A DNA stretch of 53,048 nucleotides, taken from positions 1-53,048 of the IMG/VR virus record IMGVR_UViG_3300030090_003345; one strand, written 5' to 3'. The notes below the pieces were generated by a model. That model did not search any database and was not told the DNA's origin. It saw only the letters and a program-made list of their open reading frames with translations. A program made the position numbers and the translations under genes. The stretch comes from a virus. This document shows, one piece after another, positions 1 through 53,048 of the stretch (the first letter of the stretch is position 1; every line of letters starts with the position of its first letter).

Positions 1-98
1 TTCATTGTTGCTCCTAATCAGTTTGGTCAATGCAAATAATAACATATTCGCTAAACAACGATTTTACCTGTTCAACAGAATCTGCAATTACATAAATG
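1..98. repeat. Left copy of 98-bp terminal direct repeat
   Basis: Bases 1-98 are identical to 52949-53046. The next base differs (T at 99, G at 53047) and the last base matches again. This is what a circular or terminally redundant genome gives when an assembly closes on itself. The short length suggests assembly overlap rather than a packaged terminal repeat, but a real short terminal repeat is possible. Genes continue correctly across the junction, which supports circularity. Confidence 0.95.
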
Positions 99-151
99 TA
101 AAATTGAGGATCATTTTTTGTATGTCCAAGAAGCTCGACGTAGTATCTCAT
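14..151 (-). CDS. Small hypothetical protein, 45 aa, next to genome junction
   Basis: A 46-codon frame reading ATG at 151 to TAG at 14. It begins MRYYVELLG and has a mixed, protein-like composition with an alternating hydrophobic centre (FYIYVIADS). The start is supported by a GGAGGAG ribosome site a few bases upstream and by an ATGA overlap with the stop of the preceding gene (148-351). After its stop, GGAGCAACA leads directly into the ATG of the next gene at 52953 once the circle is closed, so this is a link in a continuous leftward operon. No family recognised; function unknown. Confidence 0.7.
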   Translation of the reverse strand: MRYYVELLGHTKNDPQFYIYVIADSVEQVKSLFSEYVIICIDQTD

Positions 152-351
152 GCGTTCTCCTCCAAGTAACGTGTTGTCATATCGGTCGCACACCTTAAAT
201 GCGACATAGCATTATCCAAGGTCGTCGACTCAGTGTCACCAGTGTCGTTCAGTATGTCACTCACTTTTTGTAGTAGCTCGTTACATTCCTTGACTTGTTT
301 ATATACAAGAAACTCCACACGTGTTTTGTTCTCGTTACTCACTGTCATCAT
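148..351 (-). CDS. Small hypothetical protein, 67 aa
   Basis: Leftward gene of 67 codons, coupled at both ends: its start shares ATGA with the stop of the 51-residue gene upstream and its stop shares ATGA with the start of the 45-residue gene downstream. Two ATG codons stand in tandem (351 and 348); either could be used. The product is acidic and probably largely helical, with regions such as ECNELLQKVSDIL and NAMSHLRCATDM. No motif or family recognised. Position suggests an early host-takeover operon, which is inference. Confidence 0.65.
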   Translation of the reverse strand: MMTVSNENKTRVEFLVYKQVKECNELLQKVSDILNDTGDTESTTLDNAMSHLRCATDMTTRYLEENA

Positions 352-503
352 TGTCTTTTCTCCGCATCTGTACTTTCCTCAATACCCTTGAACTTCAAAT
401 AAATTTCATTTGGCTCTTCATCTCCTATAATTACCTCGTAATAATCCACGTTGGTGTCTTTTATCAACTTCCACAGAGCATCAAGTAAATCGTTTTTACT
501 CAT
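348..503 (-). CDS. Small hypothetical acidic protein, 51 aa
   Basis: A 52-codon frame, ATG at 503 and TGA at 350-348, filling what would otherwise be a gap in a tightly packed operon. The ribosome site AAGGGA stands 6 bases upstream. The start overlaps the end of the 66-residue gene by 8 bases and the stop overlaps the next start (ATGATGA). The protein begins MSKNDLLDALWKLIKDT and is rich in Asp and Glu with a short beta-like centre (YYEVIIGDE). Function unknown. Confidence 0.7.
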   Translation of the reverse strand: MSKNDLLDALWKLIKDTNVDYYEVIIGDEEPNEIYLKFKGIEESTDAEKRQ

Positions 504-696
504 TTCTATCCCTTCTTAATGCATACAATTTCTGTAGAGCTTCACGGGGACTACTGCCATATGCTGTATCTAACATCGCCTCTACCGCAAACACGGGTTT
601 ATACTGGTCAACAATTCGACACTCTACGCGAGCGTTCAACATAAAGTTAAGTAACGTTGTGTCGGATGGTTTTTTAACTTGTGTACTGTTTTCCAT
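496..696 (-). CDS. Small hypothetical protein, 66 aa
   Basis: Leftward gene with a good ribosome site (GAAGGAAG about 8 bases before ATG at 696). It overlaps the upstream 112-residue gene by 23 bases and the downstream 51-residue gene by 8. The sequence has segments such as ARVECRIVDQ and SPREALQKLYALRRD, suggesting a small mixed alpha/beta protein with a helical basic C-terminus. I do not recognise a family. Operon position in the leftward early block is the only clue to role. Confidence 0.65.
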   Translation of the reverse strand: MENSTQVKKPSDTTLLNFMLNARVECRIVDQYKPVFAVEAMLDTAYGSSPREALQKLYALRRDRNE

Positions 697-1012
697 GAGG
701 TGCTTCCTTCAATGGTATGGTTTCGGTTGCGTCGTAGTGCTCCAACCACGATTCTAAATGATCGTCGTCGGACACTCCTCCTCTTGCTTTATCAATGTGC
801 ATAATGTCGCACCACGGATACTCCTCGCCCAAACAATCCAATACCTGTTCTTTCGTTTCTGCAAAAACGTTAACTACAAAATATCGGCAAGGCTCAAAAG
901 GTGGATTCTCTGTGTCTTGATCCAACAAGATACAAGCCCAACGGCAAACCATCGGCATATGCTCAGAGAATACAAAGTGTGGTTTTATGTTTCGGTATTG
1001 CTCTGCAATCAT
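674..1012 (-). CDS. Hypothetical protein, 112 aa
   Basis: Two in-frame ATGs are possible, at 1024 and 1012. The second follows the upstream stop as TAAAATG with an AGGA about 11 bases away; the first has its AGG directly against the start, which is too close. I therefore prefer 1012. The protein contains a hydrophobic beta-rich centre (CRWACILLDQ, RYFVVNVFAE) and an acidic C-terminal half. No known motif. It probably belongs to the leftward early operon. Confidence 0.6.
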   Translation of the reverse strand: MIAEQYRNIKPHFVFSEHMPMVCRWACILLDQDTENPPFEPCRYFVVNVFAETKEQVLDCLGEEYPWCDIMHIDKARGGVSDDDHLESWLEHYDATETIPLKEAPHGKQYTS

Positions 1013-1013
1013 T

Positions 1014-1199
1014 TTAGTAGTCATCCTGCACTAATTCAGTTATGAGGTTGTGACCCATGTACTCTGCGGCAACATTAATTCTCTGTTGTAAATTTTCACG
1101 GGTATTCCTGTATTGTATAAAACGCTCCCGAACTAATTCGGTAACTTTCTTGCTCTCAATCATCTCAAGAATCTCATCGTCCGTATAATGTTGTTTCAT
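1014..1199 (-). CDS. Small helical hypothetical protein, 61 aa
   Basis: Start chosen at 1199 because ATGA overlaps the stop of the upstream gene and GAGGTG stands just before it. A longer frame to 1226 exists but lacks a ribosome site. The product begins MKQHYTDDEILEMIE and is charged and predicted helical throughout (SKKVTELVRERFIQYR). It could be a small DNA- or protein-binding factor, but there is no recognisable domain. Confidence 0.65.
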   Translation of the reverse strand: MKQHYTDDEILEMIESKKVTELVRERFIQYRNTRENLQQRINVAAEYMGHNLITELVQDDY

Positions 1200-1456
1200 C
1201 CTAGCACCTCGCTTTGAGAATCCCAATTGAGATCATCTACAATAACTTGCTCCTGCGTCTCAATCCACACCCTCGCGCCACAAGCCAACGGCTTATCTGG
1301 CGAATATACAAGCTTGCTAGGCCCGTTAATTCTTACGCCAAAACCTTTCGTATTGCTCTGGCTTGTTTTTACAGTAACAACCGGCCTGAGATCGTCGGGG
1401 TTCTTTGCGTTATGTCGGATATTGTGCTGATTAATGTGGATACGTTTGATTATCAC
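1196..1456 (-). CDS. Conserved-type small phage protein, 86 aa, first gene of leftward operon
   Basis: The first gene of the leftward block, starting with GTG at 1456 after AGGAGAGTCAAT. An out-of-frame ATG-TGA (1458-1453) overlaps this start, so ribosomes starting at the ATG would stop at once. The sequence has the pattern NQHNIRHNAK, then INGPSKLVYS, then KPLACGARVWIET. I remember this as a common small-protein family in phages and mobile elements, often near regulatory or plasmid-type genes; I do not know its function. Recognition is from memory, not a search. Confidence 0.7.
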   Translation of the reverse strand: MIIKRIHINQHNIRHNAKNPDDLRPVVTVKTSQSNTKGFGVRINGPSKLVYSPDKPLACGARVWIETQEQVIVDDLNWDSQSEVLG

Positions 1457-1700
1457 ATTGACTCTCCTGTTTTATGAATGAGTCCCGACAGTACCGCACC
1501 TTTATTACACCTGATAGTAGACTTTGGTCGTACAAGAAAAACATCTTACCTAATAATAGGGGGTGTCTGCGTACTAAGTACGTTTAGGATTCATGAGGGG
1601 GGTTACCCCGGTGGGACTCGGGGCGAAGCCTATCACGGATTGAAAGCACAGTAAAGGAGATAAGATAGTAAAATTAAAAGTTTGAAACAGAGGAGATAAG
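1457..1700. promoter_or_regulatory. Divergent control region between leftward and rightward operons
   Basis: A 244-base non-coding stretch separating the leftward early operon from the rightward replication operon. It holds a perfect 13-base palindrome at 1570-1582, a G-run/C-run palindrome at 1599-1609, and a purine-rich ribosome-site-like block (AAAGGAGATAAGATAGTAAA, about 1652-1671) repeated almost exactly before the leader ATG at 1701. Several AT-rich stretches could be -10 boxes (for example TAATAA near 1553) but no -35 with good spacing was convincing. Promoters for both directions are expected here. Confidence 0.6.
1570..1582. promoter_or_regulatory. Perfect palindrome, candidate operator
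   Basis: CGTACT-A-AGTACG is a 6-base inverted repeat around one central base in the divergent control region. The arrangement is typical of a dimeric repressor or activator site, and the phage has a winged-helix protein (49885-50361) that could bind it. Function is inference; no second exact copy was noticed. Confidence 0.4.
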
Positions 1701-1742
1701 ATGGTAAATTTCTCATTTCACTTCTGGGGAGAGAGGTTATGA
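1701..1742 (+). CDS. 13-residue leader ORF coupled to primase
   Basis: ATG at 1701 is preceded by AGGAG five bases away, and the frame runs 13 codons (MVNFSFHFWGERL) to TGA at 1740. That stop overlaps the primase ATG (1739) as ATGA, the junction used throughout this genome. The primase itself also has a purine-rich GGGGAGAGAGG before its start. It may be a leader peptide for translational coupling, or a chance short frame. A near copy of its ribosome site 37 bases upstream has ATA in place of ATG. Confidence 0.4.
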   Translation: MVNFSFHFWGERL

Positions 1743-2536
1743 AAATCGCAGATTACGTAAAGTCTTTACAGCTACAAGCTAATGAAGCACACCGTGGGCA
1801 ATGCCCTGTTTGTAATAGAACCAATACCTTCACAGCTTCTAATGTGAATGGGACTCTTCTATGGAACTGCTACAGCGCGTCATGTGACTTAGGGGGAGGT
1901 GGCATATTACCTCAGTTTATTACCGACGTGGCTCAAAAACCCCAACCTGCACCTTTTCAAAAACCTGCATCATGGTCACGCCGTGATTTACCGGATGTTG
2001 CTAAACGGTATTTAACTAAGGTGCATAACAATGACAGATGGACTGACTTTTATTGGGACGTTCTCAAACGCCGTCTTGTGTACCCTATTTACGATGCTGA
2101 TCATAAACTTGTAGATGGAGTAGGGCGAGCTATGGCACAGCGACGCTCTATTTGTGACGATCTTTCAAAGCCGGCAGGAAAGCACAGTTGGCGACAAGCA
2201 AAATGGTATAGGTACGCTAACTACAAAGGTGGCTTTGTCTGTGGCACAAATCCCGTCCATGTTGTTGTTGAAGACGCACCGTCAGCTATTGCTATCTCAG
2301 ATTGGGTAACTGGCTATGCGTTGTTAGGGACTAATCTTACAGACGAGCACCTTGCCTATTTAAGTGGAGTGTCTAAGGTCGTTGTCGCTTTAGATAAGGA
2401 CGCTACTGATAAAGGCTTGCAAATGGTTCGTAAATTAAATACAGTCACGCAGACTGATTTACTGGTCTTAGACCATGATTTAAAAGCTATGGGGGAAACA
2501 GAGCGTGAGCAACTTATCCGACAGCACACCTCTTGA
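1739..2536 (+). CDS. DNA primase, zinc-ribbon and TOPRIM
   Basis: A stand-alone primase that makes RNA primers for the replisome. Residues 21-48 form a zinc ribbon (C21-x2-C24, C43-x4-C48), as in the N-terminus of T7 gp4. A TOPRIM core follows, with the conserved Glu in VVVEDAPSA (E177) and the metal-binding DxD in ALDKDA (D218, D220). At 265 residues it is the primase half of a T7-type primase-helicase; the helicase is the next gene, overlapping by 32 bases. Start at 1739 has a strong purine-rich ribosome site and overlaps a short leader ORF. First large gene of the rightward replication operon. Confidence 0.9.
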   Translation: MKIADYVKSLQLQANEAHRGQCPVCNRTNTFTASNVNGTLLWNCYSASCDLGGGGILPQFITDVAQKPQPAPFQKPASWSRRDLPDVAKRYLTKVHNNDRWTDFYWDVLKRRLVYPIYDADHKLVDGVGRAMAQRRSICDDLSKPAGKHSWRQAKWYRYANYKGGFVCGTNPVHVVVEDAPSAIAISDWVTGYALLGTNLTDEHLAYLSGVSKVVVALDKDATDKGLQMVRKLNTVTQTDLLVLDHDLKAMGETEREQLIRQHTS

Positions 2537-3800
2537 ATCTAAAATCGTTGCGTTTTGTTTACGTAAGCAATGCTACGACAAAGTTAAAAACACTCTTGAT
2601 TCCGATATGTTTGAAGGTGACTGGGCTTCAATATGGCACTCAGTCGTCGTGGCACACTGTAATTATGATGGTGATGTAAGTAAAGACGAGTTGCTCGGGC
2701 TATTTGATGTTGAGTACCCCGCTATAAACGACACCATACGAGAGCGGTGTTGGGAAAAGATTGACGATCTTAAAGACGTATCGGGCGACAACTACGAGTT
2801 GCAATTTGAAATCATCAAAAAGTTTTGGATGCGTCACCGTGCGCGTGTCATATCAGAGATGGCTGTCAAGATATTTTTAGGTAAGGAAAATGAATTTGGA
2901 GAACTCAAACGTCTTATTGAATCAACGGCTGAAGACTCGATTGGTGAGAAGACATCTTACACAGAAATTAAAATGGGGCTACATGAGCTTCTGGACTCCC
3001 TTACGCTTGACCCCGACTTTCCTTTCACGTGGAAGCCACTCGCCAACATCGTACCGGGGCTGGATCGCGGGCATTTTGGAATCGTCTTTGCGCGTCCAGA
3101 GACGGGTAAGACTACATTCTGTTCTTTCCTCGCGCAGAGCTACCTCAAGCAAGGCTTCAAGGTTGCGGTATGGGGCAATGAGGAACCCGCTATACGAACT
3201 AAGTTACGTATCATCCAGAGCTATGTTAAAACTACGAGGGAAGACCTTGTTAGAGAACGTGATAAATACGCGGAGATTTACCGGAAACAGATTGCTGACA
3301 ATCTACATGTTCTTGACTGTGTTGGAACAACCATTCAGGAAGTGGATGACTGGTGTAAAATCAACAAACCGGATGTCGTATTTATAGATCAGTTAGATAA
3401 AGTGATTGTAACTGGCAAGTACAACCGCAGTGATGAAAAACTAAAAGAGATATACTTGCAAACCCGGGAGATTGCTAAACGAAACAAGTGTTTGGTATGG
3501 GGCGTATCTCAAGCTTCTTACGAGGCAGAGGGTATGCGGGTTTTAAGCTATCACGTGCTTGATAATTCTAAGACAGGCAAAGCCGGGGAAGCTGATCTCA
3601 TTTTAGGTATAGGAAAAGTAGATGACGAGTGGGGTAACGATGGCATCCGCACCGTGCATATTTCCAAGAACAAGGTAAATGGGGAGCACGGAAGCGTTAC
3701 TGTTCGCATGGATAAAGATCGTGCTTACTATAATCAAAGTAACATACCTGATGATTTAATGACGGAGGATTATTTTAATGCACAGCAGAGTCAAATGTGA
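2505..3800 (+). CDS. Replicative DNA helicase, DnaB-type
   Basis: Hexameric RecA-fold helicase that unwinds the fork. The N-terminal ~60 residues resemble the DnaB N domain. The motor has a Walker A (ARPETGKTT, about 196-204) and a Walker B (VVFIDQLDK, Asp about 295). The glycine normally at the fourth Walker A position is Glu here, as tolerated in phage helicases. The GTG start at 2505 keeps the full N-terminal domain and overlaps the primase by 32 bases; the next in-frame ATG would remove part of that domain. Together with the preceding gene it makes a split T7 gp4. Confidence 0.9.
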   Translation: MSNLSDSTPLESKIVAFCLRKQCYDKVKNTLDSDMFEGDWASIWHSVVVAHCNYDGDVSKDELLGLFDVEYPAINDTIRERCWEKIDDLKDVSGDNYELQFEIIKKFWMRHRARVISEMAVKIFLGKENEFGELKRLIESTAEDSIGEKTSYTEIKMGLHELLDSLTLDPDFPFTWKPLANIVPGLDRGHFGIVFARPETGKTTFCSFLAQSYLKQGFKVAVWGNEEPAIRTKLRIIQSYVKTTREDLVRERDKYAEIYRKQIADNLHVLDCVGTTIQEVDDWCKINKPDVVFIDQLDKVIVTGKYNRSDEKLKEIYLQTREIAKRNKCLVWGVSQASYEAEGMRVLSYHVLDNSKTGKAGEADLILGIGKVDDEWGNDGIRTVHISKNKVNGEHGSVTVRMDKDRAYYNQSNIPDDLMTEDYFNAQQSQM

Positions 3801-4011
3801 AAACTGTGACGGCCCTGCGGATGTAATAGATAATGGCACACTGTGTGCTACGTGCTGGCTAAAAAGGAAATATAGGAATGGTAAGCCGAACAATGAGGTT
3901 GGGCACGATAAGCGAAATGACTTGCACAAGGCGGTTGCTCGCAGAGGGGTACGAGGTTTTTTGGCCTGTAGCCAATCAAGGTCCGATAGACTTAATAGCC
4001 GTGCATGTTAG
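3778..4011 (+). CDS. Small zinc-finger-like protein, 77 aa
   Basis: Starts at ATG 3778 with GGAGG ten bases upstream, overlapping the helicase end by 23 bases. The first 30 residues carry two CxxC pairs (CENC and CATC), a likely zinc-binding module. The rest (from about residue 36) overlaps the downstream nuclease gene for 134 bases in another frame and looks much less protein-like (ending RSDRLNSRAC). The real product may be a short zinc protein with an incidental tail, or the N-terminus of a zinc-finger nuclease split by a frame change. The N-terminal part is convincing; the C-terminal part is not. Confidence 0.5.
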   Translation: MHSRVKCENCDGPADVIDNGTLCATCWLKRKYRNGKPNNEVGHDKRNDLHKAVARRGVRGFLACSQSRSDRLNSRAC

Positions 4012-4177
4012 CACTGGAGAAATTAGACTAATAGATGTCAAAACGGTATCCCGGCGTAAAGACGGGACTAGGGTGGCAAGAGTGACTACCCCTCAACAAA
4101 AAGCCTTAGGCGTAGAGATTGTAGAGATTGAAATAGATGAACATTCTGACATTCGACGTAGAGACAACGCATATTAG
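3878..4177 (+). CDS. PD-(D/E)XK endonuclease-like protein, 99 aa
   Basis: Small nuclease-fold protein, probably acting on recombination or repair intermediates. The visible core is a Glu in TISEMTCTRRL (helix 1), then GPIDLIAVH with the first metal-binding Asp, then IRLIDVKTVS with the D-x-K motif, the order seen in Holliday-junction-resolvase-like and Mrr-like families. ATG at 3878 follows AGGAAATATAGG; the frame is open upstream only to 3863. It overlaps the zinc-finger gene by 134 bases and the exonuclease gene by 41. Lies inside the replication operon between helicase and polymerase genes. Confidence 0.75.
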   Translation: MVSRTMRLGTISEMTCTRRLLAEGYEVFWPVANQGPIDLIAVHVSTGEIRLIDVKTVSRRKDGTRVARVTTPQQKALGVEIVEIEIDEHSDIRRRDNAY

Positions 4178-4700
4178 TAGACCTAATGGTAAGTTTACAC
4201 CGCTTCCTTACTACGACAATTACTTAGTAAGTATTGGGTATAAGGTCTACGAGGAGGGTCGCAAGGAGTTTGATAACTATCTGTGCTTTACACATGATGA
4301 AGAACCCCCTACAAAACTTGGGCACACTAAATTTCAGTATGTCTTAGATCGTGCTGATGTCATTGTAGGTCATAACATTAAGTTTGATCTCAACTGGATT
4401 AAGTCTTGTAATTTTAAATATGATGGACCTGTGTATGACACGATGGTAGCAGAGTATCTTCTTGCGCGGTCAAGACGATGGCCTCTTTCATTGGAGGCAG
4501 TCGCTAAAAGGTATGAGGTCACTCAGAAAAAGAAAGACCTTACAGCGGAATACCTTAACTCAGGTAAAACGTTTGCACAGATACCTTGGGAAATAGTCGA
4601 GGAGTATGGGCGGGCTGACGTTGATGCCACATGGGAAGTTGCGTGTAAGCAGGTTCAAGAACGTTACAAAACATCTTGGGAGGCAATCTATGGCTTCTAA
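4137..4700 (+). CDS. 3'-5' proofreading exonuclease (DnaQ-like, split from polymerase)
   Basis: Encodes the exonuclease domain that in T7-type polymerases is fused to the polymerase. ExoI is TFDVETTH (D7, E9), ExoII is VGHNIKFDLNW, and ExoIII is EYGRADVDATW, so all catalytic carboxylates and the ExoIII Tyr are present. Length is 187 residues. It ends at 4700, overlapping the polymerase start (4690) by 11 bases in another frame. The split is clean, with a good ATG for the polymerase, so I read it as two genes acting as a complex rather than a sequencing error, though an indel cannot be excluded. Confidence 0.88.
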   Translation: MNILTFDVETTHISRPNGKFTPLPYYDNYLVSIGYKVYEEGRKEFDNYLCFTHDEEPPTKLGHTKFQYVLDRADVIVGHNIKFDLNWIKSCNFKYDGPVYDTMVAEYLLARSRRWPLSLEAVAKRYEVTQKKKDLTAEYLNSGKTFAQIPWEIVEEYGRADVDATWEVACKQVQERYKTSWEAIYGF

Positions 4701-6234
4701 GTTACTGCCCACATTACGTCTCTCCTTTGAAATGACCAACGTGTTATCAAACATAGAACGTAATGGAATACATATAGATCTAAATGCACTAGATAAAATT
4801 GAAGCTGAGTACAAGGATGAACTAAACAAACTAGAAAAGTTCTTGCAGGATGAAGCTCAAAAGGCAATGGGGGATACCCCAATCAATTTGCAATCGCCTG
4901 ATGATCGTTCCATGCTATTTTACTCTAGGCGTGTCATAGATAAAAAGAGATGGTCTAGTATTTTTAATCTAGGCAGTGAGGTACGGGGGTCGACTCGTAA
5001 GCAAAAGTTACGCACAAGAATGTCACAGCGGGACTTTAATGCAAACGTACGTGTTAACACCGAAATCTTGTACAAAACAAAAGCTTCTAAGTGCACAGCC
5101 TGTATGGGAACTGGTCGTAAAAAGGTGCTTAAAAAGGACGGCACTGTGGGTAAAGCAGTAAGGGTATGTCGTTCGTGTAATGGCACTGGATTACTCTACG
5201 AAAAAACATCTGAGTATGCCGGTTTCAAAATCACTCCCAGAGACTCTTGGGACACTGCTTCAGCAGGATTTAAAACAGATCATGAGACATTAGATCAGCG
5301 ATTGCCAGAGCTTAGTGGAGAGGCTAGGCGTTTTGCAGAAGCATACACGCGATTCAACGCTCTACGAACGTATCTTTCAACATTTGTTGAAGGGCTTAAA
5401 AACAATTGTGATCGGAAGGGCTTGGTTCATCCCGACTTCATGCAGTGTATTACAGCAACTGGAAGGCTATCTTCACGAAACCCAAACTTTCAAAACATGC
5501 CGCGAGGCTCAACTTTTGCAATTAGAAAAGCGGTGACCTCTAGGTTTGAGGGTGGCAGTATCATGGAGGCGGATTACTCCCAGCTTGAGTTTAGGGTAGC
5601 GGGCTACCTAGCTAATGATCCACAGGCTTATCACGATGTTGAAAATCAGGTAGATGTGCATTCAGTTACAGCGGATATCATTGGGTGTAGTAGACAAGAA
5701 GCAAAAGCGCACACCTTTAAACCTCTGTACGGAGGAACAACAGGCACAAGAGACCAACAGAGGTACTACCGTGCTTTCAAGGAAAAGTATGCGGCGGTGA
5801 CTGTATGGCATAGAGATTTGCAGAAGGACGCTGTAGAAAAGGGGTACATAGAATTACCGTCAGGTAGACAGTACGCTTTTCCCGGCACTACGTGGAATGA
5901 ATGGGGAAGTGCCACTAATCGCACAGCCATATGTAATTATCCGGTGCAGGGCTTTGCTACAGCAGACTTACTACCAATAGCTTTAGTTTATTTAACTAAA
6001 TTAATTCAGGAGTCAAACTGTAAAAGTTTGATATGTAATACAGTACACGATAGTATCGTGCTTGACATTTTTCCCGGGGAGGAACAAACTGTTGCAGACA
6101 TGGTAATGGAGGCTATGCTTTCAATACCAAGTGAGTGCCAACGCCGTTACGGTATAGTTTACGATATGCCTGTCGGGTTGGAAATTAAAGTAGGTCCCAA
6201 TTGGGGTAACCAAAAAGAGATAAGGACGGTATGA
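4690..6234 (+). CDS. Family A DNA polymerase with DnaJ-type zinc finger
   Basis: Replicative polymerase, 514 residues from ATG 4690, lacking its own exonuclease domain. Polymerase motifs are TGRLSSRNPNFQNMP (about 257-271), motif A DYSQLEFRVAG (D295), motif B as RQEAKAHTFKPLYGG, and motif C VHDSIVLD. Between the thumb-like N-terminus and the palm is a DnaJ-like zinc centre: CTACMGTG (C135, C138) and CRSCNGTG (C160, C163), at bases 5089-5193. A DnaJ central domain in the polymerase is a known hallmark of HMO-2011-type marine phages. A longer frame back to 4606 overlaps the exonuclease and has no better start. Confidence 0.92.
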   Translation: MASKLLPTLRLSFEMTNVLSNIERNGIHIDLNALDKIEAEYKDELNKLEKFLQDEAQKAMGDTPINLQSPDDRSMLFYSRRVIDKKRWSSIFNLGSEVRGSTRKQKLRTRMSQRDFNANVRVNTEILYKTKASKCTACMGTGRKKVLKKDGTVGKAVRVCRSCNGTGLLYEKTSEYAGFKITPRDSWDTASAGFKTDHETLDQRLPELSGEARRFAEAYTRFNALRTYLSTFVEGLKNNCDRKGLVHPDFMQCITATGRLSSRNPNFQNMPRGSTFAIRKAVTSRFEGGSIMEADYSQLEFRVAGYLANDPQAYHDVENQVDVHSVTADIIGCSRQEAKAHTFKPLYGGTTGTRDQQRYYRAFKEKYAAVTVWHRDLQKDAVEKGYIELPSGRQYAFPGTTWNEWGSATNRTAICNYPVQGFATADLLPIALVYLTKLIQESNCKSLICNTVHDSIVLDIFPGEEQTVADMVMEAMLSIPSECQRRYGIVYDMPVGLEIKVGPNWGNQKEIRTV

Positions 6235-7079
6235 ACGTTATGAACGAAATAGCAACCGTGGCTGAAAACCCATTTGATAACATGATACAGGCTGTCAAGG
6301 ATGGCAACCGTGAGGACTTGATGCGTTTATCAGGTCAGTTAAGTGATGATGCACCAAAGCAAGGTTTGATGCGTCTGAGTATCAATTACGACACTGAGAC
6401 TGATGATGGTCAAGTTCTTAAAAAAGGCACTTGGAAAGTTTACTATGATGGTGAATTTGTTTATACGGAGAAAGTAATGTTCAGACCTATGGTCAGAACT
6501 TACGAATGGTCTGTCTGGGATAATGATGAAGGTAAGTTTTCATCTAGGTCTGTTCAAGCTCCCTCCTTGGACTACCGTTTTCCAGACACTACGGGCGGTG
6601 ACAAATGTGGTCGTCTGACTAAATCAGAAGAGGCAGAGTTAGGTGAGGATCACCCAAAGACTTTAGCTTCTAGATTAGCGACGTGTAATCAAGTGTTTTA
6701 TGCTCTCATTAGCTTAGTAGGTAAAACCGCTGATGGACGTGAAGTCAAGATACAGGACTATCCCTGTGTGTCATACTTCAAGCGTTCTGGATTCAGACCT
6801 GCGCGTGAGGCGATTGAAAAGCTGGGCAAGAATGTTGCTATGTATGAGACTCAATTTGAGTTGACTACTAAGCGGCATAAGCAAGGCAGTGTGACGTATT
6901 TCACTCCTGTTTTTACGCCGACTGCCAAAAAGCTTCAGCTTAGTGATGCTATGGAGGTTTACCAGATGTTCCTAGAGACCATCAAAGCTTCCAACTCACA
7001 AATTCATGAGCAACATAAAGAAGCAGTGAAGGCGAAAACCACTGATGAAGAAACTGACCTTGCGGCAGATTTCAACTGA
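6231..7079 (+). CDS. Probable ssDNA-binding-type replication protein, 282 aa
   Basis: Begins at ATGA overlapping the polymerase stop, with AAGGACGG upstream. No catalytic motif is visible. The central 200 residues are beta-rich (GTWKVYYDGEFVYTEKV), and the C-terminus is acidic, ending EETDLAADFN, like the tails phage SSBs use to recruit partners. Its place between polymerase and exonuclease matches where T7-like phages keep their SSB (gene 2.5). I infer an SSB-like role from tail and context; the fold is not recognised directly, and another replication accessory role is possible. Confidence 0.55.
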   Translation: MNVMNEIATVAENPFDNMIQAVKDGNREDLMRLSGQLSDDAPKQGLMRLSINYDTETDDGQVLKKGTWKVYYDGEFVYTEKVMFRPMVRTYEWSVWDNDEGKFSSRSVQAPSLDYRFPDTTGGDKCGRLTKSEEAELGEDHPKTLASRLATCNQVFYALISLVGKTADGREVKIQDYPCVSYFKRSGFRPAREAIEKLGKNVAMYETQFELTTKRHKQGSVTYFTPVFTPTAKKLQLSDAMEVYQMFLETIKASNSQIHEQHKEAVKAKTTDEETDLAADFN

Positions 7080-7966
7080 TGCTGGCGGAAGTCAAGGTTA
7101 AAGACTTCCTTTTAAGGGCGGTGCGGGGAGAGACGGATCTCTCCCCCGCTGTTCTTGATGATTTTGCACAAACCTGCAAAGAGGCTTTAAAAAAGCAGTT
7201 TACGTCCCGGGATCAAGATTGGCGTGTTCGTATGAGCGGCCTTGGTCGTCCTCTCTGTCAACAAATACAGGGCAGAGATGGTAGCACTGAAGAGATGACG
7301 TATAATGCTATTTTAAGATTTCTTATAGGAGACTTGGTTGAGGCTGTCATGATGGTGGTCCTCAAAGAAGCAGGAGTCACTATTGTTGATTCTCAGAGAA
7401 GCTGTAAGCTAAAGCTTGGGAATGAAACTGTTGAGGGCACACTAGACGTTATTTTGGACGATCCAGTGAATGGTGAAAAAGTCTGGGATATTAAATCTGC
7501 AAGTCCTTTTTCTTACGCACAAAAATTTAGCCGGGGATACGATAACCTCAAAAGCGACGATCCTTTTGGTTATCTTATGCAAGGGTTTTTATATGCGACA
7601 GCCGTAGACAAAGAGTTTGGTGGCTGGCTTGTTGTTGATAAATCAAGCGGCGAAATACAGTTTGTGCAAGCCCCAGATGATCAGGAAGAAGATCGGATGG
7701 CGTATATTGAAGAGGCAGTAAACCGGGTGGCTAAACTTAGTTCTGGGTTTACTTATTCTAAACCGCCTATGCAACCTGAGGAAGAAACGTACAGTGTAAG
7801 TAAAGTAATACATAAGACGGGAAACAAGTTACTTAACAAAACTTGCACGTTCTGTGGTTATAGAGAAGTATGCTGGCCTAAGGCAGTGAAGCATGAGAAA
7901 GTCACATCAAAAGCTCGTATTAAGCCTCTAGTCTGGTACCACACGCTGAAGGTTAAAGAGCTATGA
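7079..7966 (+). CDS. RecB/Cas4-like exonuclease with probable Fe-S cluster
   Basis: PD-(D/E)XK exonuclease likely to degrade host DNA or process recombination ends, the counterpart of T7 gp6. Core residues are Glu88 in GDLVEAVM, Asp123 in GTLDVILDD, and Asp137-x-Lys139 in VWDIKSAS. One cysteine near the N-terminus (C60 in GRPLCQQ) and a C256-x2-C259-x5-C265 cluster near the C-terminus have the arrangement of the 4Fe-4S staple in AddB and Cas4 nucleases. Length 295 fits. It starts at TGATG overlapping the previous stop and ends in an ATGA overlap with the next gene. Confidence 0.82.
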   Translation: MLAEVKVKDFLLRAVRGETDLSPAVLDDFAQTCKEALKKQFTSRDQDWRVRMSGLGRPLCQQIQGRDGSTEEMTYNAILRFLIGDLVEAVMMVVLKEAGVTIVDSQRSCKLKLGNETVEGTLDVILDDPVNGEKVWDIKSASPFSYAQKFSRGYDNLKSDDPFGYLMQGFLYATAVDKEFGGWLVVDKSSGEIQFVQAPDDQEEDRMAYIEEAVNRVAKLSSGFTYSKPPMQPEEETYSVSKVIHKTGNKLLNKTCTFCGYREVCWPKAVKHEKVTSKARIKPLVWYHTLKVKEL

Positions 7967-8196
7967 CTAAGCACCCGCCAGTAGTCTACGCCTATGACAA
8001 CAATGGTTTAACAGGAGAGTCTGCATACCTTTGGGTTTTGTTTTTAATGCGTGAAGCTCAACTGCAAGGTAATACAGAGGATTTTAAGAAATGGAAAAAC
8101 TTAGCTAAGTCGATGAAACCTAGCAAAAAATCCCCGCTTCCTTCAAGTGTTTTTGATTCTGATCTTATGGATGCAATAGACGAGTATCTGATATGA
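7963..8196 (+). CDS. Small hypothetical protein, 77 aa
   Basis: Coupled by ATGA to the exonuclease upstream and by ATGA to the membrane protein downstream. It begins MTKHPPVVYAYDNNG, has a helical centre (SAYLWVLFLMREAQLQ) and a Lys/Ser/Pro-rich linker. No recognised motif. The tight coupling suggests it is translated with the replication genes; role unknown. Confidence 0.6.
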   Translation: MTKHPPVVYAYDNNGLTGESAYLWVLFLMREAQLQGNTEDFKKWKNLAKSMKPSKKSPLPSSVFDSDLMDAIDEYLI

Positions 8197-8474
8197 TTAA
8201 AACAGCGTTACAGATTATTAACCCCGCTACAAATGCGCTACGTAATAGTCCCCCAGAATACAAATTTTGGTTATCTATTCTCTTGGCATCTATGTGGTGC
8301 ATTGCTTTTGGTATTTTCACTGCCGAACTACTTACGATTGGGCACAACATAATCGGACACTATATTTTAATTTTTTGTGTGTTCATTACGTGGAGGGTGT
8401 TTAAGTTTACAAAAAAGCATCAAAGTCCCACCACAAAAAACAAAGTAGTGTGGGACTTAAATCGGGAAGGGTAA
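8193..8474 (+). CDS. Small membrane protein, 93 aa, two TM segments
   Basis: Starts in an ATGA overlap with the preceding stop. Two hydrophobic segments are clear: about residues 26-50 (FWLSILLASMWCIAFGIFTA) and 54-70 (IIGHYILIFCVFITW), followed by a basic tail rich in Lys. It is probably an inner-membrane protein. A membrane protein in the replication operon could act in superinfection exclusion or membrane attachment of replication; that is only inference. Confidence 0.6.
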   Translation: MIKTALQIINPATNALRNSPPEYKFWLSILLASMWCIAFGIFTAELLTIGHNIIGHYILIFCVFITWRVFKFTKKHQSPTTKNKVVWDLNREG

Positions 8475-8557
8475 AACGCCACTGGACTGACCCATCTGCG
8501 GTAGAAGAGATTGACAGTGGGTATAATGCACGAACAGATGAATGGGAAGAAAAGTAA
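8450..8557 (+). CDS. Possible 35-aa small protein
   Basis: A frame from GTG 8450 to TAA 8555-8557 bridges the gap between the membrane protein and the next small gene. Its stop forms a TAATG junction with the ATG at 8557, the coupling used elsewhere here, and the last 26 residues are protein-like and acidic (HWTDPSAVEEIDSGYNARTD). The start is weak: no clear ribosome site, and it overlaps the previous gene by 25 bases. Could be an unusual start or a remnant. Confidence 0.35.
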   Translation: MGLKSGRVKRHWTDPSAVEEIDSGYNARTDEWEEK

Positions 8558-8694
8558 TGTTTAAAGCATATATTTTTATTTCACTTTTGTTTAGTTTAGT
8601 TATGTCTGTGTTTTTGTATATAGCTACGCCTAACTTAAGCGTGGGTTTTACAAACATATGTGGTGAAGATAAGTTCTTTTGTGTGAGGGATTAG
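8557..8694 (+). CDS. 45-aa membrane or secreted peptide
   Basis: ATG 8557 follows GGGAAGAAAAGTA; 45 codons run to TAG at 8694, directly before the next ATG (8695). Residues 3-24 are strongly hydrophobic (AYIFISLLFSLVMSVFLYIA), like a signal anchor, followed by a short polar tail with two cysteines (NICGEDKFFCVRD) that could form a disulphide if exported. No family recognised. Second of two small membrane proteins in a row. Confidence 0.6.
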   Translation: MFKAYIFISLLFSLVMSVFLYIATPNLSVGFTNICGEDKFFCVRD

Positions 8695-9078
8695 ATGAAT
8701 TTACTTTTAACTAAGGATGCTGAAACTAGGGATTTAATCGCCCTAAATGAAAACACCCATGCCATATACGTAGGAGATGCCAGTGATGGGTTAGCTTCGC
8801 CGTGGGTTAGGTGGGCTAGGCTTCATGAACGATGCCATCCTCTTACTCTTCTAGAAAAGTTTACCTCAAAGATGACTCCTCTATCGTACACGACATTGGA
8901 AAGAGACAAGCGTGTACTAGAGAAAGAACTTAATTACATTGATAATCTTCTCAGACAAAACGTAATAGTAATACTTCCTATGGATAATTACCTTGAAGCT
9001 TTAGGGGTTGTTAGGTCAACCAGTCCTGAGGTTCATGCGCTGGTCACTAAACGTGTGGATAGTTGGAGGAAGTTATGA
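8695..9078 (+). CDS. Hypothetical protein, 127 aa
   Basis: Begins immediately after the previous stop and ends in an ATGA overlap with the endonuclease I gene. The sequence is mixed alpha/beta with a helical centre (TLERDKRVLEKELNYIDNLL) and an aromatic N-terminal part (SPWVRWARLHERCHPLTLLE). No catalytic signature or known family seen. Being between an exonuclease and an endonuclease, it may belong to DNA processing, but nothing in its sequence shows this. Confidence 0.6.
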   Translation: MNLLLTKDAETRDLIALNENTHAIYVGDASDGLASPWVRWARLHERCHPLTLLEKFTSKMTPLSYTTLERDKRVLEKELNYIDNLLRQNVIVILPMDNYLEALGVVRSTSPEVHALVTKRVDSWRKL

Positions 9079-9446
9079 GACCACGTCGTCATAGCTACAG
9101 GTCAGACTACGAATTACAAGTCGCCAAGAACTTAGCGGATAGAGGAGTGAAGTTTGAATATGAAAAACATAAAATACTATATATTCCTAAAACTAAAACA
9201 TACGTTCCTGATTTTTATTTACCTAATCAAAATATTTATGTTGAAGCCAAGGGGTTCTTTTCTCCCGCAGACAGGCAAAAAATGCTTTTGGTAATTCAAC
9301 AGAACAAAGAGCTAGATATACGTCTTCTTTTTTTGAGAGCATCTAACAAGTTGAACAGGTCTAGTAAAACAACTTATAGCCGTTGGTGTGATCGTCATGG
9401 TATATTGTGGGCTGATGGTCAAATCCCGGACGAGTGGGTGGCGTGA
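9075..9446 (+). CDS. T7-type endonuclease I (Holliday junction resolvase)
   Basis: Resolves branched replication and recombination intermediates before packaging and helps break down host DNA. The protein follows T7 gp3 along its whole length: helix-1 Glu in SDYELQVAKNL, then FEYEKHKILYIP, VPDFYLPNQNIYVEAKG (catalytic Asp, Glu and Lys), ELDIRLLFLRASNKL, and the C-terminal DRHGILWADGQIPDEW. At 123 residues it is about the usual gp3 size. I start at ATG 9075 because GGAGG stands 5 bases upstream and it overlaps the previous stop; a TTG at 9063 is less likely. Confidence 0.92.
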   Translation: MRPRRHSYRSDYELQVAKNLADRGVKFEYEKHKILYIPKTKTYVPDFYLPNQNIYVEAKGFFSPADRQKMLLVIQQNKELDIRLLFLRASNKLNRSSKTTYSRWCDRHGILWADGQIPDEWVA

Positions 9447-9802
9447 TGGATGATTTTGAAGAAAAACTAATGATACTAGAACAGGCTAGCCTTTTAAAAG
9501 GAAGGTACTATCTCGTTCTTGAACCTGAGGAAGATGAAGAAAGTGGTTTCTCTATCCGTGCGTATGCAACTAGGGATATTAAAGTTGAGGATAATTATGA
9601 TCCGACGTATATTATTATGCAGGGTCTTATTGGCACGTTACAAGAAGAGTTTGATGAAGTGTATGATATGGGCATTTCGCGGGTTAGTCTTGAGACACTC
9701 GCAGAAGTGGTGGGAGAAGACAAGCTCAAACCAGAACACTTGGAAAAAGTTAAAGAAATAAAAGATAATGTAATTCAAGTTGATTTCGGTCAGACGCAAT
9801 GA
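9446..9802 (+). CDS. Acidic hypothetical protein, 118 aa
   Basis: ATG 9446 overlaps the endonuclease stop (TGATG); a GTG at 9434 in the same frame would add four residues. The product is strongly acidic (EPEEDEES, LQEEFDEVYD) and probably alpha/beta, with ending IQVDFGQ. Acidic small phage proteins often mimic DNA, but no family is recognisable here. Its stop overlaps the DUF3310 gene start by 4 bases. Confidence 0.6.
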   Translation: MDDFEEKLMILEQASLLKGRYYLVLEPEEDEESGFSIRAYATRDIKVEDNYDPTYIIMQGLIGTLQEEFDEVYDMGISRVSLETLAEVVGEDKLKPEHLEKVKEIKDNVIQVDFGQTQ

Positions 9803-10026
9803 AAAACGATGATTGGAAAAATCCTGAACATTACAAGAAGAAAAAGTGGGAAGCTATTGATATTATTAAGGATGTACTTACTCCTGAACAATTTGAAGGT
9901 TACTTAATTGGTAATTCATTGAAGTACTTACTACGTGTCAATGATAAAGACACTCCTTTGATGAATGTAGGAAAGACGGCATGGTATAGTGCACGTGGAG
10001 AAAAGGAATTAGAACAGGATGATTAA
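9799..10026 (+). CDS. DUF3310 family protein (T7 gp1.7-related)
   Basis: Small protein of the DUF3310 type, a family that includes the nucleotide kinase of T7 gene 1.7. The hallmark order is visible in 75 residues: NPEHYKKKKWEAIDII, then TPEQFEGYLIGNSLKYLLR, then an aspartate-rich turn (NDKDTPLMNVGKTAWY). Its position directly before NrdA supports a role around nucleotide supply. Starts in an ATGA overlap with the previous gene and overlaps NrdA by 8 bases. Kinase activity of this short version is not shown by sequence. Confidence 0.75.
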   Translation: MKNDDWKNPEHYKKKKWEAIDIIKDVLTPEQFEGYLIGNSLKYLLRVNDKDTPLMNVGKTAWYSARGEKELEQDD

Positions 10027-11764
10027 CGTCGACTATTCACGGGATAAGGACTTTACAGAACAGGCTCTCAAGTTACTGAGGGATTACTACATGTTACCAG
10101 ACGAGCAAAGCCCACAAGACTCTTTTGCTCGTGCCGCATTAGCTTACAGTGGGGGAGACTATGATTTTGCTCAACGTATTTATGAATATGCTAGCAAGCG
10201 TTGGTTTATGTTTGCTAGCCCTGTGCTCAGTAACGCTCCTAAAACTGGACAAAACGCAAAAGGTTTACCTATCAGTTGTTTTCTTACTTATATTGACGAC
10301 AATTTGGACTCCCTTATATCTCACAATACTGAGGTTGCATGGCTATCTGTAAAGGGTGGTGGTGTAGGAGGCCATTGGTCTGACGTGCGGGGTATATCGG
10401 ACAAGGCTCCCGGACCGATTCCGTTTATGAAAGTGGTGGATTCAGGAATGCAAGCTTGGAAACAAGGCCGCACACGTAAAGGATCGTATGCGGCGTACCT
10501 TGATGTTTCGCATCCTGATATCGTAGAGTTCATAAACTTTAAAGTACCAACGGGGGGTGATACCAACCGTAAGTGTTTTAATTTATTTAATGCCGTTAAC
10601 ATTACAGATGAATTTATGGAGGCTGTAGAAAATGACAAACAATGGGAATTACGAGACCCTCATGCGGGGGATGTCAGAGATACAATCTCAGCTAGAGAAT
10701 TGTGGCAAAGAATACTTGAAGCTCGTTTCAGAACTGGGTCGCCATACTTACACTTCATCGATACCTCAAACAGAGGGCTACCAGATTCTCAAAAACAACT
10801 TGGTCTCACAGTTAGAGGTTCTAACCTCTGCGCTGAAATCACTCTCCCTACATCTGGAGAACGCACGGCTGTCTGCTGTCTCTCCAGCGTCAACCTTGAA
10901 AAGTACGACGAATGGAGTGGAACAGGAATGGTTAAAGACTTGGTCCGATTCTTGGACAACGTCCTTGAATACTTTATTAGAAATGCACCAGAAGAACTTG
11001 GAAAAGCTGTCTACTCTGCAAAGCAAGAACGTTCAATAGGTTTAGGAGCTATGGGTTTTCACGGGTATTTGCAAGCTAATCAAGTGCCTTGGGAAACGGA
11101 TGAAGCTAAACTTGAAAATGCGCGTATGTTTCAAAAAATACATCTTGATGCGACGCAAGCAACAAAAGAACTTGCGGCGGAAAAGGGCGAAGCCCCTGAT
11201 ATGAAGGGCACAGGGCGGCGTAACGCTCATCTTATAGCTATCGCACCTAATGCTAACAGTTCCATAATATGTGGCTGTAGTGCTTCTATTGAGCCGTTGA
11301 AGGCTAACGCCTATACTCACCGCACTCGTGCGGGTGCTCACCTTATTAAAAACAAAGAATTAGCAAAGGTGCTTGCCGCTTATGATAAGAATGATGAAGA
11401 AACATGGAAAAACATTGTATCGCATCAAGGCTCTGTCCAGCACTTGGAGTTCTTATCGTCGGCGGAAAAAGAGGTTTTTAAGACGGCGTATGAAATTAAT
11501 CAGTCGTGGGTAGTTGACCATGCGGCTGATAGACAACCTTACGTATGCCAATCCCAATCTGTTAACTTATTTTTCCCAGCAGGTTCTCCAAAAGCTGAGG
11601 TTAACGCTGTTCATTTACAAGCGTGGAGGCAAGGACTTAAGTCTTTGTACTACTTAAGAACTGACGCAGGTGCTGTGGCAGATCACGTAGGGTTTTTGGT
11701 AGACCGGGTAGCATTACAAGATGCAGAGCCTGAAGCAGAAGAGTGTGCAGTTTGTCAGGCATAG
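10019..11764 (+). CDS. nrdA: Ribonucleoside-diphosphate reductase alpha subunit, class Ia
   Basis: Catalytic subunit that reduces ribonucleotides to deoxyribonucleotides for phage DNA. The active-site triad is N269-L-C271-A-E273 (NLCAEITLP). The redox pair is C87 (LPISCFLTY) and C286/C287 (RTAVCCLSSVN). The radical-transfer tyrosines lie in SLYYLRTD and the C-terminal shuttle pair is C576-A-V-C579. At 581 residues it lacks the N-terminal ATP-cone of cellular NrdA, as is common in phages, so dATP feedback inhibition is probably lost. NrdB follows after one small gene and a terminator. Starts at ATG 10019, overlapping the previous gene by 8 bases. Confidence 0.95.
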   Translation: MINVDYSRDKDFTEQALKLLRDYYMLPDEQSPQDSFARAALAYSGGDYDFAQRIYEYASKRWFMFASPVLSNAPKTGQNAKGLPISCFLTYIDDNLDSLISHNTEVAWLSVKGGGVGGHWSDVRGISDKAPGPIPFMKVVDSGMQAWKQGRTRKGSYAAYLDVSHPDIVEFINFKVPTGGDTNRKCFNLFNAVNITDEFMEAVENDKQWELRDPHAGDVRDTISARELWQRILEARFRTGSPYLHFIDTSNRGLPDSQKQLGLTVRGSNLCAEITLPTSGERTAVCCLSSVNLEKYDEWSGTGMVKDLVRFLDNVLEYFIRNAPEELGKAVYSAKQERSIGLGAMGFHGYLQANQVPWETDEAKLENARMFQKIHLDATQATKELAAEKGEAPDMKGTGRRNAHLIAIAPNANSSIICGCSASIEPLKANAYTHRTRAGAHLIKNKELAKVLAAYDKNDEETWKNIVSHQGSVQHLEFLSSAEKEVFKTAYEINQSWVVDHAADRQPYVCQSQSVNLFFPAGSPKAEVNAVHLQAWRQGLKSLYYLRTDAGAVADHVGFLVDRVALQDAEPEAEECAVCQA

Positions 11765-11769
11765 ACGGC

Positions 11770-11952
11770 ATGGAAGGTTTGGTTCCAGATGATATTTGCA
11801 ATATCTGTTCTTGTGAATTCAAAATTGAAGAAGAAGGCGGTATAAAAGGTTACATTGGAATATTGCCTTTTTCTTTATGCCCAATGTGTTACAGCGGGAT
11901 TGTAGACATGGTTGAAAAGACCACCCTTGACGATTCTGAGAATGATGATTAA
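11770..11952 (+). CDS. Small zinc-ribbon-like protein, 60 aa
   Basis: Carries two cysteine pairs about 25 residues apart, CNIC near the start and LCPMCYSG in the middle, typical of a zinc ribbon, followed by an acidic tail (DDSENDD). Start at ATG 11770, just after the NrdA stop; a GTG at 11743 overlapping NrdA would add nine residues. Sitting between nrdA and nrdB, it might be a redox or regulatory partner, in the slot where other phages keep glutaredoxin or thioredoxin, but it has no thioredoxin-type fold motif. Confidence 0.6.
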   Translation: MEGLVPDDICNICSCEFKIEEEGGIKGYIGILPFSLCPMCYSGIVDMVEKTTLDDSENDD

Positions 11953-11977
11953 TATTTTATTTAAAGAGTATTCGTGG

Positions 11978-12001
11978 AGGTCTTTTGAAGACCTTTTTTT
12001 T
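11978..12001 (+). terminator. Rho-independent terminator between nrdA and nrdB units
   Basis: AGGTCTT-TTG-AAGACCT is a perfect 7-base-pair hairpin followed by eight T, about 25 bases after the zinc-ribbon gene. It should end or reduce rightward transcription before nrdB. A perfect TATAAT starts four bases later and may restart it. Confidence 0.85.
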
Positions 12002-12004
12002 GTC

Positions 12005-12010
12005 TATAAT
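12005..12010 (+). promoter_or_regulatory. Candidate -10 box for nrdB promoter
   Basis: TATAAT, identical to the sigma70 -10 consensus, lies 16 bases before the nrdB ATG and just after the terminator. The -35 region is poor (CTTTTG at 11982-11987 with a 17-base spacer lies inside the terminator stem). Transcription from here would give a very short leader containing the AGGAAT ribosome site. Confidence 0.45.
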
Positions 12011-12025
12011 AATTAGGAATAACAA

Positions 12026-12988
12026 ATGTCTTTATTAGAAGAATCAATAACTTACAAGCCGTTTAAGTATCCTTGGGCTGTGGAGGCCGCTACTTCTCAC
12101 GAAAAAATCCACTGGGGTGAATGGGAATGTAAACTACAAGAGGATGTTGCACAGTGGCAGTCCGGTAAGTTAAGCAGTCACGAAAAAAATCATATTACGC
12201 AAATACTAAAGTTGTTCACACAGTCTGACGTGATGGTTGGGAGAAACTATCTTGAATACTATATTCCAAAATTTAAAAACAATGAAATTCGTGCTATGCT
12301 TACATCTTTTGCTAATAGGGAGTTTGTTCATCAGCGGGCTTACGCACTCCTTAATGATACCTTAGGGTTGCCAGAGGAGGAGTTTTCAGCGTTTTTGGAA
12401 TACAAAGAAATGTCTGATAAGATTGAATTTATGAGCAACATCAATATTCACACAGTTTCTGGGACTGCCCAAGCTATTGCTCGTTCTGTTATGAACGAGG
12501 GCATGTCGCTGTTTTCTGCTTTTGTTATGCTACTTAATTACCAGCGGTTTGGTAAGATGCGGGGGATGTGTGAAATTGTAGAGTGGAGCATCAGAGATGA
12601 GACGATGCACACCAACGGTATGGTCAAACTGTTTAGGGAGTTTTGTGATGAGCACCCTCGTATTGTTAATGATGAGTTCAAAAAAGATATATACGAAATG
12701 TTCCGTACTGGCATAAAGCTAGAGGACAAAGTCATAGACAATGCTTTTCAGATGGGTCCGGTAGAGGGTCTTACTTCAGAAGAAGTGAAGAAGTACATTC
12801 GGTACATTGCAGACAGACGGTTGATTCAACTAGGTCTTAAAGGTAATTGGAAAGTTAAGAAGAATCCCGTCCCGTGGTTGGAGTGGGTGCTAAACGGTGC
12901 ATCCCACAAAAATTTCTTTGAGGGCACTGTAACAGATTACAACGCTAACGGAATGGAAGGCGAATGGGGGTGGAAGGTAGCGTCATGA
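12026..12988 (+). CDS. nrdB: Ribonucleoside-diphosphate reductase beta subunit, class Ia
   Basis: Diiron subunit that makes the tyrosyl radical used by NrdA. All ligands are visible: D68 (FTQSDVMVGRNY), E99 and H102 (NREFVHQRAY), E158 (NEGMSLFSAF), E192 and H195 (RDETMHTNG). The radical tyrosine is Y106, four residues after H102 as in E. coli NrdB, so this is a normal class Ia radical and not a Phe-substituted class Ic. Length 320. Translated from ATG 12026 with AGGAAT upstream; its stop overlaps the next start as ATGA. Confidence 0.95.
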   Translation: MSLLEESITYKPFKYPWAVEAATSHEKIHWGEWECKLQEDVAQWQSGKLSSHEKNHITQILKLFTQSDVMVGRNYLEYYIPKFKNNEIRAMLTSFANREFVHQRAYALLNDTLGLPEEEFSAFLEYKEMSDKIEFMSNINIHTVSGTAQAIARSVMNEGMSLFSAFVMLLNYQRFGKMRGMCEIVEWSIRDETMHTNGMVKLFREFCDEHPRIVNDEFKKDIYEMFRTGIKLEDKVIDNAFQMGPVEGLTSEEVKKYIRYIADRRLIQLGLKGNWKVKKNPVPWLEWVLNGASHKNFFEGTVTDYNANGMEGEWGWKVAS

Positions 12989-13473
12989 TTCGTATCACCC
13001 CGACTCCTAATCAGATTAAGGAAGCTGAACGTATTGCTAGTGGAGTGATGGTGTTGCAAGGAAGCATCACCCGGGGTAACGGAAATTCTGCTGGAGCTTT
13101 AGGGGAGGTCATAGTTCGTGATTATATGAAATACGAACATACACCCACACAGCACTATGATCTCTCAGACCCACGCACGGGTCGCACAGTCGACGTTAAG
13201 ACTAAGCGGTGTACCTCCGCTCCAAAAAACTATTATGAGTGCTCTGTAGCGGCTCACGGTTCGTCTCAGGAGTGTGATGACTACGTGTTCGTAAGAGTTT
13301 TAAATAACTTGCAACAAGCTTGGATATTAGGTACGATATCTAAAGATGAATACTACGCAAAAGCGGTAAGATACAAGAAGGGCGACATGGACGAGAGTAA
13401 TAACTTTATTTTTAAAGCCGATTGTTACAACTTACCGATAAGCGAATTATGGAAAATAGAGCAAGGTTGTTGA
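12985..13473 (+). CDS. PD-(D/E)XK nuclease-like protein, 162 aa
   Basis: Starts at ATG 12985 in an ATGA overlap with nrdB, with AAGGT upstream; the frame is open earlier but unlikely to be used. A nuclease-type core can be seen: Glu in SAGALGEVIVRDYM, Asp in HYDLSDP, and GRTVDVKTKR with D-x-K, then a beta hairpin and YVFVRVLNN. It resembles restriction-endonuclease-like proteins found in T7-like and marine phages. Target is unknown; candidates are branched DNA or host chromosome degradation. Second such fold in this operon. Confidence 0.65.
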   Translation: MIRITPTPNQIKEAERIASGVMVLQGSITRGNGNSAGALGEVIVRDYMKYEHTPTQHYDLSDPRTGRTVDVKTKRCTSAPKNYYECSVAAHGSSQECDDYVFVRVLNNLQQAWILGTISKDEYYAKAVRYKKGDMDESNNFIFKADCYNLPISELWKIEQGC

Positions 13474-13655
13474 ATTTTACGATACATTTAAACCGTGATG
13501 GAAATTTAGAGTTTGATCTTAATTCTGTAGATACACCAAGTATGGAATCTGTGCTTCGTAAGCTGGGTGACCCTGTTTATAGTCATAGGGTGGGAAAGAT
13601 AGTAAGAAATTACTTTAGAGTTTTATCAGAAAAAATGAAGGATGAAAGAACTTAA
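13449..13655 (+). CDS. Small hypothetical protein, 68 aa
   Basis: Overlaps the end of the nuclease-like gene by 25 bases and ends in a TAATG overlap with the last gene of the operon. ATG 13449 gives MENRARLLNFTIHLNRDG; a TTG at 13422 in the same frame would lengthen it by nine residues, and neither has a strong ribosome site. Contains a helical segment (SVLRKLGDPVYSHRVGKIVR) with a basic face that might bind nucleic acid. No family recognised. Confidence 0.55.
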   Translation: MENRARLLNFTIHLNRDGNLEFDLNSVDTPSMESVLRKLGDPVYSHRVGKIVRNYFRVLSEKMKDERT

Positions 13656-14326
13656 TGTCCTACCTCATATCAAACATACCGTACTTTAAGTGTTGGGTAC
13701 GAAAAGAATTTACAGCCAATCATCAGGATTACCACGGTGAATATCTTCATGCACTTGCAATCGCTGTAAATACCATAACTGATAGGTCACTCACCTTTCA
13801 GGTTGTGTTTACAGGTTGTGAGATTGATCTTGAGGAGGGTCTTGAAAATGTACACGGAGGTGCAATGTGGGCAAGGATGCCCATTCAAGCTCTGGTTTTT
13901 GATATGGAACTGGAGGAGTGGCCTGAAAGGATGGAAGATCACTTAGCACAGCCGTGGGACTGTGAATCACGTAACCATGAAGTTATCGTGATGGATCGGG
14001 TTAGCTCAAGTCCTTGGATAGCAAAGATAGATGGTGAGTTTTATGAAGCAAGATATTTGTTTACTGTAGATTACACAGAGAACGATATTGCAGATTCACC
14101 AGATCAACACAAACAATCTCATGTCCTGTATCTCACAGAAGGGCAGTGGGAAGGAAATGTGGTTGCCCTGCCAAACAACCGGGTTAGAGCTACGAGTCCA
14201 GCCCTGTGGAGAACAGGAGAAGGTGCTCCTGACTTTGCTCCTAGCCAGTATGTTCATTCTGCGGAGGGGGATAGCACGTACACTGATCCCAGCATCACGT
14301 TCAATAACCTGTACGCAGAGGAATAA
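13655..14326 (+). CDS. Hypothetical protein, 223 aa, last gene of rightward operon
   Basis: Begins at TAATG over the previous stop and ends just before the bidirectional hairpin. The sequence is acidic and aromatic, beta-rich (LTFQVVFTGCEIDLEEG, EARYLFTVDYTENDI), with no catalytic signature. I recall similar proteins as conserved hypotheticals in marine phage genomes at the end of the replication module, but cannot name a family. It has no signal peptide or membrane segment. Confidence 0.65.
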   Translation: MSYLISNIPYFKCWVRKEFTANHQDYHGEYLHALAIAVNTITDRSLTFQVVFTGCEIDLEEGLENVHGGAMWARMPIQALVFDMELEEWPERMEDHLAQPWDCESRNHEVIVMDRVSSSPWIAKIDGEFYEARYLFTVDYTENDIADSPDQHKQSHVLYLTEGQWEGNVVALPNNRVRATSPALWRTGEGAPDFAPSQYVHSAEGDSTYTDPSITFNNLYAEE

Positions 14327-14348
14327 AAAAAGGGGGACCTCAGCCCCC
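14324..14348 (-). terminator. Terminator between convergent operons
   Basis: GGGGG-N7-CCCCC hairpin (14332-14348). Read on the minus strand it is followed directly by seven T, a good intrinsic terminator for the leftward virion operon. Read on the plus strand it follows the stop of the last rightward gene but has only a weak T tract (TGTTTTCTTCTTATTTT), so it may work partly in both directions. Confidence 0.8.
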
Positions 14349-14367
14349 CAAATGTTTTCTTCTTATT

Positions 14368-14586
14368 TTAAGTACTTTGAAGTCCGTATCTATTGGATTT
14401 CGTATAATCCAACATTCTCATTCGTGATCGTCCCTTAGGTTTAGGACTTTTTGCTCGTCCTACACGATATTTTTCACGAAATGCAGGGGCTACCTGCCCG
14501 TCAACTTCAGCAGATCCTTGAGCACGGCGTGGCGTATTTTCGGTTTCATCAATGCGACGAAATACTCTTCCCTCCTGATTACTCAT
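14368..14586 (-). CDS. Small basic protein, 72 aa, last gene of late operon
   Basis: Starts at ATG 14586, overlapping the stop of the His-rich miniprotein, and ends about 20 bases before the terminator. Very rich in Arg, with a central basic patch (YRVGRAKSPKPKGRSRMRML). Like the other basic proteins of this late operon it may bind DNA or a virion component. No family recognised. Confidence 0.6.
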   Translation of the reverse strand: MSNQEGRVFRRIDETENTPRRAQGSAEVDGQVAPAFREKYRVGRAKSPKPKGRSRMRMLDYTKSNRYGLQST

Positions 14587-14701
14587 GTTGATCTTCTACT
14601 TTCTCTTCTTCTTCATGGTGCTCGTGACAGCACTCCCCCTCATGCTCGTGATGCTCACCGTCATGCTCGTGGCAACATGTTCCCTCGTGTTCTTTGTGCA
14701 T
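14579..14701 (-). CDS. 40-aa His/Cys/Glu-rich metal-binding miniprotein
   Basis: A short frame from ATG 14701 to TAA 14579, with a strong GGGGGAGATAGAT ribosome site and an 8-base ATGAGTAA overlap with the following start. Of 40 residues, 11 are His, 4 are Cys and 14 are Glu. CCHEH occurs at residues 9-13 and again at 24-28, and EHHEHE lies between. This composition is that of a transition-metal-binding peptide (Cu, Zn or Ni); there is no signal peptide. Placed between a Lys/Met repeat protein and a basic protein at the end of the late operon. No known family. Confidence 0.65.
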   Translation of the reverse strand: MHKEHEGTCCHEHDGEHHEHEGECCHEHHEEEEKVEDQHE

Positions 14702-14703
14702 AT

Positions 14704-15120
14704 CTATCTCCCCCGGCCCCCACGAGCCATACCTTTGGTTTTCTTACCACCATACATGGCTTTAGCACGACCCTTAGTAGTCTTACCACCACGCATCATT
14801 GCTTTACCCTTGGTAGCTTTACCGCCACCCATCATCTTACCCTTACCGTCTGCGGCAAAAGCTGGCACCATCTTGCCGTTTTTCTTGACCATAGGCATCT
14901 TACCGCCTTTCGCCATCATTGCACGACCTTTGGTGGTTTTACCACCGCCCATCATCTTAGTTTTACCTTTAGTTTTTTTACCAGCCATTGCCGATCCTCC
15001 GTTTGCCATCATCATTGGAGCAGATTGCTCTGCCGCCGCTTTCATTGCCATTTGGGTGTTTGTTCCTTGCATACCACCCATCATAGCTGGTTTACGTGGA
15101 ACGTTTTTGTAAGGCTTCAT
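14704..15120 (-). CDS. Lys/Gly/Met-rich repeat protein, 138 aa
   Basis: Low-complexity basic protein built from short imperfect repeats: MMGGGKTTKGRAMM, MMGGGKATKGKAMMRGGKT, and several KKTKG units. It is about one-fifth each Lys, Gly and Met. The N-terminus has MKPYKNVPRKPAMMGG. Such proteins occur in marine phage virion modules, where a role in DNA condensation or in the ejected protein set seems plausible. The methionine content would also suit soft-metal binding, next to a His/Cys-rich miniprotein. No enzymatic domain. Confidence 0.75.
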   Translation of the reverse strand: MKPYKNVPRKPAMMGGMQGTNTQMAMKAAAEQSAPMMMANGGSAMAGKKTKGKTKMMGGGKTTKGRAMMAKGGKMPMVKKNGKMVPAFAADGKGKMMGGGKATKGKAMMRGGKTTKGRAKAMYGGKKTKGMARGGRGR

Positions 15121-15134
15121 TTTAGGGTATCTCC

Positions 15135-18100
15135 TTAGTTAGAAGGGTCTAGATCACGAGGTGCGCGTGGAAGAGGTGCTCTTTCAAACTCCGCTCCTAC
15201 CACAGATGTGTCTCTTTCGTCACTTAAAAAGTCTGCTCTTGCTTGAGTACGAGCAATTGCTAATGTAGTTAATTGAACCCAAGCCAAAGGTTGATCAAAG
15301 TTAAAGTCACCTTTCAATATAGTGTCTTCAATTTCTTTAGCGACTCTTGGATCAAAAAGAATTAATTTAGTTAACTCAAATTCAGATTGTCTTGCCGCAC
15401 GAATTGCCGCTTCTGATAGCAACCACCGTAAACTAATTACACCTCTAAAGTAGGATGTTCCGCGAGACAATAGAGATTCACCTGATAGAGGTCTAGACAA
15501 GCCCACAAGATTTGCATTTTCACTAGAGTTAGGTCCAAATAACGTTTCTCCGATTCTTACGAACGTGTCGTATACATTCGGGCCTGTATCATCAACTTGT
15601 AATAGCTCTCTGATAACTCTTTGTCTTTCAGTTGGCTGGACGCTCTCACCTTTGTAACCTATGTAGTCTAACAATCTATCTTGATTAATTCCCACTTGTC
15701 GTTGAGCATAAGTAACATTACTTGCTTCTTTAGATACACTTAAATTTGCCGGGGTGGTAATATCCTCAAAAATGTGGTTTTGCACCGCACTAGCGATTTC
15801 TACTCGCCAATTGGTTAGAATTTCTTCATCGGATATGTTTACTGCGTCTGGGTTAGCCTGTTTGTATTTGCGTACAAAGTTCAATCCCATATCGTCTAGC
15901 TTTGCAAGACCATTAGGACTTGTTGCAATAGTTACAATTTTTGCACCAACATTTTCTGAAGCGTCTAAAGCTCGTGCTAGTTCTAGCCCCGCCTCTAGTT
16001 GCATTCTTTCAGGTGATCTAATGCTTCTTAAAGCTTGAGTGTAAGTCTCCGCTCCCCTGCTTATGTTCGTGTTCATTTGTGTTACAGCTTGGTTAGCTTC
16101 ACGTACATACGGAATTATTTTTTCAAAAGCGTTAACCTCATCTAATCGGTTCGGATCAATAATCGGTTTACCATTTACATCCACAAAAATATCTGGACTA
16201 AAGTGCTTAAACTTAATTCCGTTTGCATCCTCTAAGTTTTCAAACTTAACATCCACAGAATTAAAGTTAGGTATTGTTTTATCTAATATAGCAGTCCTAT
16301 CATTTGCATAGTCAACAATATTTTTCATCATTTTTGTACCGGGCAACTGTTCCATAGTTGAGTACACATAACGAGTTAGAATATTAGAAATAACTTGACC
16401 TTGAGGTGTATTTAAATCAATTTGTTTTACACCAAAAAGCATAGCTAACTTACGATTAAGTTTTAGTGCATCAGCGGGTTCTAAAATTTCTTTATTGTAA
16501 CCACTTTCTTTTAAAAGATCGGAAATAAAGTTTATGTTCATGTCCTGTTTTATACTGGACGATTTAAGCATTCTTGCAACAGCCGGGGACATTTCACGAA
16601 AAGGATTAATGTACGTTTCTAGGTAGTTAGTTTTAGCCGCACTCCAATCTTTTGCAAATTGTGGCAGTGTCTGCCGTTCACCGTACCTATGAAAGTTAAC
16701 AAATATGTTTTCTTCCGCCTGATCTACTAAAGCGCGTTTAGCCTCTCCAAGCGGCACAGCCTCAGGTTTACCCCTATACTTTCTTAAATCAGCACTGATG
16801 CCAGATACAATCTGCATATAAGTGGGAACATCTAAACCTATGCGAGGAGTCAATTCGTTAATAGCATCTTGGGTAAGTTTACCGCCCAGTTCATCTACCA
16901 TAAACTTTTTAATTGCTATAAACTTATCTACAAAAGAACTATCTTCAGTTAACTCAGCGGCCTGATAGATTTTTTCTACCATCTCGTCTGCTGTATCAGG
17001 AGACCTTTCTCTAAATCGTATTAAAAACTGTTCTACGGATTCTTCGGCACCGCTCTCAAATAAGCTGAGTAACTGCCTTTGCATAGGCCCTTTGAATTGT
17101 ACGCCTTGTATTTTACGGGAGGCCGTTTCTCCTTCTTTGAGAATTGGAAGTATATACTCTATCGCGCCTTCATCTAAATCCCATACAGCTTCGTCAAGAT
17201 TGTCTAGTGTACGAGGATTCAACCCAGCTAACTCAAAGAAAATGTCAGTCGTATCAATTCTTGCATCTTTATACGGACTATCCTCAGCACGTAGTGCGTT
17301 AAACGGAGCACTGGCGTTGTGGTAAGCTCTTTGCTCTTGAATGAGAAGTGCGCTAACCAGCAGATCGTTAGATGATAGACTATTCGGATTGTTAACATCA
17401 GAAGAAGGTATTTTTGCTTTTGTGTTTCTATCTGAAAGCTTAGCTAATTCAGTGAAAACTTCATCGACTGTTTCGTTTACTCTGTCTATACTTGATTCTG
17501 TCGCGTTAGGCAAATACATAACCTCAGGAAGGTTATCATTGTCGGGCAATGCTGGGATGTTTTCCTCTTTCACACCATTAGCGCGTAATGTTCTTTGTTG
17601 TTCAAGGGCTTCGGTTGCCATACCTTCTTTAACTGAAAGCGCAAGAAGACTTTTTATAGTATTATTGTTTTCTGCAAATTCCTCGGGGGTTCTTGCCGCG
17701 GCCTGACCATTAATTGCAGTTTTCAAATTGTCTAAGTGAGTGGCACCAGCGACTAGCAAAACTTCTTCTTCAAACTTTAAATTTTTTAGTGATTGATCAT
17801 AAAAAGTTTGTAAATCTCTAAGCATTATTCCTAAATTACTATTAGCATCATACCCCCTAGTATTTTTGACGGGGTCAAGAGCTTGTAGAATTTTACCTAG
17901 TTTATCAGTTAAACTGTACTTTTGAACATGGTTTTCAACCATTGCCCCGTACTTTTTAGAAAACTTAGCAACATCTCTTGATATGTGCTGTGTCTGAGAT
18001 GCCATCTCTTTCATTCTGCCGTCTAGCCCTAATAAACCCGCGGTGTACACAAATGCTTGAACAAAATCGTCACGATCAACAATCGGCTGTCCTCGTAAAC

Positions 18101-20609
18101 CTTCCACGGGATATGTTTCTGGGTAAACTATTGCACTTAACTCGTCTGCCGCCTCCTCTTTTCTAGCAAGAAACGCTAAGTACTGGTCTTGTATTACCGG
18201 GGGAGCGCGTTCTAGAGCACGTCTAGCTGTTACTGCTTCGGGACTAAGTACTTCCTCTCCTATGGCTAAAGTAAGGGGGCGTTGCATAAGAGGTAAAGGA
18301 ACGTCTACTCGTGCAGATACTGGACTTAAACGTCCTACCATTCTAAAAACGTCTGATGTTTTATCCCCTACAAAACGATTTACTTGTGGAATTATGGTAG
18401 CAATACTACCCAACGCGCCCAACATTCCTGAATAAAACTCACTTCCTTCTGCACCGGGAACTGAGCCTTGGTAAGAGAACTGATATACGGTCGCTCCTAC
18501 AAAAGTTGACCGTGCCTCTTGTAACCAAAATGCTTTTTCGGATGGAGGGAAACGAGCTTGAATGCTTAATTCTTGTAGGTCTTCTTTTTTCTTTTTGAGT
18601 GTGCCCTCTAGGAGAGTACGATATTCAGTCCCCCTGCCCACTTTACCCGGGTTTTTATCATTAGCTACAATTTTAAGCTCTAAATCCCGAATTTCTTTTT
18701 GTAATTTTTTTGCCTCAGGACCCACCAGTATTTTTCGTACCTCAGGAGATAGGCTAGTCTGTCGAGCAATGCCCCCATCTATAAGAGAAGCTAGCATCTC
18801 TCGTTTGAAGCCTAGTTTAGAGGACTGATCAAGAAACTCTTTAAATATTTCAAATGGACTTTTACCAGTTTGTTCAGCAATTTGTAAAGCTTGTAAGAAA
18901 GGGTCTTCCTCTAGCTTATTAAATGGTGTTCTAGGATCTAAACTCCACCGTTGTCTTGTCGCTTGATCAGCTAACTCTTTCTTTCTAGCTTTAAAAAGTT
19001 CTGCTGTGGCTTTTTCACCTTGATCTTCAACTATTTGTGCTCTAGAAAGACCGTAGTATTCTTCTACGTCAGCGTCGGTTATTTCAGTAGGAGATTTGCC
19101 CGGTCCATATTTTTGTGTTACGTATGCGGCAAAATCATCTAGCACTTTACCACTCATGACAGTGGTTATTCCTTTAACACCCCCTCCAAAAACTAAAGAT
19201 TCTAAGCCAAACTGAGTTAAAACACTGAACGCATCAGGGGTGTAGCCTAACATAAAGTCTATAGCGTCGGGGGAAAGGTCCGTCGTGCTTTCGTAGTACT
19301 CACGAACACTACCGTACACGAGAGGCATTTTTATGAAAGCACCGTTTCCATCAAGTTTATCTGTAATTTCATCGATGTTTTCTTGAGTAAGCCCCCTTTT
19401 TGTTGCGTCAATTGTGGATAGCATTGCGTCGGCGTCTTTAATTGCAAAGTCACTGTAAGCACCCATTTCAATAGCAGTTTCCGTCATTCGTAACGGTACG
19501 TCTAACGTAAAGTCAGTAATTACCCTGTCTAAAAAATTCAAACCTTTGCCTAACAAACCTGCTGTGTCGTAAATACCGCGACCTTTTCTTACGTATGTTA
19601 AACTATCATCTAAACCAAGAGTCCCCTGTCTTTTGGCAAGCATGACTTGTTTTGTAGGACCCAGATCGTATTTACGAACTAGTTTATTAAAAAAGTCTAG
19701 CCCGCCATCTTCAGTTTCACTGCGTAAAAAGAATCTAACCCCGGTGTAGTCTTGACCTATCGCATCACTTTTCTGCTCCATTCTTGCAAAAGTTTCTCTA
19801 GGGTTAAAGAGAGCACGATTTCCTTCAGAATCTTCTAACATATACACAAGAGAAGGATTACCTCTTACAGGTAAGAGTGTGCCGTCTTCCTGTTGCTGTT
19901 GTACAGTTCCCTCTGCTAGTTCTATTACCCGACCATTAATGTCTGTCGACTCACTCGTAAAAGCCTGTCCTCGCTCGTGTCCTCTGAAAACTTGCGGTGA
20001 ACCATCAGGACCGTATATAATCTCGCCTTTTTCATTAGCATCCACGTAGTAAAACTTACTTGCGTCTCTCAGCACTCTAATTTGGTTTGGAGATAAATCG
20101 TTGTTTCCGGGGGATGAAAACAGCAGTCGACGATACGTTGCACCGACTGTAGCACGTAGCTCGTTCCTGTTTTGAGGCGTGATTTTTCCTTGGGCTTCTA
20201 GTCCGTAAAATGTTGCGGGTAGTGTCTGATCGTTGGGATTGCCGTAATCGGCAAGTAGATCAGTGAGTTCTTTATTAGGATCAACAGGGGCGGCTTGTGC
20301 GGCAGAAATACCGGGGATAAAAGGTAAATTCGGTGCCTGTTCAGCTTCGGGTATAATCTCAACTTCTGGTTCCGGGGTTTGTTTTACTTCAACTCCGGGT
20401 AAAGCTTCAGCTACCTGTTGATCAACACTCTTTTCTTCTGGCGGTTTTTCTTGAATAAGCTGTCTTCCACGAATAAGATTGTTGTAATCTTGTTGCGTAA
20501 CTTCGCCCTGCACATCCGCAGGAGTTAGCGGGGCAGATATATTTCTAGCCGTGTTTACCCTAACATCTTCAGGTTTTTGTGGAGCTAGCGCATTTAAATT
20601 AACAGCCAT
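15135..20609 (-). CDS. Giant internal virion protein, 1824 aa
   Basis: The largest gene in the window. N-terminal ~120 residues are Pro/Glu-rich and disordered-looking (PEEKSVDQQ, TPEPEVEIIPEAEQ); the rest is mostly helical with few cysteines. No transglycosylase or peptidase motif is visible. Size and position (last large gene of the late operon, after tail genes) match the internal core or ejection proteins of T7-like viruses (gp15, gp16), which enter the host with the DNA. The C-terminus has FRGVISLRWLLSEAAIRAAR, a pattern I remember from other marine podovirus giant proteins. Function inferred from size and order. Confidence 0.7.
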   Translation of the reverse strand: MAVNLNALAPQKPEDVRVNTARNISAPLTPADVQGEVTQQDYNNLIRGRQLIQEKPPEEKSVDQQVAEALPGVEVKQTPEPEVEIIPEAEQAPNLPFIPGISAAQAAPVDPNKELTDLLADYGNPNDQTLPATFYGLEAQGKITPQNRNELRATVGATYRRLLFSSPGNNDLSPNQIRVLRDASKFYYVDANEKGEIIYGPDGSPQVFRGHERGQAFTSESTDINGRVIELAEGTVQQQQEDGTLLPVRGNPSLVYMLEDSEGNRALFNPRETFARMEQKSDAIGQDYTGVRFFLRSETEDGGLDFFNKLVRKYDLGPTKQVMLAKRQGTLGLDDSLTYVRKGRGIYDTAGLLGKGLNFLDRVITDFTLDVPLRMTETAIEMGAYSDFAIKDADAMLSTIDATKRGLTQENIDEITDKLDGNGAFIKMPLVYGSVREYYESTTDLSPDAIDFMLGYTPDAFSVLTQFGLESLVFGGGVKGITTVMSGKVLDDFAAYVTQKYGPGKSPTEITDADVEEYYGLSRAQIVEDQGEKATAELFKARKKELADQATRQRWSLDPRTPFNKLEEDPFLQALQIAEQTGKSPFEIFKEFLDQSSKLGFKREMLASLIDGGIARQTSLSPEVRKILVGPEAKKLQKEIRDLELKIVANDKNPGKVGRGTEYRTLLEGTLKKKKEDLQELSIQARFPPSEKAFWLQEARSTFVGATVYQFSYQGSVPGAEGSEFYSGMLGALGSIATIIPQVNRFVGDKTSDVFRMVGRLSPVSARVDVPLPLMQRPLTLAIGEEVLSPEAVTARRALERAPPVIQDQYLAFLARKEEAADELSAIVYPETYPVEGLRGQPIVDRDDFVQAFVYTAGLLGLDGRMKEMASQTQHISRDVAKFSKKYGAMVENHVQKYSLTDKLGKILQALDPVKNTRGYDANSNLGIMLRDLQTFYDQSLKNLKFEEEVLLVAGATHLDNLKTAINGQAAARTPEEFAENNNTIKSLLALSVKEGMATEALEQQRTLRANGVKEENIPALPDNDNLPEVMYLPNATESSIDRVNETVDEVFTELAKLSDRNTKAKIPSSDVNNPNSLSSNDLLVSALLIQEQRAYHNASAPFNALRAEDSPYKDARIDTTDIFFELAGLNPRTLDNLDEAVWDLDEGAIEYILPILKEGETASRKIQGVQFKGPMQRQLLSLFESGAEESVEQFLIRFRERSPDTADEMVEKIYQAAELTEDSSFVDKFIAIKKFMVDELGGKLTQDAINELTPRIGLDVPTYMQIVSGISADLRKYRGKPEAVPLGEAKRALVDQAEENIFVNFHRYGERQTLPQFAKDWSAAKTNYLETYINPFREMSPAVARMLKSSSIKQDMNINFISDLLKESGYNKEILEPADALKLNRKLAMLFGVKQIDLNTPQGQVISNILTRYVYSTMEQLPGTKMMKNIVDYANDRTAILDKTIPNFNSVDVKFENLEDANGIKFKHFSPDIFVDVNGKPIIDPNRLDEVNAFEKIIPYVREANQAVTQMNTNISRGAETYTQALRSIRSPERMQLEAGLELARALDASENVGAKIVTIATSPNGLAKLDDMGLNFVRKYKQANPDAVNISDEEILTNWRVEIASAVQNHIFEDITTPANLSVSKEASNVTYAQRQVGINQDRLLDYIGYKGESVQPTERQRVIRELLQVDDTGPNVYDTFVRIGETLFGPNSSENANLVGLSRPLSGESLLSRGTSYFRGVISLRWLLSEAAIRAARQSEFELTKLILFDPRVAKEIEDTILKGDFNFDQPLAWVQLTTLAIARTQARADFLSDERDTSVVGAEFERAPLPRAPRDLDPSN

Positions 20610-20625
20610 CTAATTGTCCTTGCGT

Positions 20626-23376
20626 TTACCTTACTACTTGGATACTCTGGTTGTTTCCAGCATTTGGAACTTGGCTTTGAATTGAAACAGATTGAGACTG
20701 TCTTATATCTCTAATTACTGGCTTTAAATCACCAAACAAATCTCCAATACTCTTACTGCCGCCCCGTGCATCTGTTAAAAATTTATGCCCATGAGTTGCT
20801 AAAACTACTCTTGCGTTGCCTGATTGATAGTTTGCAAGGTACGTAGCCTGACGCTCAGCTTCTGCATACATTTTTTCTAAAATAACTCTTACAACATCTA
20901 CTCTTGCTATTTTACCTAACGCGCCTATTGCCGCGTCAGCGTTAGCCCTATCCGCATCTGATAGACGACCATTAGGATCATTCATGGATGCGTAAGCATA
21001 GGCCGCGATAGTTAGATGGTACTTTAAAAGAGCATCGGCTCTTTCAGCGTCTGTAAATGCTGTATTTGTAGACTTAGCTTTGAACTCTTGTAGTGTCTTG
21101 TTTGCTTTTTCAAACGTTTCTGCGTCTCTTGGGTCATCTGTGTTAAAAAGGGAGTTTAATCGCCCCCCTTCCATAAGAGAATCCTCTAATGTTTTGAAAA
21201 ATCCAAAACCTCTTGTTATACTTGCCTCAAAACCTACTGTTCCTCCAGCACCAATTGCATCAAGACCCCCTCCAGCAGAATCTTTTAGTCTTTGGGCCTG
21301 TTTTTGTCTGTTACTTAAATCAGCGTAGGCGCTTGCTGAAGTATTTCCAGTTACTGCATCATATGTGGCTTGTCCAAGAGGTACTCCACTCCGTCTAAAA
21401 GTAGTTACTTCCTCTACATCAGCGGCAGGTATGGTTGCTTGTAAAGCGATAATACTATTATTCGTACTTCCAAAATACGTTAAGTTTTTCGCTAATTTGT
21501 TTACCTCCTGCGTTCCTATTTGACCGACAGGAAATCTAAGCACTGTTCTACCGCCTTCTGTTACAGAAAACGAATATATGCGTTCTCCAGTTCTTGGATT
21601 TTTTCTATTAAGTATTTTTTTTGTATCTACTAGTGCATCATAAGCTTGTTCAGCACTTTTATTAGTAGAAAAAGCACCTAGATCATCTGTAGAAACTCTG
21701 TACGCATTTGCAGAATATACCGCAGACGACGTATCGGGTGCTCCACTTATTATTGTACCTAAAGTATACCCATCAACATCACTTTCGTTTTCTATATCAA
21801 GAAAAGTTTGTACAACTTCCGGTTTAAATACTGTTACCGTACCACCATCACCAGCGTCTACTTGTGTGGTAAAAGCTGGGTTTTCTCCTAGAGTGGGGTG
21901 TTGATGCACATACAAGTTATTTGCTAATTCTGGCTTTGTAGGATGAAGACTAAAACCACTAGCTCTTGCGGGATTATTTACCACTGGCTCTAATACTTCT
22001 ATTGCTTGTTTTAAAAACGTCTCACTGTCAAATCTTTTTTTCGCATAAGGAAACTTATCTCGTAGATAAAGAGCAATTGGAACAGCGACATAGAAGTTTT
22101 CGTATTCCACGTCCTCCCCACCATTTTTTAACTTGGTTTTAGTTGAACCCAAATCACTTTTTTGCCACATTGTAGCCGTAGCTATTAGTTGTTCTGTAAG
22201 CTTTTCAAGTTGTCTTGTAGCATTATTCTCAATCATCGCATCTATAATTTTTTCTGTAAAAGCAGAATTAAACCCCTCTACATCACGTCCCGCTTTCACT
22301 GCTTCGTTGGTAGTTATTCCAGATTTTCTAATTAGGTAATCTTCCCCTTCCACCAAGTTTTTCATCTCGTCCCCTTTTACAGGAAGATCGGGTTTGAGAT
22401 AGTGTACTGTAAACGACCCGTCGTCAGGATAATTGTCTCTCTTTAGCAGATAATTAAAACCATACGCTACTCCGGTGGTTTGATCTGTAATCTTGGGATC
22501 GTTTTCAGGTTTAGACGTATCCTGTTTTCCGGTGACACCACGAACCATTACCGTAATTACACCGTCACCACCTATTTCCACAAACGCTCGGTTTGAACTA
22601 CCCGCATTTATAAGTTCTTCGTTTCGTCGTTGAGCCTCTGCCTCTGCTTCCTCTTTGCTTGAAAAACTTGAAGTCGAAACTACGTTGGGTTTGTACGATG
22701 GTTTTCCGTTTTTTTGTTCTATGCCTACCGTCGCCTTGAAAGTTGTGTCCGTATTTTCGTTCAACTTATTGGCGAGATCTTGTGCTAGTGCTAGTGCCGC
22801 GTCATACGACATGGGAGGTATTGACCTTTTAGCAGATTTAATTACATGACCGTTTTTTTCGGAGTCATACATAGAATAGAAAACTTGGTCCGTCTCTTTT
22901 CCAATAGTCTCATTTAAATATTGAGCACGGGCCTCTGCTAGGTCTTGGCTTACAGGTAGAGTTCTCTCTATTATTTTGTTATCAGGACCAACACTAAAGT
23001 CTATAATAGGCACACGTCTGTCAGCAAGACCTTCAGGAAACGGAATTCCACGAGAAGGTTGAATGTTGTACAGAGCATCTAACCTTCGTACTTCAGCTAA
23101 AGCAGTTTCTCTTTCTTGATCACGTTGTACTTGGTCTAAAGCATCTAGTTGTCTTTGTTTCTCAACATCAGCCGCTACTCTTACCTGTTCTTCAAATAAC
23201 TTTTGCTGTTGTTCTATTAGTTGTTGCTCTATAGCCGCTGTTCTTTCTTGTTCAGCCTGACGTTCAGCGGCGGATGTAAATTTACCCGTCTTTGTGTCGT
23301 AGATTATTCCACGGTCATTGTACTCTCCAACCGCACCTGCCGCAAAAGCTGTTAAAAAACTACCCAACATCTTCAT
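20626..23376 (-). CDS. Internal virion / ejection protein, 916 aa
   Basis: Large structural-type protein directly upstream of the giant one. The N-terminus has a short hydrophobic segment (MKMLGSFLTAFAAGAVGEY), then a Gln/Glu-rich coiled coil around residues 40-110 (EQQLIEQQQKLFEEQVR). The middle is mixed and the C-terminus Gln/Ser-rich (QSQSVSIQSQVPNAG). This fits an internal core protein that must cross the host envelope. No catalytic motif seen. Start is 17 bases inside the 202-residue gene upstream. Confidence 0.7.
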   Translation of the reverse strand: MKMLGSFLTAFAAGAVGEYNDRGIIYDTKTGKFTSAAERQAEQERTAAIEQQLIEQQQKLFEEQVRVAADVEKQRQLDALDQVQRDQERETALAEVRRLDALYNIQPSRGIPFPEGLADRRVPIIDFSVGPDNKIIERTLPVSQDLAEARAQYLNETIGKETDQVFYSMYDSEKNGHVIKSAKRSIPPMSYDAALALAQDLANKLNENTDTTFKATVGIEQKNGKPSYKPNVVSTSSFSSKEEAEAEAQRRNEELINAGSSNRAFVEIGGDGVITVMVRGVTGKQDTSKPENDPKITDQTTGVAYGFNYLLKRDNYPDDGSFTVHYLKPDLPVKGDEMKNLVEGEDYLIRKSGITTNEAVKAGRDVEGFNSAFTEKIIDAMIENNATRQLEKLTEQLIATATMWQKSDLGSTKTKLKNGGEDVEYENFYVAVPIALYLRDKFPYAKKRFDSETFLKQAIEVLEPVVNNPARASGFSLHPTKPELANNLYVHQHPTLGENPAFTTQVDAGDGGTVTVFKPEVVQTFLDIENESDVDGYTLGTIISGAPDTSSAVYSANAYRVSTDDLGAFSTNKSAEQAYDALVDTKKILNRKNPRTGERIYSFSVTEGGRTVLRFPVGQIGTQEVNKLAKNLTYFGSTNNSIIALQATIPAADVEEVTTFRRSGVPLGQATYDAVTGNTSASAYADLSNRQKQAQRLKDSAGGGLDAIGAGGTVGFEASITRGFGFFKTLEDSLMEGGRLNSLFNTDDPRDAETFEKANKTLQEFKAKSTNTAFTDAERADALLKYHLTIAAYAYASMNDPNGRLSDADRANADAAIGALGKIARVDVVRVILEKMYAEAERQATYLANYQSGNARVVLATHGHKFLTDARGGSKSIGDLFGDLKPVIRDIRQSQSVSIQSQVPNAGNNQSIQVVR

Positions 23377-23968
23377 TCTCCTCAGGCTCAGTCACTTCTA
23401 CAACATCTCCTTCCTGTAGCTCCGCATCAATAAATCCAGAAGGTATGCGGGGTTCACTAGGTGGTTTTTTCATACCAGCCTGTGCTTTCGCTGTTATTGC
23501 ATTGTCACGATCCAACATAAACTCATACAAATCAGGATTCCTAACTTTCATTAAGTCAAGAATTGTTTCATCAGACATACCTTCATCAGGCACAGCATCA
23601 GAGTCCTTCGCGTACAAATGTGCAGGAATACCGTATTTATCTGCCATACCCATAAGATAAAACGCAATTTGAGGTTTAATTAATTCAGCTACGTCTACAG
23701 AAAACTCCCCGTACATAAACCCCGCCATAGATATGGACGTTGCAATCTCTTCAGCAGACACACCTGCTAACATAAGCTTTCCAAAAGTAGCCTCTACTTC
23801 TGGCTGTTCCATCTGATCTAAAATGTTAGAAACAACAGCGTTGGGGTCAGTTTGTTGTGGAGGACTTTCCCAATTCCATTTTTGTGGCTCTTGTGTTAGA
23901 GACCATCCGGGAATAGCTTTTTGCATTCTATCTGGATTAATTTTTGGAGTAGGGCCAGTGCGATCCAT
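23360..23968 (-). CDS. Virion-associated protein, 202 aa
   Basis: Pro-rich start (MDRTGPTPKINPDRMQKAIPGW) followed by a helical core with small residues (LMLAGVSAEEIATSISMAGFM) and an acidic end (VEVTEPEENED). This pattern resembles conserved proteins located among the internal virion proteins of marine podoviruses. No enzyme motif. It overlaps the following gene by 17 bases, so expression is coupled to it. Confidence 0.6.
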   Translation of the reverse strand: MDRTGPTPKINPDRMQKAIPGWSLTQEPQKWNWESPPQQTDPNAVVSNILDQMEQPEVEATFGKLMLAGVSAEEIATSISMAGFMYGEFSVDVAELIKPQIAFYLMGMADKYGIPAHLYAKDSDAVPDEGMSDETILDLMKVRNPDLYEFMLDRDNAITAKAQAGMKKPPSEPRIPSGFIDAELQEGDVVEVTEPEENEDVG

Positions 23969-23976
23969 AGTTTATC

Positions 23977-24483
23977 TCACTTTTTAATTCTTGAAATATT
24001 AGCTGTGCCTAACTTTGTAGTTAGGTCTTTTGTGCTAGGAGTTACAGCGGTTATTCTACTAACAGAAGCTTTAATGGTGGGTACACGACTATTTAAAGTT
24101 CTAAAAATACCGTTTAATACGCGGGGGTCAGCGTTCTGAAAGTACGCATCAGTCTGCGTAGAACGACCCCTTGCGGCGGCTACGCCTGATTGAAAATTTA
24201 AAGGAAGAGTGCTCTGTTGGGGTAACTGATAACCTTGAGGTTGACCACCCCCGCCTCCACCTAGTGCTTTTGTTGCAAAACCTGTAGCAAGATCCTTACC
24301 TGTGCCTTTAATGGCTTGATAGCCGAAACCAAGTAAACTACTGCCCCCAGCACCTCCTGCTGAATACGTCGCATCAAAGTTTTGAAAAGCACTAACAGCA
24401 CTTTGAACATAGCCCGACCCAAAGGCCCCACTTCCTACGTACGCATTATACCCGTTTGTTATTGCTTTCTTAAATAAACTCAT
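23977..24483 (-). CDS. Glycine-rich virion protein, 168 aa
   Basis: I place the start at ATG 24483, preceded by TTAGGAAAATACTC; a TTG at 24501 in the same frame is less likely. The N-terminus (MSLFKKAITNGYNAYVGSG) leads to a Gly/Ala/Gln-rich linker (ALGGGGGGQPQGYQLPQQS) and a basic Ser/Thr-rich C-terminus. Composition suggests a flexible structural protein. Placed between two predicted internal proteins. No family recognised. Confidence 0.6.
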   Translation of the reverse strand: MSLFKKAITNGYNAYVGSGAFGSGYVQSAVSAFQNFDATYSAGGAGGSSLLGFGYQAIKGTGKDLATGFATKALGGGGGGQPQGYQLPQQSTLPLNFQSGVAAARGRSTQTDAYFQNADPRVLNGIFRTLNSRVPTIKASVSRITAVTPSTKDLTTKLGTANISRIKK

Positions 24484-24493
24484 GAGTATTTTC

Positions 24494-25849
24494 CTAACCA
24501 AATATAGTTCTAATCGCGGCTTTACCTAGTTCCCCAGCAAGACCATTACGTAACTGCGTATCGTAGACATCCTGATTTTCAGCTATTTCCATTGCTAACA
24601 TGCCTAGCTCATGTTCTCGTTGTACGGCACTTTCTGACATATTAAATATCCACGCCGCTTCATCACGGTACTTCTGCCAAAGTTTGTTTTGAGCCGATTG
24701 AGTTATGTTAAGTAAGTTTTGTGTATTAATTCTGTTAGTTTCGTTTTGAAGAGCAGTATTTGCTGTATTAATGTCTCGTCTCCACACAGCGTTTGATTGA
24801 TCTATTTGAACCGCAAGCTGTGTTTCAAACCTATCTCTTGCGTCATTAACAGAAGCAACAAACTGTTTCATAGCATTGCCTTCATTGACATTAAATTGCT
24901 CTTGAGCGGCAAGTCTATTGGCGTTGGCGTTAGCAACTTGAACTTGCATTTCAGCGTAAAATTGATCTACTTGCGCTTGAGAAGTTGCGTTAAATTGACG
25001 AGAGGCATTGACTGCCGCCTGATCTGTAAACATTTTTTGTGTTTCGGTTTGAAAATTTAACTCCAAAGCCCTCTGTTCTAGTGACAGGTTTTGCATGTCT
25101 AAATTTAAAAACGATTGTGCATTTGTCACAGCCGCCTGTCTACGGAAGTCTAAATTAGATTTATCCATTGCGGCATAAAGCGCGGCATTTTGTAAAGTTG
25201 CCTGTTGGCGATTACTAAGGTTAGTTAAATCTAAAGTAGCGTATAGTTGAGCATCTTGAGACGCAATAGGAATACCAGCTTCCATCACCGCTTGGGTAAT
25301 AGCCGCCGCCGCCATAGAGCTTGCCCCTAGACCTCGTTGTGCCATCATGGCACCTATGGTTCTTACCGCTGGTGCCGCCCAAGGGGGAGGAGGTTTGCCC
25401 TCTTCAAATGATTTGAATAACTCCCCCAGTTGGTATTTAATAGTAGACTTTTCAGAAACAACGCCTTGTTCTGCATCCACAAGACTTTGTTCAGATACTG
25501 TTCCGACAATATCCCCAATTAAAGCTTCTTGGGATAACTTACCTTGTGTTGTTGTAGCCTCCGGGGTGTTAGGTGACGCGTAATTCTCGTAAAACGCCGC
25601 TGATACTTTTTGAGGAACAGGAACTTCTAAATTATCTACTTTAGTTTGCTGAGGGGTAATTGTTAAATCAGGTGTAGTCACATCAGTTGTGATTGTCTCA
25701 CCTTCTTCTAATTTTTTTTCAGTGGGCGTAAACGCTGTTCCAGCAGGTAACTTTGGATCAACAGAAGTAATATCAGCCTGTTCTTTTACTTGTGAAACAA
25801 GCTCTTCTGGTTTTTTAATTTCTTGAATGATTTCTGCTTGCGTTGCCAT
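24494..25849 (-). CDS. Helical internal virion protein, 451 aa
   Basis: Begins MATQAEIIQEIKKPEEL, with a Thr/Pro-rich N-terminal third. The second part (residues ~150-420) is a long run of helices rich in Asn, Gln and Ala (NRQQATLQNAALYAAMDKS, QVANANANRLAAQEQFN), with several near-repeats of a QAAVxNAxxF pattern. Such proteins are common in marine podoviruses as virion components, probably part of the ejected core. Start supported by position after the holin-like gene; no catalytic motif. Confidence 0.65.
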   Translation of the reverse strand: MATQAEIIQEIKKPEELVSQVKEQADITSVDPKLPAGTAFTPTEKKLEEGETITTDVTTPDLTITPQQTKVDNLEVPVPQKVSAAFYENYASPNTPEATTTQGKLSQEALIGDIVGTVSEQSLVDAEQGVVSEKSTIKYQLGELFKSFEEGKPPPPWAAPAVRTIGAMMAQRGLGASSMAAAAITQAVMEAGIPIASQDAQLYATLDLTNLSNRQQATLQNAALYAAMDKSNLDFRRQAAVTNAQSFLNLDMQNLSLEQRALELNFQTETQKMFTDQAAVNASRQFNATSQAQVDQFYAEMQVQVANANANRLAAQEQFNVNEGNAMKQFVASVNDARDRFETQLAVQIDQSNAVWRRDINTANTALQNETNRINTQNLLNITQSAQNKLWQKYRDEAAWIFNMSESAVQREHELGMLAMEIAENQDVYDTQLRNGLAGELGKAAIRTIFG

Positions 25850-25852
25850 ATC

Positions 25853-26224
25853 TTACTTCTTTATCTTATTTAATATCGCATCGCCTACTTTATACCCAAA
25901 TGCACTAAGTACACTTACATAAAGAAGACCCTGATAAAATTCTGGTAAAGCTTTGAGAGCGGCAAAGCCCTCATGGAGTCGGGTAATAACGGTAAGATCG
26001 TCAAAAGTTACAGCGTATGCTATAGCTAGTATAGGGAATGTTAAGACAATTGTAAAGAAATCGTCCCTCCACCCTGAGTTATTTAAAGCAATTTTTTCCC
26101 ACTCTGACTTATCTGCTAATTTTTCTAGCTTTACATCTCTTTTAATTTTATGCTCTTTAACCTTGCCGTCCATCCAATCTTTAGCAAGACTAACTACGCC
26201 TGATAATACGGTTCCCCATATCAT
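25853..26224 (-). CDS. Holin, GTA/3TM-type
   Basis: Small membrane protein of 123 residues with the features of the 3TM holin family first known from gene transfer agents. It has an amphipathic N-terminus, a basic stretch (KVKEHKIKRDVKLEKLADKS), the GWRDDFFTIVLTFPILAIAY segment, and FAALKALPEFYQGLLYVS ending GYKVGDAI. Two clear TM helices and a weaker N-terminal one fit. It would form the lesion that releases endolysin to the cell wall. The lysozyme gene is about 10 kb away in the same operon. Overlaps the next upstream gene by 4 bases (ATGA). Confidence 0.75.
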   Translation of the reverse strand: MIWGTVLSGVVSLAKDWMDGKVKEHKIKRDVKLEKLADKSEWEKIALNNSGWRDDFFTIVLTFPILAIAYAVTFDDLTVITRLHEGFAALKALPEFYQGLLYVSVLSAFGYKVGDAILNKIKK

Positions 26225-26436
26225 GTCAAAATACCCCGTAGTTCTGCAACTTCTTCACCTTCTTCTAGAGGTTTAAATTGAGGTATACACGCCATATGGT
26301 CAGGGCTAATTGAATCGCCCATAATTGCTTTTGCCTCCATCCAGCATTGCTGGGGAGTTTCATACTCTTTTACTACATGTAACTGCATAATTCCCGGTTG
26401 GATAAACGTATACAGCATTCCGACTACAATCCACAT
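26221..26436 (-). CDS. Small exported cysteine-pair protein, 71 aa (paralogue B)
   Basis: N-terminal hydrophobic segment (MWIVVGMLYTFIQPGIM) followed by a polar domain with two cysteines 20 or so residues apart (QQCWMEAKAIM ... DHMACIPQF). The layout is the same as in the neighbouring 60-residue gene: short hydrophobic start, Cys followed by a helix with EA, second Cys near the end. The pair look like tandem paralogues, likely periplasmic with a disulphide. Placed in the lysis region, so a spanin-like or envelope role is possible but unproven. Confidence 0.55.
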   Translation of the reverse strand: MWIVVGMLYTFIQPGIMQLHVVKEYETPQQCWMEAKAIMGDSISPDHMACIPQFKPLEEGEEVAELRGILT

Positions 26437-26618
26437 TATATTTTCAGCTTATCCGTTTGGATACATACTGCCTCATAGTTAATTTTAGGTTGAGGTGCAG
26501 TTTTCATAAACACCTCTCTAGCTTCAAAACACTTAGCCATCGTTGTGTACACCCCGTTTGGAAAGTACTTAACTCCTGTGTCCATCGCAATAATCACGAC
26601 CATGAACCACGTTATCAC
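26436..26618 (-). CDS. Small exported cysteine-pair protein, 60 aa (paralogue A)
   Basis: Starts MITWFMVVIIAMDTG, a short hydrophobic N-terminus, then TTMAKCFEAREVFM and YEAVCIQTDK. Two cysteines and the C-x2-EA helix line up with the neighbouring 71-residue product. Stop and start of the two genes overlap. Function unknown; context is holin-like genes on both sides. Confidence 0.55.
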   Translation of the reverse strand: MITWFMVVIIAMDTGVKYFPNGVYTTMAKCFEAREVFMKTAPQPKINYEAVCIQTDKLKI

Positions 26619-27067
26619 AATTTACCTTTAAAGTTCATGAACCACACTAGTGCGTAAATAAATATCCCAACGGCACAAAGAGTGCCGAGTATAATGCCAG
26701 CACTAATAAGGATTTCTTTAATTTGTTGCTTCTTACGGGCTTTCGCTTGTGCAATTCTTTTACGCTCATTTTCTTTCAATTGTTTCCGAGTGGCGATAAA
26801 TTTTTGGTAGTCATTCCAGAGGCCGGCACGACCACTGTAAATAAATAATTGTTTAATTTCAGCTTCACGCTGATTAATTTTTTCAAGCTCAAAGAAGGCT
26901 TCCATGTCACCGCCTTTTGCTTTTCTTTCAATTTGTTCTTTTGCGTCAGCAAGTTTAGTTAGTTGTGGGCCTAGTTCACCAACAGAGGTAATATGACCCG
27001 CAAATTCTTTAATAGCACCGATAGCATCGTTGGCTATCTTGACTGCGGCTATCGCTTCAAAAATCAC
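26615..27067 (-). CDS. Coiled-coil protein with C-terminal TM, 150 aa
   Basis: I choose GTG 27067, which shares TAGTG with the upstream stop and has AGGTGG just before it; the frame extends to 27148 but that part overlaps another gene and looks non-coding. The protein is helical and charged (LADAKEQIERKAKGGDMEAF, KQLKENERKRIAQAKARK) and ends in one strong TM helix (ILISAGIILGTLCAVGIFIY) plus a short basic tail. This tail-anchored coiled-coil layout suits an envelope or lysis factor. No named family. Confidence 0.55.
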   Translation of the reverse strand: MIFEAIAAVKIANDAIGAIKEFAGHITSVGELGPQLTKLADAKEQIERKAKGGDMEAFFELEKINQREAEIKQLFIYSGRAGLWNDYQKFIATRKQLKENERKRIAQAKARKKQQIKEILISAGIILGTLCAVGIFIYALVWFMNFKGKL

Positions 27068-27273
27068 TACACCACCTGCGTAATGAGTGCAACCACAGCC
27101 GAAATGACTGCAACAGTAGACATCATCACCATCGCCTCCAATCGCCATAGTCTTTTGTCAAGACCCTCTAGCTTGTCTTGCACGTAACTATAACGAATGG
27201 CACACTCCGCTTCATGTCTTTCTAACTGAAGTTTTGTTTCCATTTCTAAACTATGCTCTTGCTGTAATTTCAC
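27067..27273 (-). CDS. XhlA-like holin accessory protein, 68 aa
   Basis: N-terminal charged coiled coil (LEMETKLQLERHEAECAIR, then DKLEGLDKRLWRLE) followed by a single C-terminal TM helix (MMSTVAVISAVVALITQVV). This is the architecture of XhlA/hemolysin-type phage proteins that work with holins. It lies close to the 3TM-type holin gene. Start overlaps the previous gene by 4 bases. Confidence 0.6.
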   Translation of the reverse strand: MKLQQEHSLEMETKLQLERHEAECAIRYSYVQDKLEGLDKRLWRLEAMVMMSTVAVISAVVALITQVV

Positions 27274-27836
27274 AGTTCTTCAGGCCAATCATGAATGGGT
27301 GCGTTGCCTGTCACATTATTATCTTTGTCAACAGGCACATCGTACAAAGCCATAAACTTTGCCAACGTATCACACGCATTTATTTTATCTTCAATAGTTC
27401 CCGACGCAGTGCGTACAGCCGCTCGGTAATCCAGTATGGTACTTGATACCTGTTTTCCCGTCTCTGCCTGTCTCGTAACGAGCCAATCAGACGATTGTAA
27501 GCGGCTTCTCGCTGTTTCTTTGCATCGTTGGATGGCGGTGTACTTGAGTCCTCTTGTGATGACTTGATTTCCTTTTTTATCCAAGATGGGATTTCCTTCG
27601 GAGTCAACCTCGTTGATGTCTGCAAGAGATCGTTCGATGAGTGACGTTTTTTCGGCATTCCACCCCCAGTAGAAGCGATTGTCATAGGATTTTGGATCTA
27701 AAGAAGTGTCGTTAGTTAAACCTGCCGCCGCTTTTTCTTCATCTGTCCAGTTGTTCCAATTGGAAGGATGTTTAATTCCATCAACAGAAGTCCACGACCT
27801 CCCGACTCTAATTACTTTTCCTGCGTGAACCCACAT
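27270..27836 (-). CDS. Tail-fibre assembly-type protein, 188 aa
   Basis: Directly downstream of the large fibre gene and overlapping its stop, the usual place for a fibre chaperone. The N-terminal half has SNWNNWTDEEKAAAGLT and FYWGWNAE, which resembles the conserved part of phage tail-assembly or fibre-assembly proteins. The C-terminal half is helical (YTAIQRCKETARSRLQSSD) and ends acidic. It could assist trimerisation of the fibre; recognition is by pattern and position only. Confidence 0.55.
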   Translation of the reverse strand: MWVHAGKVIRVGRSWTSVDGIKHPSNWNNWTDEEKAAAGLTNDTSLDPKSYDNRFYWGWNAEKTSLIERSLADINEVDSEGNPILDKKGNQVITRGLKYTAIQRCKETARSRLQSSDWLVTRQAETGKQVSSTILDYRAAVRTASGTIEDKINACDTLAKFMALYDVPVDKDNNVTGNAPIHDWPEEL

Positions 27837-30800
27837 TATTCTGTGCCTCCGTTGGCAAATTTTAACGGTTGATCGGCAAATGCCATATAAATATACGATT
27901 CATTGGTTGTGTTTATATCACCAGAACCACCACGAATCTTAAACCCATTGCTTAAAAATGAAACATCATGGTTCGTCGCATCTGTTTGTTCTGCCGCACT
28001 TTCATTTGCCCTAAGATACACACCATCATCCGGTGTACGCTTATTATCATAAATAACCCAATCACGCCCAGCACTGGTTCCTTTGATCATCAACCATGCT
28101 GGTCTGAATCCGGTGTAAACAAACGGGGAGGTGTTCTCGTAATCGCTCCCGATTACATTGTCATCATAGATTCCAAACTTGGAATAACCCTCTTTTGGTG
28201 CAAAGCAGTACGCTATAGTCGCTCCTGTGTTATTTGCTATATTGGCACTTCCCAAACTAAACACACTAGACGTTGGCGTTGTGTCATTAAAGAGCGTTGC
28301 TTCATCAAGGTTTGCGCCATTGCTATTGAGTTTTATAAAATCGGTGTTTCCTAAACCAACATGGTACACTCCCCAATCATTGGTGTTATTTCTGTCACGA
28401 AAAATTATCCATTCGGGAACAGCCCCAAGTCCATGCCCTACTGTGGCATTAGAGCCTGTTCCGGTGTAGGAAATAATACTAAAGCCAGCCTCTGTACTGA
28501 CACTTCCTGTAGAATCTATCGTGCCTACACCTGTCGCACTCGCATCATTAGAAAAACTTGTCCCAGCTTTCCACAACCAGTAAACGTAGGTTTCACTATT
28601 ATTATTTAAATTCTGAAAATTTGATGAGCCTTGCGTTGCGGTGAAGCCGTCTGCATCAAAGCTACTTAAAAAACCAGAACTGGGCGACGATAATTCAGCA
28701 TCTGTTGAATTTGCCGCAAGATACTTTGTCACACCTCGTACTGAATCGAATAACGCATGACTTCGTGTTGCGCTCCTCGATTTTGACCATAACCAATCCG
28801 GCTGGAATCCTGCCCCTGTAAATGCTCTACTTGTGGCAGTATTTCCTGTCTCAGTGAGTGTGTTGAAATATTCCGTTGGGTTCTCTCCTTGGGCTGGGTC
28901 AATGGCAGGGGCTGGAAGATTGGCGGTGCTGAGTGCAACAAAACCATCGGGCGGTGTGTGGGCGAAAGATGACTGACCAAAGTTAAAGGTATTTGTTGAA
29001 ACGGAAGAACCAGATTCTTGACAGAACACAAGATACGAAAGCGAGGTATTTAAGTCTGATTTATTCGGTGTTCCGGCCGTGTTAGGCGCGGCATTTTTGC
29101 CAACGTAAATTTTCCCTGTGGTTAAATCCACTGCAAATGTAATTACATTTCCGGTTGACCAAGTTCCAGTAGAACTGCTTGATCCCTCGCCGTTTTCATC
29201 TCTATCCCTGTCATTTCCCTGTTGGGCGTACATCGATATGGAGTCTGATGTCGGATCGGTAGTATGGGGTTTGACGTCTGAGTTAATTATACCGATTAAG
29301 TTGCGGTTGCCCTGATTCGTCAAAGTGACTTCAAAATAAAACTTTTCATCTTTCATGGCTATCGTTGAAAAATAACACTTGTCATTTTGAACATTGACTG
29401 CTTTTAGATTTCCATCAGATAAAGTTGCACCCATAGGATTACTAGATGGATTGAGGGTAGCGTGATTGTCCGTAGGTGAATCACTGACGGTATCGTTGTG
29501 ATCTACATTAACGTGCTGAAAATCATTGTCGTTACTGCTGGAGTCGAGCCAGAAAGCCGCATCTCTTGTGTCTGCGAAAGCCATGTAGATGTAGGTTTTT
29601 CCTGAAGCCCCAACGTATGATCCTGTTCCTGCTGTGAATCCTGTGTTACTTATGTCAATTGTTTCAGACGCATCGGTGTTAGCTAAGTTTGGCCTTGATA
29701 TCCTATTACCGTTATCAGCGTTTCTGGTATTGTCCCAAAGAACCCAATCAGTTCCATTGTCTGTTATATTTTTTATTAAAATAAATGCAGGCTTAAATCC
29801 CGTTGTTATATTTGGCTGTCCAGTGTAGCTCCCAAACTTTGACACGCCAGTAGTTTCTGTCCAACAGTACATAATGTAGTTAGCACCATTAGAGTTAGTT
29901 GATCCAGCATATCCAAGATTCATTACTGAACTGGTAGGATCGTTTGTTCCAAATCTATCGCTTCCAGATGTTTCCTTATCTGTAGTGTTAAGAGAAAGAT
30001 AATATTGGATGCTTGTTAAACCTGAGTGCCAGACTGACCAGTTATCTGTTCCGCTAGTTCTACTTTTAGTTAAGACCCAAGAAGGCGTAGAGGACAGTCC
30101 GTGCCCCACTGTTGAGTTATTAGAACCGTTTCCAGTGTAGCTAACGATGCTGAACCCAGTGGTATCACTTGCAACAACTTTTGACTGAATAGTTCCCTTA
30201 ACATTTGTATACCCCTTTGTAGATGGAGTATTTGCCTGACCGCCCATGCCAGAGTGATTAGTACAATAGTAATAAAGAGTCGGTGCACCAGAAGCTACGG
30301 TAATTTCTGTGTAAGCACCGGATGATCCGGGTGTTCCGTTTGTTGTAACACCTGTGGTGTATTCAGAGCCACTACCGTGAGTTCCATCTGATGTTGTTGA
30401 AAAACGGAGAGGGTGTCCTGAGTTTGAACTATCTGATTGATCAAAACGATATGTGCCACCTTCAGATAACTCTAAAGTAATTGCACTAGTTCCAAAGTCA
30501 TCAAAGCGATATTTATTTCCACTGTCAGACACAACCTTAACTACATATGTAGCGGTCTGTGATGTTCCACCTGCGTCCCAACACCAAGCTACAATTGATT
30601 GGTCATCTCTATTTAAGCCGCCGTCAGAGCCAACAGTAAAGCCATCAGAGTCAAAAGACGAAAGGTCATTAGAGCTATTTACTTCGGCAATGGTTTGGTT
30701 GGAATTCAAACCAATGAGTGGGCCACGAACAGAATCATACAGATAGTGATCATCGGCGTTGTCTCTGTTTTTGATCCAAACAAAATCGGGTTCAAAGCCG

Positions 30801-31528
30801 GTTCCTGTGACAGACTGTGTGCCGCCGTTGCCCTCATACAAGACCGTGTTGAACGCTTCTACAGTTGTGTCATCTTCAAACGTCAGATGGAAGCCATTCG
30901 TCCCCATTGTGAAGTTGGAGGATGTAATGTTCTTGGGAACCCAGATGCCGTTTTTAGTTTCACCAAAAGCGTCAACGTCATGGGCTGTGCCGTCAATAAG
31001 AAATACTTCGGCTAAATAGCCATCATAACTTCCTTCGCCAGACCAATGATGAACCGTTGTATTATTAATGTTTAAGTCTGCGTTTTGTGACGGATAAGTC
31101 GCAGTGCTTAAAGATTGTAATGAACCATTGATATATATTTTTACACGATTTGATGCTGTTGCTTGTGTGGTATCAACTTCAAAAACAAAGTGATACCAAG
31201 CAGATGGATCACGCAACACTGCATTTGTTGTGCAATTAATGTTTGAATTATCTGGATGCCCAAACAGCCTTAATTGATCGTCGCTTGTAAACTGGATTGC
31301 TTCATAGTTGTTAGTTGTCAGGTTTGCTCGGAAGATAGTTTCAAAACCACCTACACCTTTTTTTGCCCAGAAGCTGATTGTAAAAGTTCTTCGATTGCCA
31401 GCAGATGATGGTGTCCTGCTTAATAATGCTGAATCGTCATCATTAAACCGCAGAGACCCATTGATGGTCTTCGGGTAGAAGCCACCGGATGCGTACATCC
31501 ATTGTGATGAACCGAATGGGCCACTCAT
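27836..31528 (-). CDS. Modular tail fibre / receptor-binding protein, 1230 aa
   Basis: Multi-domain adhesin. Residues ~20-215 look like a LamG/concanavalin-like jelly roll (FTISFWAKKGVGGFETIF, WYHFVFEVDTT, VKIYINGSLQ). Around 230-325, 460-560, 560-655 and again 885-1215 are repeats with the pattern GF-P-W-x-K/RDR-(D/N)W...Y/W, ending with YIYMAFAD twice. Residues ~328-435 are cupredoxin-like. Residues ~700-875 are SPRY-like (FYFEVTL, ITFAVDLTTGKIYVGKN, FAHTPPDGFVAL). The N-terminus MSGPFGSSQW should join the tail. Binding to host surface sugars is inferred. Confidence 0.8.
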   Translation of the reverse strand: MSGPFGSSQWMYASGGFYPKTINGSLRFNDDDSALLSRTPSSAGNRRTFTISFWAKKGVGGFETIFRANLTTNNYEAIQFTSDDQLRLFGHPDNSNINCTTNAVLRDPSAWYHFVFEVDTTQATASNRVKIYINGSLQSLSTATYPSQNADLNINNTTVHHWSGEGSYDGYLAEVFLIDGTAHDVDAFGETKNGIWVPKNITSSNFTMGTNGFHLTFEDDTTVEAFNTVLYEGNGGTQSVTGTGFEPDFVWIKNRDNADDHYLYDSVRGPLIGLNSNQTIAEVNSSNDLSSFDSDGFTVGSDGGLNRDDQSIVAWCWDAGGTSQTATYVVKVVSDSGNKYRFDDFGTSAITLELSEGGTYRFDQSDSSNSGHPLRFSTTSDGTHGSGSEYTTGVTTNGTPGSSGAYTEITVASGAPTLYYYCTNHSGMGGQANTPSTKGYTNVKGTIQSKVVASDTTGFSIVSYTGNGSNNSTVGHGLSSTPSWVLTKSRTSGTDNWSVWHSGLTSIQYYLSLNTTDKETSGSDRFGTNDPTSSVMNLGYAGSTNSNGANYIMYCWTETTGVSKFGSYTGQPNITTGFKPAFILIKNITDNGTDWVLWDNTRNADNGNRISRPNLANTDASETIDISNTGFTAGTGSYVGASGKTYIYMAFADTRDAAFWLDSSSNDNDFQHVNVDHNDTVSDSPTDNHATLNPSSNPMGATLSDGNLKAVNVQNDKCYFSTIAMKDEKFYFEVTLTNQGNRNLIGIINSDVKPHTTDPTSDSISMYAQQGNDRDRDENGEGSSSSTGTWSTGNVITFAVDLTTGKIYVGKNAAPNTAGTPNKSDLNTSLSYLVFCQESGSSVSTNTFNFGQSSFAHTPPDGFVALSTANLPAPAIDPAQGENPTEYFNTLTETGNTATSRAFTGAGFQPDWLWSKSRSATRSHALFDSVRGVTKYLAANSTDAELSSPSSGFLSSFDADGFTATQGSSNFQNLNNNSETYVYWLWKAGTSFSNDASATGVGTIDSTGSVSTEAGFSIISYTGTGSNATVGHGLGAVPEWIIFRDRNNTNDWGVYHVGLGNTDFIKLNSNGANLDEATLFNDTTPTSSVFSLGSANIANNTGATIAYCFAPKEGYSKFGIYDDNVIGSDYENTSPFVYTGFRPAWLMIKGTSAGRDWVIYDNKRTPDDGVYLRANESAAEQTDATNHDVSFLSNGFKIRGGSGDINTTNESYIYMAFADQPLKFANGGTE
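30224..30547 (-). other. Cupredoxin-like domain inside tail fibre
   Basis: Residues ~328-435 of the fibre. The order is beta-strands, then SGHPLRF (H372), then TLYYYCTNHSGMGGQ with C422, H425 and M428. H...C-x2-H-x2-M is the ligand set and the short loop spacing of amicyanin-type type-1 copper proteins. Whether it binds copper is unproven. Confidence 0.6.
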
Positions 31529-33777
31529 TAACTAAACGCCAACTGTGGAGCACCCAAAAGGATGCGGTTTGATGCCGCTACGACATACGGAATGATGTCT
31601 GTAGTGCTTGCGGCACTGGAGAGCGTTATCCCTGCACCAGCGGCTGTTTCGTAGTCTGTCCCCAAACTCAATGTTCTACCTCCAGTAGAGTCTTGTATGC
31701 ACACAATAAAGCCCGATTGACCAACCGTCTCAGTGGACGGGTTAGCCAACGTGACGTTACCTGTCAGTGTCAAAACAAAATTTTGGTTGGCAGAAAAGTC
31801 TAACGTGACACTGCCCGTATTCGACGTATCTGTGTCTGTCTTAGCTGTCGCAACAGCACCCACAGTCAAACCACCCGCTATGGTAACATTAGTTGTGCCT
31901 GTGGGGATCTCAATTACATCTGCGTCAGCATCGTTTTTGATTGTTACGTCGTTAGTAGAACCTTGTCCTGTAAGAATCAAACCCTCTGTCGATGTAAAAC
32001 CCATAGCCGCATTGTCACCAGCGGAGGTATCTCCGGTAGCCTCAACAGTGCCGCCAGTAATTACACCCGTGGTGGTGATAGCACTAGCACCGTTATCTAT
32101 AGCACCAAAGCCGCTTGTAATAGAGCCGCCGTCTAACGCTCCTACTGAAGTAATATTAGTTTGTGCCGCTGTTTGAAGAGTACCTGTTAAATTACCGTTG
32201 ATATTACCCGTTACATTTCCAACAACATTACCCGTAAATCCGTCTGACGTTACGGTGCCTAATGAAGAACCGCCATCGGCAAAAGTAATTGTGCCGCCAT
32301 CAGCATCTAGCGTAACTCCACCACTGGAGTTAAGCGTGACTGTTGTACCTGCAAGTTCTGCTGTACCATCAGCGGTAATTGAAATATTAGCGGCGGCGGC
32401 GGCAGTGTCCGTTGTTGCAATAGCCAACGTACCGTTTGTACCGGCGGTAATTGTAGCCGTATCATCAGTCGAACCAGTGAGGGTAATTACTTTACCATCA
32501 ACCGTAACATCGTCTACAGTTAAAGCCGATAAAGTTCCTAAAGAAGTTACGTTTGTCTGTGCCGCAGTTTGAAGAGTGCCCGTTAAATTACCGTTAATAT
32601 TACCAGTTACATTTCCAACGACATTACCAGTAAACCCGCTGGATGTTACAGTTCCTAACGACGAACCCCCATCAGAAAACGTTATAGTTCCGCCATCCGC
32701 ATCAAGTACAACCCCGCCACTAGAGTTAAGTGTTACTGTAGTGCCCGCAAGCTCTGCCGTTCCGTCGGCTGTTATAGTTATATTAGCGGCGGCGGCGGAG
32801 GCATCCGTAGTTGTGATATCTAACGTGCCATTTGTTCCTGCCGTTAGCGTTGCAGTATCGTCAGTAGAACCAGTTAAAGTAATGACCTTGCCATCTAAAG
32901 CTACGTCATCGGCAGTCACAGAACCCCCAGTAATAGCTCCCGTAGTAGTAATAGTACTTGACCCAGTATCAATGTTTCCAAAACCACTTGTTATTGACCC
33001 AGAGTCTACGGCACCTATTGATGTAATCGCACCACCTGTGTAAGTTTTAAGATCAGCGACAGTTATCTGTTTCATCGTGCCGTCGTCATTTAGAATGATT
33101 TGATCGGCATCTACTACGGTGGTGCTACTAGAAGAAGTATTACCATCCATGATATTCAGTTCAGCGGCTGTAGCAGTAACGTTGGTGCCACCAATATCCA
33201 ACGTAGTCATACTAACTTCACCAGCAACGGTGACTACACCAGAAGCTAGAGTCATCAAGTCAGTATCACTGGTGTGTCCGATTGTTGCACCGTCAATATT
33301 GATGTTGTCAATAACAGCCTGTGTTACAGCACTATTTGTACCTAACGTAATTCCGTCTACAGAACCTCCATCTATGTTCGCTGTGTCTGCTACAAGCGCG
33401 TCTGTGGTCACAGTGCCATCAAAGAACGCATCTTTAAACTCTACAGAACTAGTACCTAAATCCACATCGTTATCTGTAACGGGAACAATTGCACCATCTT
33501 GAAAACGAACCTGTTCTACAGTAGAACCCGCACCGCCCGCATCTACGAACACACCTACTCGATTATTAGTGTTGTCTACTACAACTTTATTTAGAGGTGT
33601 AGTTACACCCGGGTCGCCTATTAGACCAATTACAGGTCCCTCAGCCGCCGTCCCATCGTGCTTATGTCCAGTAGAATTATTAAAAGCGGAAAGAACCTGA
33701 TTAAACTCATCATTTGAGTGTGCCGCTGTTATAGTGTCGCCGTCAGAATACGAGGACTGCCTAGTGTATCCCGCCAT
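31528..33777 (-). CDS. Repeat-rich tail fibre / needle protein, 749 aa
   Basis: Begins MAGYTRQSSYSDGDTITAA, HNDEFNQVL-type start seen in phage fibre N-termini, then a long Thr/Gly/Asp-rich beta-helix-like shaft. Motifs GNVTGNINGNL and DLGTSSVEFKDAFFDG recur; the latter is typical of trimeric fibres. A 132-residue unit occurs twice in tandem (bases about 32144-32519 and 32540-32915). The C-terminal 130 residues are a compact head (GSVTLDFSANQNFVLTLTGN). It sits between tail nozzle and the modular fibre. Confidence 0.75.
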   Translation of the reverse strand: MAGYTRQSSYSDGDTITAAHSNDEFNQVLSAFNNSTGHKHDGTAAEGPVIGLIGDPGVTTPLNKVVVDNTNNRVGVFVDAGGAGSTVEQVRFQDGAIVPVTDNDVDLGTSSVEFKDAFFDGTVTTDALVADTANIDGGSVDGITLGTNSAVTQAVIDNINIDGATIGHTSDTDLMTLASGVVTVAGEVSMTTLDIGGTNVTATAAELNIMDGNTSSSSTTVVDADQIILNDDGTMKQITVADLKTYTGGAITSIGAVDSGSITSGFGNIDTGSSTITTTGAITGGSVTADDVALDGKVITLTGSTDDTATLTAGTNGTLDITTTDASAAAANITITADGTAELAGTTVTLNSSGGVVLDADGGTITFSDGGSSLGTVTSSGFTGNVVGNVTGNINGNLTGTLQTAAQTNVTSLGTLSALTVDDVTVDGKVITLTGSTDDTATITAGTNGTLAIATTDTAAAAANISITADGTAELAGTTVTLNSSGGVTLDADGGTITFADGGSSLGTVTSDGFTGNVVGNVTGNINGNLTGTLQTAAQTNITSVGALDGGSITSGFGAIDNGASAITTTGVITGGTVEATGDTSAGDNAAMGFTSTEGLILTGQGSTNDVTIKNDADADVIEIPTGTTNVTIAGGLTVGAVATAKTDTDTSNTGSVTLDFSANQNFVLTLTGNVTLANPSTETVGQSGFIVCIQDSTGGRTLSLGTDYETAAGAGITLSSAASTTDIIPYVVAASNRILLGAPQLAFS
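32144..32915 (-). repeat. Two tandem copies of a 396-bp coding repeat in fibre
   Basis: The stretch GCCGC(T/A)GTTTGAAGAG is found at 32165 and again at 32561, exactly 396 bases (132 codons) apart, and both copies keep near-identical proteins from DGKVITLTGSTDDTAT to LTGTLQTAAQTN. DNA differs mainly at third positions, so the duplication is old or under selection. It probably sets the length of the fibre shaft. Confidence 0.85.
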
Positions 33778-35303
33778 TATCTTCTTCCTCCGGGAGTAAA
33801 TTCAATTTGATAACCTTTTACAGAAATAGGATCAACTCCTGCACTATCTTCTAAACGTAAACCGACTACAAAGCCGCCACCTTCAACCGTTTGTCGTGCT
33901 AGAGGTGCTCCTGACGCACCATAAGTTGCAGTACCATACGTAGATTGTGTAGCACCGTATATTGCAAAAGCACCACCAATAGCTAAATCGTAAGGATCAG
34001 GCTGTGGAACATCTGCCGCGTCAAAGTCGTAAAGCAATCTGAATGTGGTGTTCACACCCCCTTCATTCGTGTAATTCCAAATCACACGTTGCATAGACTT
34101 TCGTAAACCGGGATCTCCCATCGTATGGTCGGGGGAACGATAAATAGCTTTTATATTTGTTCCGTCAAAGGTGTTACCTGACTCTTGTTGATGAACATAA
34201 TGATCGTATCCTGCATGTAGTATTGTCTCTACATTACTAATAAAACCAGAAGTTGCATACGTAGGCTTTAGACCTATTAAGTCAGCATACTCAAAACCTA
34301 TACCGCCCTGTTCCCCGGCTTTTATTACGCCTATTACACCAGCGGCTTTAGCAGTCGGACCAGCATCAGTGGGAAAAAACAGTCGATACTGTGATTTTTC
34401 TCTAATTACTAAAGATGAAATACGTTCTAAAGAAATACCATCTAATCTAGTTTGTATTTGTTTAGACACAGTACCCAATTCTGTATCACCAATTTTTTCT
34501 GTACCAGCTACCGTACGTAAACCGTCCGGTGCTAAAAAGATTAAATCACCACCGATCTCTTGAACACTGAAACCATCTGAACATCCTATCTTACGCGTGA
34601 TGGGTGCAAGTTGAAAATTAGCAACAGACTCTCCTGCCAGTTGATATATCTCATCTTTACAAAATACTATGAGCCTATCCCGAAACACTCGTAACTTAAC
34701 GACAGGGCTTTCGGTTCTAAACGATCCGCCGCCACTAGCGGGCGTAAAGTCTGTTGGATCAAATGGTGCGCTAAAAAAGACTTCAGACGGATTAGCAGAT
34801 GCACCAGATAAAAACAAATGTGATTTAAATACTGCACAAAGAGAAGGGTTACTAGGAGCGGGAGACGCACTTATGTCTGTTACGGATGAGTCATTGTAAA
34901 TAGATGCACGATTAGCACCGTCACACCAAACTATCTTTTCCGTCCCATCAAAATTAAATACAGCAAAGTCATACCGTCCAGCACTTGTTCTGCCACTGTC
35001 AATCTCAGTCCAGCTACCGGACCCGCTTGTTCCCGTAAATACTTTTTCACCACGCGATGCAACAACTTTTGTTTTATAGATTGCAATGCCTAGTATTTTT
35101 TCTGTTGAGGCAGAAGTCTGCGGGACTATGTTGGTATTAAACTTAGTAAAACCGTTTAAACGACGATAGCCCCCCGCTATGTCAGGTTCAAAGTTTTGTA
35201 GCTCTAACGCCGCACCGGGTGGCAAAGAAAACGTATCTTTATTTAAAACTAAACCACCCGATAGTCTAACTACATAAGGACTAATAGCAGAAGTATCTGG
35301 CAT
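33777..35303 (-). CDS. Tail nozzle (T7 gp12-like beta-propeller), 508 aa
   Basis: Overall pattern is a repeated-strand protein: RLSGGLVLNKDTFSLPPGAA, then YRRLNGFTKFN, then RDRLIVFCKDEIYQLAGE, and DGLRTVAG. These are typical of the tail tubular protein B/nozzle family in T7-like and P22-like phages. It directly follows the adaptor gene, as in T7. The nozzle forms the channel end of the short tail. ATG 35303 overlaps the previous stop as TAATG. Confidence 0.75.
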   Translation of the reverse strand: MPDTSAISPYVVRLSGGLVLNKDTFSLPPGAALELQNFEPDIAGGYRRLNGFTKFNTNIVPQTSASTEKILGIAIYKTKVVASRGEKVFTGTSGSGSWTEIDSGRTSAGRYDFAVFNFDGTEKIVWCDGANRASIYNDSSVTDISASPAPSNPSLCAVFKSHLFLSGASANPSEVFFSAPFDPTDFTPASGGGSFRTESPVVKLRVFRDRLIVFCKDEIYQLAGESVANFQLAPITRKIGCSDGFSVQEIGGDLIFLAPDGLRTVAGTEKIGDTELGTVSKQIQTRLDGISLERISSLVIREKSQYRLFFPTDAGPTAKAAGVIGVIKAGEQGGIGFEYADLIGLKPTYATSGFISNVETILHAGYDHYVHQQESGNTFDGTNIKAIYRSPDHTMGDPGLRKSMQRVIWNYTNEGGVNTTFRLLYDFDAADVPQPDPYDLAIGGAFAIYGATQSTYGTATYGASGAPLARQTVEGGGFVVGLRLEDSAGVDPISVKGYQIEFTPGGRR

Positions 35304-35962
35304 TATACGGCTCTAAAGTAATCTTTACGGTTAATAAGTTCAACTCTCATTCGGGCTAAACCTTCTTTGTAATCTCGTTCTGTTAGTTGAGCAGATTGCA
35401 AATCTGAACGTAATACGTAAGCATAGTATTTAGCTCTGTTCACAATAACATCGTGAAAACGTTCTGGAATTATTGGGGTATCGGTGTTAGCACTTAAATC
35501 ACTGTGAGTAGCGTAGTACTCATAATTAATTGTGTATGTAGCATTTGGCTCTGGGTATAAACCCAACTTTAAATCTGGAGTAAGATAGAATCTCTCAGGT
35601 TCAGCTAAATGATCATCCCCGGGATCACTATTAAGTGCTAAGTAAGATTGATTGTATTCGTCGTAACTTAGAAACTTAAGTAATTTAAGAGGCTTGGTTC
35701 CGCCCGGGTTGAGTATTACAGCATCTTCATTTAAAGTTTTTAAGTCAGTTTGAAGACTGTACTCTCCAGTACCAGACGATGTCGTTATGGTGTTTGATGA
35801 GTAAGTGAAAGGCCACTCAACCTCTGAATTAATAATATCTTTTTGTGCTTTATTAATTAAATCTTTTACAGCACTTTGAATGCCTCGTGTAGAAGCAACA
35901 GATGTAATTACAACCTCATTTAGTTCTAATAAAACAGCGTTTACCAATTGTAAGTACGTCAT
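35303..35962 (-). CDS. Head-tail adaptor / tail tubular protein A-like, 219 aa
   Basis: N-terminal helices with LVNAVLLELNEVVI and INKAQKDIINSEVEWPF, then a beta part with YLTPDLKLGLYPEPN and INYEYYATHSDL, ending in helices (ERFHDVIVNRAKYYAYVLR). This is the order of T7 gp11-type tail tubular proteins, which link portal to nozzle. Length 219 is near the expected ~200. Gene lies directly before the nozzle gene. Confidence 0.78.
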   Translation of the reverse strand: MTYLQLVNAVLLELNEVVITSVASTRGIQSAVKDLINKAQKDIINSEVEWPFTYSSNTITTSSGTGEYSLQTDLKTLNEDAVILNPGGTKPLKLLKFLSYDEYNQSYLALNSDPGDDHLAEPERFYLTPDLKLGLYPEPNATYTINYEYYATHSDLSANTDTPIIPERFHDVIVNRAKYYAYVLRSDLQSAQLTERDYKEGLARMRVELINRKDYFRAV

Positions 35963-36322
35963 TTAAGTTACTCCGGGTGTAAACAACTCTTCTACAGACA
36001 CAATTACATCAAGAGCATCAGCACTAGATGCAGTTGCTTTTAGAGTGTCTCCAGCATTAAAAATAAAAAACCCCTCTGATAATTGTAGATAAAGTTTTGT
36101 ATTTACTGTTGTAGTATTAGTAATCTTGTAAGTTGCAGAAGCAGAACTGTCTGTCCACTCCAAAGTTATGTCGGCGTTACTACCAGCTATGTTTCCTACG
36201 TGAATTAACTTTATTACGCCCGTATAGTTTGATGGACAAGTGTAAACAGTAGTTTGGTTCGTTGATGTTAACTTAACCCCTATGCTTCTTATTTTAGCAG
36301 TTGTTCCATCTAAAATAGGCAT
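35963..36322 (-). CDS. Small beta-rich structural protein, 119 aa
   Basis: Starts at ATG 36322, sharing TAATG with the lysozyme stop and with GGTGAGTGG upstream; three more residues are open upstream. The sequence is a simple beta barrel type (TTVYTCPSNYTGVIKLIHVG, ATYKITNTTTVNTKLYLQL). Composition and length resemble small head or tail decorating proteins in marine phages. No family named. Sits between lysozyme and adaptor genes. Confidence 0.55.
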   Translation of the reverse strand: MPILDGTTAKIRSIGVKLTSTNQTTVYTCPSNYTGVIKLIHVGNIAGSNADITLEWTDSSASATYKITNTTTVNTKLYLQLSEGFFIFNAGDTLKATASSADALDVIVSVEELFTPGVT

Positions 36323-36747
36323 TAGGGCCACTCACCGATACGCATAGCTTCTGATAGCTTATGTGCTCTTTGCCCAACTTGACGCGCCCAGCGGCTATCC
36401 ATCATTTCAATACTGGCTTGAATAAAGTCTTCTTGCTCAATAGCTAACCACATGTTTTGAAACTTGAGCAAAGTTGGAATGCCTAGATTAAAGCCCATGT
36501 CTACAAGCACTCGTTGACGAACAGCATCAAGTTCAGCAACCATCGGCTTTTTACTAAGTAATTCATCTTCTACAATCTTGATATCGTTCTTAAGAAGATA
36601 CCGCGCCTCATCTTCTGTAATACCACGATCTTCAATGTTACGACCTACTCCAATAGTTAGCTTATCAGCAGTGCATTGGTATGGCTTTAATTCAAGACCT
36701 TCATGTGTAATAAGCTGATCCTCTAGAGATACCATATCGTATTTCAT
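36322..36747 (-). CDS. GH24 lysozyme (endolysin) with E-8-C-5-T triad
   Basis: T4-type muramidase that cuts peptidoglycan. The pattern HEGLELKPYQCTADKLTIG has Glu, then Cys after eight residues, then Thr after five: this is the E-8aa-(D/C)-5aa-T triad with Cys in place of the usual Asp. The GVGRNI motif and DMGFNLGIPTLLKFQNM follow as in GH24. No signal or SAR segment is visible, so it needs a holin. Start: ATG 36747 shares TAATG with the previous stop; ATG 36753 and 36759 are also possible. About 141 residues, short for the family but complete. Confidence 0.88.
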   Translation of the reverse strand: MKYDMVSLEDQLITHEGLELKPYQCTADKLTIGVGRNIEDRGITEDEARYLLKNDIKIVEDELLSKKPMVAELDAVRQRVLVDMGFNLGIPTLLKFQNMWLAIEQEDFIQASIEMMDSRWARQVGQRAHKLSEAMRIGEWP

Positions 36748-36998
36748 TAACATTTCCATCTACGCCGAGCCGCAAGACCCCGCTCCCCTTTCCAGTTCTT
36801 AGAACGAGCACAAAAACTCTTACGTCGTTTAGCGGCCTTACTTCCCGGTTTTACTTTACCTGTTACGGGAGCTTTTAAGTTTGACCCTGTTTCTCTATTG
36901 TATTTAGCACGACCTTTTGCAGTGAGTCCAGCACCCTGCTTTACAGAACGCTTTTCGCCCCGTTTAACAGATAGACTAACGTTTTTTCGTCTTGCCAC
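36747..36998 (-). CDS. Very basic small protein, 83 aa (DUF6321-like)
   Basis: GTG start at 36998 with AAGGACCGG upstream. About a third of residues are Lys or Arg. The conserved-looking centre GLTAKGRAKYNRETGSNLK followed by PGSKAAKRRKSFCAR matches, from memory, the DUF6321 family of phage proteins. Probably binds nucleic acid. First of four basic genes in a row between capsid and lysozyme genes. Confidence 0.65.
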   Translation of the reverse strand: MARRKNVSLSVKRGEKRSVKQGAGLTAKGRAKYNRETGSNLKAPVTGKVKPGSKAAKRRKSFCARSKNWKGERGLAARRRWKC

Positions 36999-37239
36999 GT
37001 CCGGTCCTTACTTTTGCTCGTCGTGTATTAGATACAACAGTTTTGCCCTTAGCACCCGCCGCCTTTTTCTTACGGGCAGTTTTAGCTCTCTCGCTCTGGG
37101 ACAAACTTTGCGCTTTCTTTTTGGGTAAACAACGATCAGGGTTTTTCTTATCTTTGGATGTTCCACAAGGCCCTTTTATTTTACCGTCTGTTCCAATACG
37201 GACCCACTCTTGTTTTAACCACTGTTTAAGTTGTCCCAT
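36976..37239 (-). CDS. Very basic small protein, 87 aa
   Basis: Starts MGQLKQWLKQEWVRIGTDGK, contains GPCGTSKDKKNPDRCLPKKK with a Cys pair, and ends in a Lys/Arg-rich tail (RTGRGKTKKR). The N-terminal WVRIGTDGKI-GPCGTSKDKKNPDRCLP segment is a pattern I remember from marine viruses and their small basic proteins; it may be a tiny zinc or disulphide domain. Overlaps the next gene by 23 bases. Function unknown; nucleic acid binding is likely. Confidence 0.6.
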   Translation of the reverse strand: MGQLKQWLKQEWVRIGTDGKIKGPCGTSKDKKNPDRCLPKKKAQSLSQSERAKTARKKKAAGAKGKTVVSNTRRAKVRTGRGKTKKR

Positions 37240-37240
37240 A

Positions 37241-37525
37241 TTATGCCTTTTTACGTGCGCGTCTAATTGCTTCTTTACCGCGTTTTGCTATTTTAGCTTG
37301 TTCTGTTTTACCAGCTACCTTAGCACGTTGTTCAAGAACGGTAAGTATTTGTATTTTACGTGCAAAAGATTTACCGCTATTTTTAACACGTTTTACTGTG
37401 TCTCGTGCATCCTGCACAGTAGCGTATTTTATTGGAACTGTATCTTTAGGATTTTCATCTGTGTACAGTCTACGACTACTACCCTTAGGTTTTTTGCCTG
37501 TTCCTACTTTAGGGTCTTTTTTCAT
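37241..37525 (-). CDS. Very basic small protein, 94 aa
   Basis: Begins MKKDPKVGTGKKPKGSSRRL and contains TVPIKYATVQDARDTVKRV, then a long basic helix (AKIAKRGKEAIRRARKKA). The KPKGSSRRLYTDENP-type start is a pattern I recall from other marine phage small proteins. Basic and probably helical; likely to bind DNA or RNA. ATG at 37525 overlaps the previous stop. Confidence 0.62.
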   Translation of the reverse strand: MKKDPKVGTGKKPKGSSRRLYTDENPKDTVPIKYATVQDARDTVKRVKNSGKSFARKIQILTVLEQRAKVAGKTEQAKIAKRGKEAIRRARKKA

Positions 37526-37752
37526 TATTTGCCCTTACGCTTGCCGCCCTTGGACTTTTTAGCGTAATTAGGATCTTTACAGTATTTTGATGCGGCTAGG
37601 TTTGCATATGCTGACGGGTATGTATCAAAGGTGCGTTTTGCCCAAGCTTTACCTTCAGGACAAATTTTACCTTTACTTTTAGTTTTTTTACCGCCCTTTG
37701 CGGCCTTTTGACGGGCCATCGCAAATCTGTCGGTATATCCCATAGGTTGCAT
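37525..37752 (-). CDS. Very basic small protein, 75 aa
   Basis: Start chosen at ATG 37752, with GGGGGTAACCTAC upstream; the frame extends to 37809 but would run into the hairpin there. The middle segment KICPEGKAWAKRTFDTYPSA followed by YANLAASKYCKDPNY has two cysteines and is a pattern I remember from small phage proteins; the ends are Lys/Gly-rich (KKSKGGKRKGK). First of the basic cluster in transcription order, directly behind the capsid-region hairpin. Confidence 0.62.
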   Translation of the reverse strand: MQPMGYTDRFAMARQKAAKGGKKTKSKGKICPEGKAWAKRTFDTYPSAYANLAASKYCKDPNYAKKSKGGKRKGK

Positions 37753-37808
37753 GTAGGTTACCCCCGGAAGGCTTAACGCGAGTTTATAGTGATTACGTGT
37801 AAGAGTCA

Positions 37809-37826
37809 AGCCCCCCGAAGGGGGCT
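37809..37826 (-). terminator. UUCG-type hairpin after capsid genes
   Basis: On the minus strand AGCCCCC-TTCG-GGGGGCT forms a 7-base-pair stem closed by a cUUCGg tetraloop, directly after the decoration-like gene. The following tract (TGACTCTTAC) has few T, so it may be a weak terminator, a pause, or a 3' end stabilising the abundant capsid mRNA. Confidence 0.65.
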
Positions 37827-37833
37827 ATCATCA

Positions 37834-38301
37834 TCAAGTTCCAGTAGATACCGTTGCTGATTCTACGGGGTTAACAGAAACATCTGCTATGATTGCGTGT
37901 ACACGGAAACGCAAAGCAGTAGTTCCCGAAGATCCAGAATCAAGAACTGTGACTTGGATTGCGTCAGCAGAAGTAACCATGTTAACGCCAGTCGCTTTCA
38001 GATTAAACTGAATTATAGCGGCGGCATTAGAGGCACCTCCATCAACAAGTGAGTCTACATCTGTAGAGACACCTACATCCAAAGTGACGTTCGCGTTTCC
38101 AGACGCTTCCAAGACCTCTAGTGCACCACCGATAACGATGCTGTCAGCAGGTAGGTCGATTAGTTTTACCACATCGGAACCAGCAAGCGATGTGTTGTCC
38201 ACAGCATCATAAACTGGTGAAGTGATAACGTAAGGGCGTTGTACAACACCGGGATGACCAACAGTGCCACCCCCGGTAACGGTACGATCATAAGTAGCCA
38301 T
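37834..38301 (-). CDS. Probable capsid decoration protein, 155 aa
   Basis: Gly/Thr/Val-rich beta protein starting MATYDRTVTGGGTVGHPGV, with repeated hydrophobic strands (VVKLIDLPADSIVIGGALEV, ANVTLDVGV). It follows the capsid gene by 13 bases. Small beta-rich proteins at this place often decorate or stabilise the shell, so this is my call, based on context and composition. The ribosome site AGGAGATG precedes its ATG at 38301. Confidence 0.6.
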   Translation of the reverse strand: MATYDRTVTGGGTVGHPGVVQRPYVITSPVYDAVDNTSLAGSDVVKLIDLPADSIVIGGALEVLEASGNANVTLDVGVSTDVDSLVDGGASNAAAIIQFNLKATGVNMVTSADAIQVTVLDSGSSGTTALRFRVHAIIADVSVNPVESATVSTGT

Positions 38302-38314
38302 TAATCATCTCCTA

Positions 38315-39319
38315 TTATGCAAAGTCGATAACGCCACGGACGATAGCCTCTGGACGTAATACTTTACGACCAAACACATGAAGTCCACGAACAATATCGC
38401 TAAAGCTTTCAGTTGAACGAACTACTTCTGTCTTTGCAATGTGTGAAGCTGTAGAAGTTGAGGACATATGTCCAGCAAGAACGACGTTTTCACTACCATC
38501 TGTAGCCAGTGTAGCTGTGGCATCAGTCAATACAATTTGATCTGTGCCGCCTGTAGAGTTAAGTGCAGTTGTCTTGTAACAAGCAAATCCAGCAATGTTA
38601 CCCTGCATAACTAGTCCGTTACGCAGTGGTGATGTTGCGTCACCTGTTACTTGTACTTCTGCAAATTTAGCTCCAGCACCAAACAGATTCTCGTAGAAAG
38701 CTGGGTTAGCTACAAACCAACGGTTTTCTTCTGGAATTGATTGATCATCCAACGCACGAGCCATAGCAAGCATTAGATTAATTGCATTGTCACCGTTGTT
38801 ACCCGCAACGTTAATTGGAGCATTTGCTGTTCCAAGGTTGGTGGCGTCTGTAGTAGTCAATGCAGATGGTGCTGTTGATCCTGTTGATAGTGAACCAGCG
38901 ATACCGGCCCCATCAGACATAGCTTGTAGAACATTGAAGTCATACTTACGCTTCAGTGCAAATGCACCAGAAGATGTAGCAAGAGCTTCAAAGTTGACGT
39001 GGCTCTGACGCTCTTCAATGTCGTCGATCTTAAATGCAAAAGCATTTGCTTGATCCACAACCATTGTGATCTGATCATCAGCAAGGTCTTGTGGGTTTAC
39101 CACAGCACCCCTAGTGTATGCTGATACAGTGAGCACAGGCTCTTTAATTATACGAACTGTGTCTCCAAAGTTTTCAATCTCACCAGCGTAATCAGTGTTG
39201 GTGATATCTTCCACGACAGAGGCACGACGGAAAAACTTCAGTACTTTCTGAGAATAAATTTCTGGTAGAAAGTTGCCTGAAGGTAAGTTGCCGTAGCCGG
39301 CGGCTGTACCTATAGCCAT
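38315..39319 (-). CDS. Major capsid protein, HK97 fold
   Basis: Forms the shell. 334 residues starting MAIGTAAGYGNLPSGNF. The N-terminal FLPEIYSQKVLKFFRRASV and the helix of the spine (QSHVNFEALATSSGAFALKR) are typical of HK97-type podovirus capsids, as are RWFVANPAFYENLFG and the ending GLHVFGRKVLRPEAIVRG. Composition is low in Cys and rich in Ala/Thr. Directly downstream of the scaffold gene. Strong expression is expected; it has a good ribosome site in the purine-rich AAACGAGGAAGTATAC before ATG 39319. Confidence 0.88.
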   Translation of the reverse strand: MAIGTAAGYGNLPSGNFLPEIYSQKVLKFFRRASVVEDITNTDYAGEIENFGDTVRIIKEPVLTVSAYTRGAVVNPQDLADDQITMVVDQANAFAFKIDDIEERQSHVNFEALATSSGAFALKRKYDFNVLQAMSDGAGIAGSLSTGSTAPSALTTTDATNLGTANAPINVAGNNGDNAINLMLAMARALDDQSIPEENRWFVANPAFYENLFGAGAKFAEVQVTGDATSPLRNGLVMQGNIAGFACYKTTALNSTGGTDQIVLTDATATLATDGSENVVLAGHMSSTSTASHIAKTEVVRSTESFSDIVRGLHVFGRKVLRPEAIVRGVIDFA

Positions 39320-39347
39320 TGTATACTTCCTCGTTTGAGATAGTTAT

Positions 39348-40244
39348 TTATGAATTAAAGTTTATGCGGCCTTCCGCTCGTGCAGAATCTATTTCAGCTT
39401 CAAGCTTATCAAATTCCCACGGTTTTAATTTAGCAATTTCAGAAGCGTTCCAAACTCGTTTGTCATTGTCTTTTTCGTTAACAACGTCTTTAGCAGTTGG
39501 TTTTGTAATTGCTAAAGCAGGATCAGAACGTTTTGAACGTTGCTTTTTGTTTAAACCCTTGTCAGCCTTATACAAGTCAATTACACGGACTGCCCATTTA
39601 ACGTCGGTGTTATTTTTGTATATGCCATCTTGTAATGTTTGAGGCTGTTCATCTAACCACTGTAAAAAGGTTTCATCAGTTTTTAAAGTAACAAAATCAG
39701 GATGCACAGATAATAGTTCTTTGTACGCACTATTAATTTCTAGCTCTTTTTCTCGTCCTCGTAACTGTTCAATTTCACCTTTAAGAGAGTTAACTTTATT
39801 CTCTGCTTGCATGTGTGAAATTGTTTCAACAACTCCATAAACATCAGGATACTTTTGTTTGAACTGTTCAAGCTCTTCCGCAGTTTTAGGTAACTCTGTG
39901 ACAGAAATTCCGTCATTTTTACCGCTGTTTTGGTTAGCTACAAGTTCATCACGTTCCTGTTTCCACTCATCAAGTTTTGAATCATAGTGGCGTTTTAAAT
40001 CGTCGTAACGTTTTTTGTAGTTAGACTCAGATTCTTGCATCGGTTCAGCAAAACTTGTTTTATTGTCTGGAGTAGCCTCTTGTGCAGAGGGGTCCGACCC
40101 ACTAGTTGCTTCTTCTGATTCTTGAACCTCATCCTCATCTTTATAAACCTCCTCCCGGTATTTGCCACGATAAAGGTTTTCATCATTAATAGCACCAAAG
40201 CTATCGTTGGGTTTATTGGCACGGTGGCCTTTTTGTTTTGCCAT
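39348..40244 (-). CDS. Capsid scaffold protein, 298 aa
   Basis: Acidic, Gln/Glu-rich helical protein in the position where scaffold genes lie, just before the capsid gene. The N-terminal 90 residues are disordered-looking (KDEDEVQESEEATSGSDPS). Helices include YDDLKRHYDSKLDEWKQERD and NKVNSLKGEIEQLRGREKEL, and the C-terminus WNASEIAKLKPWEFDKLEAE is the probable capsid-binding helix hairpin. Start ATG 40244 has GGAGATTAAA. Directs shell assembly and then leaves. Confidence 0.82.
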   Translation of the reverse strand: MAKQKGHRANKPNDSFGAINDENLYRGKYREEVYKDEDEVQESEEATSGSDPSAQEATPDNKTSFAEPMQESESNYKKRYDDLKRHYDSKLDEWKQERDELVANQNSGKNDGISVTELPKTAEELEQFKQKYPDVYGVVETISHMQAENKVNSLKGEIEQLRGREKELEINSAYKELLSVHPDFVTLKTDETFLQWLDEQPQTLQDGIYKNNTDVKWAVRVIDLYKADKGLNKKQRSKRSDPALAITKPTAKDVVNEKDNDKRVWNASEIAKLKPWEFDKLEAEIDSARAEGRINFNS

Positions 40245-40345
40245 TTTAATCTCCTATCTCACGGGGCCTCATGGCTGAGGGTAGCCGTAGGTTACGGTGC
40301 CAGTGGAATTACTGGGTGGCCGTTTAAAAATTATATGTCTTTACG
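40245..40345 (-). promoter_or_regulatory. Hairpin-rich leader before scaffold gene
   Basis: A 101-base non-coding gap in a tightly packed operon. Four small inverted repeats lie in it: CCAGT/ACTGG (40300-40315), CCGTA/TACGG (40285-40297), GGCT/AGCC (40273-40286) and CCTCA/TGAGG (40267-40280). The third overlaps both its neighbours and cannot form with them, so alternative structures are possible just ahead of the scaffold ribosome site. May be an RNA processing site or translational control. Confidence 0.5.
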
Positions 40346-42775
40346 TTACGGTGCAATGCTAAGTTGGAGACGTACTTCCTTACCATTTTCATCGTAAAGC
40401 GAAGGTACATTACCAATACCCTCAGTCCGAACAATATCCATTATCCTTTCAAAAGCCCGGACAAATTCTTTTTCATCTGGAATTTGTTGACGGAGAATAC
40501 CGCCATACTTGTTATTTTCTAAATCAATTTTTGATTCTTTATTTATTGCTTGTAATTCACTTATGTCCATTTTTTTTGTTACAGGATTTAAAAAAGAGCC
40601 ACGAAGAGGGTTATCTTCACTATAAGCATCAATAGCGGATTGAGTTCCGTAAATGTGTTCTACTTCTTTAAAATCGGCGTATGCTCTTCCTAAAGGGCCG
40701 TAAAGTCCTCCTACTAAACCGTGCCTAAAAGTATCTTCAATTTTATCTGACGTGTTGTGCATTTCACGGTAATTTGTAGAATAGCTAAACGCTTTTTCCA
40801 TAGCGTCCGTATTTCTAGTAATAGCTGATCCAGCTTGCTCAAAGTAATTTAATAAACTTATGTTTGGATTTTTAAATTTACGGTAATGAGTAATGTCTTC
40901 TAAATCAAGTCTAGTATCCCCGCCCATAGCCGCACTTTGAACTGCTTGTTCTGGGGCTTGCCCATTTTCTTGAACACGCTTTTCAACCTCTGCTTTACCC
41001 CGGTTATTTATTTTATTTAATCTATCGTATCCAATTACTTTGGCTAGTTCAGGAGGTATCACAACTTCACCGCGTGAAACGGCTAAAGACACTAAGTCCT
41101 CTCTAGATATTTTAGTGTCATCTTGATTTATGTCAATACCTTGCTTTTCAGCTTCAGCGACAGCCTCTAATATCATTTTTTTAACATCGGCTGATCCCAT
41201 GAACTCAACAGCGGCGGCATTAAGAATAAAAGTTCCTTCTGGCACATCTATATTAACATCATCTGCTACAGTCATTCCCTCGGGTAATCCCTCAGGTTCT
41301 TGTCCTACAAACCCAGCTTGATTTACCACAGGAGCATCACTGGCTGGACCGACCGGGGCTTGTCCACCCTCTGCGAAAGGACTGCTGTAAGAAGCATCAC
41401 CTGCGGCATCTGCATCAGTTTGTCCTGTATCTCTTCCTCTATCACTATCGTCGTCTTGCCCTCCGATTAGTATTTCTTGGAATCTTTGATATTCTTCTGG
41501 TCTGTCTAAAGCGGCTTGTTGTACAGAAGCTTGAGCACGTTGTTCTAATCTATCTAAAGCACCTTTATTCTTTTGGGTATCTTCTTCAAGTTTATCTTCT
41601 GCAATCTTGCCCCGGATACTTTCAAATTGACTTTTTGGCATAACGCCAGTTCCGAAATTTGCTCTGCCTTGATTAACTGGTTTTCCGTCAGAGGTAGTAA
41701 CAGCACCTCCACTTCCAGTGGCATAGCCCGTAACTTCTCCGTCAACAATTACTTCCTTAGCAACCAACTCCCCATTACGTAACGCGTCTATTAACGTGTC
41801 ACTAACAGATTCACTCATACCTAAAGAGTTAATTACGTCTAACGTTTCTTCTTCACCGTATATATCATTTACTAATCCTAGATGAGCTTTAATATCCCGA
41901 GGAGTTGTAGCTGTTTCGCCTTTACTGTTTACAAACTTTCCATCCTCTGTAAGTCCCCCAGAACCATAGACAAAAGCTTTTAATTCTTTTCCGAACCCCT
42001 TTGTTCCAGCTTTTTTATTAAAGTCCACAGTTTTTGGGTCGTACCCCAAGTTTGCGGCGTAACGGTTAAGCATCATTTGAGGGTCGCCGCTAAACGTTCC
42101 CAACACTCCAAACCCTAATGATATATTTGCAGTAAGTTTTTGAGGAACAATCGATAGTAATTGACCTTTATGATAAAATTGATGATATCCCGGTTGGTTT
42201 TGCTGTATTTTATCGTAAACATCGTACTGTTTGCGGAGGTTCATTCGGGATATTGACCCTAACATTCCTAGGGGAACAAACACCTCTTTTCCGTAGGGGT
42301 CGTACGCAGTTGTTCCTCCTATAAGGTCGGGTAAAAAAGGCACAGGCGGGGCTACAGATAAAGCCGTGCTGTATAAAACATCTGATGTTTCTTTACGGGG
42401 GTCGCCAAACATTCCAAAACCCCTGACTGCTGTGCTATCAGCCGTTGCCGCTTCTCCTCGCGTTATCCCTCTTGCAACAAGTTCATTTAAAGTAGAATCT
42501 GCGGTAGACTTGACAGTGCCATCAGGTTCCATAGCAAAACTTCCCGTGGCAAAAGGGGAAGTACCAGTAACTCCGGTTAAATCTTGGAATCTAATAGGGC
42601 CTACATCAGATCCAGAAACACTTACCCCACTGTCGTCGGTGGAAATAGTTTCACCTTGCACTGGTGGGGTTGGCAGTTTTTCAAAAAACCGTCGCTGTGC
42701 CCGTCGTGCTCTTCTACCCCGCATAAGGGTATCGTACACTGAGTATTGTGATGCTAAATTACTTACCCGCGCCAT
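40346..42775 (-). CDS. Large virion-associated protein, 809 aa
   Basis: Begins MARVSNLASQYSVYD, then an Arg-rich stretch (RGRRARRAQRRFF). The central half is disordered-looking and Asp/Gly-rich (GGQDDDSDRGRDTGQTDADA). After that comes the domain VNIDVPEGTFILNAAAVEF ... REDLVSLAVSRGEVVIPPE, a repeated 'V-x-GE-F/V-I' module I recall from virion proteins of marine phages. The C-terminal 200 residues are helical (DTFRHGLVGGLYGPLGRAYA). No enzyme seen. Between portal and scaffold, so likely a head or portal-associated protein. Confidence 0.65.
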   Translation of the reverse strand: MARVSNLASQYSVYDTLMRGRRARRAQRRFFEKLPTPPVQGETISTDDSGVSVSGSDVGPIRFQDLTGVTGTSPFATGSFAMEPDGTVKSTADSTLNELVARGITRGEAATADSTAVRGFGMFGDPRKETSDVLYSTALSVAPPVPFLPDLIGGTTAYDPYGKEVFVPLGMLGSISRMNLRKQYDVYDKIQQNQPGYHQFYHKGQLLSIVPQKLTANISLGFGVLGTFSGDPQMMLNRYAANLGYDPKTVDFNKKAGTKGFGKELKAFVYGSGGLTEDGKFVNSKGETATTPRDIKAHLGLVNDIYGEEETLDVINSLGMSESVSDTLIDALRNGELVAKEVIVDGEVTGYATGSGGAVTTSDGKPVNQGRANFGTGVMPKSQFESIRGKIAEDKLEEDTQKNKGALDRLEQRAQASVQQAALDRPEEYQRFQEILIGGQDDDSDRGRDTGQTDADAAGDASYSSPFAEGGQAPVGPASDAPVVNQAGFVGQEPEGLPEGMTVADDVNIDVPEGTFILNAAAVEFMGSADVKKMILEAVAEAEKQGIDINQDDTKISREDLVSLAVSRGEVVIPPELAKVIGYDRLNKINNRGKAEVEKRVQENGQAPEQAVQSAAMGGDTRLDLEDITHYRKFKNPNISLLNYFEQAGSAITRNTDAMEKAFSYSTNYREMHNTSDKIEDTFRHGLVGGLYGPLGRAYADFKEVEHIYGTQSAIDAYSEDNPLRGSFLNPVTKKMDISELQAINKESKIDLENNKYGGILRQQIPDEKEFVRAFERIMDIVRTEGIGNVPSLYDENGKEVRLQLSIAP

Positions 42776-42992
42776 TAGACACTACCTTATTATGATTTTC
42801 TTTAAGTGATAGAAGGGTTTCCAGTAAAACCATCTTCCCCTGCAACTGGAACATTTCCCGTTCCGATTGTGCCGTCACCAACCCCCGAAGCGTCAACTGG
42901 TGGAGGTCCTGAAGATACTGGGTTAGAGCCTCCCATGACTGTGGGTGATTGATTAGGGGCGACACCCTCTGGGCTTGGTCCTTGTTGAGCAC
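42759..42992 (-). CDS. Small helical protein overprinted on portal C-terminus, 77 aa
   Basis: Reads in another frame over the last 191 bases of the portal gene. GTG 42992 has GAGG eight bases upstream. The product is much more protein-like than the portal tail it overlaps: two or three helices (QSWEALTQYLQDLHQLTLRG, EMFQLQGKMVLLETLLSLKE), like small head proteins found just after portals in other phages. Its stop lies 17 bases inside the next gene, a coupling typical here. The portal tail in the same DNA is low-complexity Gly/Pro/Ser. Confidence 0.65.
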   Translation of the reverse strand: MLNKDQAQRVSPLINHPQSWEALTQYLQDLHQLTLRGLVTAQSEREMFQLQGKMVLLETLLSLKENHNKVVSNGAGK

Positions 42993-44889
42993 CTTGTATA
43001 CCTCTTAATATTTCTGCGTATAATTGAGCTTCATCTAAACTATTAACAAGTTGATCTGGATCAATGTCTTGTGCTATTGCAATTTCTCTCACTAAATTTG
43101 GTAATTTAATAAATGGTGCAAGAGTGGGGTTTGCCACTGTTTGCAGTAATGAAGTTAAACGCTGGGTTCGCACTTCTTTTTGCATTACAGCCGCAGTGCC
43201 ACGAGGTTTAATTTCTAAATCACCAACAATATCGGGTTGGGAATCATTGAATTGCATGTTCCATTGGAAGAGAGATTCTCCTAACGGTTTTAACAAGTAA
43301 TCATCAATATTTTTAATTACAGTTTTTATTGATGCTGAACCAGATTGTAAGAGCATAGAAAGACCAGAGGCCGTTCTCCCAGTTCCAGTGACCCCTGTCT
43401 GACCGTGCATGATGCTAGGGATACCTGTCTCTTCATCAGCAAGCTGACGCGATATTTGATACATCTGAATGTTTTCTGGTGCGGTGTTTGGAAACTTCAG
43501 TCCATTAATTGCCGTTCCAGTTACACCGGACTGCCGTCTAAATATTTTACCCGGGAAAATATCAAAGTTTTGACCGGGGACAAGGCTAGCTTCATCAACA
43601 TCAAATACGAGGTTACCAGCAAGTGCTAAGTTATCAATAGCCATCCGAACATGACCATTCATTAGCATCTGTGCATCTTCCATGTTTTCAGCTACACCTA
43701 CTCCCCAAATTTGGTAAGGATTAATTTCATACGGGAAAGCAAAAAACGGTATACGTGCTGGGGTAAAAGGATTTAATACACAACGTAAAACTTGTGTGCC
43801 ACACACCCAAGCGTTTACCTGCACCTGATCTAACTCACTGATATTTTCGGGTAAATCTAGACCTACTTCATACGCAAATTTAGAATCTAAAACACCCCAA
43901 TACTCTAGAACTTCATATCTATTCTCTTGGTAATACGGCTCTGTTTCATCTTCTCTAATAGTATCCTCGTAATACTTGTCCTCATAATTAGGACCTTTCA
44001 CTATTACTTCAGCTATTGCTTCTTCATTAAAGTAAGGTAGGTTAGTCAAATTACGTAGCTGTTGACGATTTAAACGGTGCCGTTGAATGACATATTCACA
44101 ATCGTCTATGCTAGTGGCTGAGGGGTCTGGATGGAAATCCCAACATGAAACATACTCAAAGCGGGGAACAACCTTTTCCATAGGATCGTACATCCTTTCC
44201 TCGCCTTCACGAGACCATCGGTGTACTTTTTTGTAGTAATTTAGAGGGCCTTTGATAATACCTGTGCCAAGTAAAGCAGACTCAAAGACTGCGTTACGGA
44301 GAACATTTACTGCGTTAGTATCTAATAGTTGATCGTGCATTGTCTTTTCTAAAAGACGTGCTGATTCTGAAGCAGGTTCTACTTGAGGACCTCCATCCTT
44401 AGATGGCCCCTCTACAGCCCCTGTTGCTTCATATGGACCTAACCTAGTTGCTCCCGGCTCTAACTCCCTGCCATCTCCCGGATATCCGAACGGATCAATA
44501 AGTTCATCAATCGGGGATGGTGCGTGTGCAAATTCTGCAATTCCTTCTGGAACCGGGGTTGGTTCAACGACTATAGGGAATTTTTTATTTGCAAAAAGAA
44601 TATCTACAATAGCACCATACGCGGCTAACACTTTTGTTTTAGTTATTTTAATAAATACCCGGGACCGTTCTGATTCTCGGTATTGAGTCGATGAATCGTA
44701 GTAGCCCCGAAAATTTTTATATGCCGTTAACCAACGTTGTTCAAAACTTCTGCGTCCGTTTTCAGAGTCTTCAAATTTATTTTGAATATACCCGGCTAAA
44801 CCGGGCATTTGCTCTCTTGCATCCGCTATATCTACAGAAGTTTCGTCGTCAGTTAGCTGTGCAAAACCACCTTCAGTACCGTAGGACAT
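42802..44889 (-). CDS. Portal protein, 695 aa
   Basis: Dodecameric DNA-entry channel, podovirus type. Typical features: N-terminal RRSFEQRWLTAYKNFRGYYD, membrane-like wing region with KITKTKVLAAYGAIVDILF, YVSCWDFHPDPSATSIDDC, and the stem/crown region with YQISRQLADEETGIPSIMHG, TGRTASGLSMLLQSG and IKNIDDYLLKPLGESLFQW. The last ~60 residues are a Gly/Pro/Ser-rich tail overprinted by another gene. Lies downstream of TerL as expected, but with a recombinase-like gene between. Weak ribosome site (GGATAATTAACT). Confidence 0.88.
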   Translation of the reverse strand: MSYGTEGGFAQLTDDETSVDIADAREQMPGLAGYIQNKFEDSENGRRSFEQRWLTAYKNFRGYYDSSTQYRESERSRVFIKITKTKVLAAYGAIVDILFANKKFPIVVEPTPVPEGIAEFAHAPSPIDELIDPFGYPGDGRELEPGATRLGPYEATGAVEGPSKDGGPQVEPASESARLLEKTMHDQLLDTNAVNVLRNAVFESALLGTGIIKGPLNYYKKVHRWSREGEERMYDPMEKVVPRFEYVSCWDFHPDPSATSIDDCEYVIQRHRLNRQQLRNLTNLPYFNEEAIAEVIVKGPNYEDKYYEDTIREDETEPYYQENRYEVLEYWGVLDSKFAYEVGLDLPENISELDQVQVNAWVCGTQVLRCVLNPFTPARIPFFAFPYEINPYQIWGVGVAENMEDAQMLMNGHVRMAIDNLALAGNLVFDVDEASLVPGQNFDIFPGKIFRRQSGVTGTAINGLKFPNTAPENIQMYQISRQLADEETGIPSIMHGQTGVTGTGRTASGLSMLLQSGSASIKTVIKNIDDYLLKPLGESLFQWNMQFNDSQPDIVGDLEIKPRGTAAVMQKEVRTQRLTSLLQTVANPTLAPFIKLPNLVREIAIAQDIDPDQLVNSLDEAQLYAEILRGIQGAQQGPSPEGVAPNQSPTVMGGSNPVSSGPPPVDASGVGDGTIGTGNVPVAGEDGFTGNPSIT

Positions 44890-44895
44890 AGTTAA

Positions 44896-45105
44896 TTATC
44901 CGTATAGAGAGTTATCGTCAGCCATTGTAAATAAAGAGGCATCTACTGTTGTTTTAGTTTGTACTTTAGGTGCATCTTCTGTTAAAACGTCTGTTTTAGC
45001 CTTTGTGTCGAACTCTAGTCCTTCACGATAAAGATTGTTTTCTCCTACATTTGTATCCACTGTCTGCTTGTCAGCATTCATAATTTGTGCTTCACCATAG
45101 TTCAT
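44896..45105 (-). CDS. Small acidic hypothetical protein, 69 aa
   Basis: Short Asp/Thr/Lys-rich, disordered-looking product beginning MNYGEAQIMNADKQTVDTN, with no cysteine or hydrophobic core. It starts in an ATGA overlap with the recombinase-like gene and ends 6 bases before the portal start, with GGAGAAT before its own ATG. Could be an assembly factor or a virion component; nothing further can be said. Confidence 0.6.
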   Translation of the reverse strand: MNYGEAQIMNADKQTVDTNVGENNLYREGLEFDTKAKTDVLTEDAPKVQTKTTVDASLFTMADDNSLYG

Positions 45106-46853
45106 GGCTGTATTCTCCTTTGCTCATCAAATAGTTCACGCATTTGCGCTTCTTGCTCAGTCTCTGATAGAAACTGCTCTTTTGTTTGTTCTGCAATATC
45201 GGCAGTTTCTTCAGCAACTAAACTCCCCACATCTTTTGCGGTAACCGCAAGACCATATGGAGTAAATTCCTCTGCACCAAACTCTAGAGCTTTTTGCCCA
45301 TAAGCTAAGAAAGGTGCTCTGCCCTCTTCAATCAACTCCTCTGCTTCTGCCTTTTTTGTAGTAGCGGCGAGTCCTACTCCGACTACAGGTAAACCTCCTA
45401 CGATAGTTTTTGTTGTTTTAGAATCTATTAAATTTAAAAGAGCTTGTTTTATATCCCTTGCCTCGCCATCAGACATTTCGTATTTAGAGGGAGCCTCTTT
45501 TGCTGATTTTGGAGTTTTTGTGGTTTGAGAAGTTTCTATTTCTGTGGGTTTTGCCAAATCTGGATTAGCGTCTAGTAGTCGTTGATTTTCTTCTCTTATT
45601 TTAAGCGTAGCCGCTGTAATTTCTTCTCTACGTTTCTCTAAAGAACCCGGGACAGTTTCTTGATATTTTTGTACCGAATCTAAATTAACTTCCATAGACT
45701 GAGTTCTTGGCACAGAACCACTGCCCTCTTCAGGTAATGAATCTAAAAAGTCGTCACCAAGAGATGGTACAATTTCATCGTCAGTAAGAATAGCTAAAGA
45801 AGGTACAATCCGACGCGCATCTTCATTAATGTACGTTTCAGGAACGCCTACATCTGCAAGATACTGACCCAAACTTGTGGTTTCGCTGTACCCCACTACT
45901 TTTGCATCTGCTAAATTAAGAGCACTTTTTATTCTAGCTAATTTAGTTTTTGTTTTTACGTATTTTTCTTGTTCTGTAACACCTGCACGACCGGCTACAA
46001 ATTTTTTGTCTGCCGCAGAAAAGTTGCTTTCATCCAAAATAGTTTCAGCATTATTTCTTAAATCACTTAAAGTAAAAGGTTTAGAAGTTGTTAAACCGTC
46101 AATGTCCTCGTATACAGAAGGAGATACTCCTGCTTTTAATGCCGCATTTACGTTAGCATCTAGAGTGTCTTTATTTGGAAACAATGGACCTGATGTTCTA
46201 TTTTCTAGTGCCATCTCTACAAAAGCTCTAGCACCGGGACGAAGAAACACTTCTTTTAATTGTTTTGATTTTCCTTCTACAAAGGTTAATCGGCCTGTAT
46301 TAGAATCGTAATTTTCAATAACTGCATTCGATAAGTCAGTTTGACGCAACCCTGAAAACAGTTTTATACCTAAATAAGCTTTTTCCTGTCCCTCTAAATT
46401 AGTTAGCACATCCTTTATTTGTTTATACTGGTCACCGGGCTGGCCTATTAAAGTTAGACGAGCACGATAGTATTTATATCCCGATATAGTTTGCCAATCG
46501 TCCCCCATATACTGCTTTAAACGAGCTTGCATGTTAGGAAAATCACGTAATCCTGCATCATTAAACACTGCGTTAAGGCGAACAAGCGCGGTTTGCATAC
46601 CGGAACGTTTTCCGGTTAGTTTTTTAGAAAAAGGACTATCTTCAACAAATTCAGCTATGTACGGGCTATCGTCTAGATTGTCTATGGGCGTTTCCAAAAG
46701 GTCTATACCCTGACTAGTTTTAAAGCCTTCCATTTCTTTGATAATTTTACCAACTTCAGATTTTACTCCTTTCTTATCGGTATTTTGTGCGTGAATTTCT
46801 AAATTTTCACGCAACGTTTTCTTTCTGAGTTCTGCCTTTTTTAATTTAGCCAT
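45102..46853 (-). CDS. Tyrosine-recombinase-fold protein with extra C-terminal region, 583 aa
   Basis: Residues ~80-150 resemble the SAM-like core-binding domain (GMQTALVRLNAVFNDAGLRD). Residues ~155-300 follow the catalytic domain: FSGLRQTDLSN (R170), FVEGKSKQ (K195 or K197), FTLSDLRNNAETIL (R266), VAGRAG and EKYVKT (Y298). R266 to Y298 is 32 residues, as in XerD R247-Y279. The two His of the active site are Ser263 and Arg289. The last 280 residues are not recombinase: an acidic linker, a hydrophobic glycine stretch (IVGGLPVVGVGLAAT) and Glu-rich helices. Lies between TerL and portal, so virion or packaging role rather than lysogeny is likely. Confidence 0.7.
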   Translation of the reverse strand: MAKLKKAELRKKTLRENLEIHAQNTDKKGVKSEVGKIIKEMEGFKTSQGIDLLETPIDNLDDSPYIAEFVEDSPFSKKLTGKRSGMQTALVRLNAVFNDAGLRDFPNMQARLKQYMGDDWQTISGYKYYRARLTLIGQPGDQYKQIKDVLTNLEGQEKAYLGIKLFSGLRQTDLSNAVIENYDSNTGRLTFVEGKSKQLKEVFLRPGARAFVEMALENRTSGPLFPNKDTLDANVNAALKAGVSPSVYEDIDGLTTSKPFTLSDLRNNAETILDESNFSAADKKFVAGRAGVTEQEKYVKTKTKLARIKSALNLADAKVVGYSETTSLGQYLADVGVPETYINEDARRIVPSLAILTDDEIVPSLGDDFLDSLPEEGSGSVPRTQSMEVNLDSVQKYQETVPGSLEKRREEITAATLKIREENQRLLDANPDLAKPTEIETSQTTKTPKSAKEAPSKYEMSDGEARDIKQALLNLIDSKTTKTIVGGLPVVGVGLAATTKKAEAEELIEEGRAPFLAYGQKALEFGAEEFTPYGLAVTAKDVGSLVAEETADIAEQTKEQFLSETEQEAQMRELFDEQRRIQP

Positions 46854-48548
46854 TTAATATCCGAAAGTTGCATCTTGAGGTTGAAAGGTGCTGTTTTTTA
46901 TATCCCGAAGAGATTTATGAATGCTGACGTATCCAGTTGTTCTTGTCATGAGCATATAACGCAATGCATCATACGCGTGGTCTTCAGCTTTCGTGTCTAC
47001 ATCTTCACTGTTTGTTTTAGAGAGGGGTATACCAGCTAATTGTTTTATTATGTTAGTGCATGTACTAAAGAACTTTACTGTTGGTTCTTTTGTAAATTCG
47101 TTGTCTCCAAGACGACGATGTATTTCCATTTTGCCAGCAATACGACTACGATCAGACGGAATCCACCTACACCCACAACGAATCATAGTTTCGGCAATAG
47201 AAGGTCCATAGCCTGTTTTATTCCAGCATGATGAATCTAAAACAGTGTAATGAGGTTTAGGATCATACTGTTCTAATTCTAATATTTTAACGGCGAGTTG
47301 CTCCGCTGTAAAGTGCTTTACATAAAGCTCTCTATACACCCATATGTTGTTGTCCCAGTCGATTGCACCCCAGAGTACGCACGAAGGGCTTGCATAGCCG
47401 TAGTCTGCCGCTCTGATACGCGGCCAGTTGGTGGGCAACTCAAATGGATCAGCCACATGTTTGATTTTGTTAAATTCAGGAAAGGCACATCCTTCTGCCA
47501 CATCCCAATCGCCATCAAGTAATCTTTTTCTTTCGACTTCTGGGAGAGAAAGGAGCATTGCCTCATACTGTCCATCTGCCATGAGATATGGGTTGTCGGT
47601 AAGTCGTGCGGGTACGAATTTTCTCCAGTATAAAGGTTGACCGTGCTTGCTGTGACCCTCTGGGTATATAAGTGGCTTTTCAGATTCAATATCGCTGGGG
47701 ACGAAGCGAATGCCGGGTTCACCTTGGTCGATGTACATCTTCTTGACCCACCAGCCGCCAACGCCTCCGGGGTTAGCTGTACAGCGCATAGAGAGATTTG
47801 CGGAGAGTTCAGAGTCCGTGCTCCGTAAACGTGACCGTAGATATTCCCATACGTAGGGGGTGGGATACTGTGTAATTTCATCGATGGCTATCCAATTGAA
47901 GGCTTGTCCCTGATATCGGGTAACGTCTTTGTCTTTGTCAAGATAACTAAACCAGATAGTGGCCCCCGACGGGAAATGCCATGTGGATTTAGACTCTCTA
48001 AAGGAGGCACCGGGAAACGCCTTGGGATAAAGTTGTTTAGATTTGGAGATGAGTTCAGTCAATTCATCCAGAGTGCGACGGAGTAATAAACCACGATGAT
48101 TAGGATTATGGCAATAACGGAGAGGATCTGCCAAGAGAGCAAAACTCTTTCCTCCACCAGCCGCACCGCCGTATAATACATCTTGTTCAGGTGCTGACAG
48201 AAAGTCTTCTTGTGGTCCATCATTCGGTTTGAATACAACTTCAGATTCTCCCACAAGCTTTTTAACTGCGTCTGGTAAGGCATTTAAGTCTCCTACATCA
48301 ATTACTCGTGAATTTTTACCTTGTAGTGCTGTTTCTACTTTTTTAGCGGCACTCTCTCTTTTTTTAACTCTTTGTATTTGTTTATCAGCCGCCGCTCGTT
48401 TCTTTTCGGCTTCTTTCTTAGAACGGCGTATACTCGCCTGTGTGGCTCTCCGGGCTTTTTCGGCTGTGGAGAGGTTATAACGAGCTTTAGGCGCGTCAGG
48501 GTCCTTTCTAGGCCGTCCACGGGGACGTTTTAGGGCTTCACTGCTCAT
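46854..48548 (-). CDS. terL: Terminase large subunit
   Basis: Packaging motor and nuclease. Walker A is YGGAAGGGKSF (126-136), Walker B WIAIDEITQ with D223/E224, then the coupling motif in MRCTANPGG (C-motif). Nuclease acidic residues are in AADYGYASPS (D382), TVLDSS (D438) and DVDTKAEDHAYDALRY. The first ~85 residues are an extension absent from standard TerL: an AT-hook-like RPRGRPRKDP at 8-17 and a Lys/Ala-rich helix (RRSKKEAEKKRAAADKQIQ), which may bind DNA or TerS. Start at 48548 overlaps the TerS stop by 11 bases. Confidence 0.93.
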   Translation of the reverse strand: MSSEALKRPRGRPRKDPDAPKARYNLSTAEKARRATQASIRRSKKEAEKKRAAADKQIQRVKKRESAAKKVETALQGKNSRVIDVGDLNALPDAVKKLVGESEVVFKPNDGPQEDFLSAPEQDVLYGGAAGGGKSFALLADPLRYCHNPNHRGLLLRRTLDELTELISKSKQLYPKAFPGASFRESKSTWHFPSGATIWFSYLDKDKDVTRYQGQAFNWIAIDEITQYPTPYVWEYLRSRLRSTDSELSANLSMRCTANPGGVGGWWVKKMYIDQGEPGIRFVPSDIESEKPLIYPEGHSKHGQPLYWRKFVPARLTDNPYLMADGQYEAMLLSLPEVERKRLLDGDWDVAEGCAFPEFNKIKHVADPFELPTNWPRIRAADYGYASPSCVLWGAIDWDNNIWVYRELYVKHFTAEQLAVKILELEQYDPKPHYTVLDSSCWNKTGYGPSIAETMIRCGCRWIPSDRSRIAGKMEIHRRLGDNEFTKEPTVKFFSTCTNIIKQLAGIPLSKTNSEDVDTKAEDHAYDALRYMLMTRTTGYVSIHKSLRDIKNSTFQPQDATFGY

Positions 48549-48942
48549 CTACAACGATTTCTTGCTTGGAGGGAAGTAGGACGACTCCGTGAACAGCCTG
48601 TATATTGACATTATGAGTTTCTTGCTTACCTAAACCCACACGATTTAACAGAGATTCAGCGGCTTGAAGGCGAATATTGTCGCCACGTTCTATTTCTGGA
48701 GCATCTATAGTAGAAATTAGCTTATTTACTGCTTTTACAGCCCCTCCTGCAAGCACACTGCGGGATCTTTCTATAATTTCAGTAGCTAAACTCTCTTTTA
48801 AGTGCCCTATGGAGCCTGAAGAGTACCCCGCCACCTCACAAGCACGGCTAAAATTACCCCCGTTATCAAAAAGAGCATCTAAAAAAATTTTTTGCTGTTC
48901 ATTTAGCTCTCTTTTACGAGTTTGCTGGGGTAATAAATTCAT
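48538..48942 (-). CDS. terS: Terminase small subunit
   Basis: DNA-recognition part of the packaging machine. The N-terminal LNEQQKIFLDALFDNGG followed by NFSRACEVAGYSSGSIGHLK is a helix-turn-helix typical of TerS, then a helical oligomerisation part (RLQAAESLLNRVGLGKQET) and a beta C-terminus (VHGVVLLPSKQEIVVDEQ), which usually binds TerL. Length 134. First gene of the late operon, with two promoters upstream; GGAGAAAAT precedes its ATG. Confidence 0.82.
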   Translation of the reverse strand: MNLLPQQTRKRELNEQQKIFLDALFDNGGNFSRACEVAGYSSGSIGHLKESLATEIIERSRSVLAGGAVKAVNKLISTIDAPEIERGDNIRLQAAESLLNRVGLGKQETHNVNIQAVHGVVLLPSKQEIVVDEQ

Positions 48943-49031
48943 ATTTTCTCCGAAAAACGTACAAAACGCAGTGGTGTAAAGACTTTATTACTGCAATGTC
49001 GATTCTCTTTACCGCTGGATTGCACAAATAC

Positions 49032-49061
49032 ATTATGGTAGCTAACTTTTAATTTTGTCAA
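49032..49061 (-). promoter_or_regulatory. Late leftward promoter
   Basis: On the minus strand: TTGACA (49061-49056), an 18-base spacer, and CATAAT (49037-49032). Perfect -35 and five of six -10 bases. Transcription would start near 49025 and give an ~80-base leader to terS. Its -35 box lies 15 bases from the -35 of the rightward promoter. Confidence 0.75.
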
Positions 49062-49076
49062 CTAAGATAAAAACAC

Positions 49077-49105
49077 TTGACGTAATTTAAATACGACACT
49101 ACACT
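49077..49105 (+). promoter_or_regulatory. Rightward promoter for candidate small RNA
   Basis: TTGACG (49077-49082), 17-base spacer, TACACT (49100-49105). The -35 matches five of six bases and the -10 four of six. It points away from terS, toward the hairpins and terminator at 49122-49188. Confidence 0.55.
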
Positions 49106-49111
49106 GGGTTT

Positions 49112-49188
49112 GTAAGCCCACGGGGGTATACCCCCAAGCTTATCCCGCCGCATACGCCCGCAGGTATCCCCTACTTGCGGGTTTTTTT
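49112..49188 (+). ncRNA. Candidate ~77-nt small RNA with two hairpins
   Basis: Predicted from a promoter at 49077-49105 and an intrinsic terminator at 49157-49188. The interval includes a 14-base perfect palindrome GGGGGTATACCCCC (49122-49135) and a 10-pair terminator stem. No ORF with a ribosome site lies between them. Alternatives: both stems are only DNA operators, or the unit is a short early transcript that blocks convergent late transcription. Confidence 0.45.
49157..49188 (+). terminator. Rho-independent terminator, rightward
   Basis: CCCGCAGGTA-tcccc-TACTTGCGGG, a 10-base stem with one G-T pair, followed by seven T. On the minus strand there is no T tract, so this terminates rightward transcripts only, which is odd because no rightward gene precedes it within 35 kb. 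Confidence 0.88.
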
Positions 49189-49327
49189 ATGCCCGTTGAA
49201 TACCTACGGGGAGCCGGGAGTGTCCAATATTTGTACAACAACCTAAAAATAAAAAAAATACCGCCAGTTTGCATGTACATGTAGGGGTACCCCCAGTGGC
49301 CCTTGCCTACCGTAACCCACTGTTTTT

Positions 49328-49357
49328 ATTATAATTCTTGTTTTGACTTACTGTAAA
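49328..49357 (-). promoter_or_regulatory. Second leftward promoter upstream of terS
   Basis: On the minus strand TTTACA (49357-49352), 18-base spacer, TATAAT (49333-49328): five of six at -35 and a perfect -10. It would read leftward over the candidate small RNA (antisense to it) and into terS. Confidence 0.65.
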
Positions 49358-49583
49358 TACCCTCATTGATGGAATCAAAAGTAAACCTGCAGTTTTCCCG
49401 CCAGTTCAAGCAAGACCATACGCACACCTGCGCGTATGCCCTACTTGCGCACCGTATTTACCCTTGATGACAAAAGTGACAACCAAAAACCTACCTTTTT
49501 CTTTCCCTTTAGATAGACCCCACTGGACACCCAGAAAAACCCGAAAGCTTTACCGGTCAACGCCTTAGGTATTTTTCTAGGAC

Positions 49584-49609
49584 AAAAAAAGGCCCCCGTA
49601 GTGGGGGCC
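49584..49609 (-). terminator. Terminator of early leftward block
   Basis: On the minus strand GGCCCCC-ACTAC-GGGGGCC stem followed by seven T. It lies about 60 bases after the last gene of the block (stop at 49670) and isolates it from the late promoters. Confidence 0.92.
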
Positions 49610-49669
49610 AAAAAGCCGGCGGGATAATCTGAGATTGGAGAAACTCAGCACCGGCTTGAGGGAATGGGG

Positions 49670-49879
49670 TTACTCTGTTCGGATGGACAGATAGAGGTCG
49701 GAAGCATCAGACAGCAGTTTGTCCAGTTCCTTCATGAATGCTTGGTCAGCATCAGATAAGTAAATCTTACGCTCTATACCGGACCCCTCAACCTTACCGG
49801 CATAAGCATTACTAGACACAATTGAGCGCAGACGATTTATCTGGTCAGGCGTGAAACTCAGTGATTTTTTCATACGCAT
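49670..49879 (-). CDS. Small hypothetical protein, 69 aa
   Basis: Last gene of the leftward early block. ATG at 49879 (a second ATG at 49873) with GGGAGCTAAATCCA upstream. It begins MRMKKSLSFTPDQINRLRSI, then a short beta segment (ERKIYLSDADQAF) and a helical end (LDKLLSDASDLYLSIRT). No DNA-binding motif is clear. Follows the winged-helix regulator gene by 5 bases and may work with it. Confidence 0.65.
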   Translation of the reverse strand: MRMKKSLSFTPDQINRLRSIVSSNAYAGKVEGSGIERKIYLSDADQAFMKELDKLLSDASDLYLSIRTE

Positions 49880-49884
49880 TGGAT

Positions 49885-50361
49885 TTAGCTCCCGTTTGAT
49901 ATTTTCTTGAGTGCGTTATGCACATCTGCAGAATACACAAAGCTTTCCAAATGTACAAGCTCTATCCCACGGTAGTGCCGTTCCAACATACGACAGACCT
50001 TGTCGATGTTCTGGTGATGTAGAGCAACCCGCTTAGGTCTGCCGGCCAAACGATACACCAGTGGAACATGGAAACGACTCCGTAGGTGCAAGATATACTG
50101 ATAGGCAGTAGATCGGGTGACACCTAAGCACAAAGCAATATGCTCTACCGACAAAGGTACGTCCGACTTGTGCAAGAGGTCCAAGATTTTGAAGTGGGTT
50201 TTCCCCCACTGGTTCACCGCCTTAGGTGCAGAAAGCTCCAAAGCTTTGACATCATCCGCTAGGCCCGCCAGTGTCGAAACGATGGAGACTCTAGCGACTC
50301 CTTCCAACTTAGAGGCCAAAGCTGACAACTCGTCAGCGATACGCTTTTGTTCTATGTTCAT
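49885..50361 (-). CDS. Winged-helix transcriptional regulator, 158 aa
   Basis: The true start is ATG 50361 with GGGAG nine bases upstream; the frame is open to 50592 but that overlaps two other genes. The N-terminal half is a helical region (RIADELSALASKLEGVARV). The middle has a helix-turn-helix followed by a wing: LSVEHIALCLGVTRSTAYQ, then YILHLRSRFHVPLVYR and GRPKRVAL. This is the only clear DNA-binding regulator of the window and could control early-to-late switching at the palindromes in 1570-1609 and 49122-49293. Target is inference. Confidence 0.75.
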   Translation of the reverse strand: MNIEQKRIADELSALASKLEGVARVSIVSTLAGLADDVKALELSAPKAVNQWGKTHFKILDLLHKSDVPLSVEHIALCLGVTRSTAYQYILHLRSRFHVPLVYRLAGRPKRVALHHQNIDKVCRMLERHYRGIELVHLESFVYSADVHNALKKISNGS

Positions 50362-50366
50362 GACAA

Positions 50367-50462
50367 TTAACTCCCAAAAATAGCGATTAATATGATGTAA
50401 CAAACTAAGATACCCAAACCAACGCATCCTAGTCGTACGATCAATCCGAATAGTTCCAACAT
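50367..50462 (-). CDS. 31-aa single-TM peptide
   Basis: ATG 50462 shares TGATG with the stop of the DUF932-like gene and has GGAGG seven bases upstream. The product begins MLELFGLIVRLG and is one hydrophobic helix (GLGILVCYIILIAIFG). The regulator start follows six bases after its stop, and the regulator ribosome site overlaps its last codons, so the three genes are translated together. May act at the host membrane; function unknown. Confidence 0.65.
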   Translation of the reverse strand: MLELFGLIVRLGCVGLGILVCYIILIAIFGS

Positions 50463-51484
50463 CAAGCGGCCTCCAGTGCCAACCACTGAGGAGACTCCAA
50501 CACAGCACGAACGTCAGCATTACGCTTGAACTGGACGCGATGTTGTTGGGCGTTACCCCGACTGGTTTGAAGCTCGGTAGTAGTGCCGTCATCGTTCTGA
50601 CGTTCCCACGTTGTATCAGTGTGAGTCGCCCAGTGTGTCAAGGCGTTATAACCCGCCCACAGAGTACGGCCAAGCTCCCTTTGCTCTTCATTAAAACGAT
50701 ACGTCAAGTAGTCCAAGAGTCGCCCATTGACTCGGGTAGTATTGTCACTGGATAACTTACGGCCTTCGCCTGTCAGCCGGCAAACTGTGTTCTCTAGGAT
50801 CTCAGTCCATTGGCTAGGGTGCAGTTCGATGGTCATCCATTCGTCCATTTTTTCCCGGTGGTTCATAAACATGTCAAGCCCTAGGTTAGCTTTAGCAATC
50901 ATCGCACTAGGAGACAGACTGGCTGTGTGCTTGCGTTTTTGGTGGTACGCCTTCTGACCCCCGAACACCATCGTATTACGGCAGTAATCCCGATAAGCCC
51001 CAGAGAACACCTGAAACGCCCACGACATGTCGACGCTGTTAACGATGTCGGCTCTAGCCGTGATGCCATCACCTTTGCCGTCGATATCAAACGTCAGGTC
51101 GTTGAAGTAAACAGCGCGGGAAGCTTTGCGGCCTCCCTCGTACAGCCGATCTACTACCGTCAGGTTTCCAGTGGGCAAGCTCGCATTATCCACGATGGTA
51201 TTACCTTGGTGACGAAATACCTCACCGTGGTCGACTAGCTTGTACGTCTTAGCGACTGGCGGAGAGTCCAACACCTCACCGCTAACGGTATTGCGTAAAG
51301 CAAAGAAACCATCAAACGGCTTGTGAGTAAAACCGCCAGAGGTCGGCGTTTTTGTGTATAGGGGAATCTTGCTGATTTGCCCTCGCTCTGCGAACAAGTC
51401 AATACTGGTCACGTCATCGTGCACCATCTCAAGACCATTGGGTATTTCACGGATCACCCCGTCCGGTATGAATTGACTCGACAT
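50462..51484 (-). CDS. DUF932-like phage/plasmid protein, 340 aa
   Basis: Start ATG 51484 with a GGGGGG ribosome site; more residues are open upstream but lack one. The sequence has the family order: AKTYKLVDHGEVFRHQG, then VFSGAYRDYCRNTMVFGG, then KRKHTASLSPSAM, and ending with GYNALTHWATHTD. DUF932 proteins are widespread in phages and plasmids and their function is not established. Lies between unknown genes in the early block. Recognition is from memory of the pattern. Confidence 0.75.
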   Translation of the reverse strand: MSSQFIPDGVIREIPNGLEMVHDDVTSIDLFAERGQISKIPLYTKTPTSGGFTHKPFDGFFALRNTVSGEVLDSPPVAKTYKLVDHGEVFRHQGNTIVDNASLPTGNLTVVDRLYEGGRKASRAVYFNDLTFDIDGKGDGITARADIVNSVDMSWAFQVFSGAYRDYCRNTMVFGGQKAYHQKRKHTASLSPSAMIAKANLGLDMFMNHREKMDEWMTIELHPSQWTEILENTVCRLTGEGRKLSSDNTTRVNGRLLDYLTYRFNEEQRELGRTLWAGYNALTHWATHTDTTWERQNDDGTTTELQTSRGNAQQHRVQFKRNADVRAVLESPQWLALEAA

Positions 51485-51485
51485 T

Positions 51486-51887
51486 TCAGTTACCCCCCTG
51501 CACAGATTTAGAAACCCCATCACGCCAGTCTGTCACGGTCGTCTCAGTATTTAGAAAATCGTCGGTGGTTTTGTCGTACCCCGTCTCTAGGTTTTCGGTG
51601 TAGGTCCCATCAAAATACTTAATGGTAGGCTCTACGCCATAGGAAAGAACGGTCGCCCAAGCACTGGTGCAGTCAACGGCAACGGTCAATTCAGTACCGA
51701 TATTCCATTCGACAGACCCGATGCGCTGACCTCCCATATGTCCAGACTTTCGGTCACTCATTCGCAACTTAATGATCTGAACAGGTAAGCCGTAGGCGTC
51801 CTTTTTCAGTAAGAGAAACGTACCGGCATCGCCAGCAGTCCAAGTAAACTCCGATATTAGAGTCCCCTCAATCGTTTGCATATCCAT
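51486..51887 (-). CDS. Hypothetical protein, 133 aa
   Basis: First gene after the promoter at 51937-51965. ATG 51887 or 51881 (MDMQT) with AGGAGCTTATCTA upstream. The product is beta-rich and polar (GTLISEFTWTAGDAGTFLLL, WNIGTELTVAVDCTSAW), with an acidic Thr-rich C-terminal half. The stop is two bases from the start of the DUF932-like gene. No family recognised. Confidence 0.6.
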   Translation of the reverse strand: MDMQTIEGTLISEFTWTAGDAGTFLLLKKDAYGLPVQIIKLRMSDRKSGHMGGQRIGSVEWNIGTELTVAVDCTSAWATVLSYGVEPTIKYFDGTYTENLETGYDKTTDDFLNTETTVTDWRDGVSKSVQGGN

Positions 51888-51936
51888 TAGATAAGCTCCT
51901 GTTTAAATCCAACCACACCATGCGGTTGGTCTCTTG

Positions 51937-51965
51937 ACTATAGCACAGAAAACAAAGGTACATAA
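51937..51965 (-). promoter_or_regulatory. Internal early leftward promoter with extended -10
   Basis: On the minus strand TTATGT (51965-51960), 17-base spacer ending in TGC, and TATAGT (51942-51937), an extended -10 type. The leader contains a hairpin CCAACC/GGTTGG (51909-51929) just before the ribosome site of the 133-residue gene. Drives the regulator sub-operon. Confidence 0.55.
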
Positions 51966-51966
51966 C

Positions 51967-52122
51967 CTAAATTAACAGTAGATAGACAACAAAAAGCAAA
52001 GTAAGAGCAAAGGCAAGTGACGAAAATCGCGCCTTGCGCTGATTAGTCGATTCAAAAACAATCTTTTGTTTAGATTCCCTTTTAGTAAGACGCTGTAAAG
52101 TTGGGGGATGGTAAATTTTCAT
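51967..52122 (-). CDS. 51-aa tail-anchored membrane peptide
   Basis: I start at ATG 52122, with TTTGGAG eight bases upstream; the frame extends to 52179 without a site. The N-terminus is basic (KRESKQKIVFESTNQRKARF) and the last 17 residues are one TM helix (SLAFALTLLFVVYLLLI) reaching the C-terminus, so the peptide is probably anchored in the inner membrane with the charged part in the cytoplasm. Function unknown. Confidence 0.65.
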   Translation of the reverse strand: MKIYHPPTLQRLTKRESKQKIVFESTNQRKARFSSLAFALTLLFVVYLLLI

Positions 52123-52155
52123 CTTGAAAACTCCAAAGTTGTTGGATGGTAAATT
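52093..52155. repeat. Imperfect 25-bp direct repeat around a start codon
   Basis: 52093-52117 and 52131-52155 share CT-AAAGTT-GGATGGTAAATT with four mismatches, 38 bases apart. On the minus strand the first copy reached carries the ribosome site of the 51-residue gene and the second begins inside its coding part. May be a duplication or a protein-binding pair. Confidence 0.6.
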
Positions 52156-52175
52156 CAAAAAGCAAAAACTAGAGG

Positions 52176-52835
52176 TCAATGCGTTTTGAAAATGATGTTC
52201 TTGTCAGGTGCGTCCCAACAAAGAGCGCAAGTTGTGCAAGCTTGTGTTTTGCCTTCCTGTTCTGGACACACAATACCGTCACTAGTTAGCTCCTCACTGT
52301 TGGCACTAAACGTCCCGCAAGTATCAGACCATCGTACAGCCCATCGTTCCGGGAAATGAAAACGTGTAAGCATTAGCTCGTTGTGTATCGGTCCCTCCTC
52401 TACGTGCGTATAACCCCACACATAGAGATTTTGGTGTAATACCAAAAGTCTACGCCAGAGTCGCACATACTCTGCACTATAGAAATCCCCTAGAACATGT
52501 AAGCGCACCAAGACTAAACGGCCTTTGTTTTTGGCCTTGGTACAAATTTCTTTTACCTCCTTAATCAATCGCGCTTCTAGTTTCTCGCCATGCTCAATAC
52601 GATGGGCGAACGGCATATTGTTACCGTAGCAATCATCCCAGTGGTGGCAAGAGGTCGGGCATGTTTCTCGTTCAGTTAGCGTGAGGGTATACACCTCCGC
52701 ACCTTTCAACTTACCTTTTTTTACGTGCCTCCCTGCACCTCCTATTTTCGCGCTCGATGGCTTCTTTAAGACGGAGTGCAAGTATCCCGTCAAGCTTTTT
52801 TTGCTTTTTTGGTAGCGTGTTGTGGTTAAGTTCAT
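52176..52835 (-). CDS. Cysteine-rich conserved phage protein, 219 aa
   Basis: ATG 52835 has a strong GGGAGAATTCAAG site. After LTGYLHSVLKKPSSAKIGG comes TLTLTERETCPTSCHHWDDC, then CYGNNMPFAHRIE, VRLHVLGDFYSAEYVRLW and a late CPEQ...CTTCALCW cluster. The seven or so cysteines in pairs suggest a metal or Fe-S site, and the HVLGDFYS segment recalls a family I remember from phages and plasmids without a known function. A radical-SAM-like enzyme was considered, but the CxxxCxxC motif is not in the standard form. Overlaps the next upstream gene by 125 bases. Confidence 0.65.
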   Translation of the reverse strand: MNLTTTRYQKSKKSLTGYLHSVLKKPSSAKIGGAGRHVKKGKLKGAEVYTLTLTERETCPTSCHHWDDCYGNNMPFAHRIEHGEKLEARLIKEVKEICTKAKNKGRLVLVRLHVLGDFYSAEYVRLWRRLLVLHQNLYVWGYTHVEEGPIHNELMLTRFHFPERWAVRWSDTCGTFSANSEELTSDGIVCPEQEGKTQACTTCALCWDAPDKNIIFKTH

Positions 52836-52953
52836 CTTGAATTCTCCCTAAATTTATTTGCTCTTGTACTGTCGATAAATAACTGTGTGTGTCTTCGTCG
52901 TTTGCTCTCCAGTCTGCTAAAGCTTCTGGATGGCAAATTGTTTTTGGTTTCAT
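52711..52953 (-). CDS. Basic helical hypothetical protein, 80 aa
   Basis: ATG 52953 with GGAGCAACA upstream, inside the terminal repeat; in the circle it follows the 45-residue gene of 14-151. N-terminal half includes ICHPEALADWRANDEDTH, the C-terminal half is a charged helix (RLKEAIERENRRCREARKKR). Its last 125 bases overlap the first 42 codons of the cysteine-rich gene in another frame, an unusually long overlap in which both frames look coded. Confidence 0.65.
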   Translation of the reverse strand: MKPKTICHPEALADWRANDEDTHSYLSTVQEQINLGRIQDELNHNTLPKKQKKLDGILALRLKEAIERENRRCREARKKR

Positions 52954-53046
52954 TGTTGCTCCTAATCAGTTTGGTCAATGCAAATAATAACATATTCGCT
53001 AAACAACGATTTTACCTGTTCAACAGAATCTGCAATTACATAAATG
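52949..53046. repeat. Right copy of 98-bp terminal direct repeat
   Basis: Exact copy of bases 1-98. It carries the 3' part of the 45-residue gene whose complete copy is at 14-151, so that second copy is truncated by the window end. The start codon of the 80-residue gene (52711-52953) lies in this repeat. The single mismatch at 53047 lies just beyond the identical stretch and may be an assembly-end error. Confidence 0.95.
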
Positions 53047-53048
53047 GA

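Follow-up and report, generated by a model that had tools for sequence, protein, structure and literature searches.

Why would a marine phage keep a tyrosine-recombinase-like protein among its packaging genes, and what could such a protein do there? The window analysed here is a stretch of 53,048 nucleotides, positions 1 to 53,048 of the IMG/VR virus record IMGVR_UViG_3300030090_003345. Its ends share 98 identical bases in direct orientation (1–98 = 52949–53046), and this overlap makes it a complete circular-mapping genome of ~53 kb. The relevant genes lie in the order terS-terL-X-orf69-portal. Gene X begins at 46853, directly beside the end of TerL at 46854, and the two genes overlap or nearly abut. 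The window is placed among the HMO-2011-type phages (SAR11, Roseobacter, and SAR116 hosts) by the similarity of its TerL (~48–59% identity) and portal (~44–52%) to theirs. Between X and portal lies a small acidic ORF, which is conserved independently of the X allele. The only regulator-like gene noticed is an HTH protein at 49885–50592 (HTH_11 3e-5, IclR-like).

A sequence-only reading had described the ORF at 45102–46853 as a degenerate tyrosine recombinase, retaining the fold and nucleophile but without both active-site histidines, and placed between TerL and portal. The ORF is indeed found there and encodes 583 aa on the minus strand, a strand that the reading had not given. The features of the locus are collected in Table 1.

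Table 1. Features of the gene X locus in window coordinates.
Feature	Position	Strand	Evidence
Gene X, 583-aa tyrosine-recombinase-family protein	45102..46853	-	ORF, profile matches, fold, 121-member conservation
Terminase large subunit (TerL), directly upstream of X	46854..48548	-	PHROG terminase match 2.5e-60
Putative small terminase subunit	48538..48942	-	Position; HTVC033P annotation of equivalent slot
69-aa ORF, conserved, overlaps X stop, outside swap	44896..45105	-	ORF list, relatives
Portal protein, downstream of X	42802..44889	-	SU10_portal 4e-25
X residues 1–130, N-terminal helical domain, core-binding (SAM-like) type by position	46464..46853	-	pLDDT mostly 72–96; two-domain alignments
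X residues 131–310, catalytic domain	45924..46463	-	pLDDT mostly 90+; profile region 160–310
X residues 311–435, extra helical region after catalytic domain	45549..45923	-	pLDDT up to 98 for 311–390, lower past 400
X residues 436–583, low-confidence tail, recombined between alleles	45105..45548	-	pLDDT largely <50; tail shuffling; dN/dS 0.26 in last 45%
R170, box I Arg codon	46344..46346	-	121/121
K195–K197, catalytic Lys, choice alignment-dependent	46263..46271	-	K195 >=90% (65-member set); K197 112/121
S263-x-x-R266, box II, Ser for His, Arg kept	46056..46067	-	R266 121/121; 263 variable
R289, box III position, His in other subfamily	45987..45989	-	H 62 / R 59 of 121
Y298, nucleophile	45960..45962	-	121/121

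The family of X is not apparent from one sequence. Single-sequence searches of PHROGs and phmmer searches of the PDB returned nothing useful, and desmocollin and similar weak PDB matches are attributed to chance. The same was true of tblastn with five X alleles against 50,697 phage records. With X as the query, no match was found in isolate phages, and a pattern search of IMG/VR was also empty. The window protein alone scores 15.8–18.9 bits against PF00589, below the cut-off of 27.1, so a family profile was needed, although members in G005 and G425 exceed that cut-off. Among 65 members, 14 match PF00589 (best 2.8e-9) and 17 match the PHROG integrase family phrog_1. The profile built from all 65 matches the archaeal XerC-like structure 4a8e (E 6.3e-9), XerD (1.4e-7), Tn1549 Int (6e-7), and lambda Int (3.4e-6), with the XerD/XerC-like match covering residues 160–310.

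The AlphaFold model of X has a mean pLDDT of 78, with residues 1–400 mostly above 80. Its structural matches are Tn1549 Int (Z 12.4), Brujita Int (11.3), lambda Int (10.8), and XerH (10.4), followed by Cre (~9), SroF (9.0), topoisomerase IB (7.9), and YopR (7.5). The alignments with Tn1549 Int, XerH, and Cre extend over two domains. The C-terminal part, which had been called foreign to recombinases, indeed contains no known domain that could be found. By profile, predicted fold, and catalytic residues, X firmly belongs to the tyrosine recombinases, as had been proposed.

Whether X is still an enzyme is best judged from its active site. The residues named earlier, R170 (SGLRQTDL), S263, R266 (SDLR), R289, and Y298 (EKYVK), are all in place, and the distances from R266 to Y298 (32 residues) and to position 289 (23 residues) were confirmed. 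Among 65 relatives, the mean column identity is just 14%, and only Met1, R170, F225, R266, and Y298 are invariant. In a set of 121 relatives with a mutual identity below ~80%, the three catalytic residues R170, R266, and Y298 are each present in every member. The box-II position 263 is unconstrained (S, Y, T, A, K), and the box-II His is missing from the whole family. Position 289 is occupied by His in 62 members and by Arg in the other 59. The window protein has Arg289, which it shares with its subfamily, in place of the box-III His/Trp. The loss of both histidines thus holds for the window protein but not for the family, where 62 of the 121 members keep His at 289. In a tree of the catalytic domain built without column 289, His and Arg are separated by one change (support 84); Arg289 is therefore an old, fixed subfamily state and not a sign of decay. 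The word “degenerate” does not describe this family, in which the R-K-R-(H/R)-Y set is kept while the rest of the protein falls to ~20% identity.

X is under purifying selection. Within alleles, dN/dS is 0.15 overall, 0.074 in the first 55% (the recombinase part), and 0.26 in the last 45%; the value for TerL is 0.05. A relic or degenerate gene is ruled out by the low dN/dS together with the conservation of the catalytic residues, and this conservation favours an enzyme over a protein that is only structural. X appears to be catalytically competent, with Tyr298 as the putative nucleophile backed by R170, the Lys, R266, and H/R289. These data describe a divergent and probably active family of tyrosine recombinases in a genomic setting that is new for them.

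Relatives were collected by anchoring on TerL and portal, which gave ~230 IMG/VR contigs of the window's clade. In all 171 clade contigs with both flanks, a single ORF of 500 aa or more fills the X slot, so the fixed place among packaging genes holds throughout. The first 79 proteins from this slot form a single BLAST-linked family, and full-length members range from 519 to 851 aa. X is present in none of the 154 contigs of two sister clades, where the gap between TerL and portal is short, with small ORFs or none. X is thus strictly present in one clade of uncultured marine phages. The same interval takes insertions in other relatives too (L082, L083, L085); it carries small ORFs in HTVC phages and phoH with an SGNH hydrolase in phiM6.

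The gene is always present, but its sequence is not constant; this exchange of alleles, which the sequence-only reading had not noticed, is the strongest feature of the locus. In pairs of phages with at least 90% identical TerL, the median identity of X is 26%, and that of portal is 81%. In one pair (L057/L058), TerL is 100% and portal 98.9% identical, and X is 22% identical; the divergent stretch opens no more than ~6 bases from the X start and closes 17 bases before its stop. The limits of the swap agree to within ~30 bases in five further pairs. The whole X ORF has repeatedly been replaced between nearly identical phages, and dozens of divergent versions are in circulation. When the H/R class at residue 289 is mapped on the TerL tree, 33 changes are counted, of which well-supported branches require at least 29, and shuffled data give a mean of 33.4. 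On the portal tree, there are 27 changes, and 29.0 in the shuffles. The class is randomised relative to both flanking genes. An X allele can be much younger than its backbone (dS 0.24 in X, 1.16 in TerL) or much older (1.2 and 0.03). Recombination also occurs inside X among N-terminal parts, cores, and tails, so that tails up to 98% identical are joined to different cores; the tails fall into several classes with no single common motif.

Chimeric assembly is an unlikely source of this pattern. Both flanks match around different X genes in L057/L058, identical TerL-X pairs were assembled from separate metagenomes, in some cases along with an identical portal (e.g., L004/L006, L046/L048), and dS within an allele can lie far below or above that of TerL.

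Variation of this kind was also observed elsewhere in the genome. In the closest genome pair, X is unrecognisable, the replication genes are mostly 97–100% identical, and the MCP is 99% identical, and late proteins of 916 and 1824 aa and parts of an 809-aa protein are also hypervariable. Compared with G001, the window is mostly 97–100% identical except for late proteins of 1824, 916, 202, 174, 451, and 809 aa (15135–25849, 40346–42775). The large late proteins are hypervariable in other genome pairs as well, and those of 1824, 916, and 809 aa have no PHROG match. A hypervariable set that includes X would fit a virion-delivered, host-facing protein.

What, then, could X do? It is probably an active, late-expressed, site-specific recombinase whose alleles are swapped. 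It is the only enzyme of this type in the phage and lies within the run of packaging and head genes, so it would be made late. It would cut and rejoin DNA, and its alleles would differ in their DNA target, so that a swap would change specificity. Since the flanks are constant across alleles, any cognate phage site would have to be part of the ORF itself; otherwise, the target would be on the DNA of the host or of a rival phage. Predicted DNA-binding surfaces that differ beside constant flanks argue for a target that would change with the allele. Two points stand against activity: the absence of the box-II His from the whole family and the Arg carried by about half of the members in place of the box-III His.

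The single most likely role for X, although still a tentative one, is that of a temperate-phage integrase with attP inside its own coding sequence; swapping the gene would then move the phage to another integration site. Host integration is what tyrosine recombinases like X most commonly carry out, and allele swaps of integrases are well known from temperate phages. The catalytic residues are conserved, the limits of the swaps coincide with the ORF, and no second PF00589 protein was found in the window or in 25 related records. The HMO-2011-type relative CRP-3 integrates with a separate int (PMC9038755). One contig, L302 (6840–7425), runs through TerL and the X N-terminus and, near X codon 61, continues as a yejE-like gene for a host ABC permease. 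The junction has a short common core of 8 exact bases (11/12 against a related host genome), a length not expected from chance ligation. However, L302 is the sole phage-host junction inside X, three other contigs with the same allele are intact, and the GC content is 48% in the phage part and 33% in the host part; this mismatch makes a chimera more likely than an attL-like junction. No close match to the host gene was found among 397 Pelagibacterales genomes, and the nearest one, at 91% protein identity, is in one other alphaproteobacterial genome. The late-operon location also speaks against an integrase, as do the searches for traces of integration. A TerL scan of 84,980 species genomes, in which the hosts may be unsampled, found no prophage of the clade, and its only nine contigs all belong to related phages outside it. 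No tRNA-like segment that could serve as a tRNA-type attP was found in or near X, and neither were an attP, an excisionase, a repressor, or other recognisable lysogeny genes. Contig ends, a sign of trimmed prophages, are not in excess in X. Synonymous conservation gave only translation-start and gene-end signals and no universal in-gene att site, with no constraint at codons 49–72.

Other roles are less probable. X might travel in the virion, enter the cell with the ejected genome, and act on the DNA of the host or a competitor; its variable tail would serve for docking, and rare alleles would gain, which would maintain the diversity. We consider this rather unlikely, although X lies near portal in the late run, co-varies with the 916- and 1824-aa late proteins in the closest genome pair, and has alleles that are randomised against their neighbours with H:R near 1:1, as under frequency-dependent selection. 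Against it, the tails fall into several classes without one common motif, and X may change while portal stays (L057/L058). An AGF/QGF-type motif does occur at the C-termini of portal (42802–42865) and of some X tails in some genomes. The shared “GF” peptide was rejected as a docking tag, since it is confined to those genomes and is possibly due to overlap with the start of the next gene. An unlikely variant is a locus resembling a mating type, in which every clade member needs one of two deep X classes with their dozens of alleles. X would then be virion-delivered or would target a site in its own gene, and frequency-dependent selection would act through whole-gene swaps while the late operon stays stable. 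It is doubtful that X processes the phage genome, by resolving multimers or by cutting near the packaging start together with TerL. Its position directly downstream of TerL, overlapping or nearly abutting it, and the implied late expression would suit such a role, but ~22%-identical alleles beside identical TerL are hard to square with a dedicated partnership, and the sister clades do without X. The circular map with its 98-base direct end overlap disfavours a hairpin-ended linear genome and, with it, a telomere resolvase. It is very improbable that X only binds DNA and that its recombinase fold is catalytically dead, as in the phage regulators YopR and SroF; both are among the fold matches of X, but its catalytic residues are its most conserved positions.

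HMO-2011-type phages dominate in the ocean. Those of their groups without a recognised integrase have been called probably obligately lytic (PMC9038755). A universal and previously unrecognised tyrosine recombinase in one clade reopens this view. X is fully shuffled against neighbours that are only bases away, yet its active site stays fixed. This combination suggests that strong selection, either diversifying or frequency-dependent, acts on a DNA-cutting enzyme, and such cases are rarely so clear in phages. The family comprises more than 100 divergent recombinases, whose DNA sites may differ from one member to another.

Known systems resemble X in part. XerC, XerD, and XerA, its best profile matches, share the catalytic domain and the order and spacing of R-K-R-H/R-Y, whereas X is without the box-II His, has ~280 extra C-terminal residues, and is a hypervariable late gene of a phage. 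The integrases of Tn1549, lambda, and Brujita are the best structural matches and have the same two-domain fold; X differs from them in its late-operon place, where attP, excisionase, repressor, and prophage were not found. The HMO-2011-type phage integrase, for example CRP-3 gp02, is likewise a tyrosine recombinase of related phages, but it has 357 aa and lies upstream of the replication module, and X has 583 aa and lies between TerL and portal. A possible target within the gene, suggested by the swap limits and the uncertain L302, recalls the suicidal integrases of archaeal SSV-type viruses, although Phage_integr_3 (PF16795) is not among the Pfam matches of 65 members. YopR and SroF are DNA-binding phage regulators with a recombinase fold like that of X, but in X, the active site has been kept.
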